The notes under the pieces: model-generated
Databases searched by the model: none
What the model was told of the DNA's origin: nothing
Seen by the model: only the letters and a program-made list of their open reading frames with translations
Position numbers and translations under genes: made by a program
Shown: positions 1-47,570 of the stretch, piece after piece
How positions within the stretch are numbered: position 1 is the first letter of the stretch
Layout of the letters: each line of letters opens with the position of its first letter
From: Clostridia bacterium
Lineage (GTDB): Bacteria > Bacillota > Clostridia > Oscillospirales > CAG-272
Reading direction: 5' to 3'
DNA length: 47,570 nucleotides
Assembly (NCBI GenBank): GCA_028720145.1
Contig: JAQYLJ010000049.1
Coordinates: 1-47,570 of the forward strand

Positions 1-1
1 C

Positions 2-511
2 GAATGCGAGGAAGACGAGGCGGGAGCAGAACCCCTGCAACCGAACCCCGCGTCCGCGTCTTGTGGTGCCGACGGCGCCGCCCCCTCTTGCGCCGACCCC
101 GCCCCGTCTCTCAACGCGACCTTTCGGCGCGTCTATCACCGCATCCTCGACACCAAGGATTCGACCGACCGTTTTTCCTCGCACGATGTCCGCGACCACC
201 GCTTCCTCGCCGCGATTGCCTATTTGGGGATTCTGTGGATCATCCCGTTCCTCGCGGGAAAAAATTCCCGATTCGTCAAGTTCCATCTCGGGCAGGGTCT
301 TCTGGTGCTCCTCTTGGACGGCATCGCCGCCACCCTCGGGGGGATCGCCTTCTTCACCTACGGCTTCGCCCCCGTCGTCTCTCCCGCTCTCGCCGCGCTC
401 GTCGAGCTCACCGTCCTTTTCTCGCTCGTCCTGCGTATCTTCGGGGTCACTGCCGCCGTGCGCGGCCGCGCGCGGGAACTCCCCCTCATCGGCGGCTACT
501 CACAGCAATAG
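2..511 (+). CDS. C-terminal part of a zinc-ribbon/DUF4870-like membrane protein (5' end outside window)
   Basis: An open frame runs from the window edge to TAG at 509-511, so the start is missing. It begins with an acidic, Pro/Ala/Cys-rich linker, followed by an Asp-Ser-Thr-Asp-Arg-Phe segment and a line reading AIAYLGILWIIPFLAGKNSR then FVKFHLGQG. This pattern (linker, 'lay-low' hydrophobic segment, K-N-S-x-F-x-x-F-H-x-x-Q-G) is typical of short clostridial membrane proteins with an N-terminal zinc ribbon and a DUF4870-like tail with about three membrane segments. The first visible Cys may be the last ligand of that ribbon. Role unknown; membrane location inferred from the hydrophobic segments. 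Confidence 0.7.
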   Translation, partial: ECEEDEAGAEPLQPNPASASCGADGAAPSCADPAPSLNATFRRVYHRILDTKDSTDRFSSHDVRDHRFLAAIAYLGILWIIPFLAGKNSRFVKFHLGQGLLVLLLDGIAATLGGIAFFTYGFAPVVSPALAALVELTVLFSLVLRIFGVTAAVRGRARELPLIGGYSQQ

Positions 512-534
512 CGTCCCACGACGCACCGCACACA

Positions 535-682
535 ATGCCTTCTCCCGTGGGAGAAGGTGGCAGCCATCGGCTGACGGATGAGGCGTTTTCCTTGGATTCA
601 TCTTTGACGCGAAGCATTGTTTTCTCTTCTAACTCCTCATCCACCGCTCACGCGGTCCCCCTTCTCCCGCAGGAGAAGGCAT
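535..682. repeat. MITE-like imperfect inverted repeat
   Basis: Two ~48 bp arms (535-583 and 635-682) are near-complementary inverted copies around a ~51 bp centre. Each arm holds a perfect hairpin (CCTTCTCCC / GGGAGAAGG type), then a second short hairpin, then GGATGAGG. The same two-hairpin unit recurs near 20.54-20.73 kb. No coding potential is supported. It lies between convergent genes. Confidence 0.7.
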
Positions 683-684
683 GG

Positions 685-714
685 AAAAAAGGACAGCCGA
701 AACTGTCCTTTTTT
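685..714. terminator. Bidirectional intrinsic terminator
   Basis: Perfect 12 bp stem AAAAAAGGACAG / CTGTCCTTTTTT around a 6-base loop, with a T-run on either strand. It serves the plus-strand gene ending at 511 and the minus-strand opp operon ending at 745. A second GC-rich hairpin without a T-run follows at 718-737. Confidence 0.8.
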
Positions 715-744
715 GCGCCGCGGGCATTCGCCCGCGGGCGGGGG

Positions 745-1158
745 TTACAGATAGAAAAGCAGAAGAAAGACGATGGCGACGACCAGGTGCACCCCGCCCG
801 CTAAATACAGGTAGGCACAACCGGGTTTCTCTTTTCGTTTTTCCCGTTTCTCCGCGACATAGTCGGGATACGACTTTTTCGTCAGGTTACCCGGCTGAAA
901 GATGGTGCGGAAGAACAGCCCGACCGAAAAGGACACGCCGTCAAACGCCCCTTGCCGTGTGCACCACACGAGAAGTCCCGACAAGATCAGCATCACGCCG
1001 GGGATCGTGAACGCATCCGCCAGATAGCGGAAACGGTCTTTCCCCTCGTGCACGCCCGCGAAAAACTCGCGGGCGAGGAGATAGAGGAGCGCGAGTACGC
1101 CTCCGACAGCCAGCGCGACAAGGAAACGAATGAGAAACTTTCTCGTTTTCTCGCTCAA
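745..1158 (-). CDS. DUF3899 family membrane protein
   Basis: 137 residues. An N-terminal membrane segment follows the start, then R-Y-L-A-D-A-F-x-I-P-G and a second segment leading to the motif G-A-F-D-G-V-S-F; a third hydrophobic stretch is at the C terminus. This matches the DUF3899 family of small integral membrane proteins of unknown role. Start choice: a longer reading to 1203 exists, but TTG at 1158 has AAGGAGG nine bases upstream and overlaps the oppF stop in a TTGA arrangement, so translational coupling is likely. It is the last gene of the opp operon; a link to peptide uptake is inferred from position only. Confidence 0.8.
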   Translation of the reverse strand: MSEKTRKFLIRFLVALAVGGVLALLYLLAREFFAGVHEGKDRFRYLADAFTIPGVMLILSGLLVWCTRQGAFDGVSFSVGLFFRTIFQPGNLTKKSYPDYVAEKREKRKEKPGCAYLYLAGGVHLVVAIVFLLLFYL

Positions 1159-2885
1159 AGTCCGAGTTCCTCCTTGTACTTCTGTTCCTCGGGGGTGTTG
1201 CACCAGACGAAATGCCCGGGTGCGACTTCTCTCATCGAGGGTTTCTCCACCGAGTAATCATGTTCGCGGAGCGGCTCATAGGTGATCCGCTTTCTCTTCT
1301 TTTCATACTCCGGGTCGGGGAGCGGAATGGCGGAGAGCAGCGAACGCGTGTAGGGATGGAGCGGGTGACGGAAGAGCTCATCGGAGGTCGCGAGTTCCAC
1401 CATCTTACCGTAGTACATTACCCCGATACGGTCGGAGAAATACTTGACGACCGAGAGGTCGTGCGCGATGAACAGGATGGTCAGACCCATCTTGTGACGG
1501 AGATCGTCCAGCAGGTTAATCACCTGCGCCTGCACCGACACATCGAGCGCGCTGACGGGTTCGTCGGCGATGATGAGCTCGGGGTTCATGATGACGGCGC
1601 GGGCGACCCCGATTCTCTGTCTCTGTCCGCCCGAGAACTCGTGCGGGTAGCGTCCCGCGTGCTCGGGGACGAGTCCGACGGTCTCCAAGACCTCAAACAC
1701 CTTTTTGTCGATGTACTCTTTGTCCTTCACCCCTTGAATCACCAATCCCTCGGCAATAATGTCGCGGACGGTCATACGGGGGTCGAGAGACGCGATCGGG
1801 TCTTGGAAAATCATCTGAATCTTGGTGATGAGGCGGGAAGAGCTGTACCGCTCATGGCTGTATGCCATGACGACCACCCCACCGAGTGCCATCACCACGC
1901 ACAGCACCGTAAATACGGTGGACTTGGCGGAACGCGGCATCTCCAGCGCGGTCTCTTCCGGCTTGTTTTCGTTATAGAAAATCCGAAGCCGTACCGTCTG
2001 CTCCGCTGTCGACACATTGAGGGAGGGGTCGTAATACGCAAGAACCGCCGTATAGGACACTTCCTGTTTGTCTTTCCCCATCACCGTATAGGTCACCGTA
2101 GTGGTTCCCGCCTCCGGGTCTACCGCATCCACGACGGCAAGCACGCCGGAATAACTCCCGAACTGCCGGTGGAACGATGTACCGAAAGCAATCGCCGAGA
2201 CAAGGAAAGTAACCGCCAGCGTGAACAGCACAATCCACGTGACCGTCCACACGATTTTCGGGATCTTCGGAAGTCGGCTGATGGACTTGAAGCGCGCCTG
2301 CTGTTCATCGGTCAGACGCGTCTCGTCTCCGTCCACCTCCGCGAGTGCGGCTGCGTACTCTTCCTTCAGTTGGTGCAGATACTTCTTTTCGCAGTTCTTC
2401 TGGTCGTCTTTTGCGAGACGAATCTGCTCCTTTTGGGCGGCGACCTCTTTCTCCATTGCCGTGCGCTTTTCGGCGAGCGCGGCTTGGTACTCTTCCTCGG
2501 GGAGTGTGCCGTCTTCCTGCTGCTGTTTGAGTGCGGCGGCGTCCGCACGGTATGCCGTTTTCGCCTCTTTGATAGCGTCTTTATAACTGCGGGTACCCGC
2601 GCAAATGCGCTGCCCTTTGAAATAGACGCTGCCCGAAGTAATGTCATACAGTTTGATGATGGAGCGCCCGGTCGTGGTCTTCCCACAGCCGGATTCTCCC
2701 ACAAGTCCGAAGACCTCTCCGCGCTTGATATCAAACGAGACATCGTCGACCGCTTTCAAACTCCCGAAATGCTGAGAAAGGTGTTCAATGTGCAGCAGGA
2801 CATCGTCTTCGGTCGGCTCTTGCTTCGCGCTTTCCGTTTCGGGCGTCGGATGGTCAGTCTGTTCAGTCTTTTTCTCGTCCGGCAT
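1155..2885 (-). CDS. oppF: Oligopeptide/dipeptide ABC transporter ATP-binding protein (OppF-like) with a membrane-spanning insertion
   Basis: 576 residues versus about 320 for typical OppF. Walker A GESGCGKTT (about 63-71), Q-loop FQDP (360-363), signature FSGGQRQR (417-424), Walker B LIIADEP (437-443), H-loop IAHD (473-476) and the OppF-type tail HPYTRSLLSAIP (510-521) are intact. Between the strand after Walker A and the Q-loop lie ~255 extra residues: a charged, coiled-coil-like stretch (about 100-205), a membrane segment (212-234), a small beta-rich domain resembling DUF3592 (244-310) and a second membrane segment (322-343). The ATPase would therefore be tethered to the membrane. Start: ATG at 2885 has AAAGGAG 11 bases upstream; a GTG at 2897 would overlap that site. 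It overlaps the end of oppD by 23 bases. ATPase role is certain; substrate class is inferred from neighbours. Confidence 0.92.
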   Translation of the reverse strand: MPDEKKTEQTDHPTPETESAKQEPTEDDVLLHIEHLSQHFGSLKAVDDVSFDIKRGEVFGLVGESGCGKTTTGRSIIKLYDITSGSVYFKGQRICAGTRSYKDAIKEAKTAYRADAAALKQQQEDGTLPEEEYQAALAEKRTAMEKEVAAQKEQIRLAKDDQKNCEKKYLHQLKEEYAAALAEVDGDETRLTDEQQARFKSISRLPKIPKIVWTVTWIVLFTLAVTFLVSAIAFGTSFHRQFGSYSGVLAVVDAVDPEAGTTTVTYTVMGKDKQEVSYTAVLAYYDPSLNVSTAEQTVRLRIFYNENKPEETALEMPRSAKSTVFTVLCVVMALGGVVVMAYSHERYSSSRLITKIQMIFQDPIASLDPRMTVRDIIAEGLVIQGVKDKEYIDKKVFEVLETVGLVPEHAGRYPHEFSGGQRQRIGVARAVIMNPELIIADEPVSALDVSVQAQVINLLDDLRHKMGLTILFIAHDLSVVKYFSDRIGVMYYGKMVELATSDELFRHPLHPYTRSLLSAIPLPDPEYEKKRKRITYEPLREHDYSVEKPSMREVAPGHFVWCNTPEEQKYKEELGL

Positions 2886-5049
2886 TTTCCTGCTCACTCC
2901 TTTCTTTCATTCTGGCGATCCGCTCGGTCACGATCGCCGGCGGCGTCACCTTGGGGGCATCCGGATGGAGCAGCCAGGTCGCGGCACAGTGGGTGTCGCT
3001 GATGCGGAACATGGGCGGCTCCTCTTCAAAGTCGATCTGCATCGCATACCGGTTACGGTCTGCGAACGCATCTCCCTTGGGAGGATAAATCATGTTCGGC
3101 GGCGTGCCGGGGATGGCTTCCAGCCGTTCGTTCGTGTCGAGGTCGGGCATCGAGGAAAGCAATGCCCAAGTGTACGGGTGCGCCGGAGAATAGAAGACAT
3201 CGTTCGAGGTCCCGTATTCCACGATCTTACCCGCGTACATGACGGCGATCTTATCCGCCATATTCGCCACGACCCCGAGGTCGTGGGTGATGAAGATGAT
3301 GGACAGATGCCGCTCGGCTTTCAGCCGATTGATGAGTTCGAGAATCTGCGACTGAATGGTCACGTCGAGTGCCGTCGTCGGCTCGTCGCAGATGAGGATA
3401 TCCGGGTCGGCGGCGAGGGCAATCGCGATGACGATTCTCTGCCGCATCCCGCCCGAGAACTCAAAGGGATACTGCCGATACCGTTTTCTCGGCTCGGGAA
3501 TCCCGACTTCCTCCATGAGTTTCAGCGCCTTCTGCTTCGCCATACGGCGGGTCAGATGGTTGACGACGCCGGACGCGTTCTCTTTGAGGTAGTCGATGAT
3601 GGCGATCGCCTCTTCGCGGAAATTGCGGTCGGCGCTTACCGCCAAAATCTCCTCGTAGTGTGCGAGCAGTCGCTTGCACAGTCCCACGATATTCTCCCGC
3701 GCGAGGTCCATGTCGACGAGAGCCGGCGGCACGGGCGTCCAGTCGGGGCGATGCCCCTTCTTCTCGGTGTAGCGGTCGTACTTCGCCTGCACCTTCGCCG
3801 CGCGCTTGCTCTCGGAGAGATTCTTCTTGGTTCCTCCAAAATACACCGCGAGCGCGTCTTTCAAGCTCGACGCGAAGGTCTGGGCGAGACTGTCGGGATG
3901 GATTTCCAGCGGGTCGATCGAGCTTTTCACCAGTTGCGAGAGCGAAGCATAGGTCTCTTTTGCGAGGTCGCGGTCGTTCTCGGTCATCTTTCCGAAGGTC
4001 TCCACCGCGGTTTTCAGCGCGTCACAGACGGCGCGTTTCGCCTCGTCATGCACTTCTGCCGAATAGCGGAGAGAGGACTCCACATAGTCGATGAAGTTGA
4101 GCATAAAATGCTCGTCGAGGTATTCGTGCAATACTTGGTTCAGCTCGTGTACCGGGAGGTCCGGCAGCGGCTGACCCGAGAAAGTGAGATAATACCCCTG
4201 CGAGAAGAAGTTTGGTTCCTCTTTCTTCACCGCGTTTTCGAGGATGGTTTTGATTTTCGTGAGGGACTCGCTGATGGCGGTATAATCCCCCGCATGTGCC
4301 GCGGCGCGCGCCGTGGCTTTCACCTGCATCGCCTCGGTGCGGAGCACTTCCGCGTCCTCGTCCGAGACCACATAGGGATGGATCGCCTTGACCGCGATGG
4401 TCATCTCCTCTCGCAGCCGCCGTACCGGGTTCTCAAAGGCGTTCTTCTCGATGAGGAACAGAATGTTCTCGAGTTCTGCGATGGACTCGGTCGCCGCGTC
4501 ACGGGCGGCATTGTATGCCTTTTCGAGCGCGATGTGCTTAAACTCGAACTTATCGAAGTTGCGGCACATCTCCGTGAGCTCTTTTGCCTTTTCGGCGTCT
4601 CCTGCCGCGCTGACCGTCACCATGGTTTGGTTGAGTCTGGCGAGCAGCGAATTGAACGCGTTGCGGCTGGAGCGCTGTCTCGCGCGTCCTTTCAGGAGCA
4701 TCGCCTCGGTGAGCTGTTTCCCGATCCGCATGATGGGGTTCAAGCTGGATAGCGGATCCTGGAAGATCATCGCTATCTTATCCCCGCGGATTTTGTAAAA
4801 CTCATCCTCGGAGATTTTGAGCAAATCCATGCCCTCGTAGAGGATTTCACCGCCCTCGACGATGGAGTTCCCGGCGAGAATACCGAGGATCGCCTTCGAG
4901 GTGACCGATTTCCCGGAGCCGGATTCCCCGACGATGGCGAGGGTCTCGCCCTTTTCGAGGTCGAAGTTAATTCCGCGCACTGCCTGGACTTTCCCGCCCG
5001 GGGTACGGAACGAGATTCTGAGGTTTTTGACTTCAAGTTTCTTTGCCAT
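2863..5049 (-). CDS. oppD: Oligopeptide/dipeptide ABC transporter ATP-binding protein (OppD-like) with a ~375-residue insertion
   Basis: 728 residues versus about 330 for typical OppD. Walker A GESGSGKS (41-48), Q-loop FQDP (96-99), signature FSGGMRQR (531-538), Walker B ILICDEP (551-557) and H-loop ITHD (587-590) are intact. The helical subdomain between Q-loop and signature, normally ~30 residues here, is expanded by residues ~122-500: soluble, mainly helical-looking, no membrane segment, not recognised. The C-terminal cysteine cluster of many OppD/DppD proteins (C-x-F-A-x-R-C...A-M-x-x-C) is present only as a degenerate DAFADRNRYAMQID, so the metal site appears lost. Start ATG follows GGAGGAG; it is 3 bases after the oppC stop. 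Pairs with OppF as the nucleotide-binding subunits. Confidence 0.93.
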   Translation of the reverse strand: MAKKLEVKNLRISFRTPGGKVQAVRGINFDLEKGETLAIVGESGSGKSVTSKAILGILAGNSIVEGGEILYEGMDLLKISEDEFYKIRGDKIAMIFQDPLSSLNPIMRIGKQLTEAMLLKGRARQRSSRNAFNSLLARLNQTMVTVSAAGDAEKAKELTEMCRNFDKFEFKHIALEKAYNAARDAATESIAELENILFLIEKNAFENPVRRLREEMTIAVKAIHPYVVSDEDAEVLRTEAMQVKATARAAAHAGDYTAISESLTKIKTILENAVKKEEPNFFSQGYYLTFSGQPLPDLPVHELNQVLHEYLDEHFMLNFIDYVESSLRYSAEVHDEAKRAVCDALKTAVETFGKMTENDRDLAKETYASLSQLVKSSIDPLEIHPDSLAQTFASSLKDALAVYFGGTKKNLSESKRAAKVQAKYDRYTEKKGHRPDWTPVPPALVDMDLARENIVGLCKRLLAHYEEILAVSADRNFREEAIAIIDYLKENASGVVNHLTRRMAKQKALKLMEEVGIPEPRKRYRQYPFEFSGGMRQRIVIAIALAADPDILICDEPTTALDVTIQSQILELINRLKAERHLSIIFITHDLGVVANMADKIAVMYAGKIVEYGTSNDVFYSPAHPYTWALLSSMPDLDTNERLEAIPGTPPNMIYPPKGDAFADRNRYAMQIDFEEEPPMFRISDTHCAATWLLHPDAPKVTPPAIVTERIARMKERSEQENAGREKD

Positions 5050-5052
5050 GGC

Positions 5053-6639
5053 TTACTCCTCCACACCGCGCAGCGACGGGTTAAAGGCGTCGCGAAGTCC
5101 GTTACCGAACAGGTTGAAACTGATCATCAAAAGCGAAATGACAATCGACGGGAAGATGATGGGATGGAAGAATCCGCTCCCCATCTCCGCCTGTCCTTTG
5201 GCGAGCAGGGTCCCTAAGCTGGTGAGCCCGCTGCGTGCGTCATCGAGCGAGATGATTCCGAGGTAGCTGAGGGAGGTCTCGGAGAAAATGACGCTCGGGA
5301 TAAAGAGTGCCGCACCCGTGATGATCGTCCCGACCGCATTCGGGAAAATGTGTTTCATAATCAGTCGTCTGTCCCGTGCGCCGAGCGTCCGCGCTGCAAG
5401 CACATATTCTCGGTTCTTGAATCGGTAGAACTGCATACGCACCGTCGATGCGGTCCCGATCCACCCCGTCAGAATGAACGCGAAGATCAAAGCACCGATG
5501 GCGCCGACTTTTTCCGCGAGGTGTAACTGGAACAGCACGGTCACGACCATGAACGGCACACCCGACAGAATGTCGGAGAACCGCTCCATGAGCAGGTCGA
5601 CGGCGCCGCCGTAGTAGCCCTCGATGGCACCGTAGATCGCACCGAGTACCAGGTTGATGAGCGCGATCCCCATCGCGAGAATGAGAGAGAACCGCGTACC
5701 GGATGCGATGCAGACGAAGAGGTCCTGCCCTTGGCTGTTCGCACCGAAGATATAGCAGGGCTCAAATCCGTGCTGATACACATAGTAGTCATAGTAGCAA
5801 ACGCGGACATTATACCCCGACTGATTCTTGACCGCATAGCGATACCGATTCGTCACCGTGCTCGGGTCTTCGACCCCCTTTGCGGGGTCACCATCAATCC
5901 GAAGACTGGTGTAGTTGTCGGTGCCGCTGGTCTTATAGATCGGGATAAAGTTCCCGTCATCGTCGAGGACCGCCTCGCCTTTGGAATGCCCGTCACTCGA
6001 CTTTGAATAGGTCTTGTACCAATAGTTCGCGTCAAGAGACGAGAACATCTGCTTGTTGTCCTGATGGGGATAAATCACCTGAATCCCCGTCTCGTTCTGA
6101 TACTCCTGCAACGCCATGTACTCCTCCTTCGTGAGGTCGAGGAAGATATACCCGACGGCATTGTAAGTATCCTGCCGATAGGTGTAGGTGGTCGTGACGA
6201 CGGTTTTTTCGACGCCGTTCACGATAGAGACCGTCTCGTTCTGTACCGAGCCGTAGGTCTTCGTCACTGCGTCGCGTCCGCTCTCCACGCCCATGGCGAG
6301 ATACCGCTGATAAGGGGCAGTCCCGTTCTCATATTTGCGGGTACCGTCCCAGATGCCGCCGCCCGCCCAAGTGGCAACCTTGGGGAACACATCGGCATAC
6401 TGTCCGTCAATATCGCTGACTTCATAGCGGGAAACCAGCGGGGCGATGAGCGAGAACAGAACGAGGAAAACAATAATCACCATGCCGACAATGGAGGATT
6501 TGTTTTTCGCAAATCTCCGCCATGCGTCGCGCATGAAGCCGACCGGCTTGGTTTCGAGTTTCTTGTCGCCAAGGACTCTGTCCTCTTGGACAAAGCGGAA
6601 TTTCTCCGGGGGAATGGCACGAATATTCTTTTCTTCCAT
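5053..6639 (-). CDS. oppC: Oligopeptide/dipeptide ABC transporter permease (OppC-like) with a large ectodomain
   Basis: 528 residues versus about 300 usually. Layout: cytoplasmic N-tail, first membrane segment (about 49-71), then ~215 extra residues (75-292) before the conserved F-G-x-x-x-x-G-Q-D-L-F element that normally follows closely. The remaining membrane segments carry the BPD_transp_1 domain, with the ATPase-contact (EAA) loop AARTLGARDRRLIMKHIFP. The extra region is polar, rich in Tyr, Asn, Asp and Thr, and by topology lies outside the cell, where it could contact the large binding lipoprotein. It starts one base after the oppB stop, so coupling is likely. Permease role is certain; function of the ectodomain is unknown. 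Confidence 0.93.
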   Translation of the reverse strand: MEEKNIRAIPPEKFRFVQEDRVLGDKKLETKPVGFMRDAWRRFAKNKSSIVGMVIIVFLVLFSLIAPLVSRYEVSDIDGQYADVFPKVATWAGGGIWDGTRKYENGTAPYQRYLAMGVESGRDAVTKTYGSVQNETVSIVNGVEKTVVTTTYTYRQDTYNAVGYIFLDLTKEEYMALQEYQNETGIQVIYPHQDNKQMFSSLDANYWYKTYSKSSDGHSKGEAVLDDDGNFIPIYKTSGTDNYTSLRIDGDPAKGVEDPSTVTNRYRYAVKNQSGYNVRVCYYDYYVYQHGFEPCYIFGANSQGQDLFVCIASGTRFSLILAMGIALINLVLGAIYGAIEGYYGGAVDLLMERFSDILSGVPFMVVTVLFQLHLAEKVGAIGALIFAFILTGWIGTASTVRMQFYRFKNREYVLAARTLGARDRRLIMKHIFPNAVGTIITGAALFIPSVIFSETSLSYLGIISLDDARSGLTSLGTLLAKGQAEMGSGFFHPIIFPSIVISLLMISFNLFGNGLRDAFNPSLRGVEE

Positions 6640-6640
6640 G

Positions 6641-7627
6641 TCACTTCGCCCCCATACGAATTCTCGGATCGATAAATCCGTAACTCAAATCGACGACAAT
6701 CCCCGCCGCAAGCCCGATGGCGGTGTAGAAAGCCGAATCCGCCATGAAGAAGTTGTAGTCAAGTGCGCGGATCGCGTTGACATACAGGTTCCCGATGCCG
6801 GGGATGGTGAAGATGTTTTCGAGCACGAGAGAACCGCTCAAAATGCCGACGAACTCCCCGAGAATCATCGGGAAAATCGGTACCATGGCGTTTCTGAGTG
6901 CGTGCCGCACCGTCGCCTGACGGCGGGTCAACCCCTTCGTCCGCGCGAGCAGCATATAGTCCCCCGTCAGCACCTCGGACAGCTCCGCGCGCGTATAGCG
7001 CGTCAGCCCCGCGATTGTCCCGATACTCAGGGCGAAGATGGCGGGAATCAGAGAGCGCACCATCGAGGGGCGGAACAGCTGTGCAAAAATCTCACCGGTC
7101 GTCGTTGTCGCGGTGATTTCCAGTCGTTCCATCAGGATGGGGAACCATCCCAGTTTATAGCAGAATACATATTGCAACAGAAATGCAAAGACAAATGACG
7201 GTACCGAGATACAGAGCATCACCGCTACCGAAATGAAATGATCTTGCCATTTATTCTTTTTGACCGCGGCGAAAATGCCGAGCAAAAGCCCGATCGGCAC
7301 GCTGAACAGCATGGCGAACAGGTTGATTACGATCGTCGCCGGCAATTTTTGCCCGATAATGTGAATGACCGATTGGGTCGGATAGAGGTTCTCTCCCGCC
7401 CCCCAGTCAAACTTTGTCAATACGCGTTTCCAGAAGTTGAAGAACTGTTTGATCAGCGGGTCATAATACCCTTTCGCCTGGCGCTGTGCCTCGACGAGCT
7501 GCTGCGTCTCCGCCGTCCCGCGGACGGGAGGGAGGGGCAGCAGCTTGATGAGGATATAGCACATGGAAAGAATGATGAAGAGCGTCAGCAGCATCAACAG
7601 GATTCGCTTGATTACATATTTCAACAT
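6641..7627 (-). CDS. oppB: Oligopeptide/dipeptide ABC transporter permease (OppB-like)
   Basis: 328 residues, close to the family length. N-terminal membrane segment (about 8-30), extracytoplasmic region to about 105, then five more hydrophobic segments with the BPD_transp_1 domain and the EAA loop LARTKGLTRRQATVRHALRN near residue 230-250. Ends in the characteristic Y-G-F-I-D-P-R-I-R. Start: the frame opens farther upstream, but ATG at 7627 (MLKYVIKRIL, the usual OppB start) has GGAAGG seven bases before it. It forms the membrane channel with OppC. A hairpin upstream should reduce its transcription relative to the binding protein. Confidence 0.94.
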   Translation of the reverse strand: MLKYVIKRILLMLLTLFIILSMCYILIKLLPLPPVRGTAETQQLVEAQRQAKGYYDPLIKQFFNFWKRVLTKFDWGAGENLYPTQSVIHIIGQKLPATIVINLFAMLFSVPIGLLLGIFAAVKKNKWQDHFISVAVMLCISVPSFVFAFLLQYVFCYKLGWFPILMERLEITATTTTGEIFAQLFRPSMVRSLIPAIFALSIGTIAGLTRYTRAELSEVLTGDYMLLARTKGLTRRQATVRHALRNAMVPIFPMILGEFVGILSGSLVLENIFTIPGIGNLYVNAIRALDYNFFMADSAFYTAIGLAAGIVVDLSYGFIDPRIRMGAK

Positions 7628-7642
7628 AATAGCGCCTTCCCG

Positions 7643-7679
7643 AAAAAAGTTTGTGGATGAGAGACTCACCCACAAACTT
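7643..7679 (-). terminator. Intercistronic terminator/attenuator in the opp operon
   Basis: On the minus strand, arms AAGTTTGTGG and CCACAAACTT form a perfect 10 bp stem with extra TGAG/CTCA pairing inside, followed by six T. It lies between the binding-protein gene and oppB, where partial termination or 3'-end protection would give more binding protein than permease. Confidence 0.8.
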
Positions 7680-7715
7680 CGTTAGAATAGTACTTTGCTG
7701 TGTTTTCGCGGAGAC

Positions 7716-10250
7716 TTAACCTTTGTAGAGCGAGTCAAGGTTATTGTTGTTGCTTGCGACGAATGCCTCCCAAGCCGCGTCATCGTAGTTGTAGGTGACA
7801 TGGCGGATGCCGCCGAAGCCGATCAACTGAATGTAGGTATCGGTCCCGTTGTTGTACTTAGCACTCTGGAGTGCGTTGACATATCTGTAAAAGACAGGAA
7901 CATTGACCGTGGTCTGCAACTGAGCCAGTTCGCAGGCGGCGAGCACTTCGACCTTGTAGTCGGTGTCCTTCTTCGCGAACGAGCCGTACAGGGTGTAAAG
8001 GTTATCCTCGTCGTACTCGGAATCCTTCTGGTTGTTGTTCATCCAGGCAGCCCAGTCGTAGAGGGAGTGGGTCTTGTCACCGACCGTGACATCGATGGTC
8101 TTGGACAGAGCATCGAAGCCGTAGTTGTTGGAGTTCGCCGGATCGATGTAGCAGCTGTAAATGATGCCCCAAGGATCCATTGCGGAGCCGCCCCAAGCGG
8201 AGAAGGAGAGGTCCATCCGACCGTCGCCGAGATCTGCCCAGTAGGAATCTTCATCGGCATACGAAACGATGTTCATCTTGATATCCGTGAAGGTGTTCTC
8301 GGGAAGAGCGGCTTTGATGTACTCTTCGATCATCGCGAAGGTGTTCTTGAAGTTCGCAGACGCCTCGCCGACCGTACCGACATTGATGACGACGGTCCAG
8401 CCGTCGGTGTAGATACCGGCAGCCTTCGCTTCGTTGTACGCTTCGGTGAAGAGGTCTCTCGCATAGTTCACATCGTAGCCGGTGATCGCCTCGTAAGCAT
8501 CGTCCAGCGTGTCATAGGTCTCACCGCTGTGATCCTTCCAAGTGCCGTCGCCCTGATCCTCGAAGCCCGCGTAGATGAGCGAGGTCTTCTTCGCGGCGTC
8601 GGTGTCACGGTAGAGCGCACCGGTGTCGGGATCGATGCAGTACATGTAGTTCAGCACACCGAAACCTGCCTGCGATGCGGGCTGGAAGCGCGTGCAGTAG
8701 TTCGCACGGGAGATAGCGAAGGAGATCGCCTTCCGGAAGGTCGCGAGAGACAGCACGCTGTGGTTCTCGAGCTTTTCGGCGTTATCTTCGGTTTGGAGTT
8801 TCGCGAGCGAGCTGTTCATGAAGAACTGGAAGGTGTAGCTCTCCGGCGTGCAGACCAGATAGTCGCTCGTGCCGTAGTCTGCCATCTCGGTACCGTCGAT
8901 GCCGTAATCATCGAGTTTCCCTTGGAGGAAGAGTTCCTTCTCGGTCGCTTTCGCGTTCTCGCCCGTGATGATGGTGTAGTCGACATTGGTGGTCTGGAAC
9001 TGACCGACATGCTTGCCGTCGGTGTAGCCATACCAGTTATCGTTCTTCTTCAGGGTGAAGTACTGGTCGACCACATAGGTGTCCAGCACATACGGACCGT
9101 AAGAAGCGGTGGTTTCGAGGGTCGTGCAGTAGGTCGAGGTCACGAGGTTCTCGTTCACTTCGACTTTGCATGCCTCGTAGAGATCCTTCTTCACGAGCCA
9201 GTTGGAGGACAGGTTGTACAGGATATCGAAGTTGCTGATTTCGGAGTTGAGCGCGATGGTGATTTCATAGTCACCGGTCTTGAACACGCCGACACCGGGA
9301 GTCGCCGTGGTGCCGTCGCCTTCATACGCATATCCGGCATCCTCGTTCGCGACGAGAATGCTCAGCCAAGAGGCGTATTGAGCGCCGACTTCGACATAAG
9401 CGGCATAACCGCCGTTGGTGGGATTGAAATAGGTGTCCCAAAGCATTTTCCCGCTGAACGCATCTTCCGCTTTGCCGGCTTCCCATGCCTCGGGGGTATC
9501 GTAGACGGTCTCATCGGTGAACGACAGCCACTGGGTGATCTCGTTACCTTCCGCATCGACATAACCCTGTGCGTTGTAGAAAGTGTAAGCGTCGATAAAG
9601 ATCTCCTCGCCTGCCGCAACAGCATCGGCGTTAGACGCATATTTCGCACCGATCACATCGTGGAAAGCGGTCTGCGCGCTGTACAGATACAGTTTCGCAC
9701 CGTAGACCGAGAGCGTGCCTGCCGTAAAGGAGTCGGAACGGCGGTTCAGCATCTTCGGGTTCAACTGTTCTTTCATGGAGTAGACATAGTCGTCGGCGGT
9801 GATGGCGGTGCCATCGTTCCATTTCGCGTTCGGGTTCAGAGCGATTTTCCAAACCTTGCCCGCGTCGCCTTCTGCTACGCCGTACTTGCCGACATAGTCG
9901 CTCGTCACATCCACCGGGAAAGCGGCTGCCATTTCGGGCACGAATTCATAGCCGTCTTTGGTAGCGTTGAGCTGGACATCATACAGCCCCATCGTGGTGT
10001 AACCGAGGATGATGGAGTCGGTATTGTTTTCCCAAGTGTGGGGGCTCCAAGTCGTCGGAGAGTTGCTGGCTGCTGCGCGATAGGTGTATGTAGCAGCCGT
10101 GCCTTGGTTGCCGTTGTCGCCGGTGTTGGTACCGCCGTTGTTGGCGCCACCATTGTTAGCCGGCTCGTCTTTCTTGCAAGAGAAAGCCATGGGCAACACC
10201 ATTGCCAACACAACGACCAGCACAAGCAGTCTGAGAAGTGTGCGTTTCAT
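7716..10250 (-). CDS. oppA: Oligopeptide-binding lipoprotein of the Opp ABC transporter (SBP family 5), enlarged
   Basis: 844 residues versus about 500-600 usually. Lipoprotein signal MKRTLLRLLVLVVVLAMVLP followed by lipobox MAFSC (lipid-modified Cys25), then an Asn/Gly-rich linker (30-50). Family hallmarks: T-T-W-S-P-H-T-W near the start of the domain, W-x-D-G-T-x-I-T-A-D-D-Y-V-Y-S, F-R-K-A-I-S-F-A-I-S-R near the middle, and repeated transport-domain motifs. Start ATG at 10250 has GGAGGT a few bases upstream; the frame extends further upstream but without a binding site. First gene of the operon, with a near-perfect promoter. It captures peptides outside the cell and delivers them to OppBC; exact ligand not predictable. 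The extra length parallels the enlarged OppC ectodomain. Confidence 0.92.
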   Translation of the reverse strand: MKRTLLRLLVLVVVLAMVLPMAFSCKKDEPANNGGANNGGTNTGDNGNQGTAATYTYRAAASNSPTTWSPHTWENNTDSIILGYTTMGLYDVQLNATKDGYEFVPEMAAAFPVDVTSDYVGKYGVAEGDAGKVWKIALNPNAKWNDGTAITADDYVYSMKEQLNPKMLNRRSDSFTAGTLSVYGAKLYLYSAQTAFHDVIGAKYASNADAVAAGEEIFIDAYTFYNAQGYVDAEGNEITQWLSFTDETVYDTPEAWEAGKAEDAFSGKMLWDTYFNPTNGGYAAYVEVGAQYASWLSILVANEDAGYAYEGDGTTATPGVGVFKTGDYEITIALNSEISNFDILYNLSSNWLVKKDLYEACKVEVNENLVTSTYCTTLETTASYGPYVLDTYVVDQYFTLKKNDNWYGYTDGKHVGQFQTTNVDYTIITGENAKATEKELFLQGKLDDYGIDGTEMADYGTSDYLVCTPESYTFQFFMNSSLAKLQTEDNAEKLENHSVLSLATFRKAISFAISRANYCTRFQPASQAGFGVLNYMYCIDPDTGALYRDTDAAKKTSLIYAGFEDQGDGTWKDHSGETYDTLDDAYEAITGYDVNYARDLFTEAYNEAKAAGIYTDGWTVVINVGTVGEASANFKNTFAMIEEYIKAALPENTFTDIKMNIVSYADEDSYWADLGDGRMDLSFSAWGGSAMDPWGIIYSCYIDPANSNNYGFDALSKTIDVTVGDKTHSLYDWAAWMNNNQKDSEYDEDNLYTLYGSFAKKDTDYKVEVLAACELAQLQTTVNVPVFYRYVNALQSAKYNNGTDTYIQLIGFGGIRHVTYNYDDAAWEAFVASNNNNLDSLYKG

Positions 10251-10289
10251 AATAACCTCCAATATAATCCGGAAAATGAATATCCGCGT

Positions 10290-10304
10290 ACGACCGCAGG
10301 TCGT
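10290..10304 (-). promoter_or_regulatory. Inverted repeat in the opp leader
   Basis: ACGACC / GGTCGT arms with a 3-base centre, 16 bases downstream of the -10 element of the opp promoter. It could be an operator or a 5'-UTR stem; no regulator is encoded nearby. Confidence 0.35.
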
Positions 10305-10319
10305 TCGCTGATTAGTGAA

Positions 10320-10348
10320 ATTGTACGCCGCTTTGCCGCGTCTGTCAA
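10320..10348 (-). promoter_or_regulatory. Sigma-A promoter of the opp operon
   Basis: Minus strand: TTGACA (10343-10348), 17-base spacer, TACAAT (10320-10325), about 70 bases before the oppA start. Confidence 0.85.
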
Positions 10349-10551
10349 GGGGTTTTTGCAACTTTTTTGTTTTTTCTGCAACTTTTACAGGTTTTTTCTT
10401 GGCTTTTTACGCTTTTTTGTCGTATTTTTGCAAGTTTGTGCCCAAGTTTTATGCAAATATGCAAGCATTTCCTCGAATAGGTGCTCTCGGGAGAGGAATC
10501 GTGAAAGTTCCGGGCGGGTAGCCTGCACCCTCTGCGCCCCCGGTTTTTTAT
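10349..10551. other. AT-rich intergenic stretch, no gene seen
   Basis: Between the opp promoter and the terminator of the next gene. It is rich in short T-runs on the plus strand, with GTTGCA followed by A-runs repeated on the minus strand. This could act as an UP-like or curved element for the opp promoter. No supported coding frame. Confidence 0.5.
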
Positions 10552-10586
10552 ACAAAAAAGCAACCCGAGTGCCCCCGAATTGCTTT
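10552..10586 (-). terminator. Intrinsic terminator of the lone ABC ATPase gene
   Basis: Minus strand: AAAGCAA...TTGCTTT outer stem with continued inner pairing (about 13 bp including G-U pairs), followed by TTTTTGTA. It lies 79 bases downstream of the stop at 10665. Confidence 0.75.
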
Positions 10587-10664
10587 CTTCCTTATTTTAT
10601 TATACATTTTATGCGCGAGTTTTGATATGCGCGTATGTCTCTCTGGATTCTCGATACACGCACC

Positions 10665-11438
10665 TTACCAGGTGATCTCACTTACCGGTATGACGACCTC
10701 GTTATCGGTGACCGAGACGATTTTCCCGCTCCGCACACGGATGACCCTGTCGGCCATCGCGGTCAGCGCCCCGTTGTGCGTGATGACGGCGACCGTGGTG
10801 CCCATCTCGCGACAGGTTCTCTCGAGCAGCTCGAGTACCGCTTTCCCCGTGGTATAGTCGAGCGCGCCCGTCGGCTCATCGCAGAGCAGGAGTTTCGGGC
10901 GTTTGGCAATTGCGCGTGCAATGGCGACCCGTTGTTGCTCTCCTCCCGAGAGAGATGCGGGGAACGCGCCGGCTTTCTCAGAAAGACCCACCGCGGCGAG
11001 TGCCTCGTCCGCATCCATGGCATCTTCGGTCAGTCCTGCGGCGAGTTCGACATTCTCGCGTGCCGTCATGTTGGGGATCAGATTATAGAACTGAAAGACG
11101 AATCCCACGGCATTCCGTCTGTACTCGGTGAGGTCCCGCGGCGAAAACGCGGAAATATCCTCCCCATCCACCACGACCCGCCCCGAGGTCGGTCGCTCCA
11201 TCCCGCCGAGGATGTTGAGCAGTGTGGTCTTCCCCGCGCCCGACTCCCCCACAATGACGGAGAATCCCCCGCGTGGGAGCGTAAAGGTTGCGTCCGAGAG
11301 CGCAGTCACCGTGACCGCCCCCGTGCGATACTCTTTCGTAACCCCCTCGAATGAAACAAAGCTGTCAGCCATGCCGTTCGACCTATCGGCTGTCTCTGTG
11401 ATGCCATGCCCCTCGGATGTAACAAAGCCGTCTGCCAT
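10665..11438 (-). CDS. ABC transporter ATP-binding protein (MacB/LolD type) with duplicated N terminus
   Basis: 257 residues. Walker [11 protein letters not shown]-loop FQFYNLIP, signature [15 protein letters not shown], Walker [13 protein letters not shown] and H-loop ITHNG mark the MacB/LolD/FtsE-like class, which normally partners FtsX/MacB-type permeases for lipoprotein, peptide or stress export. No permease lies beside it, so it is an orphan here. Residues 1-10 ([10 protein letters not shown]) are repeated as [10 protein letters not shown] at 23-32, where the ATPase domain proper begins; the DNA is duplicated too. The first ATG has GGAG at good spacing, the second only a weak AGG. Neighbours are divergent in function, with a tRNA on the other strand upstream. 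Confidence 0.88.
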
Positions 11439-11490
11439 ACCGTCCCTCTCCTTTTCCGTTCTCTCGACTGCCCGTTTGAGCAGTTCTCGA

Positions 11491-11534
11491 TTTTATTATC
11501 ACAGTTATTTTCTTTTATTATAGCAGTTATTTTC
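11491..11534. repeat. 22-bp tandem duplication overlapping a possible -10 element
   Basis: Two adjacent 22-base units (11491-11512, 11513-11534) differ at two positions. On the minus strand the upstream unit contains TATAAT (11517-11522) and the other GATAAT. They lie 53-96 bases upstream of the ABC ATPase start and probably include its promoter, though no good -35 is seen. Confidence 0.55.
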
Positions 11535-11775
11535 TCTCTTTGCACCGTGAAACCGTTACGGCATTGTGAATTTTTGTGTTTTCTCTCAGCCCCCATGCCG
11601 CTCCCTTTTTCCGCAATCCGTCCGGTTTCTCTTGATTTCGATTTTCTCGCGTTTTCTTTTGCATAATCTGTACATAATGACTTCTTATTCTTATAATGAT
11701 TCCTGTGCCGTCCTGTTCTTGTATGTTCTTTTTTCTTGCGTTTTGTTTTTCCTCGCGTTTTCTTTTGTATAGAAC
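11535..11775. other. AT-rich spacer with a direct repeat, no gene seen
   Basis: T-rich on the plus strand. A ~20-base sequence (CTCGCGTTTTCTTTTG plus ATA) occurs at about 11646-11665 and again at 11752-11771. Open frames exist on both strands but have Lys/Arg-rich or low-complexity content and no ribosome-binding site. Confidence 0.5.
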
Positions 11776-11804
11776 TTGACATCCCCATTTCCTTGTGCTA
11801 TAAT
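11776..11804 (+). promoter_or_regulatory. Consensus sigma-A promoter of tRNA-Pro
   Basis: TTGACA (11776-11781), 17-base spacer, TATAAT (11799-11804), 11 bases before the mature tRNA 5' end. Confidence 0.92.
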
Positions 11805-11815
11805 CAGTAAGCTTC

Positions 11816-11892
11816 CGGGGTGTGGCTCAGCTTGGTAGAGCGCTTGGTTCGGGACCAAGAGGTCGCAAGTTCGAATCTTGTCACTCCGACCA
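11816..11892 (+). tRNA. tRNA-Pro (anticodon CGG)
   Basis: 77 bases with encoded CCA. Acceptor CGGGGTG pairs with CACTCCG (one G-U); D-arm GCTC/GAGC; anticodon stem CTTGG/CCAAG with loop TTCGGGA giving anticodon CGG; T-arm GCAAG/CTTGT with TTCGAAT loop. Decodes CCG proline codons. Fragments of its 3' half are found downstream in direct and inverted orientation. Confidence 0.95.
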
Positions 11893-11934
11893 TAGGAACA
11901 GAGGGGTTTCCGCAAGGGGACCCCTCTGTTTCTA
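11893..11934 (+). terminator. Terminator hairpin of tRNA-Pro
   Basis: AACAGAGGGGT (11897-11907) pairs with ACCCCTCTGTT (11920-11930), with extra outer TAG/CTA pairing and a short T-run. It starts directly after the tRNA CCA end. Confidence 0.75.
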
Positions 11935-11958
11935 TGGGTCCGGTTCCCGGACTCGTGT

Positions 11959-12015
11959 TCGCTTTCGCGAACCGAATCTTGTTTCGCCTGCGGCGAATGT
12001 TGCACTCCGACCAAA
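11959..12015 (+). repeat. 57-bp repeat, copy A, ending in tRNA-Pro-like 3' sequence
   Basis: Identical to 12240-12296. It contains CGAATCTTGT and CACTCCGACCA, both present in the tRNA 3' end, separated by a ~20-base insert with the hairpin TTCGCC/GGCGAA. It looks like a duplicated, interrupted tRNA tail. Confidence 0.8.
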
Positions 12016-12239
12016 AGACAGAGGAGGGTTCTTGCGACCCTCCTCTGTCTTTTGGTCCAATGTTGAGAGCCGAACTTGCGACCCTTTTCGCTCCCGAACC
12101 AATTCGGGACCAAGGGTTTCAAGCCGAAAACAGCCCGGTGGGCTATTTTCGGCGCAGAAAAAGCTGAAAAACCCGGCGTCGAAGACGCGAGCCGGCGAGC
12201 GTCTCGCGACGCCGCTGTTTTTCGCGAGGGCATCGCAAG
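12013..12239. repeat. ~227-bp flanking repeat, copy 1
   Basis: Near-identical to 13621-13845, in direct orientation on the other side of the TIR gene. It begins with a strong hairpin (GACAGAGGAGGG/CCCTCCTCTGTC). It then holds exact inverse complements of the tRNA T-arm (CGAACTTGCGACC, 12071-12083) and anticodon region (CCCGAACCAA, 12093-12102), followed by a GCCGAAAA/TTTTCGGC hairpin. A minus-strand frame crosses both copies but has no ribosome-binding site. Confidence 0.88.
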
Positions 12240-12296
12240 TCGCTTTCGCGAACCGAATCTTGTTTCGCCTGCGGCGAATGTTGCACTCCGACCAAA
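12240..12296 (+). repeat. 57-bp repeat, copy B
   Basis: Exact second copy of 11959-12015, abutting the 227-bp repeat. As with the tRNA and copy A, it is followed at once by a stable hairpin. Confidence 0.8.
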
Positions 12297-12297
12297 T

Positions 12298-12351
12298 AAG
12301 CACCGTAATTATGATACGAAACCGTATCGTAAAAGCGGTGCTTGTTTTTTA
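12298..12351 (+). terminator. Hairpin/terminator after repeat copy B
   Basis: Outer stem AAGCACCG/CGGTGCTT (12298-12305, 12336-12343), inner stem GATACG/CGTATC, then GTTTTTTAT. It probably insulates the tRNA region from the TIR gene. Confidence 0.7.
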
Positions 12352-12525
12352 TCTGTAAGCCTTGATTTATAAGGCTCTTTCTTGTTTTTATGGGTGAGAT
12401 AAGTGTCCGTGTCAAAATAACAAGTATTCTTTCTGCTGAGTTTTTGAGGACTTTAACTTCAAAATCATACTGTTACTATTTATTCTGAAACTTAACAAAA
12501 GATAAGTGTCAGAGTGTGAAACTTC

Positions 12526-12553
12526 TTGATTTTTTTTAGTTTTATGGTAAAAT
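12526..12553 (+). promoter_or_regulatory. Possible promoter of the TIR gene
   Basis: TTGATT (12526-12531), 16-base spacer, extended -10 TGG-TAAAAT (12548-12553), 34 bases before the start codon, in strongly AT-rich DNA. Confidence 0.5.
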
Positions 12554-12587
12554 ATATAAAATAAAAACAAAGACGGAGCTTTGCTGT

Positions 12588-13496
12588 ATGATTGAAAAAG
12601 TTTATCAAGGAACCGGCCCATATGTATTTGTTTCATATTCTCATAAAGATAAAGACTTGGTTTTGGAAATTATCAACTCCCTTATGTTGTGTGCGTGTAA
12701 TATTTGGTATGATACCGGTCTTCATGCCGGCGAAGACTGGAATATTGAAATAGCTGAGCATTTATTCAATGCCGAGTGCGTGTTGTTTTTCGTTACATCA
12801 AACTCCATACAGTCCGAGTATGTAAAAGACGAGTTGAATTTTGCGAAATCCAAACAAAAAAAGATTTATCCTATCTTTTTAGAAAATATAACCTTACCTC
12901 TTTCTTTGGAATTACTGCTTGGCAGAGCACAGGCGATTATTTGTTCAGATGGCGATATCAGCGATAGTCGGTTCAAATTAAGAGATAAAATCAAAAAAAA
13001 TTTGCCAAACAATGTCTTTCAAACTATATCCGATCCTTTTTATGCAGGTGAACACAATCTCTTTTACTTGAAAAATACCTCTTATGAATTTCCTGACGGT
13101 ACTTATTTTGCCGGAGAGGAACATAATTCGTTTGAAATTAGCATTGTAAATTCAAGCAACGAAAACAACACTCTTATATATCGGTACCAAGCGCGTCCTG
13201 CATATGATATGTCATATTCACTAAATAATGTTTCTGTTTTTGACGATCCATATTTTTGCGATGTTGATTCTTCTGTTTTGTTTCTATCATTAGCACTAAC
13301 TTTTAGCGGAAAATACCCGACTTCTTTGCCCGATTTGGATATCGTTTTGACTATAGCCATATCTCGCATTGAATCGTCATCCCCGCGTGTCACTTTGGTC
13401 GATTATAAATGCAAAGGTAATTTTTCCGATAGAGAACAAGCCTTTATTAACGGAGTTGTTCATGATATCGAACAATCTTTTGTAAAGAACAACTGA
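12588..13496 (+). CDS. TIR-domain protein, candidate NAD-cleaving or defence protein
   Basis: 302 residues. Residues ~11-140 form a TIR domain: YVFVSYSHKD (12-21), NIWYDTGLHAGEDW (38-51), the helix with acidic candidates for the catalytic Glu (E54/E57), VLFFVTSNSI, then S-E-Y-V-K-D-E-L. Bacterial TIR domains often hydrolyse NAD+ or make signalling nucleotides, commonly in anti-phage defence. Residues ~150-302 match nothing I recognise and may sense or regulate. No signal peptide or membrane segment. GGAG lies nine bases before ATG. The gene is much more AT-rich than its neighbours, stands alone on the plus strand, and is bracketed by direct repeats beside a tRNA, which suggests horizontal gain. 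Defence role is inference. Confidence 0.88.
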   Translation: MIEKVYQGTGPYVFVSYSHKDKDLVLEIINSLMLCACNIWYDTGLHAGEDWNIEIAEHLFNAECVLFFVTSNSIQSEYVKDELNFAKSKQKKIYPIFLENITLPLSLELLLGRAQAIICSDGDISDSRFKLRDKIKKNLPNNVFQTISDPFYAGEHNLFYLKNTSYEFPDGTYFAGEEHNSFEISIVNSSNENNTLIYRYQARPAYDMSYSLNNVSVFDDPYFCDVDSSVLFLSLALTFSGKYPTSLPDLDIVLTIAISRIESSSPRVTLVDYKCKGNFSDREQAFINGVVHDIEQSFVKNN

Positions 13497-13620
13497 TGCT
13501 ACGAAATCTACCTGGCATAGTATGCAAAGCTACTTTGCAAAGCCCCAAGAGTTAAGTGTCACCGTCTGCACCGCTTTTTGCACCGCATCGGCAGTCGTAT
13601 CCAAATTATAATCAGTAATC
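13497..13620. other. Spacer after the TIR gene, no gene seen
   Basis: Contains a short GCAAAG/CTTTGC hairpin. Just before the second long repeat, at 13607-13618, is the 12-mer TATAATCAGTAA, identical to the -10 region of the tRNA promoter (11799-11810). This suggests the second repeat came from a tRNA locus that lost the tRNA body. Confidence 0.6.
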
Positions 13621-13845
13621 AAAAGACAGGGGGGTTCTTACGACCCTCCTCTGTCTTTTGCTCCAATGCTGAGAGCCGTACTCGCGACCTTTTTCGCTCC
13701 CGAACCAATTCGGGACCAAGGGTTTCAAGCCGAAAACAGCCCGGTGGGCTATTTTCGGCGCAGAAAAAGCTGAAAAACCCGGCGTCGAAGACGCAAGCCG
13801 GCGAGCGTCTCGCGACGCCGCTGTTTTTCGCGAGGGCATCGCAAG
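13621..13845. repeat. ~225-bp flanking repeat, copy 2
   Basis: Direct copy of 12013-12239 with a 2-base deletion in the first hairpin and scattered substitutions, mostly in the first third. Past GCAAG the two diverge completely, marking the repeat edge. Confidence 0.88.
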
Positions 13846-13949
13846 CTACTTCGTAACAAAAATCCGCCCCCTCTCCCTCGAATTACCGAATGACTATTTA
13901 GCGTGTTTTTTATCGTTTTTCAGTCAAAAATCAGTCAGGAAACAGCCAT

Positions 13950-13981
13950 ATAAAAAGCGGGACATTGCTTTTTGTCCCGCC
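13950..13981 (-). terminator. Distal terminator of the surface lipoprotein gene
   Basis: GCGGGACA (13957-13964) pairs with TGTCCCGC (13973-13980); on the minus strand it is followed by TTTTTAT. Second of two in tandem. Confidence 0.8.
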
Positions 13982-14010
13982 TTTTCAATGAGGCTTTTTA
14001 CTGTCAAATA

Positions 14011-14050
14011 CATCAAAAAACAAACGGGAGGAAGCCGTGGCTTCCTCCCG
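14011..14050 (-). terminator. Proximal terminator of the surface lipoprotein gene
   Basis: Perfect 12 bp stem CGGGAGGAAGCC/GGCTTCCTCCCG with a 2-base loop; the minus strand continues TTTGTTTTTTG. It lies 41 bases after the stop. Confidence 0.85.
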
Positions 14051-14091
14051 CGTTTTTGGTGTTTTCAGAATCAGGATTCTTCCTGTTCTTC

Positions 14092-17000
14092 TTAGGTTTC
14101 TTCTTTCTTGCCGACCTGCAAGACACCGTCGGCGGCGGCGTAGACCGCCTTGTGCTCGCTCGTGTAGGCCGCAATCTCGGTCGTCACAGACGAGGTCTCC
14201 CCGTCGGGCGAGAGGGATGCGTAGTAGAGCGAGGTGGAGTTCGCCGTGATGGTGTACTCGGCAAAGCAGTTGAAGTCCCAACCCTCGATGTATGCGGTCG
14301 TATCGTCGATGGCGGAGAAGGCACCCGTCAGTCCGCTGTTGCCGCCCTTGGTCACGCGGATCGCAAACATGAACTCATCGACATTGGTATATTTCTTCAC
14401 CAATTCGCCGCACATTGTGTTCATGTACTTCTGGATGCTCGCGGCATCGTTCTTCGTGTTGGATCCCATGTAGATGAAGGAAACCACAACCGTCTTGTTG
14501 GTCGTCTTATCGATGAGCGGCATCGCGATAAGCTGCGTGTCGGTACCGATCTTCGCCGACTCGGAAATGACGCGATCCGTCTTGTCGGTCAGTTTAGTGC
14601 TGTCATACGGCACAATGACCATAGGACGATAACGGGTGTCCGCCTCGAACTTCGAGAGACTATACATAATCCCGATCGCACCGCCCGCCGTGCTTCCTCT
14701 GACGCAAATTTCATCGATACTTGCCCACGCCGCCGCCTGTGCTTCGGAGGGGGTCAGGTTCGAGATACCGCTATAGAACACAAGGTCGGGGTTATCCTTT
14801 ATGATGGCATCCGCAACACCCGTCTTCCCGTACTTGGTTTCCAAGCTGACATAGCGGGTGTTCACCGAGATGGGGTCGGGCGAGATCTCGACAAGGACGG
14901 GTCTGACCTCCAAATCCGCCTGCACCGCGTCGAACGCGGTATCCCAACCCTTGCACCGCTGCCCTGCGGGCACCGTCACATTCGTAGGTGCTTCGGCGGC
15001 GGTCCCTGCGGGGACTCTCTGGGTCGAGAGGACGCTGCCGTCGGTGTCGTAGAAGACCACGGTGTAAACCTTGACATATTCGGCAACCACGCTTGTGTCC
15101 TCGGTGACATTCTCATAACTGCCGTTCCAGCCGGTGAAGAGGTAGCCTTCCACCGTGGGAGCAATCGGCGGGGTCGCATTCGCCCCTTGGTTGACCGTCT
15201 GTGTGGCGATAACCGTCACGCCGTCTCTCTCATAGAAAGTCACGGTGTAGGTCGCAATGGTCTCATAGGTGGCGACCACCGAGCCGCTCTCGGTCACGGG
15301 GTCAATCTCGACACCCGTCCAACCGATGAACTTGAACCCGAGGAGTTCGGGCGGGGTCGGCGGGGTCACGGTCTCACCCGCGTTGACCTGTACGGTTTCA
15401 AGAACGGTGGTGCCGTCTTTCTCATAGAAAGTAATCGTGCAGATGTCTACTGCTTCATACAGCGCTTCAACCCGAACATTTCCGCTGACCGCGGTAAGCG
15501 TGGGGACGCTCCACCCGAGGAAGCGGAATCCGAGGTACGCGGGCGCGTCGGGATACTCGGACGCATCCACCGAGGTGCCGTTCGCCGCCTGCATGGTTTT
15601 CAAGGTGTTGCCGTCTTTGTCGACAAAGGTCACATCCCAGATCGGGTAGTGGACCGGCGAGAGGGTGTCACCCGCGTTCATCCACTCATACGCGCCGTCC
15701 AGCGCGGACGCATTCGCGTTCAGGAGTGCCTTCGCCTCGGAAACCGAAGCGACCTCGGTAATGGTGATGGAGAGAGCGGCACTGCCGATGTTTGCGACAT
15801 GGGTCGCCATACCCTCGTTCAGCGAGGGGATATAGTACATTTTGCTCACGGCGAGGGTCTGTGCACCGGTCTGTGCCATACCGATGACGCTGCCGACATA
15901 GGTCGCGCCCTCGGGTGCATTGACCTTCACATTGGCGAAGCAGTTTTCAATCACCGCGCGCTTGTTGAATGCCATTCTGCCCGCGAAGCCGCCGACCGAG
16001 TCGTTGCCCGTAACGGTGCCGTTCGCGACACAGTTCTTCACGGTGATGACCTGCGAGTCGCCGACGAGGTCACCGACAAAGCCGCCGACCTTGCGGTTCC
16101 CTGTTACGGTCGCGGTCGAAGAGCAGTTCAAAATCTCCGCCAGCATACCGCCACCGAGGAATCCGCCGACGCATTCCGCGCCGGAGCCGTCCTCCATGTG
16201 TGCGGTGACCGTACCGACAAACGAGACATTCCGAATCGCCGCTTTGCCGAGTCCCGCACTCTCTTTTTGAGAATAGAGGGTGTGCCCGACAGCGCCGCCG
16301 ACATAGCAGCCGCTGTTAAAGGTGTTGCTCGAATTATCGTAAATGCCCTTTTCGGAGGCGAGTTTGCCCGCGTAGGCGATGACATCCGCCTCGGCAGAGC
16401 AGTTTTGGAGCGTGCCGCAATGCAGCTGTCCGATGAGGGAGCCGGTGTACGAACCCGAGTTCTTGCCGTACGCGACCCCGCGGTTGACGACCTTACCCGT
16501 GAAGGTGCAGTTATCGATGAGACCGCCGTCCATTCTGCCGACAATACCGCCGACACGCTTGATCCCGGAGATATCGGCGTCGGTCAGGTGGAGGTTCTTG
16601 ATGGTCGCGTTCTTCGTATAAGCGAAGAGACCGGAGTTACAGATTTCGCTGTGCGCGGTCAGGTGCGAGATGGTGTGCCCCTGCCCGTCGAAAGTCCCGC
16701 TGAACGGGTGATAGTAGTAGTTCGCGGAGGATTTCTCATAGATCAGTTCCCACCCGATGGGGGTGAAGTCCTCGCCCGTCATGTCGATGTCGTCCGCGAG
16801 CACGAAGGTCAGATTCTCGCAGGTGTTCCCGGCGTTGACATACGCGGCGAACATACGAAGCTCCTCGGGTGTGGAGATGGTGATCTTCTTCTCCGCCGTC
16901 GGCAAAACTTCACCGCCGTAGACCTCAGTCATGGTGTACTCGGTTCTGTCGTCAAACTGGTTCGTCACGGGAACAATCACGACCTCGCCGCCACCCGCAT

Positions 17001-20000
17001 AGCAGGTGACCTCGACATAGGTCTTACCCCGTTCGGTGATCATCTTCGCCGTCAGTTTGTTTCCGCCCTGCGTTGCATAGGCGGCACCCCATGTCGTCCC
17101 GTCCACTTCAAAGCGGAGGGTGTACGGCAGGTCGGCGTAGGTGCCGAGCGCGTCGGTCGGGGTAAAGGAGATGCGGTTCTCGGTCTGTGCGAGGTTCTCG
17201 GTCGAGGTGCGTACCACGGTCACCTCACCTTGGTCGGGCACCGCGTCGACGAGCAGGTAGGTCTCGCCGTTCACCGTCACCACTTTCGCCGCGCGTTCTA
17301 CGCCGTTCTGCATGGCGCGCGCGCCGGTCCAAGTGCCGTCCACTTTGATTCTGACGGTCAGCGGTTGGAAGAAGAGGTCATCGTGCATCTTGTCGGTGAC
17401 CGTGAGACGAATGGTGTCGCTGTCCGCGGAGAGCACATTCAAAGTCGCGGTATCGCGCTCCTGTCCGTACTGTGCCGCTTTCACGAAGTCGGTCGCCCAC
17501 AGGGTGCCCGCATCGATATAGGTGCTCAGAACCTCGTAATACGGAGTGAGGTTCGTGAGACTCGAATTGATGCTGTGATAATGCGTGCTGTACCAAGTCC
17601 CGTCAGCCGCTGCGAAAATCGCGCCAAACGCATCGGTCGACTGCGCGATGCCGCTGTACGAAGCGATGCTGTTGTAGTTGATATTCCCAAGGCGGTTGAC
17701 TGCCCCGTAGGTGCTGCGCCCCGCGATATAGAGGAGCGGGGAAATCTCCTTGTTGTTATATCCGCAGGGATAGGCAACGATGATGGAGGGATATGCACCC
17801 GCCAGGTTGATCTCTTTCTGTCCGAGGTAGAAGTCCATCCAGTCCTGCGCACTTGTGAGATGCCCTGCCGAGTAGACCCAAGAGCCGCGGTGGTAGTGCG
17901 AGTGAGACTGTACCATCAGTCCCTTCTCCACCATTTCCCGCCAGGTGACCCCGGTCTCGAAGTAGGTCGAGGTCGGCACGCAGAGCGTGACGGGAACCCC
18001 GTACTGCTCGTAGCCGGACGCCCAAGCGCTGAAATCCGCCATCAGGTTATCGTCCGCCGTCATGGTGAAGACGGTGGATGTCCCGCCGTACCAAGCGGAG
18101 ATATTCGCGGAGCCGTATGCGCCCGTGGGGTACGAGAGGAAGTCGGAGGCGTTCACTTTGGAGGTCCCGAGGGTGATCTGCTGATTCTCGGGGTCTGCCT
18201 CATATTTTTTAATGTAGTCGGGTTTGTCGATCACGCGCACTTCGACGGCTTGCAGAATCTCGCCCGCGTTGAGCGTGACCTCTTCCTGCGTCTTGCTGCC
18301 GGTGATGACAGCGCCGCTGCCGCCGACCTTCACGATGGCGTAGACATAGGTGGTGCCGATGGCGACGGGCGTGACCGTGCCGTCGGATGCGACGGTCGCC
18401 ACATTCGGGTTCATGGTGACAAAGTCAAATTCGACCTCGGTCGAAATGAAGGCGTAGTCACCCGCCGCGTTTGCAGTCCCGCAGACGGCGAGTTGCAGGG
18501 GCACGCCCTGCCAGACTTCGAGTTCCCACGGGCTGAGCATCAAGGTATCGGTGGTCGCCGCGGGAATGTCGGTGGTGCTGACCCATTGTGCCACCAGTGT
18601 CAACACGCTCGTGACGGGCGTGGAGAAATCATAGGTCTCTCCGTTGAGCGTCCAACGGTAGATATAATAACCTTCTTTCTCGACTTTCGGCATGGCGACG
18701 GTGGTGTTCCAGTCGACGGTCGCCGTCGCGAGCTCGGTTTCTCCATCCTCGTCGAGGAAGGTCACCCGATAGGTCTTGATATTCCATTTCGCCGTGAGGG
18801 TCAGGGCGCCCTTCACGGGAGTTGTAAACTCGTAGATGGCATCGCCGAGATACCAGCCCGCGAAGTCATAGCCCTCTTTGGTCGGGGCATCGGGCAGAGT
18901 CGCTACGGCGTTCCAGTCGACCGTTTGAGATGCGACCGCACTGCCGCCCGCGGTGTCGAAGGTCACCGTAAAGGTCTTGATGGTCCAGCTCGCTTTCAGC
19001 GTGAGCGGAGCCGTCACATTTGCGGTGAAGTCGTAGGGCGTGCCGTCGGTCAGGCACCAACGGGCGAAGTCATAGCCCTCTTTGGTCGGGTCCTGCGGAC
19101 GCGAGAGAGGATATCCCTCTGCCGCATAGACGATTTCCCCGATCTGCGTGTCATCCTCGTCGAGGAAAGTCACGGCGAGTTTGCGTCCGTACTGCGCGGT
19201 GACGGTCAAAGGGGACTTCACGCACGAGTAGTCGGTGTCCCAGCGGGCGAAGACATATTCTTCTCCCTTTTCGGGCGGCACGGGTGCCGTCGCGCTCTGT
19301 CCCCACGCGACCGTCTCGGTTTTCAGCGTGTTCCCCGCGTCATCGAGGAAGGTGACCGTGAAGGTCTTTACCTGCCAATGTGCGACCAAGGTGATATTGG
19401 ATTTCACGGGAGTCGAGAAATCGTAGGCGGTGCCGCCGAGATACCAGCCGATGAAGTCGTAGCCCTCTTTCGACGGCTCGTCGGGCAGAGTTGCCGTGGC
19501 GTTCCACTCGACCGTCTGAGGCGTGACCGTACTGCCGCCCGCCGTGTCGAAGGTCACGGTCGAGGTCTTGACCGTCCATTTGGCGGTCAGGGTCAAATCG
19601 GCTTTGACGGGGGTCGAGAAATCGTAGGCGGTGTCGCCGAGATACCACCCCGCGAAGTCATAGCCCTCTTTCTCGGGTGCCGCAGGCAGAATAGCCGCGG
19701 TATTCCAATCGACCGTCTGCGGTGCAACCGTGCTGCCGCCCGCAGCGTCAAAGGTCACCGTGACGCGCACGGTATCCCAATGCGCTTTGAGGGTGATGTC
19801 CCCGACGACCGGAGTCGCGAAGTCATACGGAGCCTCTCCGAGATACCATCCCGCAAAGGTGCTCCCCTCTTTTGTCGGCGCCTCGGGGGTGACGGCGACG
19901 CCGCCCGCCTCGATACTCTGCGCCTCGACGGCGCTCCCGCCGTCGGCGTCAAAAGTGACTGTGTAGACGGACTTCTTTCCGCACCCGACCAGCACAAATG

Positions 20001-20061
20001 CCGCAACCGCGAGCAAAAGTGCGACGAGCGCGAGAGAAACCCGTTTCGTGTGAGTATGCAT
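14092..20061 (-). CDS. Giant multidomain surface lipoprotein with InlB repeats, NodB-like deacetylase domain and GLUG-type repeats
   Basis: 1989 residues. Lipoprotein signal with lipobox LVGC (Cys27). Then seven InlB/Flg_new-type repeats (about 32-491; motif V-T-F-D-x-x-G-G ... G-Y-D-F-A-G-W-Y ... L-T-A-x-W), a BIG_2-like domain (506-595) and a polysaccharide-deacetylase-like domain (about 660-920). The latter has TADD (~668), HSHYH (~720) and AYPCG (~767) at the places of the NodB metal and catalytic motifs. A linker region and GLUG-like beta-helix repeats follow (about 1065-1465; G-T-F-D-G-Q-G-H-T-I, G-G-I-V-G), then four more InlB-type repeats (1468-1727) and an unrecognised C-terminal domain. 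Likely anchored outside the membrane and acting on cell-wall or host/plant glycans. Start ATG at 20061 has GGAGG upstream; monocistronic. Confidence 0.88.
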   Translation of the reverse strand: MHTHTKRVSLALVALLLAVAAFVLVGCGKKSVYTVTFDADGGSAVEAQSIEAGGVAVTPEAPTKEGSTFAGWYLGEAPYDFATPVVGDITLKAHWDTVRVTVTFDAAGGSTVAPQTVDWNTAAILPAAPEKEGYDFAGWYLGDTAYDFSTPVKADLTLTAKWTVKTSTVTFDTAGGSTVTPQTVEWNATATLPDEPSKEGYDFIGWYLGGTAYDFSTPVKSNITLVAHWQVKTFTVTFLDDAGNTLKTETVAWGQSATAPVPPEKGEEYVFARWDTDYSCVKSPLTVTAQYGRKLAVTFLDEDDTQIGEIVYAAEGYPLSRPQDPTKEGYDFARWCLTDGTPYDFTANVTAPLTLKASWTIKTFTVTFDTAGGSAVASQTVDWNAVATLPDAPTKEGYDFAGWYLGDAIYEFTTPVKGALTLTAKWNIKTYRVTFLDEDGETELATATVDWNTTVAMPKVEKEGYYIYRWTLNGETYDFSTPVTSVLTLVAQWVSTTDIPAATTDTLMLSPWELEVWQGVPLQLAVCGTANAAGDYAFISTEVEFDFVTMNPNVATVASDGTVTPVAIGTTYVYAIVKVGGSGAVITGSKTQEEVTLNAGEILQAVEVRVIDKPDYIKKYEADPENQQITLGTSKVNASDFLSYPTGAYGSANISAWYGGTSTVFTMTADDNLMADFSAWASGYEQYGVPVTLCVPTSTYFETGVTWREMVEKGLMVQSHSHYHRGSWVYSAGHLTSAQDWMDFYLGQKEINLAGAYPSIIVAYPCGYNNKEISPLLYIAGRSTYGAVNRLGNINYNSIASYSGIAQSTDAFGAIFAAADGTWYSTHYHSINSSLTNLTPYYEVLSTYIDAGTLWATDFVKAAQYGQERDTATLNVLSADSDTIRLTVTDKMHDDLFFQPLTVRIKVDGTWTGARAMQNGVERAAKVVTVNGETYLLVDAVPDQGEVTVVRTSTENLAQTENRISFTPTDALGTYADLPYTLRFEVDGTTWGAAYATQGGNKLTAKMITERGKTYVEVTCYAGGGEVVIVPVTNQFDDRTEYTMTEVYGGEVLPTAEKKITISTPEELRMFAAYVNAGNTCENLTFVLADDIDMTGEDFTPIGWELIYEKSSANYYYHPFSGTFDGQGHTISHLTAHSEICNSGLFAYTKNATIKNLHLTDADISGIKRVGGIVGRMDGGLIDNCTFTGKVVNRGVAYGKNSGSYTGSLIGQLHCGTLQNCSAEADVIAYAGKLASEKGIYDNSSNTFNSGCYVGGAVGHTLYSQKESAGLGKAAIRNVSFVGTVTAHMEDGSGAECVGGFLGGGMLAEILNCSSTATVTGNRKVGGFVGDLVGDSQVITVKNCVANGTVTGNDSVGGFAGRMAFNKRAVIENCFANVKVNAPEGATYVGSVIGMAQTGAQTLAVSKMYYIPSLNEGMATHVANIGSAALSITITEVASVSEAKALLNANASALDGAYEWMNAGDTLSPVHYPIWDVTFVDKDGNTLKTMQAANGTSVDASEYPDAPAYLGFRFLGWSVPTLTAVSGNVRVEALYEAVDICTITFYEKDGTTVLETVQVNAGETVTPPTPPELLGFKFIGWTGVEIDPVTESGSVVATYETIATYTVTFYERDGVTVIATQTVNQGANATPPIAPTVEGYLFTGWNGSYENVTEDTSVVAEYVKVYTVVFYDTDGSVLSTQRVPAGTAAEAPTNVTVPAGQRCKGWDTAFDAVQADLEVRPVLVEISPDPISVNTRYVSLETKYGKTGVADAIIKDNPDLVFYSGISNLTPSEAQAAAWASIDEICVRGSTAGGAIGIMYSLSKFEADTRYRPMVIVPYDSTKLTDKTDRVISESAKIGTDTQLIAMPLIDKTTNKTVVVSFIYMGSNTKNDAASIQKYMNTMCGELVKKYTNVDEFMFAIRVTKGGNSGLTGAFSAIDDTTAYIEGWDFNCFAEYTITANSTSLYYASLSPDGETSSVTTEIAAYTSEHKAVYAAADGVLQVGKKEET

Positions 20062-20148
20062 AATAACCTCCCGTGCGGTAAATCTTTTTGTGTCTCCGAG
20101 GGAAACGACCCGCACCGCCGTTTCCGAAGAGCATTTTCTTACAATTAA

Positions 20149-20178
20149 AATATACCACAATCTATAAAATACGGGCAA
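20149..20178 (-). promoter_or_regulatory. Probable promoter of the surface lipoprotein gene
   Basis: Minus strand: TTGCCC (20173-20178), 18-base spacer, TGG-TATATT (20149-20154). The untranslated leader is about 80 bases. Just upstream, the sequence TTTTTCGAGGGAAT occurs twice on the plus strand (about 20198-20231). Confidence 0.55.
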
Positions 20179-20413
20179 TCGGCAGATTCCCCACAATTTT
20201 TCGAGGGAATCTGTACGGTTTTTCGAGGGAATTTCGTCAATGTTTTTTGCATTTGTGCACTTTGCTCATTTTTATCACACGCACTTGTTATGATTTTCCC
20301 GCGAGTTTTCTTGCGAGCGGGCGCGCCCGTGCCCCTCGCTCTGCTCCGACTTTGCACGCCGAGAAGAAATCGTCAAGCAAAGTGCAGCACCCGACGATTT
20401 TGAATATCCGCGC

Positions 20414-20436
20414 GGCGGGGCTTGCTCCCGCCGTAA
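20414..20436. repeat. Short hairpin repeat, first copy (second at 20751-20774)
   Basis: A 23-base GGCGGG...CCCGCC hairpin ending in GTAA, repeated almost exactly 340 bases on. It belongs to the repeat cluster filling 20.4-20.8 kb. Confidence 0.6.
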
Positions 20437-20437
20437 G

Positions 20438-20536
20438 GTGAAGTTTTCCGCTCTGCGGAAAGTGAAGTTTCGGCTGTAACGAAGTGAAGTTTTCCGCTCC
20501 GCGGAAAGTGAAGTTTCGGCTCACGCCGAAGTGAAA
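20438..20536. repeat. Tandem 46/47-bp palindromic repeat array
   Basis: Two units (20438-20483, 20484-20530) and the start of a third. Each reads GTGAAGTTTTCCGCTC, its hairpin partner GCGGAAA, then GTGAAGTTTCGGCT and a variable 6-base loop. REP-like noncoding DNA. Confidence 0.8.
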
Positions 20537-20537
20537 A

Positions 20538-20730
20538 ATGCCTCTGACCCCGGGAGAGGTGTCGCGCGGAGCGTGACGGAGAGGGCACGCCTCCCTCCGG
20601 GAGGGAGGTGGCACGGCATAGCCGTGACGGAAGGAGCCTGCGCCTCGCGAGGTTTACGACTTTGTACCTCTTTTCTACCGCACTCTCCCCCAGCCGCGCC
20701 CCCCGCGGCAGCCCCCTCTCGGAGGGAGCC
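20538..20730. repeat. Cluster of two-hairpin palindromic units
   Basis: Two direct units (20538-20584, 20589-20636) and one inverted unit (20683-20730) share the design of the arms at 535-682: a hairpin such as CCTCCCTCC/GGGAGGGAGG, then TGGCAC, a short GGC/GCC hairpin, and TGACGGA(A)GGAG. Open frames crossing it are products of the repeats. Confidence 0.75.
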
Positions 20731-20826
20731 ATGAAAAAACCTCATCGTAGGGCGGGGGCTTGCTCCCGCCGTAACATACGAATATCGCATCTTCCCAATA
20801 CGGTGAGGTTGCTAATTCCAAAAACA

Positions 20827-20856
20827 AAAAACAACGCCCGTGCGGGCGTTGTTTTT
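20827..20856. terminator. Intrinsic terminator of the small lipoprotein gene
   Basis: Perfect 14 bp stem AAAAACAACGCCCG/CGGGCGTTGTTTTT with loop TG, just after the stop at 20865. T-runs on both strands. Confidence 0.9.
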
Positions 20857-20864
20857 GAAAGCAC

Positions 20865-21269
20865 TCAGCGAGCGGCTTTGACTGCGGCACTCGTGCCCCA
20901 GTAAACGATGTTACCTGCCTGTTTGAATACCCAGTCGGTGTCATCTTTCTCTTTGTCTTCTTCTGCTGTGTCTGCCAGTTTTTCATAAGCGGCTTTCGCA
21001 TCGGCTTTGTCGGCAAAGTAAACGATGGTGACATGGTCGGTCTTGCCGTCCGCGGTCTTGGTGCCGGTGACAACGGCATCCACATTGACGCCGGTGACCA
21101 GTTTCATGGCAGCAGGAACAAGCGTGGTGTCTTTCGCGGCGGTGTAGCCGGCATCTTTCAGGGCGGCTTCTGCCTTATCGGGGTCGGAAGCGGGCGCGCA
21201 GGAAGCAAAGACGGCGACGCACATCACTGCCACGAGAACGAGAGATACGAGTTTTACGATTTTTTTCAT
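20865..21269 (-). CDS. Small lipoprotein of unknown function
   Basis: 134 residues. Signal MKKIVKLVSLVLVAVMCVAV then lipobox FASC, so it should be lipid-anchored outside the membrane. The mature part contains A-L-K-D-A-G-Y, V-T-I-V-Y-F-A-D-K-A-D-A-K-A-A-Y-E-K-L and W-G-T-S-A-A-V-K-A-A near the end, a compact alpha/beta pattern common in short clostridial lipoproteins without known role. ATG at 21269 has AAGGAG seven bases upstream. Monocistronic with its own consensus promoter and terminator. Confidence 0.85.
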   Translation of the reverse strand: MKKIVKLVSLVLVAVMCVAVFASCAPASDPDKAEAALKDAGYTAAKDTTLVPAAMKLVTGVNVDAVVTGTKTADGKTDHVTIVYFADKADAKAAYEKLADTAEEDKEKDDTDWVFKQAGNIVYWGTSAAVKAAR

Positions 21270-21306
21270 GTCCATTCTCCTTATGTAGAATTTAAGTGGT
21301 AATAGT

Positions 21307-21335
21307 ATTATAGAAATTAATTGATACTCTGTCAA
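21307..21335 (-). promoter_or_regulatory. Consensus sigma-A promoter of the small lipoprotein gene
   Basis: Minus strand: TTGACA (21330-21335), 17-base spacer, TATAAT (21307-21312). The exact match suggests strong constitutive expression. Confidence 0.92.
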
Positions 21336-21427
21336 CAGATTCTTTAATTCTTCTACACAATTTGTCGGATTTTGTTTCTTATCTTTTTCACCACTATTGG
21401 GGAAAGGTGGGATCCGAGAAATACGCC

Positions 21428-21456
21428 TTGCTCCGCGCGCGGCTTTGTGATAGAAT
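21428..21456 (+). promoter_or_regulatory. Probable promoter of nnrD
   Basis: TTGCTC (21428-21433), 17-base spacer, TAGAAT (21451-21456), 43 bases before the GTG start. Confidence 0.55.
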
Positions 21457-21499
21457 CAAGACAGAATACAAGACAAGAGTTCGGCGGGAGGAGACTGTT

Positions 21500-22387
21500 G
21501 TGCGAGAGGTAAGGATACTGACGGATGAGAGACTGCGGGCGCTGTTCGCCCCGCGGCCGCGCGACTGCCATAAAGGCACATTCGGCACGGTGGGGCTCAT
21601 CGGCGGGTGCATTCGGTACAGCGGCGCCGCGAAACTCGCGAACCTCGCATTGTCCGCTCTGCGCGCGGGGTGCGGCATCAGCCGTCTCGCGGTGCCCGAG
21701 AGCCTCACACAGGCGGTGCTCCCCTATCTGGTCGAGAGTACCCTTTATCCGCTCCCTATCGATGAGAGCGGGAATCTCCGCTATACCTCCGAGGCGACAG
21801 AGGGGTTCCTCCGCGGGCTCACCGCCGTCGGATGCGGTATGGGCTGGGACGAGAATCCCGCAGGGGCAAACTACCTCGAAGATTTCCTCACACGCGAGGG
21901 TCTCACGCTCATTCTCGACGCGGGGGCACTCGGGCTCCTCGCGAAGAATCCCGCACTCTTGCGCGCACACGCCGCACGGGTGATCCTCACGCCGCACCCG
22001 GGCGAGTTCTCCCGTCTGACGGGGGTGAGCATCCCCGAAATCCTCGCGCACCCGCAGGAGATGGCAGAGGGATACGCGCGGGAGCATGACTGCATTCTGC
22101 TCCTCAAAGGCACGGAGACCATTGTGACAAACGGGGAAGAGACCTACCGTGTCGACCGCGGTGGCGCGGGCATGGCGACCGGCGGGAGCGGAGATGTCCT
22201 CACGGGTGTGCTCACCGGGCTGATGGGGTATCTCGGAGCGACCCCCGAAACGGTCGCGGCAGGTGCCTATCTCGCAGGGGTCGCAGGCGAACTGGCGGAA
22301 GAGAAAATGACCGATATCGCGATGACCGCCCGCGATACCGTTGACGCTCTCCCGGCGGCAATCCGTCTTTTGAGAGAAGAAAAGTGA
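21500..22387 (+). CDS. nnrD: ADP/ATP-dependent NAD(P)H-hydrate dehydratase
   Basis: 295 residues, the usual length for the stand-alone dehydratase (no epimerase domain). It repairs NADHX/NADPHX, the hydrated forms of NAD(P)H, in the cytoplasm. Motifs: H-K-G-T-F-G-T-V-G-L-I-G-G near the start, T-P-H-P-G-E-F-S-R-L-T, L-L-L-K-G-T-E-T-I-V and the ribokinase-fold signature GGAGMATGGSGDVLTGVLTG with the catalytic Asp. Start: GTG at 21500 has GGGAGG eight bases upstream; an earlier ATG at 21362 adds 46 unrelated residues and overlaps the promoter. Single-gene unit; its terminator overlaps the next promoter. Confidence 0.93.
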   Translation: MREVRILTDERLRALFAPRPRDCHKGTFGTVGLIGGCIRYSGAAKLANLALSALRAGCGISRLAVPESLTQAVLPYLVESTLYPLPIDESGNLRYTSEATEGFLRGLTAVGCGMGWDENPAGANYLEDFLTREGLTLILDAGALGLLAKNPALLRAHAARVILTPHPGEFSRLTGVSIPEILAHPQEMAEGYAREHDCILLLKGTETIVTNGEETYRVDRGGAGMATGGSGDVLTGVLTGLMGYLGATPETVAAGAYLAGVAGELAEEKMTDIAMTARDTVDALPAAIRLLREEK

Positions 22388-22409
22388 CTAAATACGGGAA
22401 AAACGGGTG

Positions 22410-22446
22410 AAACCCCTCTTTCGTGCTTGACAGAAGAGGGGTTTTT
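22410..22446 (+). terminator. Terminator of nnrD, overlapping the next promoter
   Basis: AAACCCCTCTT (22410-22420) pairs with AAGAGGGGTTT (22434-22444), followed by TTC. The 13-base loop carries the TTGACA of the downstream promoter. Confidence 0.8.
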
Positions 22447-22455
22447 CATTATAAT
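22427..22455 (+). promoter_or_regulatory. Consensus sigma-A promoter of the PTS IIC gene
   Basis: TTGACA (22427-22432), 17-base spacer, TATAAT (22450-22455). The -35 lies in the terminator loop and the spacer is the 3' arm of its stem. Confidence 0.9.
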
Positions 22456-22496
22456 GAACGGGATTATTTCATAATGCTGTCCGCAGGAGGCGAACC

Positions 22497-23741
22497 ATGG
22501 ACGACGCAACCAAGCAAGAAGAAGTGACTGCTGTGCCTGCATCTACGGGGGAAAAAACGGGGAAGCCCGAGAGTAAGTTCGGGGCGTTTCTCAAACGGAA
22601 ACAGATCGAAATCTCGCCTAAGCGCTATTTCATCGACGCGATGGGCTCGATGGCGCTTGCGCTCTTTGCGACCCTGCTCATGAGTTCCATTCTCGGGACG
22701 CTCGGAGACCTCATCTTCGGTGATGTGAATGTTTCCACGATCAATTTCCAACAAGCAATTCATCTTGACTTTCTTCATGTCATTGAGGCGTTTGCATCAA
22801 AGGCGACCGGTATGGCAATCGGCGCGGCAATCGCTTATAGTCTGAAAGGGTCTCCGCTCGTCATCTTCGCATCGGCGGCGGTCGGCGCACTTGCAAATGA
22901 TGTGAAGTTCGGAGGGCTCGCCGCTAACTCCGCCGAATATATCGGGATTCCATTCGTGGGCGATATGCGGTTCGCCGCGGGTCCCGCGGGCGTGTTCTTC
23001 GTGGTCATTATCGCGGTGGAAATCGGGAAGATGGTGTCGAAAGAGACCAAGGTGGATATTTTGGTCACTCCCCTGACCGTCCTCGTCGTCGGCTATGTCG
23101 CGTCGTGGGTCATTTGCCCGATTATTTCGTTTGTCATGTATTGGATTGCCAAGTTCATCGCGGTCGCCACCGCGTTCGTTCCGCTCCTCATGGGTGCGGT
23201 GATTGCGGTTGTCGTCGGGATGATCCTGACTCTCCCTATCTCCTCCGCCGCCATCTGCGCGTCCATTTTCGCACAGGCCATGATTGACGGTTCCAGCCAT
23301 CCCGAGAGTCTCTATCTCGCGGCGGGTGCCGCCTGCGTGGGTTGCTGCTGTCAGATGGTCGGGTTCGCCGCCACCTCGTTCAGAGAGAATAAGTGGGGCG
23401 GTCTCGTCGCACAGGGCATCGGGACCTCGATGCTCCAAATGGGGAATATCTGTAAGAATCCGCGCATTTGGATTGCTCCCACCCTCGCGGGCGCTATCTG
23501 CGGGGCGCTCTCCACCACGGTCTTCCGCCTGAAATGCGTCGGGCTTTTCGCCGGTATGGGCACCTGCGGACTGGTCGGACCTATCGGTCTCTTCGCCGCC
23601 GCGGACACCCACGATGTGCGTTTTTGGCTCGGGCTCGTGCTCCTCTGCTTCGTCCTGCCCGCCGCCCTCTCGTTCGGCTTCGACTATCTCTTCCGCCGCA
23701 TCGGATGGGTCAAAGACGGAGATCAGAAACTCGCGCTGTAA
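22497..23741 (+). CDS. Orphan PTS sugar transporter subunit IIC-like membrane protein (PTS_EIIC_2 family)
   Basis: 414 residues. A hydrophilic N-tail (1-45) is followed by about nine hydrophobic segments rich in Gly/Ala. Recognisable stretches include P-K-R-Y-F-I-D-A-M-G-S-M-A-L-A-L-F, G-A-L-A-N-D-V-K-F, A-A-G-P-A-G-V-F and P-I-S-S-A-A-I-C. These fit the PTS_EIIC_2 membrane family. No IIA or IIB domain or gene is nearby, so phosphotransfer-coupled transport cannot be assumed; substrate unknown. AGGAGG lies six bases before ATG. Own promoter and terminator. Confidence 0.8.
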   Translation: MDDATKQEEVTAVPASTGEKTGKPESKFGAFLKRKQIEISPKRYFIDAMGSMALALFATLLMSSILGTLGDLIFGDVNVSTINFQQAIHLDFLHVIEAFASKATGMAIGAAIAYSLKGSPLVIFASAAVGALANDVKFGGLAANSAEYIGIPFVGDMRFAAGPAGVFFVVIIAVEIGKMVSKETKVDILVTPLTVLVVGYVASWVICPIISFVMYWIAKFIAVATAFVPLLMGAVIAVVVGMILTLPISSAAICASIFAQAMIDGSSHPESLYLAAGAACVGCCCQMVGFAATSFRENKWGGLVAQGIGTSMLQMGNICKNPRIWIAPTLAGAICGALSTTVFRLKCVGLFAGMGTCGLVGPIGLFAAADTHDVRFWLGLVLLCFVLPAALSFGFDYLFRRIGWVKDGDQKLAL

Positions 23742-23806
23742 CCAAAGAACATAAGCGCGAAAAAACAAAACATATAATGCATTAAGCACAACCGCACAAT
23801 AGAAAA

Positions 23807-23848
23807 GTGACCTCGTCCCGATGGGCGAGGTCACCGTTTTTGTTTTTT
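23807..23848. terminator. Bidirectional terminator between convergent genes
   Basis: GTGACCTCG (23807-23815) pairs with CGAGGTCAC (23826-23834). The plus strand continues CGTTTTTGTTTTTT; the minus strand continues into TTTTC. It serves the IIC gene and the ABC exporter operon. Confidence 0.85.
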
Positions 23849-23853
23849 GGGGC

Positions 23854-25473
23854 TTAACCGAGTTTCTCGAACGCGGCGTCTCCCTTTTTATTAAGATACA
23901 GCCAAAAGCCGAGCGAGACCCCGAGGGGCGGGATCGCCGCGACCGTCATCCCGAGCGCGGGGGAGAAAATCATCGAGAGGACAATCCCGAGCACCATCAC
24001 GGTGATGCTCCCGACCATACAGATGAGCATGGTGAAGCCGACGGCACCGCTCTGCTTGACGACCGTGGACTCATCGGTCCAGTCGAAGCGGGGGAGCGCG
24101 AGATTGAGGATCAGTCCGGTCAGTGCCACGAAGAGGTTATACGCCTGCGGCACGAGAATCAGCCCGACAGCCGCCCCGACGGTGACATGACAGGCGGGGG
24201 ACAGAATCAGCGCAATAAGAGAGGCGACCGACGCGAGCAGGGTGAGGGGAGCGGTTAGTATGAGGTGCGCATAGAGCTTGACGCGGAGCACCGTCCGTCC
24301 CGCAATCGGCAGGGATTGGAGCACATAGATATTCTGCCCCTCGAGGGAGATCGACGAGGCGGAGAAGAGGGTCATACCCGTCATGAACGAGATCGCCATA
24401 GTCACGAACATGGGGACGAGCTCCCCGGGGAGTCCCATTTCGGCAAACATCTCGATGGGGAGGAAGAACACGCCGATCGCAATGACGACGAGGAAAAGAA
24501 GTCCCATGCCCGCATTCAGCATATAAGCGGCGCTGGACCCGATGCGGCGAAATTCGTTGTTGAGGAGGGCTTTCGTCTGCGAGGAAGCTTTGACGACCGT
24601 GGCGCGGTAGACGGTCTTGGTGCCGCCCGCTTTCTTGGTGGCGAGCGAGAGGAAGGTCTTCGAGAGAATCCAGACCAACAGCGCAAACGGCACGCCCATG
24701 AAGAGCAGGTAGTAGAAGAGGTGGAGCAGACTGCCGTCTGCCGCCGCCCGTCCGAAGCAGTAGAAGGGATAGAAGAGGACACCCTCCAAGGAATCGGCGA
24801 TTTTCAGCGCCATCTCGGGGGTCATCTCCATGCCGTTCATGAGTTTCGAGTACCCGTAGAAATACAGAAGGAACAGACCCACGCCGAGCAGGGTCGTAAA
24901 GACGGCGGGATTCTTCATGCGCGCGGTGAGGAGCGAGAGCAGCCACCCGACAAAGCACGAGAAAGTGAGCGCGAGGAGGGGCATCACCACCACCCCGACA
25001 AGGAAGCAGATCACCCCGAGCGGTGTCGCGTACCCGAGCAGGCACCATACGACGATGGCAGGCAGGGCGATGATGGCTTCAAAGAGATAATCGGTGATGA
25101 GGAGCATCAGCATCCGAGAGAGCAGAATGTCTCGCGGACGGATGGGGAGCGAGAGGAGCGTCTCATTGTCTTTCGCCTCGAACAGCTGGCTCTTCGCCGT
25201 GAAAATGGTGGAGACGAAGTCGATGAGGAAGGTGAGAAACGCGAGGGACGCAAAATACGCCCAGCCGCTCTCGCCGCCGCCGAGGAAGGTCCCGAGCATC
25301 CAAAACATACCCGCGAACAGACCGATGAACACGACGGCACAGTAGCCGAACAGGAGCGCCAGCAGGACGATCATGCCGGTACTGCGCTTCTCCGTGCCGC
25401 GTTTCTTCGAGGATTTCCGCGTGAAGGAGGCGAGCAACTGCCGAAATTGCAGTTTTAACAGTGTTTTCAGCAT
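23854..25473 (-). CDS. ABC exporter permease (ABC-2 like)
   Basis: 539 residues with about twelve hydrophobic segments in two halves. N-terminal LKTLLKLQFRQLLASF amphipathic stretch; motif F-E-A-K-D-N-E-T-L-L-S-L-P-I-R-P after the second segment, and later L-E-G-Q-N-I-Y-V-L-Q-S-L-P-I in the second half, which look like duplicated cytoplasmic coupling loops. This arrangement is typical of large ABC-2 type exporters of Bacillota. It lies two bases after its ATPase gene. Substrate unknown. Confidence 0.85.
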   Translation of the reverse strand: MLKTLLKLQFRQLLASFTRKSSKKRGTEKRSTGMIVLLALLFGYCAVVFIGLFAGMFWMLGTFLGGGESGWAYFASLAFLTFLIDFVSTIFTAKSQLFEAKDNETLLSLPIRPRDILLSRMLMLLITDYLFEAIIALPAIVVWCLLGYATPLGVICFLVGVVVMPLLALTFSCFVGWLLSLLTARMKNPAVFTTLLGVGLFLLYFYGYSKLMNGMEMTPEMALKIADSLEGVLFYPFYCFGRAAADGSLLHLFYYLLFMGVPFALLVWILSKTFLSLATKKAGGTKTVYRATVVKASSQTKALLNNEFRRIGSSAAYMLNAGMGLLFLVVIAIGVFFLPIEMFAEMGLPGELVPMFVTMAISFMTGMTLFSASSISLEGQNIYVLQSLPIAGRTVLRVKLYAHLILTAPLTLLASVASLIALILSPACHVTVGAAVGLILVPQAYNLFVALTGLILNLALPRFDWTDESTVVKQSGAVGFTMLICMVGSITVMVLGIVLSMIFSPALGMTVAAIPPLGVSLGFWLYLNKKGDAAFEKLG

Positions 25474-25475
25474 AG

Positions 25476-26201
25476 TCAGATCCCTTCCGCTTCGTTGGGA
25501 TCCACGAGTTCGAGGAAGGCTTCTTCCAGACTGTCGTCCCCCTTGACTTCTTCTGTCGTACCCGCGCGGAGCAGCTCTCCCTTCTTAATGATGGCGATTT
25601 TATCGCAGAGTTTTTCCGCGACATCGAGGACATGGGTGGAGAAGAAGATGGCGCCGCCCGCGTCGCAGTGCTTCCGCATCATGGTTTTGAGCAGGTGAGA
25701 CGCCTGCGGGTCGAGACCCACAAAGGGTTCATCCATGAGAATCAGGCGGGGTTCATGTAAGAATGCCGCAATCAGGGCGAGCCGCTGTTTCATGCCGTGC
25801 GAGTAGGTGGAGACGGGCTGTGCGAGCGCGTCGGTCAGTTGGAACTCGTTCGCGAGAGACGCGATGCGGTCGTTCCGCACCTCGGTGGGAATGCCGAAGA
25901 CATCGGCGATGAAGTGCAGATACTTGATTCCCGAGAGAAAGGGGTAGAGTTCGGGGTTATCGGGCAGGTAGGCGATGATCTTTTTGACCGAGAGCGGGTT
26001 CTCGCGTACCGAGATGCCGTTCACATAGATATCCCCTTCGTCGGGGGCGAGGATGCCCGCGCACGCTTTGAGCGTGGTGGTCTTTCCGGCGCCGTTGTGC
26101 CCGATGAAGCCGTAGATTTCGCCCGCTTCGATATGCAGGTTGAGGTCGTTCACGGCGACCTTGTCGCCGAAGCGCTTGGTGTAATGCTCAATTCTTAACA
26201 T
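25476..26201 (-). CDS. ABC exporter ATP-binding protein
   Basis: 241 residues. Walker A GHNGAGKTT, Q-loop-region YLPDNPELYPFLSG, signature YSHGMKQRLAL (the SHG variant usual in ABC-2 exporters of this class), Walker B LILMDEPFVGLDP and H-loop STH. Together with the permease gene two bases downstream it should form a dimeric exporter. It follows the anchored surface-protein gene by 17 bases, so all three are probably co-transcribed. Confidence 0.92.
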   Translation of the reverse strand: MLRIEHYTKRFGDKVAVNDLNLHIEAGEIYGFIGHNGAGKTTTLKACAGILAPDEGDIYVNGISVRENPLSVKKIIAYLPDNPELYPFLSGIKYLHFIADVFGIPTEVRNDRIASLANEFQLTDALAQPVSTYSHGMKQRLALIAAFLHEPRLILMDEPFVGLDPQASHLLKTMMRKHCDAGGAIFFSTHVLDVAEKLCDKIAIIKKGELLRAGTTEEVKGDDSLEEAFLELVDPNEAEGI

Positions 26202-26218
26202 GGTGTCTCCTGATACAG

Positions 26219-27262
26219 TTATTTTTGTTCGTCAAAATACGAGAGGTCGGTGGCGTAGCACCACTTGCCCCCTGTGAACTTCCCGAAAATGTATTTGGAC
26301 GAGGCGGACTCGGTCATGGTATAGAGTTTCCCGTTCAGAACGAGGATTTCCTCCGCCATCGGCGGGAAGTATACCTCGGACACAAGCGAGGTCGCGTCGA
26401 GTGCGTAGCAGGGCAGGGTCACGCCGAGTACCGTGAGATCCGGCTCGCGCACCGCGCGCCCGAGGTCATAGCAGTACATGAGCGACTTGGAAAGTCCCCA
26501 TGAGGTGGAAAGATACATCTTTCCGTCCGAGACATACATACCCTGTACCTGATCGGGGAGGGAGTATGCCTTGTCGGGGGTCTCCGAGACGCCGATGGGC
26601 GAGGTGCTGTCGAGGGGATAGGTGAGGGCGAGCGCCTTATGCGTCTCCCCCGCCGTGGTCGTCAGATGGTGATTCTCGGGCGTCGGGTATACGGTCTCAC
26701 GGTAGAACTCGCCCACGAGCAGATGCCCGTCAAAGGCGTGTACACAGGCGGGACCGAGACAGTCCTCTTCCGAGACCGCAGTCGAGAGGGTGCCGACCGC
26801 CGAGATACTCGCGCCGTCGCTCGCATTCATGAGGTCGACATAGCGGTAGACATAGAGACAGCCGTCCGCTCCGCCCGCGAGATAGAGGAAGTCCCCTGCG
26901 AGGGCGAGACCGCCCGCGTGACAGTCACAGGGGGTGCCGTCGGTCTTCGAGAGTTGGACGGATTTTTTGAGTTTCCCATCCGCACCGACACAGTAGACGG
27001 GAGACGCGCCGCCGCCCTTCTTGTAGCCGGTGACGAGATAGAGGCTGTTCGCCGCGTCATATTCCAGTCCTTGGGCGACGAAGTCGCCGTCGGGGTCGGG
27101 AATCACAAACGCTTTCTCGGATGCTTTGTAGTAGCTCGACAGGGGGAGCCGGAAATACATCCGCACTCCGAGTAGCAGAAGTCCGACGAGCGCGAGGAGA
27201 GAGACCGCTACGATGATAAGTACTTTCCATACGCGGGGGATCCGCTTTTTTGTCTGTTCCAT
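26219..27262 (-). CDS. Membrane-anchored extracellular protein, beta-propeller-like
   Basis: 347 residues. A basic N-terminus (MEQTKKRIPRVWK) leads into a single membrane segment (about 11-33) without a lipobox, so the rest should lie outside. The body has repeated strand patterns such as A-Q-G-L-E-Y-D-A-A-N-S-L-Y-L-V-T-G-Y, A-L-A-G-D-F-L-Y-L-A-G-G, V-Q-G-M-Y-V-S-D-G-K-M-Y-L-S-T-S-W-G, suggesting a beta-propeller. A conserved-looking C-D-C-H-A-G-G is near residue 134. ATG at 27262 has AAGGA upstream. First gene of the exporter operon; an accessory role in export or sensing is only a guess. Confidence 0.75.
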   Translation of the reverse strand: MEQTKKRIPRVWKVLIIVAVSLLALVGLLLLGVRMYFRLPLSSYYKASEKAFVIPDPDGDFVAQGLEYDAANSLYLVTGYKKGGGASPVYCVGADGKLKKSVQLSKTDGTPCDCHAGGLALAGDFLYLAGGADGCLYVYRYVDLMNASDGASISAVGTLSTAVSEEDCLGPACVHAFDGHLLVGEFYRETVYPTPENHHLTTTAGETHKALALTYPLDSTSPIGVSETPDKAYSLPDQVQGMYVSDGKMYLSTSWGLSKSLMYCYDLGRAVREPDLTVLGVTLPCYALDATSLVSEVYFPPMAEEILVLNGKLYTMTESASSKYIFGKFTGGKWCYATDLSYFDEQK

Positions 27263-27309
27263 GGGTTGATTTCCTTTCCGAAATGCTTGATAAATGCTTG
27301 CTTTTCGCA

Positions 27310-27338
27310 ACAAAAACCGTGCACTCTCGGCGCACGGT
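27310..27338 (-). terminator. Terminator of the unknown membrane-protein gene
   Basis: Minus strand: ACCGTGC, 9-base loop, GCACGGT, then TTTTTG. It separates the gene at 27407-28372 from the exporter operon. Confidence 0.8.
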
Positions 27339-27406
27339 CTTTGTCAATGGAATTTCATTCGACCCGACGCGCTAACGCCGAGGAGAGATTCGGGAAAAAG
27401 CGAAAT

Positions 27407-28372
27407 TTACGCTGCCTGTGCCGCCGCCTGCGCGTGCTTGATCTCGGTGTCCTCCGAGAAGAACTCGGTGAGGATAGAGACGACCAAAATGAGTCCGATG
27501 GGCGCGAGGAGGACGGCTGCCGCACCAATACCGGTCGAGCCGACCAGCATCCCGGGCAGGAATGCGAGCAGGGCGAGGGAGCCGACACCGGCGATGAAGC
27601 GACCGATGAGACGGATGACGAGGGCACCCTTGGTCTCGGACGCAATCATCTTCCCACCCTTTTTGAGAATCTTGCTCTGAATGAGCGAGACAAGCGCGCA
27701 AAGGACGAGAGTCGCAGCCAAGAGGATCCCGGCGAAAATCCCAAAGTATTTGATATCATCAACGGACATCGCTTTGAGGTCTTCGAGCACCGCCATCAGT
27801 TTGTTACCGATGCGGGAGTGAATCAGTTCCGCCTTCGTGAGGAAGAGCAGAATGGAGCCAAAGAAAGAAACACCCATGAGGGCGCTCCACGCAGATCCGA
27901 TTTTCACACGGAACGAACCGGAGCAAATCAGCCATGCGGGAACCAGTACCAGAACGCCATAGCCTGCCACTTTCAGAATCATGTCGGTGGTGGCGAAGGC
28001 TTCCGCGAGCGAAGCGGCTTTCGTCCAAGCGGGGACGAAGAAGCGGTAGCAACCCATGACGAGGGAGATAAAGGATACCATACCGTAGAGCCCCTGCGTC
28101 AGATAGGCGTCACCGAAGAACAGACCCCAGAGCAGGATCGCCACATCGGCGAACAGAATGATCTGGTCAAAACCGGTCAGATACGAGACGCCGGAGACAC
28201 CGACGAGTTCGGCGAGCGGCTTCACCAGCGGAATGACCGCAATCCCGGCGGATACCAGAACCAGAATGACCTGCATCACCTTTTTGAACACCTTGTTTCT
28301 CGGAAGAATCAAAGAGAGCAGAACGAGAGCAACCGGTACACCAATCAAAATCAAACGATCAACGATACCCAT
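27407..28372 (-). CDS. Polytopic membrane protein of unknown function
   Basis: 321 residues with about eight hydrophobic segments and short loops. The N-terminus VDRLILIGVPVALVLLSLIL is membrane-embedded at once. Charged stretches L-E-D-L-K-A-M-S-V-D-D-I-K and Q-S-K-I-L-K-K-G-G-K face the cytoplasm if positive-inside rules hold. C-terminus is Ala/Gln-rich (HAQAAAQAA). I do not recognise a family. AAGGAG lies seven bases before ATG; single-gene unit with its own promoter and terminator. Confidence 0.8.
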   Translation of the reverse strand: MGIVDRLILIGVPVALVLLSLILPRNKVFKKVMQVILVLVSAGIAVIPLVKPLAELVGVSGVSYLTGFDQIILFADVAILLWGLFFGDAYLTQGLYGMVSFISLVMGCYRFFVPAWTKAASLAEAFATTDMILKVAGYGVLVLVPAWLICSGSFRVKIGSAWSALMGVSFFGSILLFLTKAELIHSRIGNKLMAVLEDLKAMSVDDIKYFGIFAGILLAATLVLCALVSLIQSKILKKGGKMIASETKGALVIRLIGRFIAGVGSLALLAFLPGMLVGSTGIGAAAVLLAPIGLILVVSILTEFFSEDTEIKHAQAAAQAA

Positions 28373-28422
28373 AGGAGTACTCCTTTCCCAATATACGAGG
28401 GCATACTATTATATGATAAAGA

Positions 28423-28451
28423 ATTTTAACATAGACCATGCTTTTTGTCAA
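28423..28451 (-). promoter_or_regulatory. Sigma-A promoter of the unknown membrane-protein gene
   Basis: Minus strand: TTGACA (28446-28451), 17-base spacer, TAAAAT (28423-28428). Confidence 0.85.
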
Positions 28452-28580
28452 TGCTTTTTCGTGTATTTTGCGGGAAAACCGTCCTTCCGGGGCGAATATC
28501 GCGGTCGGAGGGAGGGAAAATGCCTGCCCGTTCGCCGAGACGGTTTGCTGTTTTGCTTCGCAAGCAAGAGAAAAAACGCC

Positions 28581-29180
28581 TTAGAATCCTGCTCTCCAAA
28601 GTGCGCGGCGCACCTCGTCGGGCGAGAGCCCTCGCTCTTCCTGCCGACGGATGAACGCGACGCGATTTGCCTCAAAATCGGCTTCGCCCGCCTCGACCGC
28701 AGCGGAAATTGCCCGGGAAATAACCGCGCTGTCGTACCCGCGGCTGTGGAGATACGCGGTGACTTTTTTTCGGCTCCATCCCTTGGCTGCCGAGACTTCA
28801 CAGAGCCGTCTCGCCGCGTCCTCTTCGTGCAGATAGCCGAGGCGTTCCATCTCCGAAACGGCGCGTTTCGCTTCGCGCTCGGCGTGTCCCTTTTGCCGCA
28901 GTTTGAGATAGAGGTCACGCCGACTGAGGTCCCCCCGCGCGAGTTTCGCGAGCGCGTCGGAGACGGCACGCTGCTCTTTCACATGAAGGCGGAGCCGTTC
29001 GAGCGGCTCCTCTCCGAGCACTTCACCCGCTGCAGGGGAGCCGAGGGATTCGTAAAACTTTGCGGAGACCGTGTAGGTGTCCGACCGTTCCTCTCCCGCG
29101 ACGACCAGCGTTAAGACCCCCTCCCGCGCGCCTTGACGGATGGCGAGCAGGGTGCCGGGGAGCGCGTCTTTATTCCGCAT
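28581..29180 (-). CDS. recX: Regulatory protein RecX
   Basis: 199 residues. The second half carries the RecX three-helix repeats: [33 protein letters not shown], and [17 protein letters not shown]. RecX inhibits or modulates RecA filaments. It overlaps the recA 3' end by 11 bases, the usual coupled arrangement. No convincing terminator follows; a weak AAACCGTC/GACGGTTT pairing with a long loop lies near 28480-28550. Confidence 0.93.
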
Positions 29181-30273
29181 CGTCTACCGAGAAGTCCCGA
29201 ATATCGAATGCGTCTTCGTCTTCGAGTGAGAAGTCCTCGGAGGTCTCTCCGCCGTTCGCCATCGCGGCGCGGACTTCGGCTTCCAGTTTGGAGAGGGTTG
29301 CGGCGTCGGACTCGATGGCGGCGCGGGCATTGTCTTTGCCCTGCCACCGCTGTCCGTCATAGGAGAAGAAGGAACCGCTCTTGGAGATAAGCCCGAAGGT
29401 CAGGGCGGCATCGAAAATCTCGTTGGCCTTGGAGATGCCCTTCCCGTAGAGGATGTCAAATTCCGCCGTGCGGAAAGGCGGAGCGACCTTGTTCTTCACC
29501 ACTTTCGCTTTGGTGCGGTTGCCGTAGACTTCGTTGCCGTTCTTGAGCGCTTCGCCCTTGCGGATTTCGATACGTACGGACGCGTAGAATTTGAGGGCTC
29601 TGCCGCCCGGGGTGACCTCGGGATTCCCGTACATCACGCCCACTTTCTCGCGCAACTGGTTGATGAAAATGAGGACGCAATTGGATTTCGAGACCGCGCC
29701 GCTGAGTTTGCGGAGCGCCTGACTCATCAGCCGCGCCTGCACGCCGACATGAGACTGCCCCATGTCGCCCTCAATCTCCTGTTGCGGGACGAGGGCCGCG
29801 ACCGAGTCGACGACGATGACATCGACCGCCTGCGAGTTCACGAGCCGCTCGGCAATTTCGAGTGCCTGCTCGCCGCTGTCGGGCTGAGAAATCAGCAGTT
29901 CGTTAATATCTACGCCGAGGTTTTTCGCATAGACGGGGTCGAGCGCGTGCTCGGCATCGATGAACGCCGCTTCGCCGCCGCTCTTCTGCACCTCCGCCAC
30001 GATATGAAGCGCGACGGTGGTTTTACCGGAGGATTCGGGCCCGTAGATTTCGACGATTCTCCCGCGCGGCACACCGCCGACGCCGAGGGCGATATCCAAA
30101 TTGAGTGACCCCGTCGAGACCGCGCTGACTTCCATGCGCGTGTTCTCGCCGAGCCGCATGATCGAGCCTTTTCCGCAGTCCCGCTCAATGCGCGTGATGA
30201 CGGCTTCCAGCGCGGCTTTCTTGTCGGTCGGTGCCGCGGTTTCCGCAGTTTTCGGTGTTTTCTTTGCAGCCAT
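29170..30273 (-). CDS. recA: Recombinase RecA
   Basis: 367 residues, full length. Walker [10 protein letters not shown], Walker [11 protein letters not shown], the L1/L2-region motifs [12 protein letters not shown] and [15 protein letters not shown], and an acidic C-terminal tail. It drives homologous recombination and SOS induction in the cytoplasm. CAGGAG lies seven bases before ATG. No LexA box of the usual Bacillota form (CGAAC-N4-GTTCG) is seen in the 106-base gap after galK, so SOS control is not evident. Confidence 0.98.
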
Positions 30274-30379
30274 GAAAATTCTCCTGTTCTTTTTCTATCG
30301 TGTCAAATTTTGTTGTCTGTCGGATGCCCTGTTCGGGCGGTGGGGACGGAGAGGTCCCGTGTTTGAGGGGTTCTATTCG

Positions 30380-31657
30380 TCAAAGGACGATTTCGGTCGC
30401 CCCGACGGGACGCACCGAGAGGGTCATGACCGCGCCTTCGCCGAAGGTGTGATTCATGACGGCGCGGTAGTCCTCGGCGTATTCCCGCTTGACAAACGCC
30501 TGAATGGTTCCGGCGAATCCGCCGCCGTGTACCCGCCACGCGCAGCCTTTGCCCGCGAGCAGACCGTCGGTCAGGCACAGCGCGAGGGAGAGACCCTGCT
30601 CCGCCGTGTTCTTGACCGTGTAGACATTCTGTAAATATTCAAACGACGAGTTGCCCGACGCGAGCACCAGAGAGAGGAACGCGGGGAAATCGCCTTTTTG
30701 AAGCGCGGCGGTCTGTTTCTCCACCCGATCGTTCTCACGGAAGAAGTGGAGGGCGCGGAGGATGGCACGGTCTCCGACCGTCCCGCGCAGAATCGGCAGT
30801 GCCGAGAGAATTTCCTTTTCGGAGAGCGCGCGCAGAGTCTCTTTCCCGAATGCGGCGGCGACCGCTTTCATCTCGGCGGGCACCGAGGCATAGTCCTCGT
30901 TGAGGTCGGCGTGGTTGCCGCCCGTGTTGACGATGCACAGTTTATAGCCGGCATCCGAGAGGGAGAACCGAATGGGCTCGATGACGGGATTCTTGGGGTC
31001 CTCGAAGTCAATTGACAGAAAGCCGCCCACGGCACACGCCATCTGATCCATCAGTCCGCAGGGCTTGCCGAAATACGCATTCTCCGCATACTGGGCGATC
31101 TTGGCGAGGGTCTCATTCGTCACCGTCTCGTCGTTATAGAGGTAGCGCAGAATGTTCCCGCACTGCACCTCGAATGCGGCGGAGGAGGAAATCCCCGAAC
31201 CTTTCAGCACCTCGGTCGTGGTGTAGGCATCAAACCCGCCCACGCGGTATCCGCGGTTGATGAATCCCTGACAGGTCCCCGCGATGAGCGCGAGGGACGA
31301 GAAATGGGGGTACGCGTCGGGGTCTCCGACACGCGCGAGGTCGACATCGTCCTCGGGGTACCCCTCCGAGTGGATGCGAACATGACCGTCTTCGTTCTTT
31401 GCCGCGACCGCGATAATGTCTCGGTCGATGGCACCCGCGAGCACCCGCCCGTGGTTGTGGTCGGTGTGGTTCCCGCTGATTTCGCTTCTGCCGGGGACCG
31501 AGAACAGGCGAATGTCTCGGTCGGAGCCGTACAGGGAGCAGAACGCATCGATGGCGGCGAGATACCGCTCTTTCTGCGCTTCTGTGTCGGCATAGAGGTT
31601 GCCGTATGCATTTAGGGCACCTGCGGCGATTTTTGCTTTGAGTTCGGTGGCTCTCAT
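30380..31657 (-). CDS. galK: Galactokinase-like GHMP kinase
   Basis: 425 residues. GHMP-kinase motifs: G-R-S-E-I-S-G-N-H-T-D-H-N-H-G (galactokinase signature, slightly altered from the usual R-x-N-L-I-G-E-H), ATP-binding L-K-G-S-G-I-S-S-S-A-A-F-E, and the C-terminal W-R-V-H-G-G-G-F-A-G-T motif. It should phosphorylate galactose at C1, the entry of the Leloir pathway, though galE/galT are not in this window and the changed signature leaves room for another sugar. Start ATG at 31657 follows AAAGGAG; the frame opens 40 codons earlier inside miaA. 35 bases after miaA, probably the same transcript. Confidence 0.9.
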   Translation of the reverse strand: MRATELKAKIAAGALNAYGNLYADTEAQKERYLAAIDAFCSLYGSDRDIRLFSVPGRSEISGNHTDHNHGRVLAGAIDRDIIAVAAKNEDGHVRIHSEGYPEDDVDLARVGDPDAYPHFSSLALIAGTCQGFINRGYRVGGFDAYTTTEVLKGSGISSSAAFEVQCGNILRYLYNDETVTNETLAKIAQYAENAYFGKPCGLMDQMACAVGGFLSIDFEDPKNPVIEPIRFSLSDAGYKLCIVNTGGNHADLNEDYASVPAEMKAVAAAFGKETLRALSEKEILSALPILRGTVGDRAILRALHFFRENDRVEKQTAALQKGDFPAFLSLVLASGNSSFEYLQNVYTVKNTAEQGLSLALCLTDGLLAGKGCAWRVHGGGFAGTIQAFVKREYAEDYRAVMNHTFGEGAVMTLSVRPVGATEIVL

Positions 31658-31692
31658 AAATAACTCCTTTGGAGATGATTCTTGAATTTTGG

Positions 31693-32640
31693 TTAGGATT
31701 CGGCGAGATATGCGGTGACGCGGGGCAGAATCTCCTCCGCGAGGTCGTCCGCCGTCTTGCCGTCGCAGAAAAGCCAAACGATATCGGGCATTCTGCGGAA
31801 ATAGGTGAGTTGCCGCTTCGCATAGCGGCGGGTCGCGGTCTTTAAGTCCTCGAGGGCGGCTGTGAGCGGGGCTTCCCCGTTCAGATAGGTGAGAAGTTCT
31901 TTATAGCCGATTGCGGCGGCGGCGGTGGGACTCTTTTCAAAAAGACCCGCGTCACGGAGCCGTTTCGTCTCTTCAATCAGACCCGCCTCGATCATTGCGT
32001 CTACCCGCGCGTCGATGCGTCGATAGAGGGTCTCACGGTCGCGAAAGGTCAGCCCAATCGGCAGAATATCCAAATCGGGGTTTTTCTGCGACGCGCGCCT
32101 GTCCCAGTAGGTCTTGGTCTGTCCCGTGGTCTCGTAGATCTCGAGAGCGCGAATCACCCGCCTGACATTGTTGGGGTGGGTCGCGGCGGCGGCATCGGGG
32201 TCGATGTCCGATAGCCGTTGATAGAGGGCATCCCGCCCTTCGGGGGTCTCCGCTTCTTCCGTCAGACGCGCGCGGAGCGCGGGCGAGGGGGATGCGGGCA
32301 TATCGCCGTGCCGCAGGGTGCGGACGGCATCGAGATAGAGACCCGTCCCGCCACAGAAGACAGGGGTGTTCCCGCGTGCGGTAATCTCTCTGACCGTTTG
32401 CATCGCGGCATCGGCATAGTCCGCCGCGTTAAACGGGGTCTCGGGGGAGACCAAATCGACGAGGTGGTGCGGGCAGACCGCGCGTTCCGACGCGGTCGGT
32501 TTCGCGGTCCCGATATCCAACCCGCGGTAGACCTGCATGGAGTCGCAGACGAGAATCTCGCCGCGGATTTTCGGAGCGAGGGCGAGCGACAGAGCGGTCT
32601 TCCCGCAGGCGGTGGGACCGAGGACGGCGACGGCTTTCAT
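31693..32640 (-). CDS. miaA: tRNA dimethylallyltransferase
   Basis: 315 residues, family length. P-loop GPTACGKT (8-15), D-S-M-Q-V-Y-R-G-L-D-I-G-T-A-K-P (substrate tRNA and base-flip motif), F-C-G-G-T-G-L-Y, and C-terminal A-T-R-R-Y-A-K-R-Q-L-T-Y-F-R. It adds the dimethylallyl group to A37 of tRNAs reading codons starting with U. It begins directly after the preceding TAA (TAA-ATG). In many Bacillota it sits beside hfq and mutL; here it lies between two sugar-kinase-like genes. Confidence 0.97.
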   Translation of the reverse strand: MKAVAVLGPTACGKTALSLALAPKIRGEILVCDSMQVYRGLDIGTAKPTASERAVCPHHLVDLVSPETPFNAADYADAAMQTVREITARGNTPVFCGGTGLYLDAVRTLRHGDMPASPSPALRARLTEEAETPEGRDALYQRLSDIDPDAAAATHPNNVRRVIRALEIYETTGQTKTYWDRRASQKNPDLDILPIGLTFRDRETLYRRIDARVDAMIEAGLIEETKRLRDAGLFEKSPTAAAAIGYKELLTYLNGEAPLTAALEDLKTATRRYAKRQLTYFRRMPDIVWLFCDGKTADDLAEEILPRVTAYLAES

Positions 32641-33567
32641 TTACTTTGCGCCGTAACGCCCGATTTCGTCGGCCGACGGCAGAGACGAGACCGTCCCGGG
32701 GCGGGAGGTCGTCAGCGCGCAGACCAAAGTCGCGTACTTGCTGGCGGCGGTGATATTCCCGCGGGTACGGAGGTATTCGAGTGACAGGGCGGCGAAGAAC
32801 GCCTCTCGCGCGGCGGCGATATCCACGGGCTTGACCGAGAACGGGCTCGCCATCGAGAAATGCCTGCCGTCAAAGAGGAACGCACCTCTTTCTCCCATAT
32901 TGATGACATAGTAGCGAGAGGAAATCGACTTGGAGAGCGCGAGCAGTGCTTTCAGCCCCGCGTCGCTCCCGTTCGGGCGAATGCCAGTCAGGGCTTCGAT
33001 CTCGCGGTCGCACATACAGAGGATATCGAGTTTCGGCAGTTTCGCATAGGGGAAGATCTCGCGGACTTCGGAGAGGTTTAAGAAAATGGGCAGATGCTTT
33101 TCCGCGGCTCTGGCGGCGGCATCCAAAAGAATCTCCTCGTTCGCGTCGAGGTGCAGACAGAGCGCCTCGGGGCGCGTGGAGAATGCGGTCTCCAAATTGT
33201 CCCGCGTCAGGTTCAGGTTCGCCCCCGGATAGTAGACGGTGCGGGGGAGGGTCTGCCCGTCGGTGAGATAGAGGCGGATGCCCGTCTGGGTGCGCGGATC
33301 GGCGATGACGGCGGAGGTGTCCACCCCCGCGTCGGACAGCGCGGTATAGAGCCGCTGTCCGTCCACATCCTGCCCGAGACGGCAGGAGAGGAGCGAGGTC
33401 GCGCCCAGTTTTGAGAGGGCGATTGCGGTGATGAGCCCCGCGCCGTCGGGCAGAGAGACGGGTTTCCCGTCCTCGACGGTGACGGTGTTCCCCGGTTCGG
33501 GGAGCAGGGGTACACGGTATAGGATATCCATGAGGGCATAGCCCACAGTCAGGATTCTCGGATTCAT
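32641..33567 (-). CDS. PfkB/ribokinase-family protein lacking the catalytic signature
   Basis: 308 residues with the ribokinase fold: N-terminal I-L-T-V-G-Y-A-L-M-D-I, G-A-T-S-L-L-S-C-R-L-G-Q-D-V-D-G, T-G-I-R-L-Y, and Y-Y-V-I-N-M-G-E-R-G-A-F-L. At the PfkB signature 2, where D-T-x-G-A-G-D-A-F is expected, it reads DIAAAREAF: the anion-hole glycines are gone and the catalytic Asp is Glu. The N-terminal substrate motif G-G-K-x-x-N is also replaced by a LPDGAG stretch. It may be a pseudokinase or bind sugar/nucleoside without phosphorylating it. AAAGGAG lies five bases before ATG; co-transcribed with miaA and galK. Confidence 0.85.
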   Translation of the reverse strand: MNPRILTVGYALMDILYRVPLLPEPGNTVTVEDGKPVSLPDGAGLITAIALSKLGATSLLSCRLGQDVDGQRLYTALSDAGVDTSAVIADPRTQTGIRLYLTDGQTLPRTVYYPGANLNLTRDNLETAFSTRPEALCLHLDANEEILLDAAARAAEKHLPIFLNLSEVREIFPYAKLPKLDILCMCDREIEALTGIRPNGSDAGLKALLALSKSISSRYYVINMGERGAFLFDGRHFSMASPFSVKPVDIAAAREAFFAALSLEYLRTRGNITAASKYATLVCALTTSRPGTVSSLPSADEIGRYGAK

Positions 33568-33616
33568 GAGGTCTCCTTTATTTGTTCGGTCAAAACGCTC
33601 GGGAGAAACGGGGACA

Positions 33617-35923
33617 TCAAATCATGCGGATGAGCCGACAGTCCTCGGAAATCTCTTTCGCGACGGTGTATTCCCGCGTGCGGCAGGTGAAGACAAAGGT
33701 CTGCGTGTGGTCTTTTTTCGACATGGCGATGAGGACTTTCATCATGGCGTAACAACGGTCATTGTCCTGATGGGCGAAGCTCTCGTCAAAGCAGACGGGA
33801 GGCATCTCCCGATAGAGCAGGCGAATGAGGGACAGGCGGAGCGCGATATAGGCAATATCACGGGTGCCGCCCGAGAGAGCGTCCACGCTCCGATTCTCGC
33901 CGCCGCCCGAGAAGGTCATGGACAGGTCATCCGATACCGACATGGCGGTGTACTTGCCGTCCGTCATAATATCCATGAGGTCTTTCGCATAGTGGGCGAG
34001 ACGGGGCGAGAGTTCCGCGCGGAGCCGCATATCCGCACCCGTGAGCGCGGTGAGCGCGGTGTCGAGTGCGGTATACCGACTGCGGAGGTCGGTGAGTTCA
34101 TTTTCGGTCGCGGACAACTGTTCTCCGACCTCGGCGGGTTGCTCGGTCTCGGTGCGGAGGGTGTCGAGCGTCGCGCGGAGCGAGGACTCCTGCTCGGTGA
34201 AATAGCGCAGTTGGTCGGTGTAGTATTCGATGCCGCTGTCAATCTGTTCGGGTTCGGTCTCCGAGAGGGTCGCCCGCAGTTTCTCCGAGAGAGAGGAACG
34301 GAGCGCCTCCTCGTTACAGGAGGCGAGGGTGGTGCGGAGGATCTCCGCCGTGGCGGTGAGGGCGTTCTTCCGCTCGTTGAGGTCCCTGTCGGTGTCGATT
34401 ACATCGCGTATCGAACCCTCAAAGATGCGGAGAAATTCTTCCGAGTCGCCCGCGGTGGGCAGGGTCTTCCCCCACTTTGCGAGTGCTTCGTCGAGCACAT
34501 TTCTCGCCGTGAAGTAGGCGGCGCGAGTGGCATCCGCCTTTTCTCTCGCCTCGCGGAGCTCTTGCAGGTGCGAGGCGGCGAGGGTGCGGTAATCCCCCAC
34601 GAGTTTCATGCGCGAGCGCAGTTCACGCGCGTTGCGCGCGCCGTAGTCGAGGCAGTAGGCGCGCTCGTTCTCGTGCCGATGGATGGTGAAGAGCAGGAGG
34701 ACAATCCCGCCGATGAAGAGGACGGCGGAGCCGACAAGCCACAGGACGAAGGGAGCGTTCATCTCGGGAGACTTCACAAAATGCGCGATGCCCAAAACGA
34801 GGAGCAGGACAAACGCGGCTCCCACGCCGATAGCCGACCACAGGGGAATTAGGAACTTCTGCCGCAGAACCGCGTGACGAGCGAGCACCTGCGCTTCGCC
34901 TCCGTATTTATCGGTGCGCTGGATATTCTTCTGAATATCGTGCGGCACCGCCTGTTTGCTTTCGAGTTCCCGCTGCTTCCCGTCCGCCATCTCATAGGTG
35001 GCGCGGCTCTCCGAGAAGAGACGGTGCTTGACGGCGATATCCGAGGCGTATGCTTCGTCGGGGAAGAACCCCTCATAGGAGTTCCGCTCGCGATGCTGTG
35101 CGTCCTCGATGCTGAGCTCGACCGCCTGCCGCTCCATGGTATGGAGTTCCTCAAACGAGGAGAGAATCGTATGGTTGCGGTAACTGATTTTGAGTTCCTG
35201 CATCTTGTGCAGTTGTTTTGCCGCATCCTCTTTTTTGGCGACCGTCTCTTCTAGTTCCCCACGGAGACGGATGAGTTCTTTCTGCCCGCGAATCGCGGCG
35301 GCGAACCGACTGCCGAGAGACAACGCGCGGTTCTGCGCGTCCTTGATGCGTCCCGTGTTTCCATCGGGCGAGAGCAGGGCGTCCCGCGCCTCGGTCAGAC
35401 GGGTGATGGCGGCACCGGTATTGACTTTTTCATCTCCCGAGAACATCAGGTTCTCGATGGTCTCGCGGACCTCTTCGCCCGTGCGACCGTCCGAGAGCTG
35501 CCCCAAAAAGGCGGTGGACTCGTAGAGCGCGGGTCCGACCCCGAGCAGCGCCTCCCCGGGGGTCATCCCGAAGTTCACGGGGCGGGACGCGACGAGGTCG
35601 GTCACCTCGCAGGTTTCGTCGTAGGTGACGCGGTCCCCGCTGCCGCGCCGTACCACGCGGCGTTCGATGCGGTAGCGACCGTCGGAGGTCGAGAGCGTGA
35701 CCGACCCCTCTGCGGTGCCGGTCTGCCAGTTGATGCGTTTCTCCCGCTCGGAGAGTACGCCCGGGGTATCGTCAAATCCGTAGAGCATAAAGCGGATGAA
35801 TGCCGCCAGCGTGGATTTCCCCGTCTCGTTTGCCCCTTCTACAATATTCAGTCCATCCGAGAAATCCATGGTGTAGTTGCGGAGCAGTCCGAAACTGCGG
35901 ATGGTCACCTGTTCTAAAATCAT
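33617..35923 (-). CDS. Membrane-spanning SMC/Rad50-like ATPase (YhaN-like)
   Basis: 768 residues. Walker A GANETGKST (30-38), then a long coiled-coil region interrupted by two membrane segments (about 358-382 and 391-414), a second coiled coil, and at the C terminus signature LSGGTRD (683-689) and Walker B VCFDES (710-715). This is the YhaN/RecF-related type with a membrane hairpin in place of a zinc hook. Such proteins usually pair with a YhaO/SbcD-like nuclease, which is not present here. ATG overlaps the stop of the DUF6062 gene (ATGA). DNA-end processing at the membrane is a family-based suggestion only. Confidence 0.87.
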   Translation of the reverse strand: MILEQVTIRSFGLLRNYTMDFSDGLNIVEGANETGKSTLAAFIRFMLYGFDDTPGVLSEREKRINWQTGTAEGSVTLSTSDGRYRIERRVVRRGSGDRVTYDETCEVTDLVASRPVNFGMTPGEALLGVGPALYESTAFLGQLSDGRTGEEVRETIENLMFSGDEKVNTGAAITRLTEARDALLSPDGNTGRIKDAQNRALSLGSRFAAAIRGQKELIRLRGELEETVAKKEDAAKQLHKMQELKISYRNHTILSSFEELHTMERQAVELSIEDAQHRERNSYEGFFPDEAYASDIAVKHRLFSESRATYEMADGKQRELESKQAVPHDIQKNIQRTDKYGGEAQVLARHAVLRQKFLIPLWSAIGVGAAFVLLLVLGIAHFVKSPEMNAPFVLWLVGSAVLFIGGIVLLLFTIHRHENERAYCLDYGARNARELRSRMKLVGDYRTLAASHLQELREAREKADATRAAYFTARNVLDEALAKWGKTLPTAGDSEEFLRIFEGSIRDVIDTDRDLNERKNALTATAEILRTTLASCNEEALRSSLSEKLRATLSETEPEQIDSGIEYYTDQLRYFTEQESSLRATLDTLRTETEQPAEVGEQLSATENELTDLRSRYTALDTALTALTGADMRLRAELSPRLAHYAKDLMDIMTDGKYTAMSVSDDLSMTFSGGGENRSVDALSGGTRDIAYIALRLSLIRLLYREMPPVCFDESFAHQDNDRCYAMMKVLIAMSKKDHTQTFVFTCRTREYTVAKEISEDCRLIRMI

Positions 35924-36636
35924 TTGCGTTTTCCTTCCTTGGCTTTGCCGTCGGTCGCGGTGAGGAATCCCACCGCGCGGTCGAGCGCGTCTTTGGCGTC
36001 ATACCACGGTTCGTCTTGATAGCGGTAGTCGAATTTTTTACAGAACCAACTCACATCGTCCGAGAGTTTTTTGAGATAGTTCTTCGTGATGCCGCCGAGG
36101 GTCTCATAATAGGCGGCGTAGGATTTTTTGGAGAGTTTCAGCCGTCCGAGTTCGGTCAGTCGGCGGAAATGCGGGAGACAGAAGCGGTGCTGTGCGGCAA
36201 ACTTGTCGCGAAATGCGCGGTCGCTCTCCCAGAGGAGCACCACCGTCTCGATCATGCGGGAGAGGGACGCCTCGATGCGGGAGCAGAGGTAGCAGGACTT
36301 CTCGAGTTCCGCCGCCCGTTTCGCAGGCTTGTCTCCCGGGGTGCCGAGGAATCCGTCGCGGAGTCCTTCTTCCACTTCGTGTAAGTGGGATTCCAGCATC
36401 AGGGCGAGACTGAGTCGGTTCTGCCTTCCGAGCATCTTCTCAAAGTGGTTCTGACAGAATCCCTCGTGATTGGTGCGGATGCGAATGTCCGGCTCCATCA
36501 TGGACGCGCCGAGGATGAGGTCGAGTTCATTCTCTTCCAGTCGGCGGTACAGGGCGCAGATAGGACAGCCCCCTGCGGGGTCGTCACGGCAGGCATCAAA
36601 TGCTTCGTTCACCGGTATGGTATAAATCTGCTCCAT
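35920..36636 (-). CDS. DUF6062 family protein with two CxxC...CxxH modules
   Basis: 238 residues, soluble. Starts MEQIYTIPVNEAFDA as in other DUF6062 members. Two similar modules are visible: C24-x-x-C27 with C61-x-x-H64, and C115-x-x-C118 with C153-x-x-H156, with nearly equal spacing (34 and 35 residues), suggesting two metal sites and an internal duplication. C-terminal region contains W-F-C-K-K-F-D-Y-R-Y and A-L-D-R-A-V-G-F-L, a common ending of the family. AAAGGAG lies six bases before ATG. First gene of the transcript that includes the YhaN-like ATPase. Function unknown. Confidence 0.85.
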   Translation of the reverse strand: MEQIYTIPVNEAFDACRDDPAGGCPICALYRRLEENELDLILGASMMEPDIRIRTNHEGFCQNHFEKMLGRQNRLSLALMLESHLHEVEEGLRDGFLGTPGDKPAKRAAELEKSCYLCSRIEASLSRMIETVVLLWESDRAFRDKFAAQHRFCLPHFRRLTELGRLKLSKKSYAAYYETLGGITKNYLKKLSDDVSWFCKKFDYRYQDEPWYDAKDALDRAVGFLTATDGKAKEGKRK

Positions 36637-36799
36637 GGCGTTCTCCTTTCGATGGATTCCTCACACGGACGGGGCGGCACACGCTCCTCGGAAGTCTCCT
36701 TAGACGCTCGCGCGTATTTGCACACACATACGCTACTCGCGTTGCCCATGCGCGGGCGCGAGGGATGCGCCCTCTAAATAAATACAAAAATACAACTAT
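36637..36799 (-). other. 5' leader of the DUF6062 operon, no gene seen
   Basis: About 160 bases between the promoter and the start codon. GC-rich segments with CGCGCG and GCGCGGGCGCG elements could pair, but no known riboswitch is recognised. Confidence 0.4.
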
Positions 36800-36828
36800 A
36801 TTATACAACCCCCGTTTGTCTTTTGCAA
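36800..36828 (-). promoter_or_regulatory. Sigma-A promoter of the DUF6062-YhaN-pfkB-miaA-galK transcript
   Basis: Minus strand: TTGCAA (36823-36828), 17-base spacer, TATAAT (36800-36805), in a local AT-rich stretch. Confidence 0.75.
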
Positions 36829-36977
36829 GAGGGAGCGGGGACGAAAACCGAATTTCTTTTGCCGCGCATCGTTTGCGGTGTGCTGTATGCCCGACATCTT
36901 TTGCACAGCATATAAAAAGGGGGCGTTTGTCCCCACATCGGCGGGCGTTTTTCGGGAAATGCCGTGAGGAACAAAAA

Positions 36978-37015
36978 GACGGGGAGATGCCTTGTTTTCC
37001 AGGCATCACCCCGTC
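36978..37015 (-). terminator. Second terminator after infB
   Basis: Minus strand: GACGGGG-x-GATGCCT pairs with AGGCATC-x-CCCCGTC, then TTTTTG. Confidence 0.85.
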
Positions 37016-37054
37016 AAAAAAACAAAGGAAGAGCCGCCCCCGCGGGGGCGGCTC
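37016..37054 (-). terminator. First terminator after infB
   Basis: Minus strand: GAGCCGCCCC, short centre, GGGGCGGCTC (37031-37054), followed by TTCCTTTGTTTTTTT. It sits 9 bases after the infB stop, so the operon ends here. Confidence 0.88.
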
Positions 37055-37062
37055 AAAATGCG

Positions 37063-39900
37063 TTATCTCGGGATTTCTTCCAGAATGAACGCTTCGTAGG
37101 TGTCTCCGACTTTCACATCGTTGAAACTCTTCAGACCCACGCCGCATTCATAGCCTGCGGCGACCTCTTTCGCGTCGTCCTTAAACCGTTTGAGGGACGC
37201 GATCTCGTCCTCGCTGATGAGGATGCCGTCGCGGACAATCCGAATCTTCGCGTGGCGGGCGATCTTGCCGTCGAGGACATAGCATCCCGCGATGGTCCCG
37301 ACATTCGGGACATGGATGGTCTGCCGACACTCGGCGTGACCCAGGACGACCTCGCGGTACTTGGGTGCGAGCATTCCTTTCATTGCCGCCTCGACCTCGT
37401 CGATGCAATCGTAGATGACGCGGTAGGTGCGGATATCCACGCCCTGCCGTTCCGCGCTGTCGAGTGCGGTCTTATCGGGACGGACATTGAAACCGATGAT
37501 AATCGCCTGCGACGCGGCGGCGAGCATGACATCGCTCTCGGTGATACCGCCGACACCCGAGTGGATGACATTGACGCGGACCTCCTCATTCGAGAGCTTG
37601 ACGAGTGCCTGTTTCACGGCCTCGACCGAGCCGCCGACATCGGCTTTGACGACGATATTCAGATTCTTGACACCCTCTGCCATCTGGTCAAAGAGGGCTT
37701 CGAGCGAGACGCGCGCGGTCGCCTTGAACTCTTCCTGTTTCGCCTTCTCGCGTCTCTGCTCGGCGAGACTGCGTGCCATCTTCTCATCTTCGACGGCGTT
37801 AAATTCGTCTCCCGAGACCGGTACTTCCGCGAGACCGACGATCTCTGCGGGGACGCTCGGACCCGCGGTCTTCATCTGTTCTCCGCGCTCGTTGATCATG
37901 GCTCTGACGCGCCCGACCGCGGTGCCGGCAATCACAATGTCACCGACATGGAGTGTACCGTTCTGCACGAGGACGGTGGCGACGGGACCGCGTCCCTTAT
38001 CGAGACGGGACTCAATCACGAGACCTTTCGCGCGGCGGTTGGGATTGGCTTTGAGTTCCTTGACTTCCGCGACCAAAAGCACCGATTCGAGCAGTTTGTC
38101 GATGTTCATGCCGGTAATCGCGGACACGGGGACGCAAATCACATCGCCGCCCCATTCTTCGGGGACGAGGTCATACTTGGTGAGTTCCTGCATGACCTGA
38201 TCGGGGTTGGCGTGCGGTTTATCCATCTTGTTGATGGCGACGATGATATCCACACCCGCGGCTTTGGCGTGGTGGATGGCTTCGATGGTCTGCGGCATGA
38301 TGCCGTCATCCGCCGCGACCACCAAAATGGCGATATCGGTCGCCTGCGCGCCTCTCGCACGCATGGCGGTAAACGCTTCATGACCGGGGGTATCGAGGAA
38401 GGTAATCGGTTTTCCCTGTACCTCGACGCGGTACGCGCCGATATGCTGGGTGATACCGCCCGCTTCGCCCTTGGTCACGCTGGTGTGACGGATGGCGTCG
38501 AGCAGGGAGGTTTTCCCGTGGTCGACATGCCCCATGACGCAAACCACGGGACTGCGCTCGACCTTGCCCTCATCGGTTTCCTCTTCGGGCTGGAAGAGAC
38601 GCTCTTCGATGGTGACCACCACTTCTTTTTTGACCTTGACATTGAATTCCTCTGCGATGAGGAAAGCGGTGTCATAGTCGATTTCGTCGGTCACTTTCAC
38701 CATCATGCCGTTCATCATGAGTTTCTTCATGACCTCGGCGGCGGTCTTCTTCATCCGAGAGGCGAACTCACCGACCGAGATGGTGTCGGGGACGGTGATT
38801 TCGAGCTGCTTCTTGCGCGCCTGTTCGAGCTGCATTCTGCGAATGCGCTCTTGCGCGGCTCTCTCTTTGTCTTTCGCGGATTTCCCTTGCGAGCGGGTGT
38901 CCTGCTTTTTCAGTTTTTGCCGTCCGCTGTCGCGGTCGCTTCTGCCGCCCGCGTAACGGGAATCGATCTTGTCGTCATACCGCGAGAGGTCGACCTGCGT
39001 CGTGCGGGTGTCGACGATGCGGACCTTCGGCTCTGCCGTCACCACGACATCGCCGCCGTTCCCCGCGCCGCCCGAGACGAGGATTCTGTCCTTGCGCTCT
39101 TCTTTGCGCTCGGTCTTTCCGGGTTTCGCGGCGGGAGCGGTCTCTCCCGGCTTTTTCTCGAACCGACTGAATCGGTCGACGGGTTCTTTCTTCTTGATGG
39201 GTTTAAATTCCTTGGCGGGAGCGGCGGGCTTTTGTGCCTGCGCTTGCGCCTGTGCCTGCTGTTGCGCCGCCTTTTCCGCCTGTGCCCGTTTGGCTTCCGC
39301 CGCGGCTGCCGCGGGGGTCGAGGTGTCAACAGGGGCGGCAGGTCGTTTCGCCTGCTCGGCGCGGAATTGCTCCATGCGCCGCGCGATTTCCTCTTGGCTG
39401 ACGGGTTTTCTCTTCTCGGCGGGCTTTGCGCCTCCCGCCGTTCTGTCGGGATAGCGATCCCCCCGACGGTCGGACGGGCGGTCGGTCTTCACCGCGCCGC
39501 GTCCCGCGTCGCCCGTCATGGGCGTACGGCTCTTCGGGACGGTATAGCGGGGTTCCTCCGGCTGTGCGGGTTTCTTTTCGGGTACAGCGGGTTTCGCCGC
39601 GCTCTTCGGGGGCTCCGTCGTCTTTACTTGCGGCGGGGTCACCTTCTGCGGTGCGGGGGCAGGGGTTTTCGCCGCGGGTTCCGGTTTGGGACGAGGGCAG
39701 GAGAGGGTCGCCTTACCGGAGAGATAGTCCTCCAAATTCTCGATCTGGTTCTCACGGGTCAGGAGGGCGACAAACAAATCGTATTCTTCTCCTTCCAGCG
39801 TCCCGCCGGTGTTCTTCTTGATTCCGACCGAATCGAGAAGCGCGACCAAATCCTTGGAGGAAATCCCGAAGTCCTTTGCGATTCCGTTAATCTTTGCCAT
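37063..39900 (-). CDS. infB: Translation initiation factor IF-2
   Basis: 945 residues. N-terminal IF2_N domain ([16 protein letters not shown]), a long Lys/Glu/Pro/Ala/Gln-rich linker (about 70-300), a second IF2_N-like domain (about 370-425), G domain with G-H-V-D-H-G-K-T (about 456-463), D-T-P-G-H and N-K-M-D, then domains II to IV. It places initiator tRNA on the ribosome. Start ATG at 39900 gives the standard MAKIN; a GTG at 39939 would add 13 residues, and the site before ATG (GGGAATG) is weak. Last gene of the rimP operon; rbfA and truB, which usually follow, are absent. Confidence 0.97.
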
Positions 39901-39954
39901 AGTATCATTCCCGGTTCGTCGCCGAACCGTCCCCCGCACCGGGGATCCTTTCTC

Positions 39955-40287
39955 TTACTTACATTCCAGAGACAACTCTCGGGCAAAGCCCGGGTCCGTC
40001 ACGGCGACCGCCGCGAGCGTCCCGGGGACTCCCATCAGGTGTCCGAGCACATCGCACGGCGATTCGACCGTGAGACAGGGAATGTTGTAAAAACTGCTTT
40101 TTCTGAACAGTCGCCTGCGTGTTCCTTCGGACGCGAACGAGGAGACAAGAATCAAGACGGGCTTCTTCTTTGCCCGCATCTGCTCGCAGATCACACTGGT
40201 GCCAAGCACCGTTTTTCCGGCTCGTCTCGCCAACCCCAACATCCGATAGAATCGTTCGGTAACCGCGTGAGGTGTCTCCTCCGTCAT
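39955..40287 (-). CDS. ylxQ: L7Ae-family ribosomal/RNA-binding protein YlxQ
   Basis: 110 residues. L7Ae/L30e/Gadd45 fold: F-Y-R-M-L-G-L-A-R-R-A-G-K-T-V-L-G, K-K-P-V-L-I-L-V-S-S-F-A-S-E-G-T, and L-G-H-L-M-G-V-P-G-T-L-A-A-V-A-V-T-D. It binds kink-turn-like RNA in the family. It overlaps rnpM by four bases and precedes infB, the conserved Bacillota order. Confidence 0.92.
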   Translation of the reverse strand: MTEETPHAVTERFYRMLGLARRAGKTVLGTSVICEQMRAKKKPVLILVSSFASEGTRRRLFRKSSFYNIPCLTVESPCDVLGHLMGVPGTLAAVAVTDPGFARELSLECK

Positions 40288-40553
40288 AGCGCCGTCAACT
40301 CGCTTTCGAGTCGCTCGTATATTTCGGGAGGAATCTCACATTCCAAATTCTGTGCCAGTCGATTGCTTTTCCGTGCGCGGCGCAGGCACTCCGCATTGTG
40401 GCAGAGATACGCGCCCCTCCCGGACAGTTTCCCCGTCGGGTCGAGGGAGATGACCCCCTCGGGTGAGCGCACCACGCGGACGAGTTCCTGTTTCGGGAAC
40501 CGCTCGCCGCAGCCGATGCACCGTCTGATCGGGATTTTTCTTACCTTTCCCAT
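40284..40553 (-). CDS. rnpM: RNA-binding protein RnpM/YlxR (DUF448)
   Basis: 89 residues. R-K-I-P-I-R-R-C-I-G-C-G-E-R-F-P-K-Q-E-L-V-R-V-V-R is the DUF448 hallmark, followed by G-R-G-A-Y-L-C-H-N-A-E-C. In Bacillus subtilis the homologue binds RNase P RNA and regulates its activity. Starts three bases after the nusA stop and overlaps ylxQ by four. Confidence 0.94.
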   Translation of the reverse strand: MGKVRKIPIRRCIGCGERFPKQELVRVVRSPEGVISLDPTGKLSGRGAYLCHNAECLRRARKSNRLAQNLECEIPPEIYERLESELTAL

Positions 40554-40556
40554 GTT

Positions 40557-41582
40557 TTACGCCTTAATGTCAATCTTGTAGCCCGTCAGGCGCGCCGCCA
40601 GCTTCGCGTTCTGTCCTTCACGACCGATGGCGAGCGACAACTGGTTCGGGGCGACGGTCACACGCGCAGAGCGCTCTCCGTCGATGGTGACCCCGAGCAC
40701 TTCCGCGGGCGAGAGCGCCTCGCGGATATATTCCGCAGGGTCCTCGGAGTAGCGGATGATGTCGATTTTCTCATTCCCGAGTTCTTCGAGAATCGCGTTG
40801 ATACGAGAGCCGCGCTCCCCGATGCAGGCGCCGATCGGGTCGACATTCGGGTCGGTGGAGTAGACGGCAATCTTCGAGCGGCTGCCCGCCTCGCGGGAGA
40901 CCCCCGCGACGACGACCGTCCCGTCCTGAATCTCGGGGATCTCGGTCTCGAACAGTCTCTTGACGAATCCGGGATGGATGCGTGAGAGGTCGACGATGGG
41001 TCCGCGGGTATCGACCGAGCGCACCTCCGAGACATAGACTTTCAGGCGGTCGCCCACATGGAAGTCATCGGTCGGCAGTTGCAGGGAACGGGGCAGGCGC
41101 ACCATGCCGTTCTGGGTTTCGAGGGTCAGGTCGCCCGTCATATCGTCCACTTTGAAGACGGTCGCGGTGATGAGTTCTTCTTTCTTTTCCTCATATGCTT
41201 TCGCCATGTTGTTCCGCTCGGCTTCACGCACCGCCTGAATGATGATCTGTTTGCCCGCGGCGGCGGACAGACGGCGGAAGGTGTCGGGAGCCATTTTCTC
41301 CTCGACAATCGAGCCGAGTTTATTCCGTTTGGACTTGGTCTTTGCGTCTTCGAGCGAAATCTGGCAGATGGGGTCCTCGACGACCTCTACCACCTCTTTT
41401 TGCAAAAAGACTTTCATGTCCCGTTTCTCGGGGTCCAGCACCACACGGGCGCGCGCGGTCGCTCCGACTTCGCGTTCGATGGCTTTTTGCAGCGCGCCGG
41501 CGATCTTCTCCATCATGTAGTCCATGGGGATCCCTTTGGTGCTTTCCAGTTCCGCCAGGGCATCAAATAATTTGGCGTTCAT
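40557..41582 (-). CDS. nusA: Transcription termination/antitermination factor NusA
   Basis: 341 residues. N-terminal RNA-polymerase-binding domain (1-130, M-N-A-K-L-F-D-A-L), S1 domain (about 135-200), KH1 with G-A-C-I-G-E-R-G-S-R-I and KH2 with L-A-I-G-R-E-G-Q-N-A-K-L-A-A-R-L-T-G. No C-terminal acidic repeats, as usual for Bacillota. It modulates pausing and termination. Follows rimP by 55 bases. Confidence 0.97.
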   Translation of the reverse strand: MNAKLFDALAELESTKGIPMDYMMEKIAGALQKAIEREVGATARARVVLDPEKRDMKVFLQKEVVEVVEDPICQISLEDAKTKSKRNKLGSIVEEKMAPDTFRRLSAAAGKQIIIQAVREAERNNMAKAYEEKKEELITATVFKVDDMTGDLTLETQNGMVRLPRSLQLPTDDFHVGDRLKVYVSEVRSVDTRGPIVDLSRIHPGFVKRLFETEIPEIQDGTVVVAGVSREAGSRSKIAVYSTDPNVDPIGACIGERGSRINAILEELGNEKIDIIRYSEDPAEYIREALSPAEVLGVTIDGERSARVTVAPNQLSLAIGREGQNAKLAARLTGYKIDIKA

Positions 41583-41637
41583 TCTTTTGTCCTTTCTTTT
41601 GTCCGCGTCGGGCGGTCATTGTATGCGCATCCGCGCT

Positions 41638-42099
41638 TTAATCAAAATAAACCGTGCGTAATTTGGAGACCTCGCTCCGTGCCAGCGCCGTTTCTCCCGC
41701 ACCGGTGTCGAGGGTAATCACCCCGTCCTCGTAACGGACGAGCAGTCCGCGGAGCACCTTGACGCCGTCTTTCGGGGCGAAGAGCCGCGCTTCGCATTTC
41801 TCTCCGAGACAGGCGAGGATCTGTTCGTCGGTGCGGAGATCTCGCTCAATGCCGGGAGAGGAAACATCAAGATAGTAGGCGGTGTCGATGAGGTCCGCCT
41901 CGTCGAGCAGAGGATCGATCGCGCGGTGCACCGTCTCGCAGGCGTTGACATCAATCCCAGTGTCCGAGTCGATGGTGACGACGAGGTGACGGTCCGCCCC
42001 CTCTTTCACAAACTCCACATCCCACAGCCGATAGCCGAGGTTGGTAACGGTCTCGGAAATCAACTCCCGTACCGCCTGTGCAATATTTGTTTTTGCCAC
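41638..42099 (-). CDS. rimP: Ribosome maturation factor RimP
   Basis: 153 residues. L-G-Y-R-L-W-D-V-E-F-V-K-E-G, L-V-V-T-I-D-S-D-T-G-I-D-V-N-A-C and Y-Y-L-D-V-S-S-P-G-I-E-R-D-L are the family motifs; the C-terminal SH3-like part begins L-F-A-P-K. It helps 30S subunit assembly. Start: GTG at 42099 has AAAGGAG five bases upstream and gives family length; an ATG at 42135 lies in the leader. First gene of the operon. Confidence 0.95.
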   Translation of the reverse strand: MAKTNIAQAVRELISETVTNLGYRLWDVEFVKEGADRHLVVTIDSDTGIDVNACETVHRAIDPLLDEADLIDTAYYLDVSSPGIERDLRTDEQILACLGEKCEARLFAPKDGVKVLRGLLVRYEDGVITLDTGAGETALARSEVSKLRTVYFD

Positions 42100-42141
42100 G
42101 GGGTCTCCTTTCTTCGGGGTCCTGCCCGCATTCATAAAATT

Positions 42142-42165
42142 AAGAGTGAACCGAAGCCCACTCTT
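42142..42165 (-). promoter_or_regulatory. Leader hairpin upstream of rimP
   Basis: AAGAGTG (minus strand) pairs with CACTCTT around a 10-base loop, 43 bases upstream of the rimP GTG. This position commonly holds a structured leader in clostridia; no T-run follows, so it is not a terminator. Confidence 0.55.
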
Positions 42166-42190
42166 TCTACCATACCGTATACTGTCATAG

Positions 42191-42218
42191 ATTATATCAC
42201 AGTTTGGAAAAAAAGCAA
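42191..42218 (-). promoter_or_regulatory. Sigma-A promoter of the rimP operon
   Basis: Minus strand: TTGCTT (42213-42218), 16-base spacer, TATAAT (42191-42196). Confidence 0.75.
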
Positions 42219-42292
42219 TAGGTTGAAGAAAAAAATTTCGCGCGCTTCTCCGCGCGCGAGCGTCCGACCGCGCTTACGGGGAAAAGACATAC

Positions 42293-42350
42293 AAAAAAAC
42301 GGCGACCGCGTCCCGCATGATGGCAGGTCAAAACGGGGTGGCGGCGATCG
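42293..42350 (-). terminator. Probable terminator after the CBS gene and remnant
   Basis: Minus strand: CGGCGA and TCGCCG pair across a ~45-base, partly palindromic loop, followed by TTTTTTTG. The long loop makes it less typical. Confidence 0.5.
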
Positions 42351-42385
42351 CCGTAAGGGGATATGCCTTTTCGTGCGCGCTTGGT

Positions 42386-42637
42386 TCCGCTGAGAATCGT
42401 GATGGGATTCACGGTGTTCGAGGTGAGCGTGAAACCGGTCAGTTCCAAATCGAACTTGTAGGTGTCTCCGACATCAATGACGATATTTCCGGCCAAATAG
42501 CCCGTGATGGCGTACACGGTTTTCGTGTCGATCGCGGTAAAGGTCAGGGTCGTGTCGGTCTCCGGGTCGTCATCGGTCGGTCTGTGGGAGCCGCCGGGAG
42601 AATAACCGTCGTCTCCCGCGGGGGCATCACCTATCAC
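42386..42637 (-). pseudogene. Remnant of a Cthe_2159-like carbohydrate-binding domain protein gene
   Basis: A 252-base stretch reads A-I-T-G-Y-L-A-G-N-I-V-I-D-V-G-D-T-Y-K-F, then L-E-L-T-G-F-T-L-T-S-N and N-P-I-T-I-L-S-G, typical of the beta-helical carbohydrate-binding domain family named after Cthe_2159. The Asp/Thr-rich lead-in P-T-D-D-D-P-E-T-D also fits. After I-L-S-G the match stops and the frame runs through the terminator. There is no signal peptide, and the frame continues from the CBS gene stop without a ribosome-binding site. It is most likely a truncated fossil. Confidence 0.6.
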
Positions 42638-42658
42638 CCGTGCGGGGAGAGGGACGGA

Positions 42659-43075
42659 TCAACCGTTTTTCGGCACCATGAGGTATCGTCGGGAGAAATA
42701 TTCGATGACATCTTTTCGACGGATGAGCCCGATGAAGCATTCGCGGTCGTCGATGACCGGAACGAAGTTGTTTTCCTTGACCCTCTCGAGCAGTTCGGTC
42801 ATGGGAGCGGAGTTCTTGACGGGCGGGTTATCCTGTCTGATGATTTTTGCGAGCGGGATATCTTCGAGCGCGACGAGGTCGGAGCCACCGCGGTCGACGA
42901 TCAGCCAAAGGAAGTCGCCGTCTTTGACCATCCCGACATACCGTCCCTCCGCGTCGATGACGGGCAGAGCGTTATAACCGTGATAACGCATTTTTTCAAG
43001 ACCCTGGCGGACCGAGCAGTCATTCTGAATGAACGCGACCTGACTTTTCGGGATGAGAAATCGGAGAATATTCAT
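42659..43075 (-). CDS. CBS-domain-pair protein
   Basis: 138 residues, two CBS motifs: residues ~8-65 (V-R-Q-G-L-E-K-M-R-Y-H-G-Y-N-A-L-P-V-I-D, Y-V-G-M-V-K-D-G-D-F-L) and ~75-130 (M-T-E-L-L-E-R-V-K-E-N-N-F-V-P-V-I-D-D, F-I-G-L-I-R-R-K-D-V). Stand-alone pairs of this kind bind adenosine nucleotides or related ligands. ATG overlaps the coaW stop (ATGA), so the two are translated together. A role in tuning CoA synthesis is inference from position. Confidence 0.92.
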   Translation of the reverse strand: MNILRFLIPKSQVAFIQNDCSVRQGLEKMRYHGYNALPVIDAEGRYVGMVKDGDFLWLIVDRGGSDLVALEDIPLAKIIRQDNPPVKNSAPMTELLERVKENNFVPVIDDRECFIGLIRRKDVIEYFSRRYLMVPKNG

Positions 43076-43908
43076 GCGGGGTCTCCCTCCGAGAGTGCCG
43101 CGCCGATGACGGTCGCAAAGCGGGAATTCTCGGGAATGAGGAAACGTACCCCGAACATTTCGGACAGATTGGCGAAGGTGTCGCGGCAGGTGCGGTACGC
43201 CGACAGGTTCCCCGTCAGGACAATGTCTTTGAGAGCGTGTGCGCGGGCGGCGAAAATGGCGAGCATCCCCACCGTCTCGAAAATCATGTTGGAAAGACCG
43301 AGCGCGATATCCGACTTGGTGGCGAGGTCCGAGACATTCCCGAAGTTCGCGGCGGTCATCTCCTGCGGCATGACTCCGCCTTTCATGATATCCCCGATGC
43401 GGAGGTCGATGTTGGCGAGATTCCCCTCTTCCGAGAGTGCCTGAATATGCTCGATGGAGTCCATTTTGAGCAGCAGTTTGGAGAGCCCGACGAGTGTCCC
43501 TCCGCCGACGCCGGTACCGCCGAGATAGGTCGCGGTGCCGTCCGACTTCGCATGGACCAAAGCGGTACCCGTCCCCATACTGACGACGATCGCTTCCTCG
43601 AGTCCCGAGAGAAACAGACCGCCGCGCCCGATGGATACGAATTCCTCCACGCGGGAGCAGGGGAGATTATAGAGGGAGTTTCCGATGGCGGACGAGCCGA
43701 CCCCCGTCACCAGTACGCGACGGATATCCGAGAGTTCGAGGTGAGAGAGAGCGGTGAACTTGCCGAACGCGCCGTAGGCGGAGGTCACGGGGTCGGTCGC
43801 ACGGACATACAGTGGGCTGATGAGCTCCCGTTTCCCGTCCGGTAAATGGCGGAAGCCGACGATCTTTGTGGTCGAGCCTCCTACATCAATTCCAATGGTT
43901 GCTTGCAT
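43072..43908 (-). CDS. coaW: Type II pantothenate kinase
   Basis: 278 residues. ATP-binding I-G-I-D-V-G-G-S-T-T-K-I-V-G (about 4-17), S-M-G-T-G-T-A-L-V and G-G-T-G-V-G-G-G-T-L-V-G-L-S-K-L-L belong to the eukaryote-like/staphylococcal type II class; this type is insensitive to CoA feedback in Staphylococcus. It phosphorylates pantothenate, the first step of CoA synthesis. Start ATG at 43908 has GGGAGG six bases upstream; the frame opens 56 codons earlier without a binding site and past the promoter. Confidence 0.93.
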   Translation of the reverse strand: MQATIGIDVGGSTTKIVGFRHLPDGKRELISPLYVRATDPVTSAYGAFGKFTALSHLELSDIRRVLVTGVGSSAIGNSLYNLPCSRVEEFVSIGRGGLFLSGLEEAIVVSMGTGTALVHAKSDGTATYLGGTGVGGGTLVGLSKLLLKMDSIEHIQALSEEGNLANIDLRIGDIMKGGVMPQEMTAANFGNVSDLATKSDIALGLSNMIFETVGMLAIFAARAHALKDIVLTGNLSAYRTCRDTFANLSEMFGVRFLIPENSRFATVIGAALSEGDPA

Positions 43909-43936
43909 ATTGCACCTCCCGCAGTTTTTCATATTG

Positions 43937-43965
43937 ATTTTACCATCGGGCGGGCGGAAAATCAA
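43937..43965 (-). promoter_or_regulatory. Promoter of coaW-CBS
   Basis: Minus strand: TTGATT (43960-43965), 17-base spacer, TGG-TAAAAT (43937-43942). Confidence 0.7.
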
Positions 43966-44027
43966 GACGCGACATTTGAAAAGGATATTTTTCCCATCGT
44001 GTTTTTCGGGGTATCGCGCGGGCGGCG

Positions 44028-44057
44028 GTATGGAATCGCGCGTCTCCGCGCATACTA
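44028..44057 (+). promoter_or_regulatory. Sigma-G-type (forespore) promoter
   Basis: GTATG (44028-44032), exactly 18 bases, CATACTA (44051-44057). This fits the Bacillus sigma-G pattern GHATR, 18 bases, CATHMTA. No sigma-A promoter is evident before the small gene it precedes. Confidence 0.6.
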
Positions 44058-44103
44058 CCCTCTGTGGCGCCGCCACAATTCAAATGAAAAAGAGGGAGAT
44101 CCC

Positions 44104-44235
44104 ATGTCCCAGCAGAACAATCAGCAGAATCAGCAGAATCAGCAGCAGAACAATCGGCAGCAGAACCAGCAGAACCAGCAGAACCAGCAGAACCAGCAGC
44201 AGAACAACCACCGCAATCAGCAGAACAACAAGTAA
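44104..44235 (+). CDS. 43-residue Gln/Asn-rich small protein, candidate spore storage protein
   Basis: ATG at 44104 follows GAGGGAG by five bases; TAA at 44233. Of 43 residues, 22 are Gln and 15 Asn; the rest are Met, Ser, two Arg, His and Lys. It has no hydrophobic residue beyond the start and should be soluble, basic and unfolded. The coding DNA contains a 9-base repeat (CAGCAGAAC), so length may vary among strains. A sigma-G-type promoter stands upstream and a strong terminator downstream, arguing that the gene is real. Gamma-type small acid-soluble spore proteins are also Gln/Asn-rich and are sigma-G controlled, but no sequence homology to them is evident. Confidence 0.7.
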   Translation: MSQQNNQQNQQNQQQNNRQQNQQNQQNQQNQQQNNHRNQQNNK

Positions 44236-44248
44236 GGCATCTCCGCCT

Positions 44249-44273
44249 GCCCCGCTTCGGCGGGGCGTTTTTC
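44249..44273 (+). terminator. Terminator of the Gln/Asn-rich gene
   Basis: GCCCCGC, TTCG tetraloop, GCGGGGC, then GTTTTTC; 14 bases after the stop codon. Confidence 0.9.
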
Positions 44274-44400
44274 GAGTGGCAACACTCTCTTCTTAATATA
44301 CCAATGACGGAGAGAAACTTTTTATCGCAGGCGTTTTTCACATTTTGCGCCCGCCGCCCCGACAAAATGCGCGCAGCAATCCCGAAATTCCGAATACCTC

Positions 44401-44429
44401 TTGACAGGCGCGGGGGCGTGTGATAGAGT
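44401..44429 (+). promoter_or_regulatory. Sigma-A promoter of the folT-folC operon
   Basis: TTGACA (44401-44406), 17-base spacer, TAGAGT (44424-44429). Confidence 0.8.
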
Positions 44430-44439
44430 GGGGATACCT

Positions 44440-44554
44440 AACAGAGTAGGGCATATGCGTTAGTGACCTTTGGGTCCAGTGCCGACGGGACGGGGAGTTG
44501 TCTGTCGGACGAAGAGCGGGAGACCGCCGCGGTATATGTCCCGCATCCCGCTGA
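44440..44554 (+). promoter_or_regulatory. THF (tetrahydrofolate) riboswitch
   Basis: Known class seen upstream of folT in Bacillota. Visible parts: AGAGTAGG and GCGTTAGTG on the 5' side, the internal GACGGGGAGTTGTC and GACGAAGAGCGGGAGACC, and the 3' side CGCGGTATATGTCCCGCATCC. GGGCATAT (44449-44456) pairs with ATATGTCCC (44533-44543 region), and CAG/CTG close the base. Position, segment order and the folate-uptake gene downstream all agree. It should lower expression when reduced folates are plentiful. Confidence 0.88.
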
Positions 44555-44561
44555 TACATAG

Positions 44562-44607
44562 ACATCTCCTATGTAACAAGTGGAATGAGTTACAGGAGGT
44601 GTTTTTT
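44562..44607 (+). promoter_or_regulatory. Expression platform: RBS-sequestering terminator hairpin
   Basis: ACATCTCCT-(AT)-GTAAC (44562-44577) pairs with GTTACAGGAGGTGT (44589-44602), about 14 bp with a 2-base bulge. The 3' arm is the ribosome-binding site of folT and is followed by six T before ATG. The hairpin could thus stop transcription or block initiation. Confidence 0.8.
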
Positions 44608-45294
44608 ATGTCAAAGAAACAAAATCAAAACGCAAAAACGAACGACGAAATCACGCGGAGCGAATATCCTGCCGTGACCGAAGAGACCGGGAAGGTCGAG
44701 TGGAGCGCCGACCCCGAAGAGGGGGGACAGACCGCAACCCGTCGGCGGGAACTCGCCCGCTCGAAGAAGATGCTCTGCGACCTGTGCCTTGCGGGCATCA
44801 TGGCGGCGCTCGCCATGGTGATGACGCGGTTCCTCGGATTCCCGCAGACCGGCTCGTGGCGGCTCGACCCCGGCTTTCTGCCCATCGTCTTGGTCGCGCT
44901 GTTGTCGGGACCTATTTGGGCAGGGTTGTCCTACGGCACGGCAGACCTCATCGGAGCGGCACTGTTCACGGGCATTAACCCGTTCATCACGGTCGAGAAG
45001 GTCTGCATCGGCGTGATTTTCGGTCTGGCGTACTACCGTAAAGAAAAGTTATCGGTCTTGGAAATCCTCATCTCGCAACTGATTGTCGCGGTGGTGTGCG
45101 ATTTCCTCATGATGGTGTCCATCTTCCATTTCAGTTTCGGTATGCCTTGGCAGGCGGCACTCATCGCCCGCGCGGGGAGTGCGGGGATCAACTTCGCCAT
45201 GCGGTGCCTGCTGCTCTTCCTTTTGAATCTGCGTCTGTTTGCTGTCCTGAAAAAGCGGGGAGGCAACTATTTTGGAAGCATTGGAAGCATCTGA
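44608..45294 (+). CDS. folT: Folate ECF transporter S component
   Basis: 228 residues. A hydrophilic, charged N-tail (1-50) precedes six membrane segments. Motifs: L-A-G-I-M-A-A-L-A-M-V-M-T-R-F-L-G-F, W-R-L-D-P-G-F-L-P-I-V-L-V-A-L-L-S-G-P and G-L-S-Y-G-T-A-D-L-I-G-A, matching FolT substrate-binding subunits that share an ECF energising module encoded elsewhere. Folate specificity is supported by the THF riboswitch and folC. ATG at 44608 lies just after the regulated ribosome-binding site. Overlaps folC by 23 bases. Confidence 0.93.
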   Translation: MSKKQNQNAKTNDEITRSEYPAVTEETGKVEWSADPEEGGQTATRRRELARSKKMLCDLCLAGIMAALAMVMTRFLGFPQTGSWRLDPGFLPIVLVALLSGPIWAGLSYGTADLIGAALFTGINPFITVEKVCIGVIFGLAYYRKEKLSVLEILISQLIVAVVCDFLMMVSIFHFSFGMPWQAALIARAGSAGINFAMRCLLLFLLNLRLFAVLKKRGGNYFGSIGSI

Positions 45295-46555
45295 GATTTA
45301 TCTCAAAACGCCGCGGGTTAAGCCGCATTTGGGTCTTACACGTGTCTCCGCGCTCCTCGACGCGCTCGGACATCCCGAAGAGGGGCTCGCCTGTATCCAT
45401 ATCGCGGGGACAAACGGCAAGGGCTCGACGGCGGTTTTCCTTGAAAAAATCCTTTTGGAAGCGGGCTATCGCGTCGGGCGGTATAACAGCCCCGAACTCC
45501 TCACTGTCAACGAGCGCATCCTCTTCGGCGGAGAGCCGATTGCGGACGGGGAACTCTCGGCGCTGTTCGCCGCGCTCGAAGAACCCGTGCGGAGAGCCGA
45601 GGCGGTTTGCCAAGAGAAAATCAGTCCGTTCGAGATGTGGACGGCCGCCGCTTTTCGCTATTTTCGGGAGAAACAATGCGATTATGTGGTGTTGGAGACC
45701 GGCATGGGGGGAGCCGAAGACGCGACCAATGTGCTCGTGTACCCCTATCTCACCATTCTGACCCGCATCTCGCTCGACCATACCGCCTATCTCGGGCAGA
45801 CCCTCACGGAGATTGCCCGCGTGAAAGCGGGGATTATCAAAGAGGGGTGCGTGACCCGTACCGTCCTCTCGGCGCCGCAGGTGCCCGAGGTCGCGGCAGT
45901 CATCCGGGAGGAGGCAGAAAAACGGGGCAACACCGTGACTTTCATCGACCCGCCGCCCCCGAAAAAACACTACAGAATGCACGAGGTGCTGTTCTATCCC
46001 GGCTACGGGGATATCCGCGTCGGACTGCCCGGGGTCTACCAAATCGAGAACGCCTATCTCGCGCTCACGGCGGCGAAGATTCTCGGGATTACCATTTTTC
46101 CCGCCCAATGCGGGATTACTTTCGCTCGCCACCCCGCGCGCATGGAGATTCTTCGGGAGAACCCGCTTCTTCTTTTTGACGGCGGGCACAACCCGGGCGG
46201 CATCGATGCCCTCATGGCATCGCTCGACCGTTATCTCGGGAAAGACACCGCGAGGACGGTCATTTATGCCGCCATGGCGGACAAAGACTCGTCCGCCTGC
46301 CTTGCGCGTCTCGCCGCGTCTCCGACCAAGTTCCTCTTCACCGAGGTCTCCGATAACCCGCGTGCGCTTCCCTATGGGGAACTTTTGCGCCGCGCGGAGG
46401 AACAGGGGATACGGGGAGAGGGGTACCCGACCCTCCGAGAAGCGCTTGCGAGAGCGGAGGAAATCGGGCTCCCGACCATTGTCTGCGGTTCTCTATATCT
46501 GTATGCGGATTTCTCCGACTTGCTATCGCGTTCGGTCGATCCGAAAAGGAGATAA
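45272..46555 (+). CDS. folC: Folylpolyglutamate synthase/dihydrofolate synthase
   Basis: 427 residues. Mur-ligase fold: P-loop H-I-A-G-T-N-G-K-G-S-T (about 43-53), Y-N-S-P-E-L-L-T-V-N-E-R-I, E-T-G-M-G-G-x-x-D-A-T-N, the carbamoylated-Lys region R-V-K-A-G-I-I-K, and the C-terminal domain with H-P-A-R-M-E-I and F-D-G-G-H-N-P-G-G. It adds glutamates to (dihydro)folates, trapping imported folate. Start is TTG at 45272 with GGGGAGG seven bases upstream, inside the end of folT. Same riboswitch-controlled transcript. Confidence 0.95.
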   Translation: MEALEASEIYLKTPRVKPHLGLTRVSALLDALGHPEEGLACIHIAGTNGKGSTAVFLEKILLEAGYRVGRYNSPELLTVNERILFGGEPIADGELSALFAALEEPVRRAEAVCQEKISPFEMWTAAAFRYFREKQCDYVVLETGMGGAEDATNVLVYPYLTILTRISLDHTAYLGQTLTEIARVKAGIIKEGCVTRTVLSAPQVPEVAAVIREEAEKRGNTVTFIDPPPPKKHYRMHEVLFYPGYGDIRVGLPGVYQIENAYLALTAAKILGITIFPAQCGITFARHPARMEILRENPLLLFDGGHNPGGIDALMASLDRYLGKDTARTVIYAAMADKDSSACLARLAASPTKFLFTEVSDNPRALPYGELLRRAEEQGIRGEGYPTLREALARAEEIGLPTIVCGSLYLYADFSDLLSRSVDPKRR

Positions 46556-46558
46556 ACC

Positions 46559-47218
46559 ATGACGGAAATCGTCCTCAATGCCATTATCACCATCGGTGTG
46601 ATCGCCTACTCGGTTTCGGCGTCGCTCATCGCCATCGACCATCGGGTCGATATGTTCGGGGTGATGGTGCTCGCGGCAATTACTTCGTTTGGCGGCGGTA
46701 TGACGCGCGATCTTCTGCTCGGGAACCTGCCGCCGCTGCTCTTCCGCGATCCGTTCTACTACATTCTGGCGGGCATCTCGGTCACGACCGCGCTCATCGT
46801 CTTTTGGATTGCCCGTTTCCTCCAAGAGAAGTTCGTCGCGCGGGAAAAACTCATCGATCAGATCACCAATATCTTTGACGCGGTCGCGCTCGGTGTATTC
46901 GCGACCACGGGTGCGAAGACCGTGATGGACTTCGCCGACCACGCATTCCTCACGAACGGTTTTCTCGTGATTACCCTCGGGACTCTGACCGCCGTCGGCG
47001 GGGGCATGATCCGCGATGTCATGATTCGCGAAGTGCCGTTTGTGCTCCGAAAACGGGTTTATGCCGTCGCCGCCATTCTCGGCGCGAGCGCGTATTATTT
47101 GCTTGTCAGACTCGGGGCGTTCGAGACCGCCGCGCTCATCGTGGGATGCGTGCTCTGTACCGCCCTGCGGCTCTGCGCCACGGCGTTCAAGTGGAATTTT
47201 CCCCGCGCGCTCCCGTGA
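46559..47218 (+). CDS. TRIC-type cation channel family protein (UPF0126)
   Basis: 219 residues, seven hydrophobic segments in two UPF0126 repeats, each with the glycine motif: S-F-G-G-G-M-T-R-D-L-L-L-G and A-V-G-G-G-M-I-R-D-V-M. Prokaryotic TRIC homologues form trimeric K+/Na+ channels, though amino-acid transport has been suggested for some members. AAGGAG lies seven bases before ATG, three bases after folC, so it may share the folate transcript; a functional link is not obvious. Confidence 0.9.
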   Translation: MTEIVLNAIITIGVIAYSVSASLIAIDHRVDMFGVMVLAAITSFGGGMTRDLLLGNLPPLLFRDPFYYILAGISVTTALIVFWIARFLQEKFVAREKLIDQITNIFDAVALGVFATTGAKTVMDFADHAFLTNGFLVITLGTLTAVGGGMIRDVMIREVPFVLRKRVYAVAAILGASAYYLLVRLGAFETAALIVGCVLCTALRLCATAFKWNFPRALP

Positions 47219-47382
47219 CTGCGTGACGGACAAAAGACGACCGACGACAATAGACACAAGAGAAAGAATCCCCATGAGAAAAACAGGCGGAGCCGCGAAA
47301 GCGTGATATTCTTATCGGAGAAATCATCAAACGATTCGTCCTTATCAATAGGTTCGTTTATTTTGCTCCGCAGTAACAATAG
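47219..47382. other. Spacer between convergent genes, no gene seen
   Basis: A 10-codon frame (47275-47307) exists but has no ribosome-binding site. No other structure is seen before the terminator. Confidence 0.5.
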
Positions 47383-47424
47383 AAAACCCCGGCAGATTTT
47401 TCAAGGTCTGCCGGGGTTTTCTGC
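47383..47424. terminator. Bidirectional terminator at the right end
   Basis: Perfect 14 bp stem AAAACCCCGGCAGA (47383-47396) with TCTGCCGGGGTTTT (47407-47420), 10-base loop. It serves the folT-folC-TRIC transcript and the gene entering from the right. Confidence 0.88.
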
Positions 47425-47444
47425 TCGATAAATTGGAATTTGAC

Positions 47445-47570
47445 TTATAAAGCTCTTTGTAAATATACCATATCCACCAACTGTACTCCGCCCTCAAATA
47501 TTGGATGGTCATAATTATCCGTAAAGAAATTCCGAACAATATGCGAACGGACAAAACCGCACTTCTCATA
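47445..47570 (-). CDS. C-terminal end of a GNAT acetyltransferase (start outside window)
   Basis: The minus-strand frame running off the right edge reads [21 protein letters not shown], then [10 protein letters not shown] and stops at 47445-47447. Y-E-K-C-G-F followed by R-N-F-F-T-D-N-Y is the usual C-terminal end of GCN5-related N-acetyltransferases of Bacillota. 41 residues are visible; the acetyl-CoA site lies outside. A different, longer frame over the same bases has no support. Confidence 0.75.

Follow-up and report, generated by a model that had tools for sequence, protein, structure and literature searches.

A predicted enlarged six-gene Opp peptide importer of Clostridia whose ATPase OppF seems to cross the membrane in five genomes

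An enlarged Opp operon with a sixth gene

The window, by which we mean the whole stretch of 47,570 nucleotides that was analysed, makes up a single contig in a draft genome (1.9 Mb, 68 contigs, 98% complete). On its minus strand, five open reading frames (ORFs) run from position 10250 to position 1155 in the order oppA-oppB-oppC-oppD-oppF, and relatives show the same gene order. The genes and the features within them, together with the evidence for each, are as follows.

7716..10250, minus strand: OppA, peptide-binding protein, 844 aa (Pfam SBP_bac_5, E = 1.4e-30)
6641..7627, minus strand: OppB permease, about 328 aa, normal size (Pfam BPD_transp_1, E = 7.9e-36)
5053..6639, minus strand: OppC permease with ectodomain, 528 aa (Pfam BPD_transp_1 and OppC_N)
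5755..6417, minus strand: OppC ectodomain, residues 75-295, in the TM1-TM2 loop (alignment)
2863..5049, minus strand: OppD ATPase, 728 aa (Pfam ABC_tran and oligo_HPY)
3580..4677, minus strand: helical insert of OppD, residues 125-490, between Q-loop and signature (alignments, AlphaFold model)
1155..2897, minus strand: OppF ATPase, 576 aa from the ATG at 2885 or 580 aa from the GTG at 2897 (Pfam ABC_tran and oligo_HPY)
2283..2591, minus strand: helical, coiled-coil-like insert of OppF, residues 103-205, between strand 3 and the Q-loop (alignment, model helices)
1848..2285, minus strand: putative membrane hairpin of OppF, TM about 214-238, outer domain about 239-321, TM about 322-345 (hydropathy, homologues, low-confidence model)
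745..1203, minus strand: small membrane protein of the DUF3899 family, 152 aa, whose gene overlaps the oppF end (PF13038, E = 1e-9)

The length of OppA is counted from the ATG at 10250; the ORF measures 881 aa from an upstream TTG. A family 5 binding protein, two BPD_transp_1 permeases and two ATPases with ABC_tran and oligo_HPY domains make up a complete Opp/Dpp importer set in one operon, and by its domain content the system is predicted to be an oligopeptide ABC importer of this kind.

A preliminary description of the locus had reported four enlarged subunits, and the ORFs and Pfam matches bore this out for OppA (844 aa), OppC (528 aa), OppD (728 aa) and OppF (576-580 aa), with OppB (about 328 aa) not enlarged. 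It had also placed the extra part of OppC in an ectodomain, which the alignment located between TM1 and TM2 (about 220 residues), and that of OppD in the helical subdomain, where 366 residues were indeed found between the Q-loop (residue 96) and the signature (residue 531). The remaining OppD motifs were matched by pattern at residues 41 (Walker A), 551 (Walker B) and 587 (H-loop), and those of OppF at 67 (Walker A), 364 (Q-loop), 421 (signature), 441 (Walker B) and 477 (H-loop); with all five patterns present in each, both ATPases keep a complete motif set, as had been stated. The membrane-spanning insert described for OppF was recovered as the hairpin, but not as a single insert, the added sequence consisting of a helical part of variable length and the rarer hairpin.

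The five-gene account of the operon proved incomplete: a sixth gene, encoding DUF3899, had been missed. The window protein scored 39.1 bits against PF13038 (cut-off 23.4). A DUF3899-like ORF directly followed oppF in all 81 loci examined, starting between -107 and +71 bases from the oppF end, and none was found in L062, L198, L200 and L201, which carry other Opp operons. The term DUF3899 turned up in none of the papers covered by our literature search.

OppC ectodomain and OppD insert across genomes

A search with the window's OppD insert matched 27 of the 197 genomes sampled from the order. The weakest, G033 (E = 4e-4), was rejected as a subfamily member, since it did not return with the profile and had no Opp hit at that place. 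Profile searches of the same 197 genomes found the OppD insert in 26 (E from about 1e-157 to 1e-101) and the OppC ectodomain in 26 (E from about 1e-72 to 1e-45), both together in 25, and nothing else reached 1e-4. The two genomes with one mark were cut by contig ends: in G112 (OppD insert only) the contig ends inside oppD, and in G094 (OppC ectodomain only) a 3806-base contig stops at about the end of oppC. Given this and the gap in E-values below the matches, the subfamily is all or none in the 197-genome sample, indicating that, by their joint distribution, the two parts mark a discrete, conserved Opp subfamily. The six-gene peptide importer thus looks common in the order. In a phylum sample of 164 genomes only the window matched (among 21 listed genomes, 17 lie outside the class).

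A scan of further genomes yielded 172 relatives, 80 of which were kept as loci. They are labelled Clostridia, Lachnospiraceae, Oscillospiraceae and the like, many of them gut or faecal, and all but one are metagenome-assembled genomes (MAGs) by label. Eight of the 80 were missing one or more subunits on the contig (L122, L125, L127, L138, L157, L168, L170 and L175), and four were excluded because their OppF was short, cut or mis-picked (L103, L161, L172 and L180; in L103/L037 the OppF frame gives a short product of 298 aa). The remaining 68, together with L188-L190, ten further loci and the window, formed a set of 82 loci, in which L101 was retained despite a partial OppA; the trees below were built from 47, 37 or 43 of them. 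Median ORF lengths in the set were 856.5 aa (OppA), 322 aa (OppB, range in relatives 316-370), 516.5 aa (OppC), 722.5 aa (OppD) and 403.5 aa (OppF). The lengths of the L111 OppC (668 aa) and the L190 OppD (894 aa) were taken from the first start codon and are perhaps overlong. ATPase patterns were unmatched in a minority of the 82 loci (OppD: signature 1, Walker B 1; OppF: signature 4, Walker B 14, H-loop 11), likely through strictness of the patterns or wrong ORF picks.

This distribution bears on whether an assembly error joined unrelated genes. The window comes from a draft genome of 68 contigs and its relatives are nearly all MAGs, as such an error would have it; against this, many assemblies have the inserts in frame and in the same position, namely 26 genomes each for the OppD insert and the OppC ectodomain and four further genomes for the hairpin. 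Recurrence in other genomes means that the extra parts are neither chance nor assembly joins, and an error of this kind, excluded for the inserts, is barely credible to us overall.

A predicted membrane hairpin in OppF

In the 25 relatives that were aligned first, the part of OppF ahead of the Q-loop contained a charged, helix-like insert whose length varied, L059 and L060 having a short one. OppF proteins without the hairpin measured 346-435 aa (loci with a whole OppF). The window OppF has hydropathy peaks at residues 219-237 and 327-345, and among the 79 OppF ORFs of the kept loci, hydrophobic helices were found in L163 only. With a hairpin profile built from two sequences, one of 395 genomes of the window's family was matched, as were six of 251 in the family to which the L163 genome belongs. 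Four of the six were strong (L163's own genome, G929, G945 and G913) and two weak: G862 is a stand-alone membrane protein, and G788 was rejected since on inspection it was not alike. Seven weak hairpin matches had E-values of 0.0017-0.0099. The hairpin OppF was therefore found in five genomes in all, window included. The preliminary description had asked whether the four enlarged subunits always occur together. They do not, and the rarity of the hairpin among OppF proteins rules out strict co-evolution of all four enlargements.

The four other hairpin OppF ORFs measured 567-576 aa, with hydropathy that agrees with a hairpin; their hairpins were 37-41% identical to the window's, and 31 columns were invariant over all five. 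The AlphaFold model of OppF showed long helices at residues 103-128 and 134-189, a helix at 214-238, strands at 252-287 and a helix at 322-338, with a pLDDT of 32-63 over residues 241-340, so that the outer part and the second membrane helix are of low confidence. From these predictions, OppF of the five genomes seems to cross the membrane and to carry an outer domain.

When the five hairpins were compared with Pfam, nothing came above the cut-off, and DUF3592 was absent among the matches up to E = 1 (0/5). The window's own genome gave one sub-threshold DUF3592 hit. A 362-aa protein at L191:8624-9712 resembles the hairpin in having a TM, a short soluble part and a TM (E = 1.6e-5 with the hairpin profile); unlike the hairpin, it stands alone and is not part of an ATPase, and DUF3592 scored below the cut-off there. 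This protein match and the sub-threshold scores make DUF3592 only an indirect lead to the origin of the hairpin.

Phylogeny and recombination of the operon

Among the kept loci, the OppA, OppB and OppC most similar to those of the window were found in L163 (53%, 68% and 67% identity). In OppD and the C-terminal part of OppF, by contrast, the nearest relative seen was L101 (85% and 93% identity, with 95% in the OppF C-core). L101 lacks the hairpin, and identity to the window is only 57% for OppB and 52% for OppC. In the OppB+OppC tree (47 rows) and the OppA tree (43 rows), the five hairpin operons formed one clade, with an SH-aLRT of 100 and a support of 100, respectively. In the OppD tree, the window was sister to the hairpin-less L101 (support 100), and there was no single hairpin clade. 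AU tests rejected one hairpin clade for OppD (p = 1.8e-57) and the grouping of the window with L101 for OppB+OppC (p = 3.7e-7); for the C-terminal part of OppF, one hairpin clade was only just rejected (p = 0.049). The tree of the OppF coil grouped the five hairpin operons (96) but did not reject the window with L101 either (p = 0.605). The window's coil is 39-45% identical to those of the other hairpin operons, an ordinary value at such a distance between OppD inserts, and the coil alone is thus no proof of an origin in the hairpin lineage.

Close to the start of oppD, DNA identity between the window and L101 rose abruptly, from 0.52 to 0.91. Within oppF, at roughly 2600-1900, it dropped from 0.86 to about 0.5, some of this stretch being unalignable, and it then returned to 0.72-0.91 while still in that gene. 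The DUF3899 protein of the window was 72% identical to that of L101, as against 27-35% to those of the hairpin operons. The OppD inserts of the window and L101 are 76% identical, and we compared this pair with 23 other pairs whose OppD inserts are 70-85% alike. Identity between the window and L101 was 29% in the OppF coil (56-95% in the 23 pairs), 38% in the OppC ectodomain (57-94%) and 70% in the OppC membrane part (83-99%). Since comparable pairs keep 56-95%, the drop in the coil exceeds what fast change would give.

The trees, the AU tests and the identity jumps together indicate that OppABC and the hairpin resemble one lineage and that OppD, the ends of OppF and DUF3899 resemble another. 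Judged from its sequence, the window operon is a natural recombinant of hairpin and hairpin-less lineages. That the hairpin goes with OppABC and not with OppD is partly supported, mainly by this one recombinant lineage. The link fits the pairing of DppC with DppF given in excerpts of PMC12136057. It also fits L169, whose OppD adjoins the four other hairpin operons, whose OppB and OppC adjoin L055 and L058, and whose OppF (415 aa) has no hairpin; a late gain of the hairpin would explain L169 too.

The idea that the enlargements co-evolved is partly supported, by the pairing of OppC ectodomain and OppD insert and by the association of the hairpin with one OppABC clade across a recombination; it does not extend to all four enlargements together. 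Because the OppC ectodomain and the OppD insert of the window are of different lineages, inheritance as a matched pair is not required, and the co-occurrence of the two parts may reflect mere common descent from one ancestral operon.

The hairpin might alternatively be a mere membrane anchor whose outer domain has no specific partner, its link with OppABC being a by-product of recombination. Its absence from 78 of the 79 OppF ORFs of kept loci would suit this, as would another Opp type in the family with a C-terminal hydrophobic hairpin in OppF (L198 and L200, not L201), apparently a convergent anchor that lacks a large outer domain. However, the outer domain keeps invariant positions at 37-41% identity to the window, and the OppF insert and OppABC are separate tracts, with OppD and the OppF start, which resemble the other lineage, lying between them. 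Simple linkage fails to explain how two separate tracts were exchanged jointly, and we consider the mere anchor unlikely.

Nature of the inserts

The OppD insert has 19 invariant columns over 18 sequences. In the AlphaFold model of OppD it is helical, with a block of pLDDT 73-94 over residues 121-500; 232 of the 728 residues fell below pLDDT 50, the ATPase part being poor. Structure searches with this model, in which the insert was included in the whole chain, gave ABC proteins among the matches listed. Pfam gave nothing above the cut-off for the OppD insert, the OppC ectodomain or the OppF insert, and these searches, like those on the five hairpins, thus revealed no known domain. A sequence profile of the OppD insert found no solved relative in the PDB; four entries appeared at E = 0.09-0.38, three named sc-apCC and one a CTLA-4 binder. 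Searching each insert separately, as had been proposed, revealed recurrence in other genomes but no Pfam family above the cut-off, and for the OppD insert no solved relative by sequence.

The invariant columns bear on ordinary drift, by which Opp loops would have grown without function and size alone would be the finding. OppF does vary in length without the hairpin (346-435 aa), and in further Opp types of the family the enlargements sit elsewhere. The fixed positions of the inserts, their invariant columns and the pairing of the OppC and OppD parts nevertheless point to selection, making drift very improbable.

If the inserts were regulatory, a metabolite or a partner in the cytosol or membrane would gate the ATPases by binding to the OppD domain, the OppF coil and DUF3899, and the outer parts would only be adapted to the larger OppA. 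Such a role would account for the large, conserved and predicted helical insert of OppD and for a DUF3899 that was present in 81/81 loci and, in the recombinant, resembles that of L101 as OppD does. The Pfam searches found no ligand-binding family in the inserts, however, nor did the sequence search give a solved relative of the OppD insert, and we judge this account somewhat unlikely.

Proposed mechanism

We favour, at a probability of roughly 55%, the reading that the locus encodes an enlarged six-gene Opp importer with OppF anchored next to OppC and in contact, on the outside, with the ectodomain of OppC or with OppA. OppA would dock on OppB/OppC, the OppC ectodomain being an added outer platform. 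By analogy with DppC-DppF of E. coli, OppF would sit under OppC; its hairpin would anchor it, rising beside OppC, and its outer domain would touch either OppA or the ectodomain of OppC. In this way, binding-protein docking could be mechanically coupled to the ATPase OppF. The OppD domain and DUF3899 would most likely provide a second, inner assembly or regulatory surface. A contact of the hairpin with OppC or OppA predicts joint exchange of the hairpin and OppABC, as was seen.

More tentatively, and at rather less than even odds, OppF would be a membrane protein itself, through which cargo docking is signalled directly and not only through the coupling helices of the permeases, with a partner specificity visible in the natural recombinant. 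If so, fuel use inside could be coupled to cargo capture outside. The window, with the hairpin, and L101, with a 95% identical OppF core and none, form a natural swap in which signalling from outside to inside can be tested.

Comparison with known systems

The best NCBIfam matches of OppD and OppF were the Mollicute proteins MMSYN1_0167 (561 positions) and MMSYN1_0168 (649 positions), whose model lengths suggest that they also have inserts. Scores stayed far below the curated NCBIfam cut-offs for these models (456 against 740 and 392 against 800) and were also under them for Opp3B (245 against 480) and Opp3C (275 against 450). A search of titles and the starts of abstracts found no description of this enlarged importer.

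Other Opp types of the same genome or family (L062, L198, L200 and L201) are likewise peptide importers, some of which have enlarged subunits; they differ in OppB (523-532 aa in three) and OppD (436-610 aa), and the OppF hairpin of L198 and L200 is C-terminal, unlike the window's insert before the Q-loop.

The M. tuberculosis OppABCD/DppABCD system (PDB 8j5q-t, 8wd9), the best PDB match of OppD by sequence, is a peptide importer with related ATPase domains. Unlike here, both domains share a single chain of 548-612 aa, which is another way of being large.

In E. coli OppBCDF and DppABCDF (PDB 8z21, 8z1v-8z1y), the chains are about 300-336 aa and without inserts. DppD and DppF carry four-cysteine [4Fe-4S] sites according to excerpts of PMC12136057; the last 130 residues hold only 0-1 cysteines in OppD and 1-2 in OppF here, and the four C-terminal cysteines of such ATPases were absent from both proteins in 82/82 loci. 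The excerpts also pair DppB with DppD and DppC with DppF, and describe an outer 'scoop' of DppB that binds DppA and seals the cavity, and the OppC ectodomain, which belongs to the other permease, may be its larger equivalent. In solved peptide importers, the same source states, the ATPases are cytosolic and joined to the permeases via coupling helices, whereas one ATPase of the importer described here seems to have a part outside.

Genes in and near the enlarged opp operon

745-1203, minus strand: DUF3899 membrane protein gene, directly 3' of oppF
10665-11438, minus strand: separate 257-aa ABC ATPase ORF, adjoining the opp operon upstream
11816-13496: region with tRNA-Pro and a TIR-domain gene
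12588-13496, plus strand: TIR-domain protein gene
14092-20196, minus strand: 2034-aa ORF

In 81 of the 81 enlarged operons examined, oppF was followed by the gene for a DUF3899 membrane protein, a term for which no paper was found in the literature searched. The tRNA-Pro lies near a low-GC stretch (41% over 12001-14000) that contains the TIR-domain gene, and this region appears to be a small acquired island, which may serve in defence. Seven stretches of Listeria-Bacteroides repeat occur in the 2034-aa ORF, together with GLUG motifs and an Ig-like domain; its product is probably a large surface protein.

Possible relatives of the OppF hairpin, and other Opp operons

L191:8624-9712, plus strand: stand-alone 362-aa protein
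L198:7812-9167 and L200:7780-9090: different Opp type

The N-terminal TM-soluble-TM part of the stand-alone protein, which showed a weak likeness to DUF3592, matched the two-sequence profile of the OppF membrane hairpin (E 1.6e-5), and this protein is a possible origin of the hairpin domain. The operon at L169, in another genome, is another mosaic; in the trees its OppD groups beside that of the operons with hairpin-bearing OppF, and its OppB and OppC beside those of L055 and L058. In the different Opp type (OppB, 523-532 aa; OppD, 586-594 aa), OppF carries a hydrophobic hairpin at its C-terminal end, perhaps a second way of anchoring OppF in the membrane.
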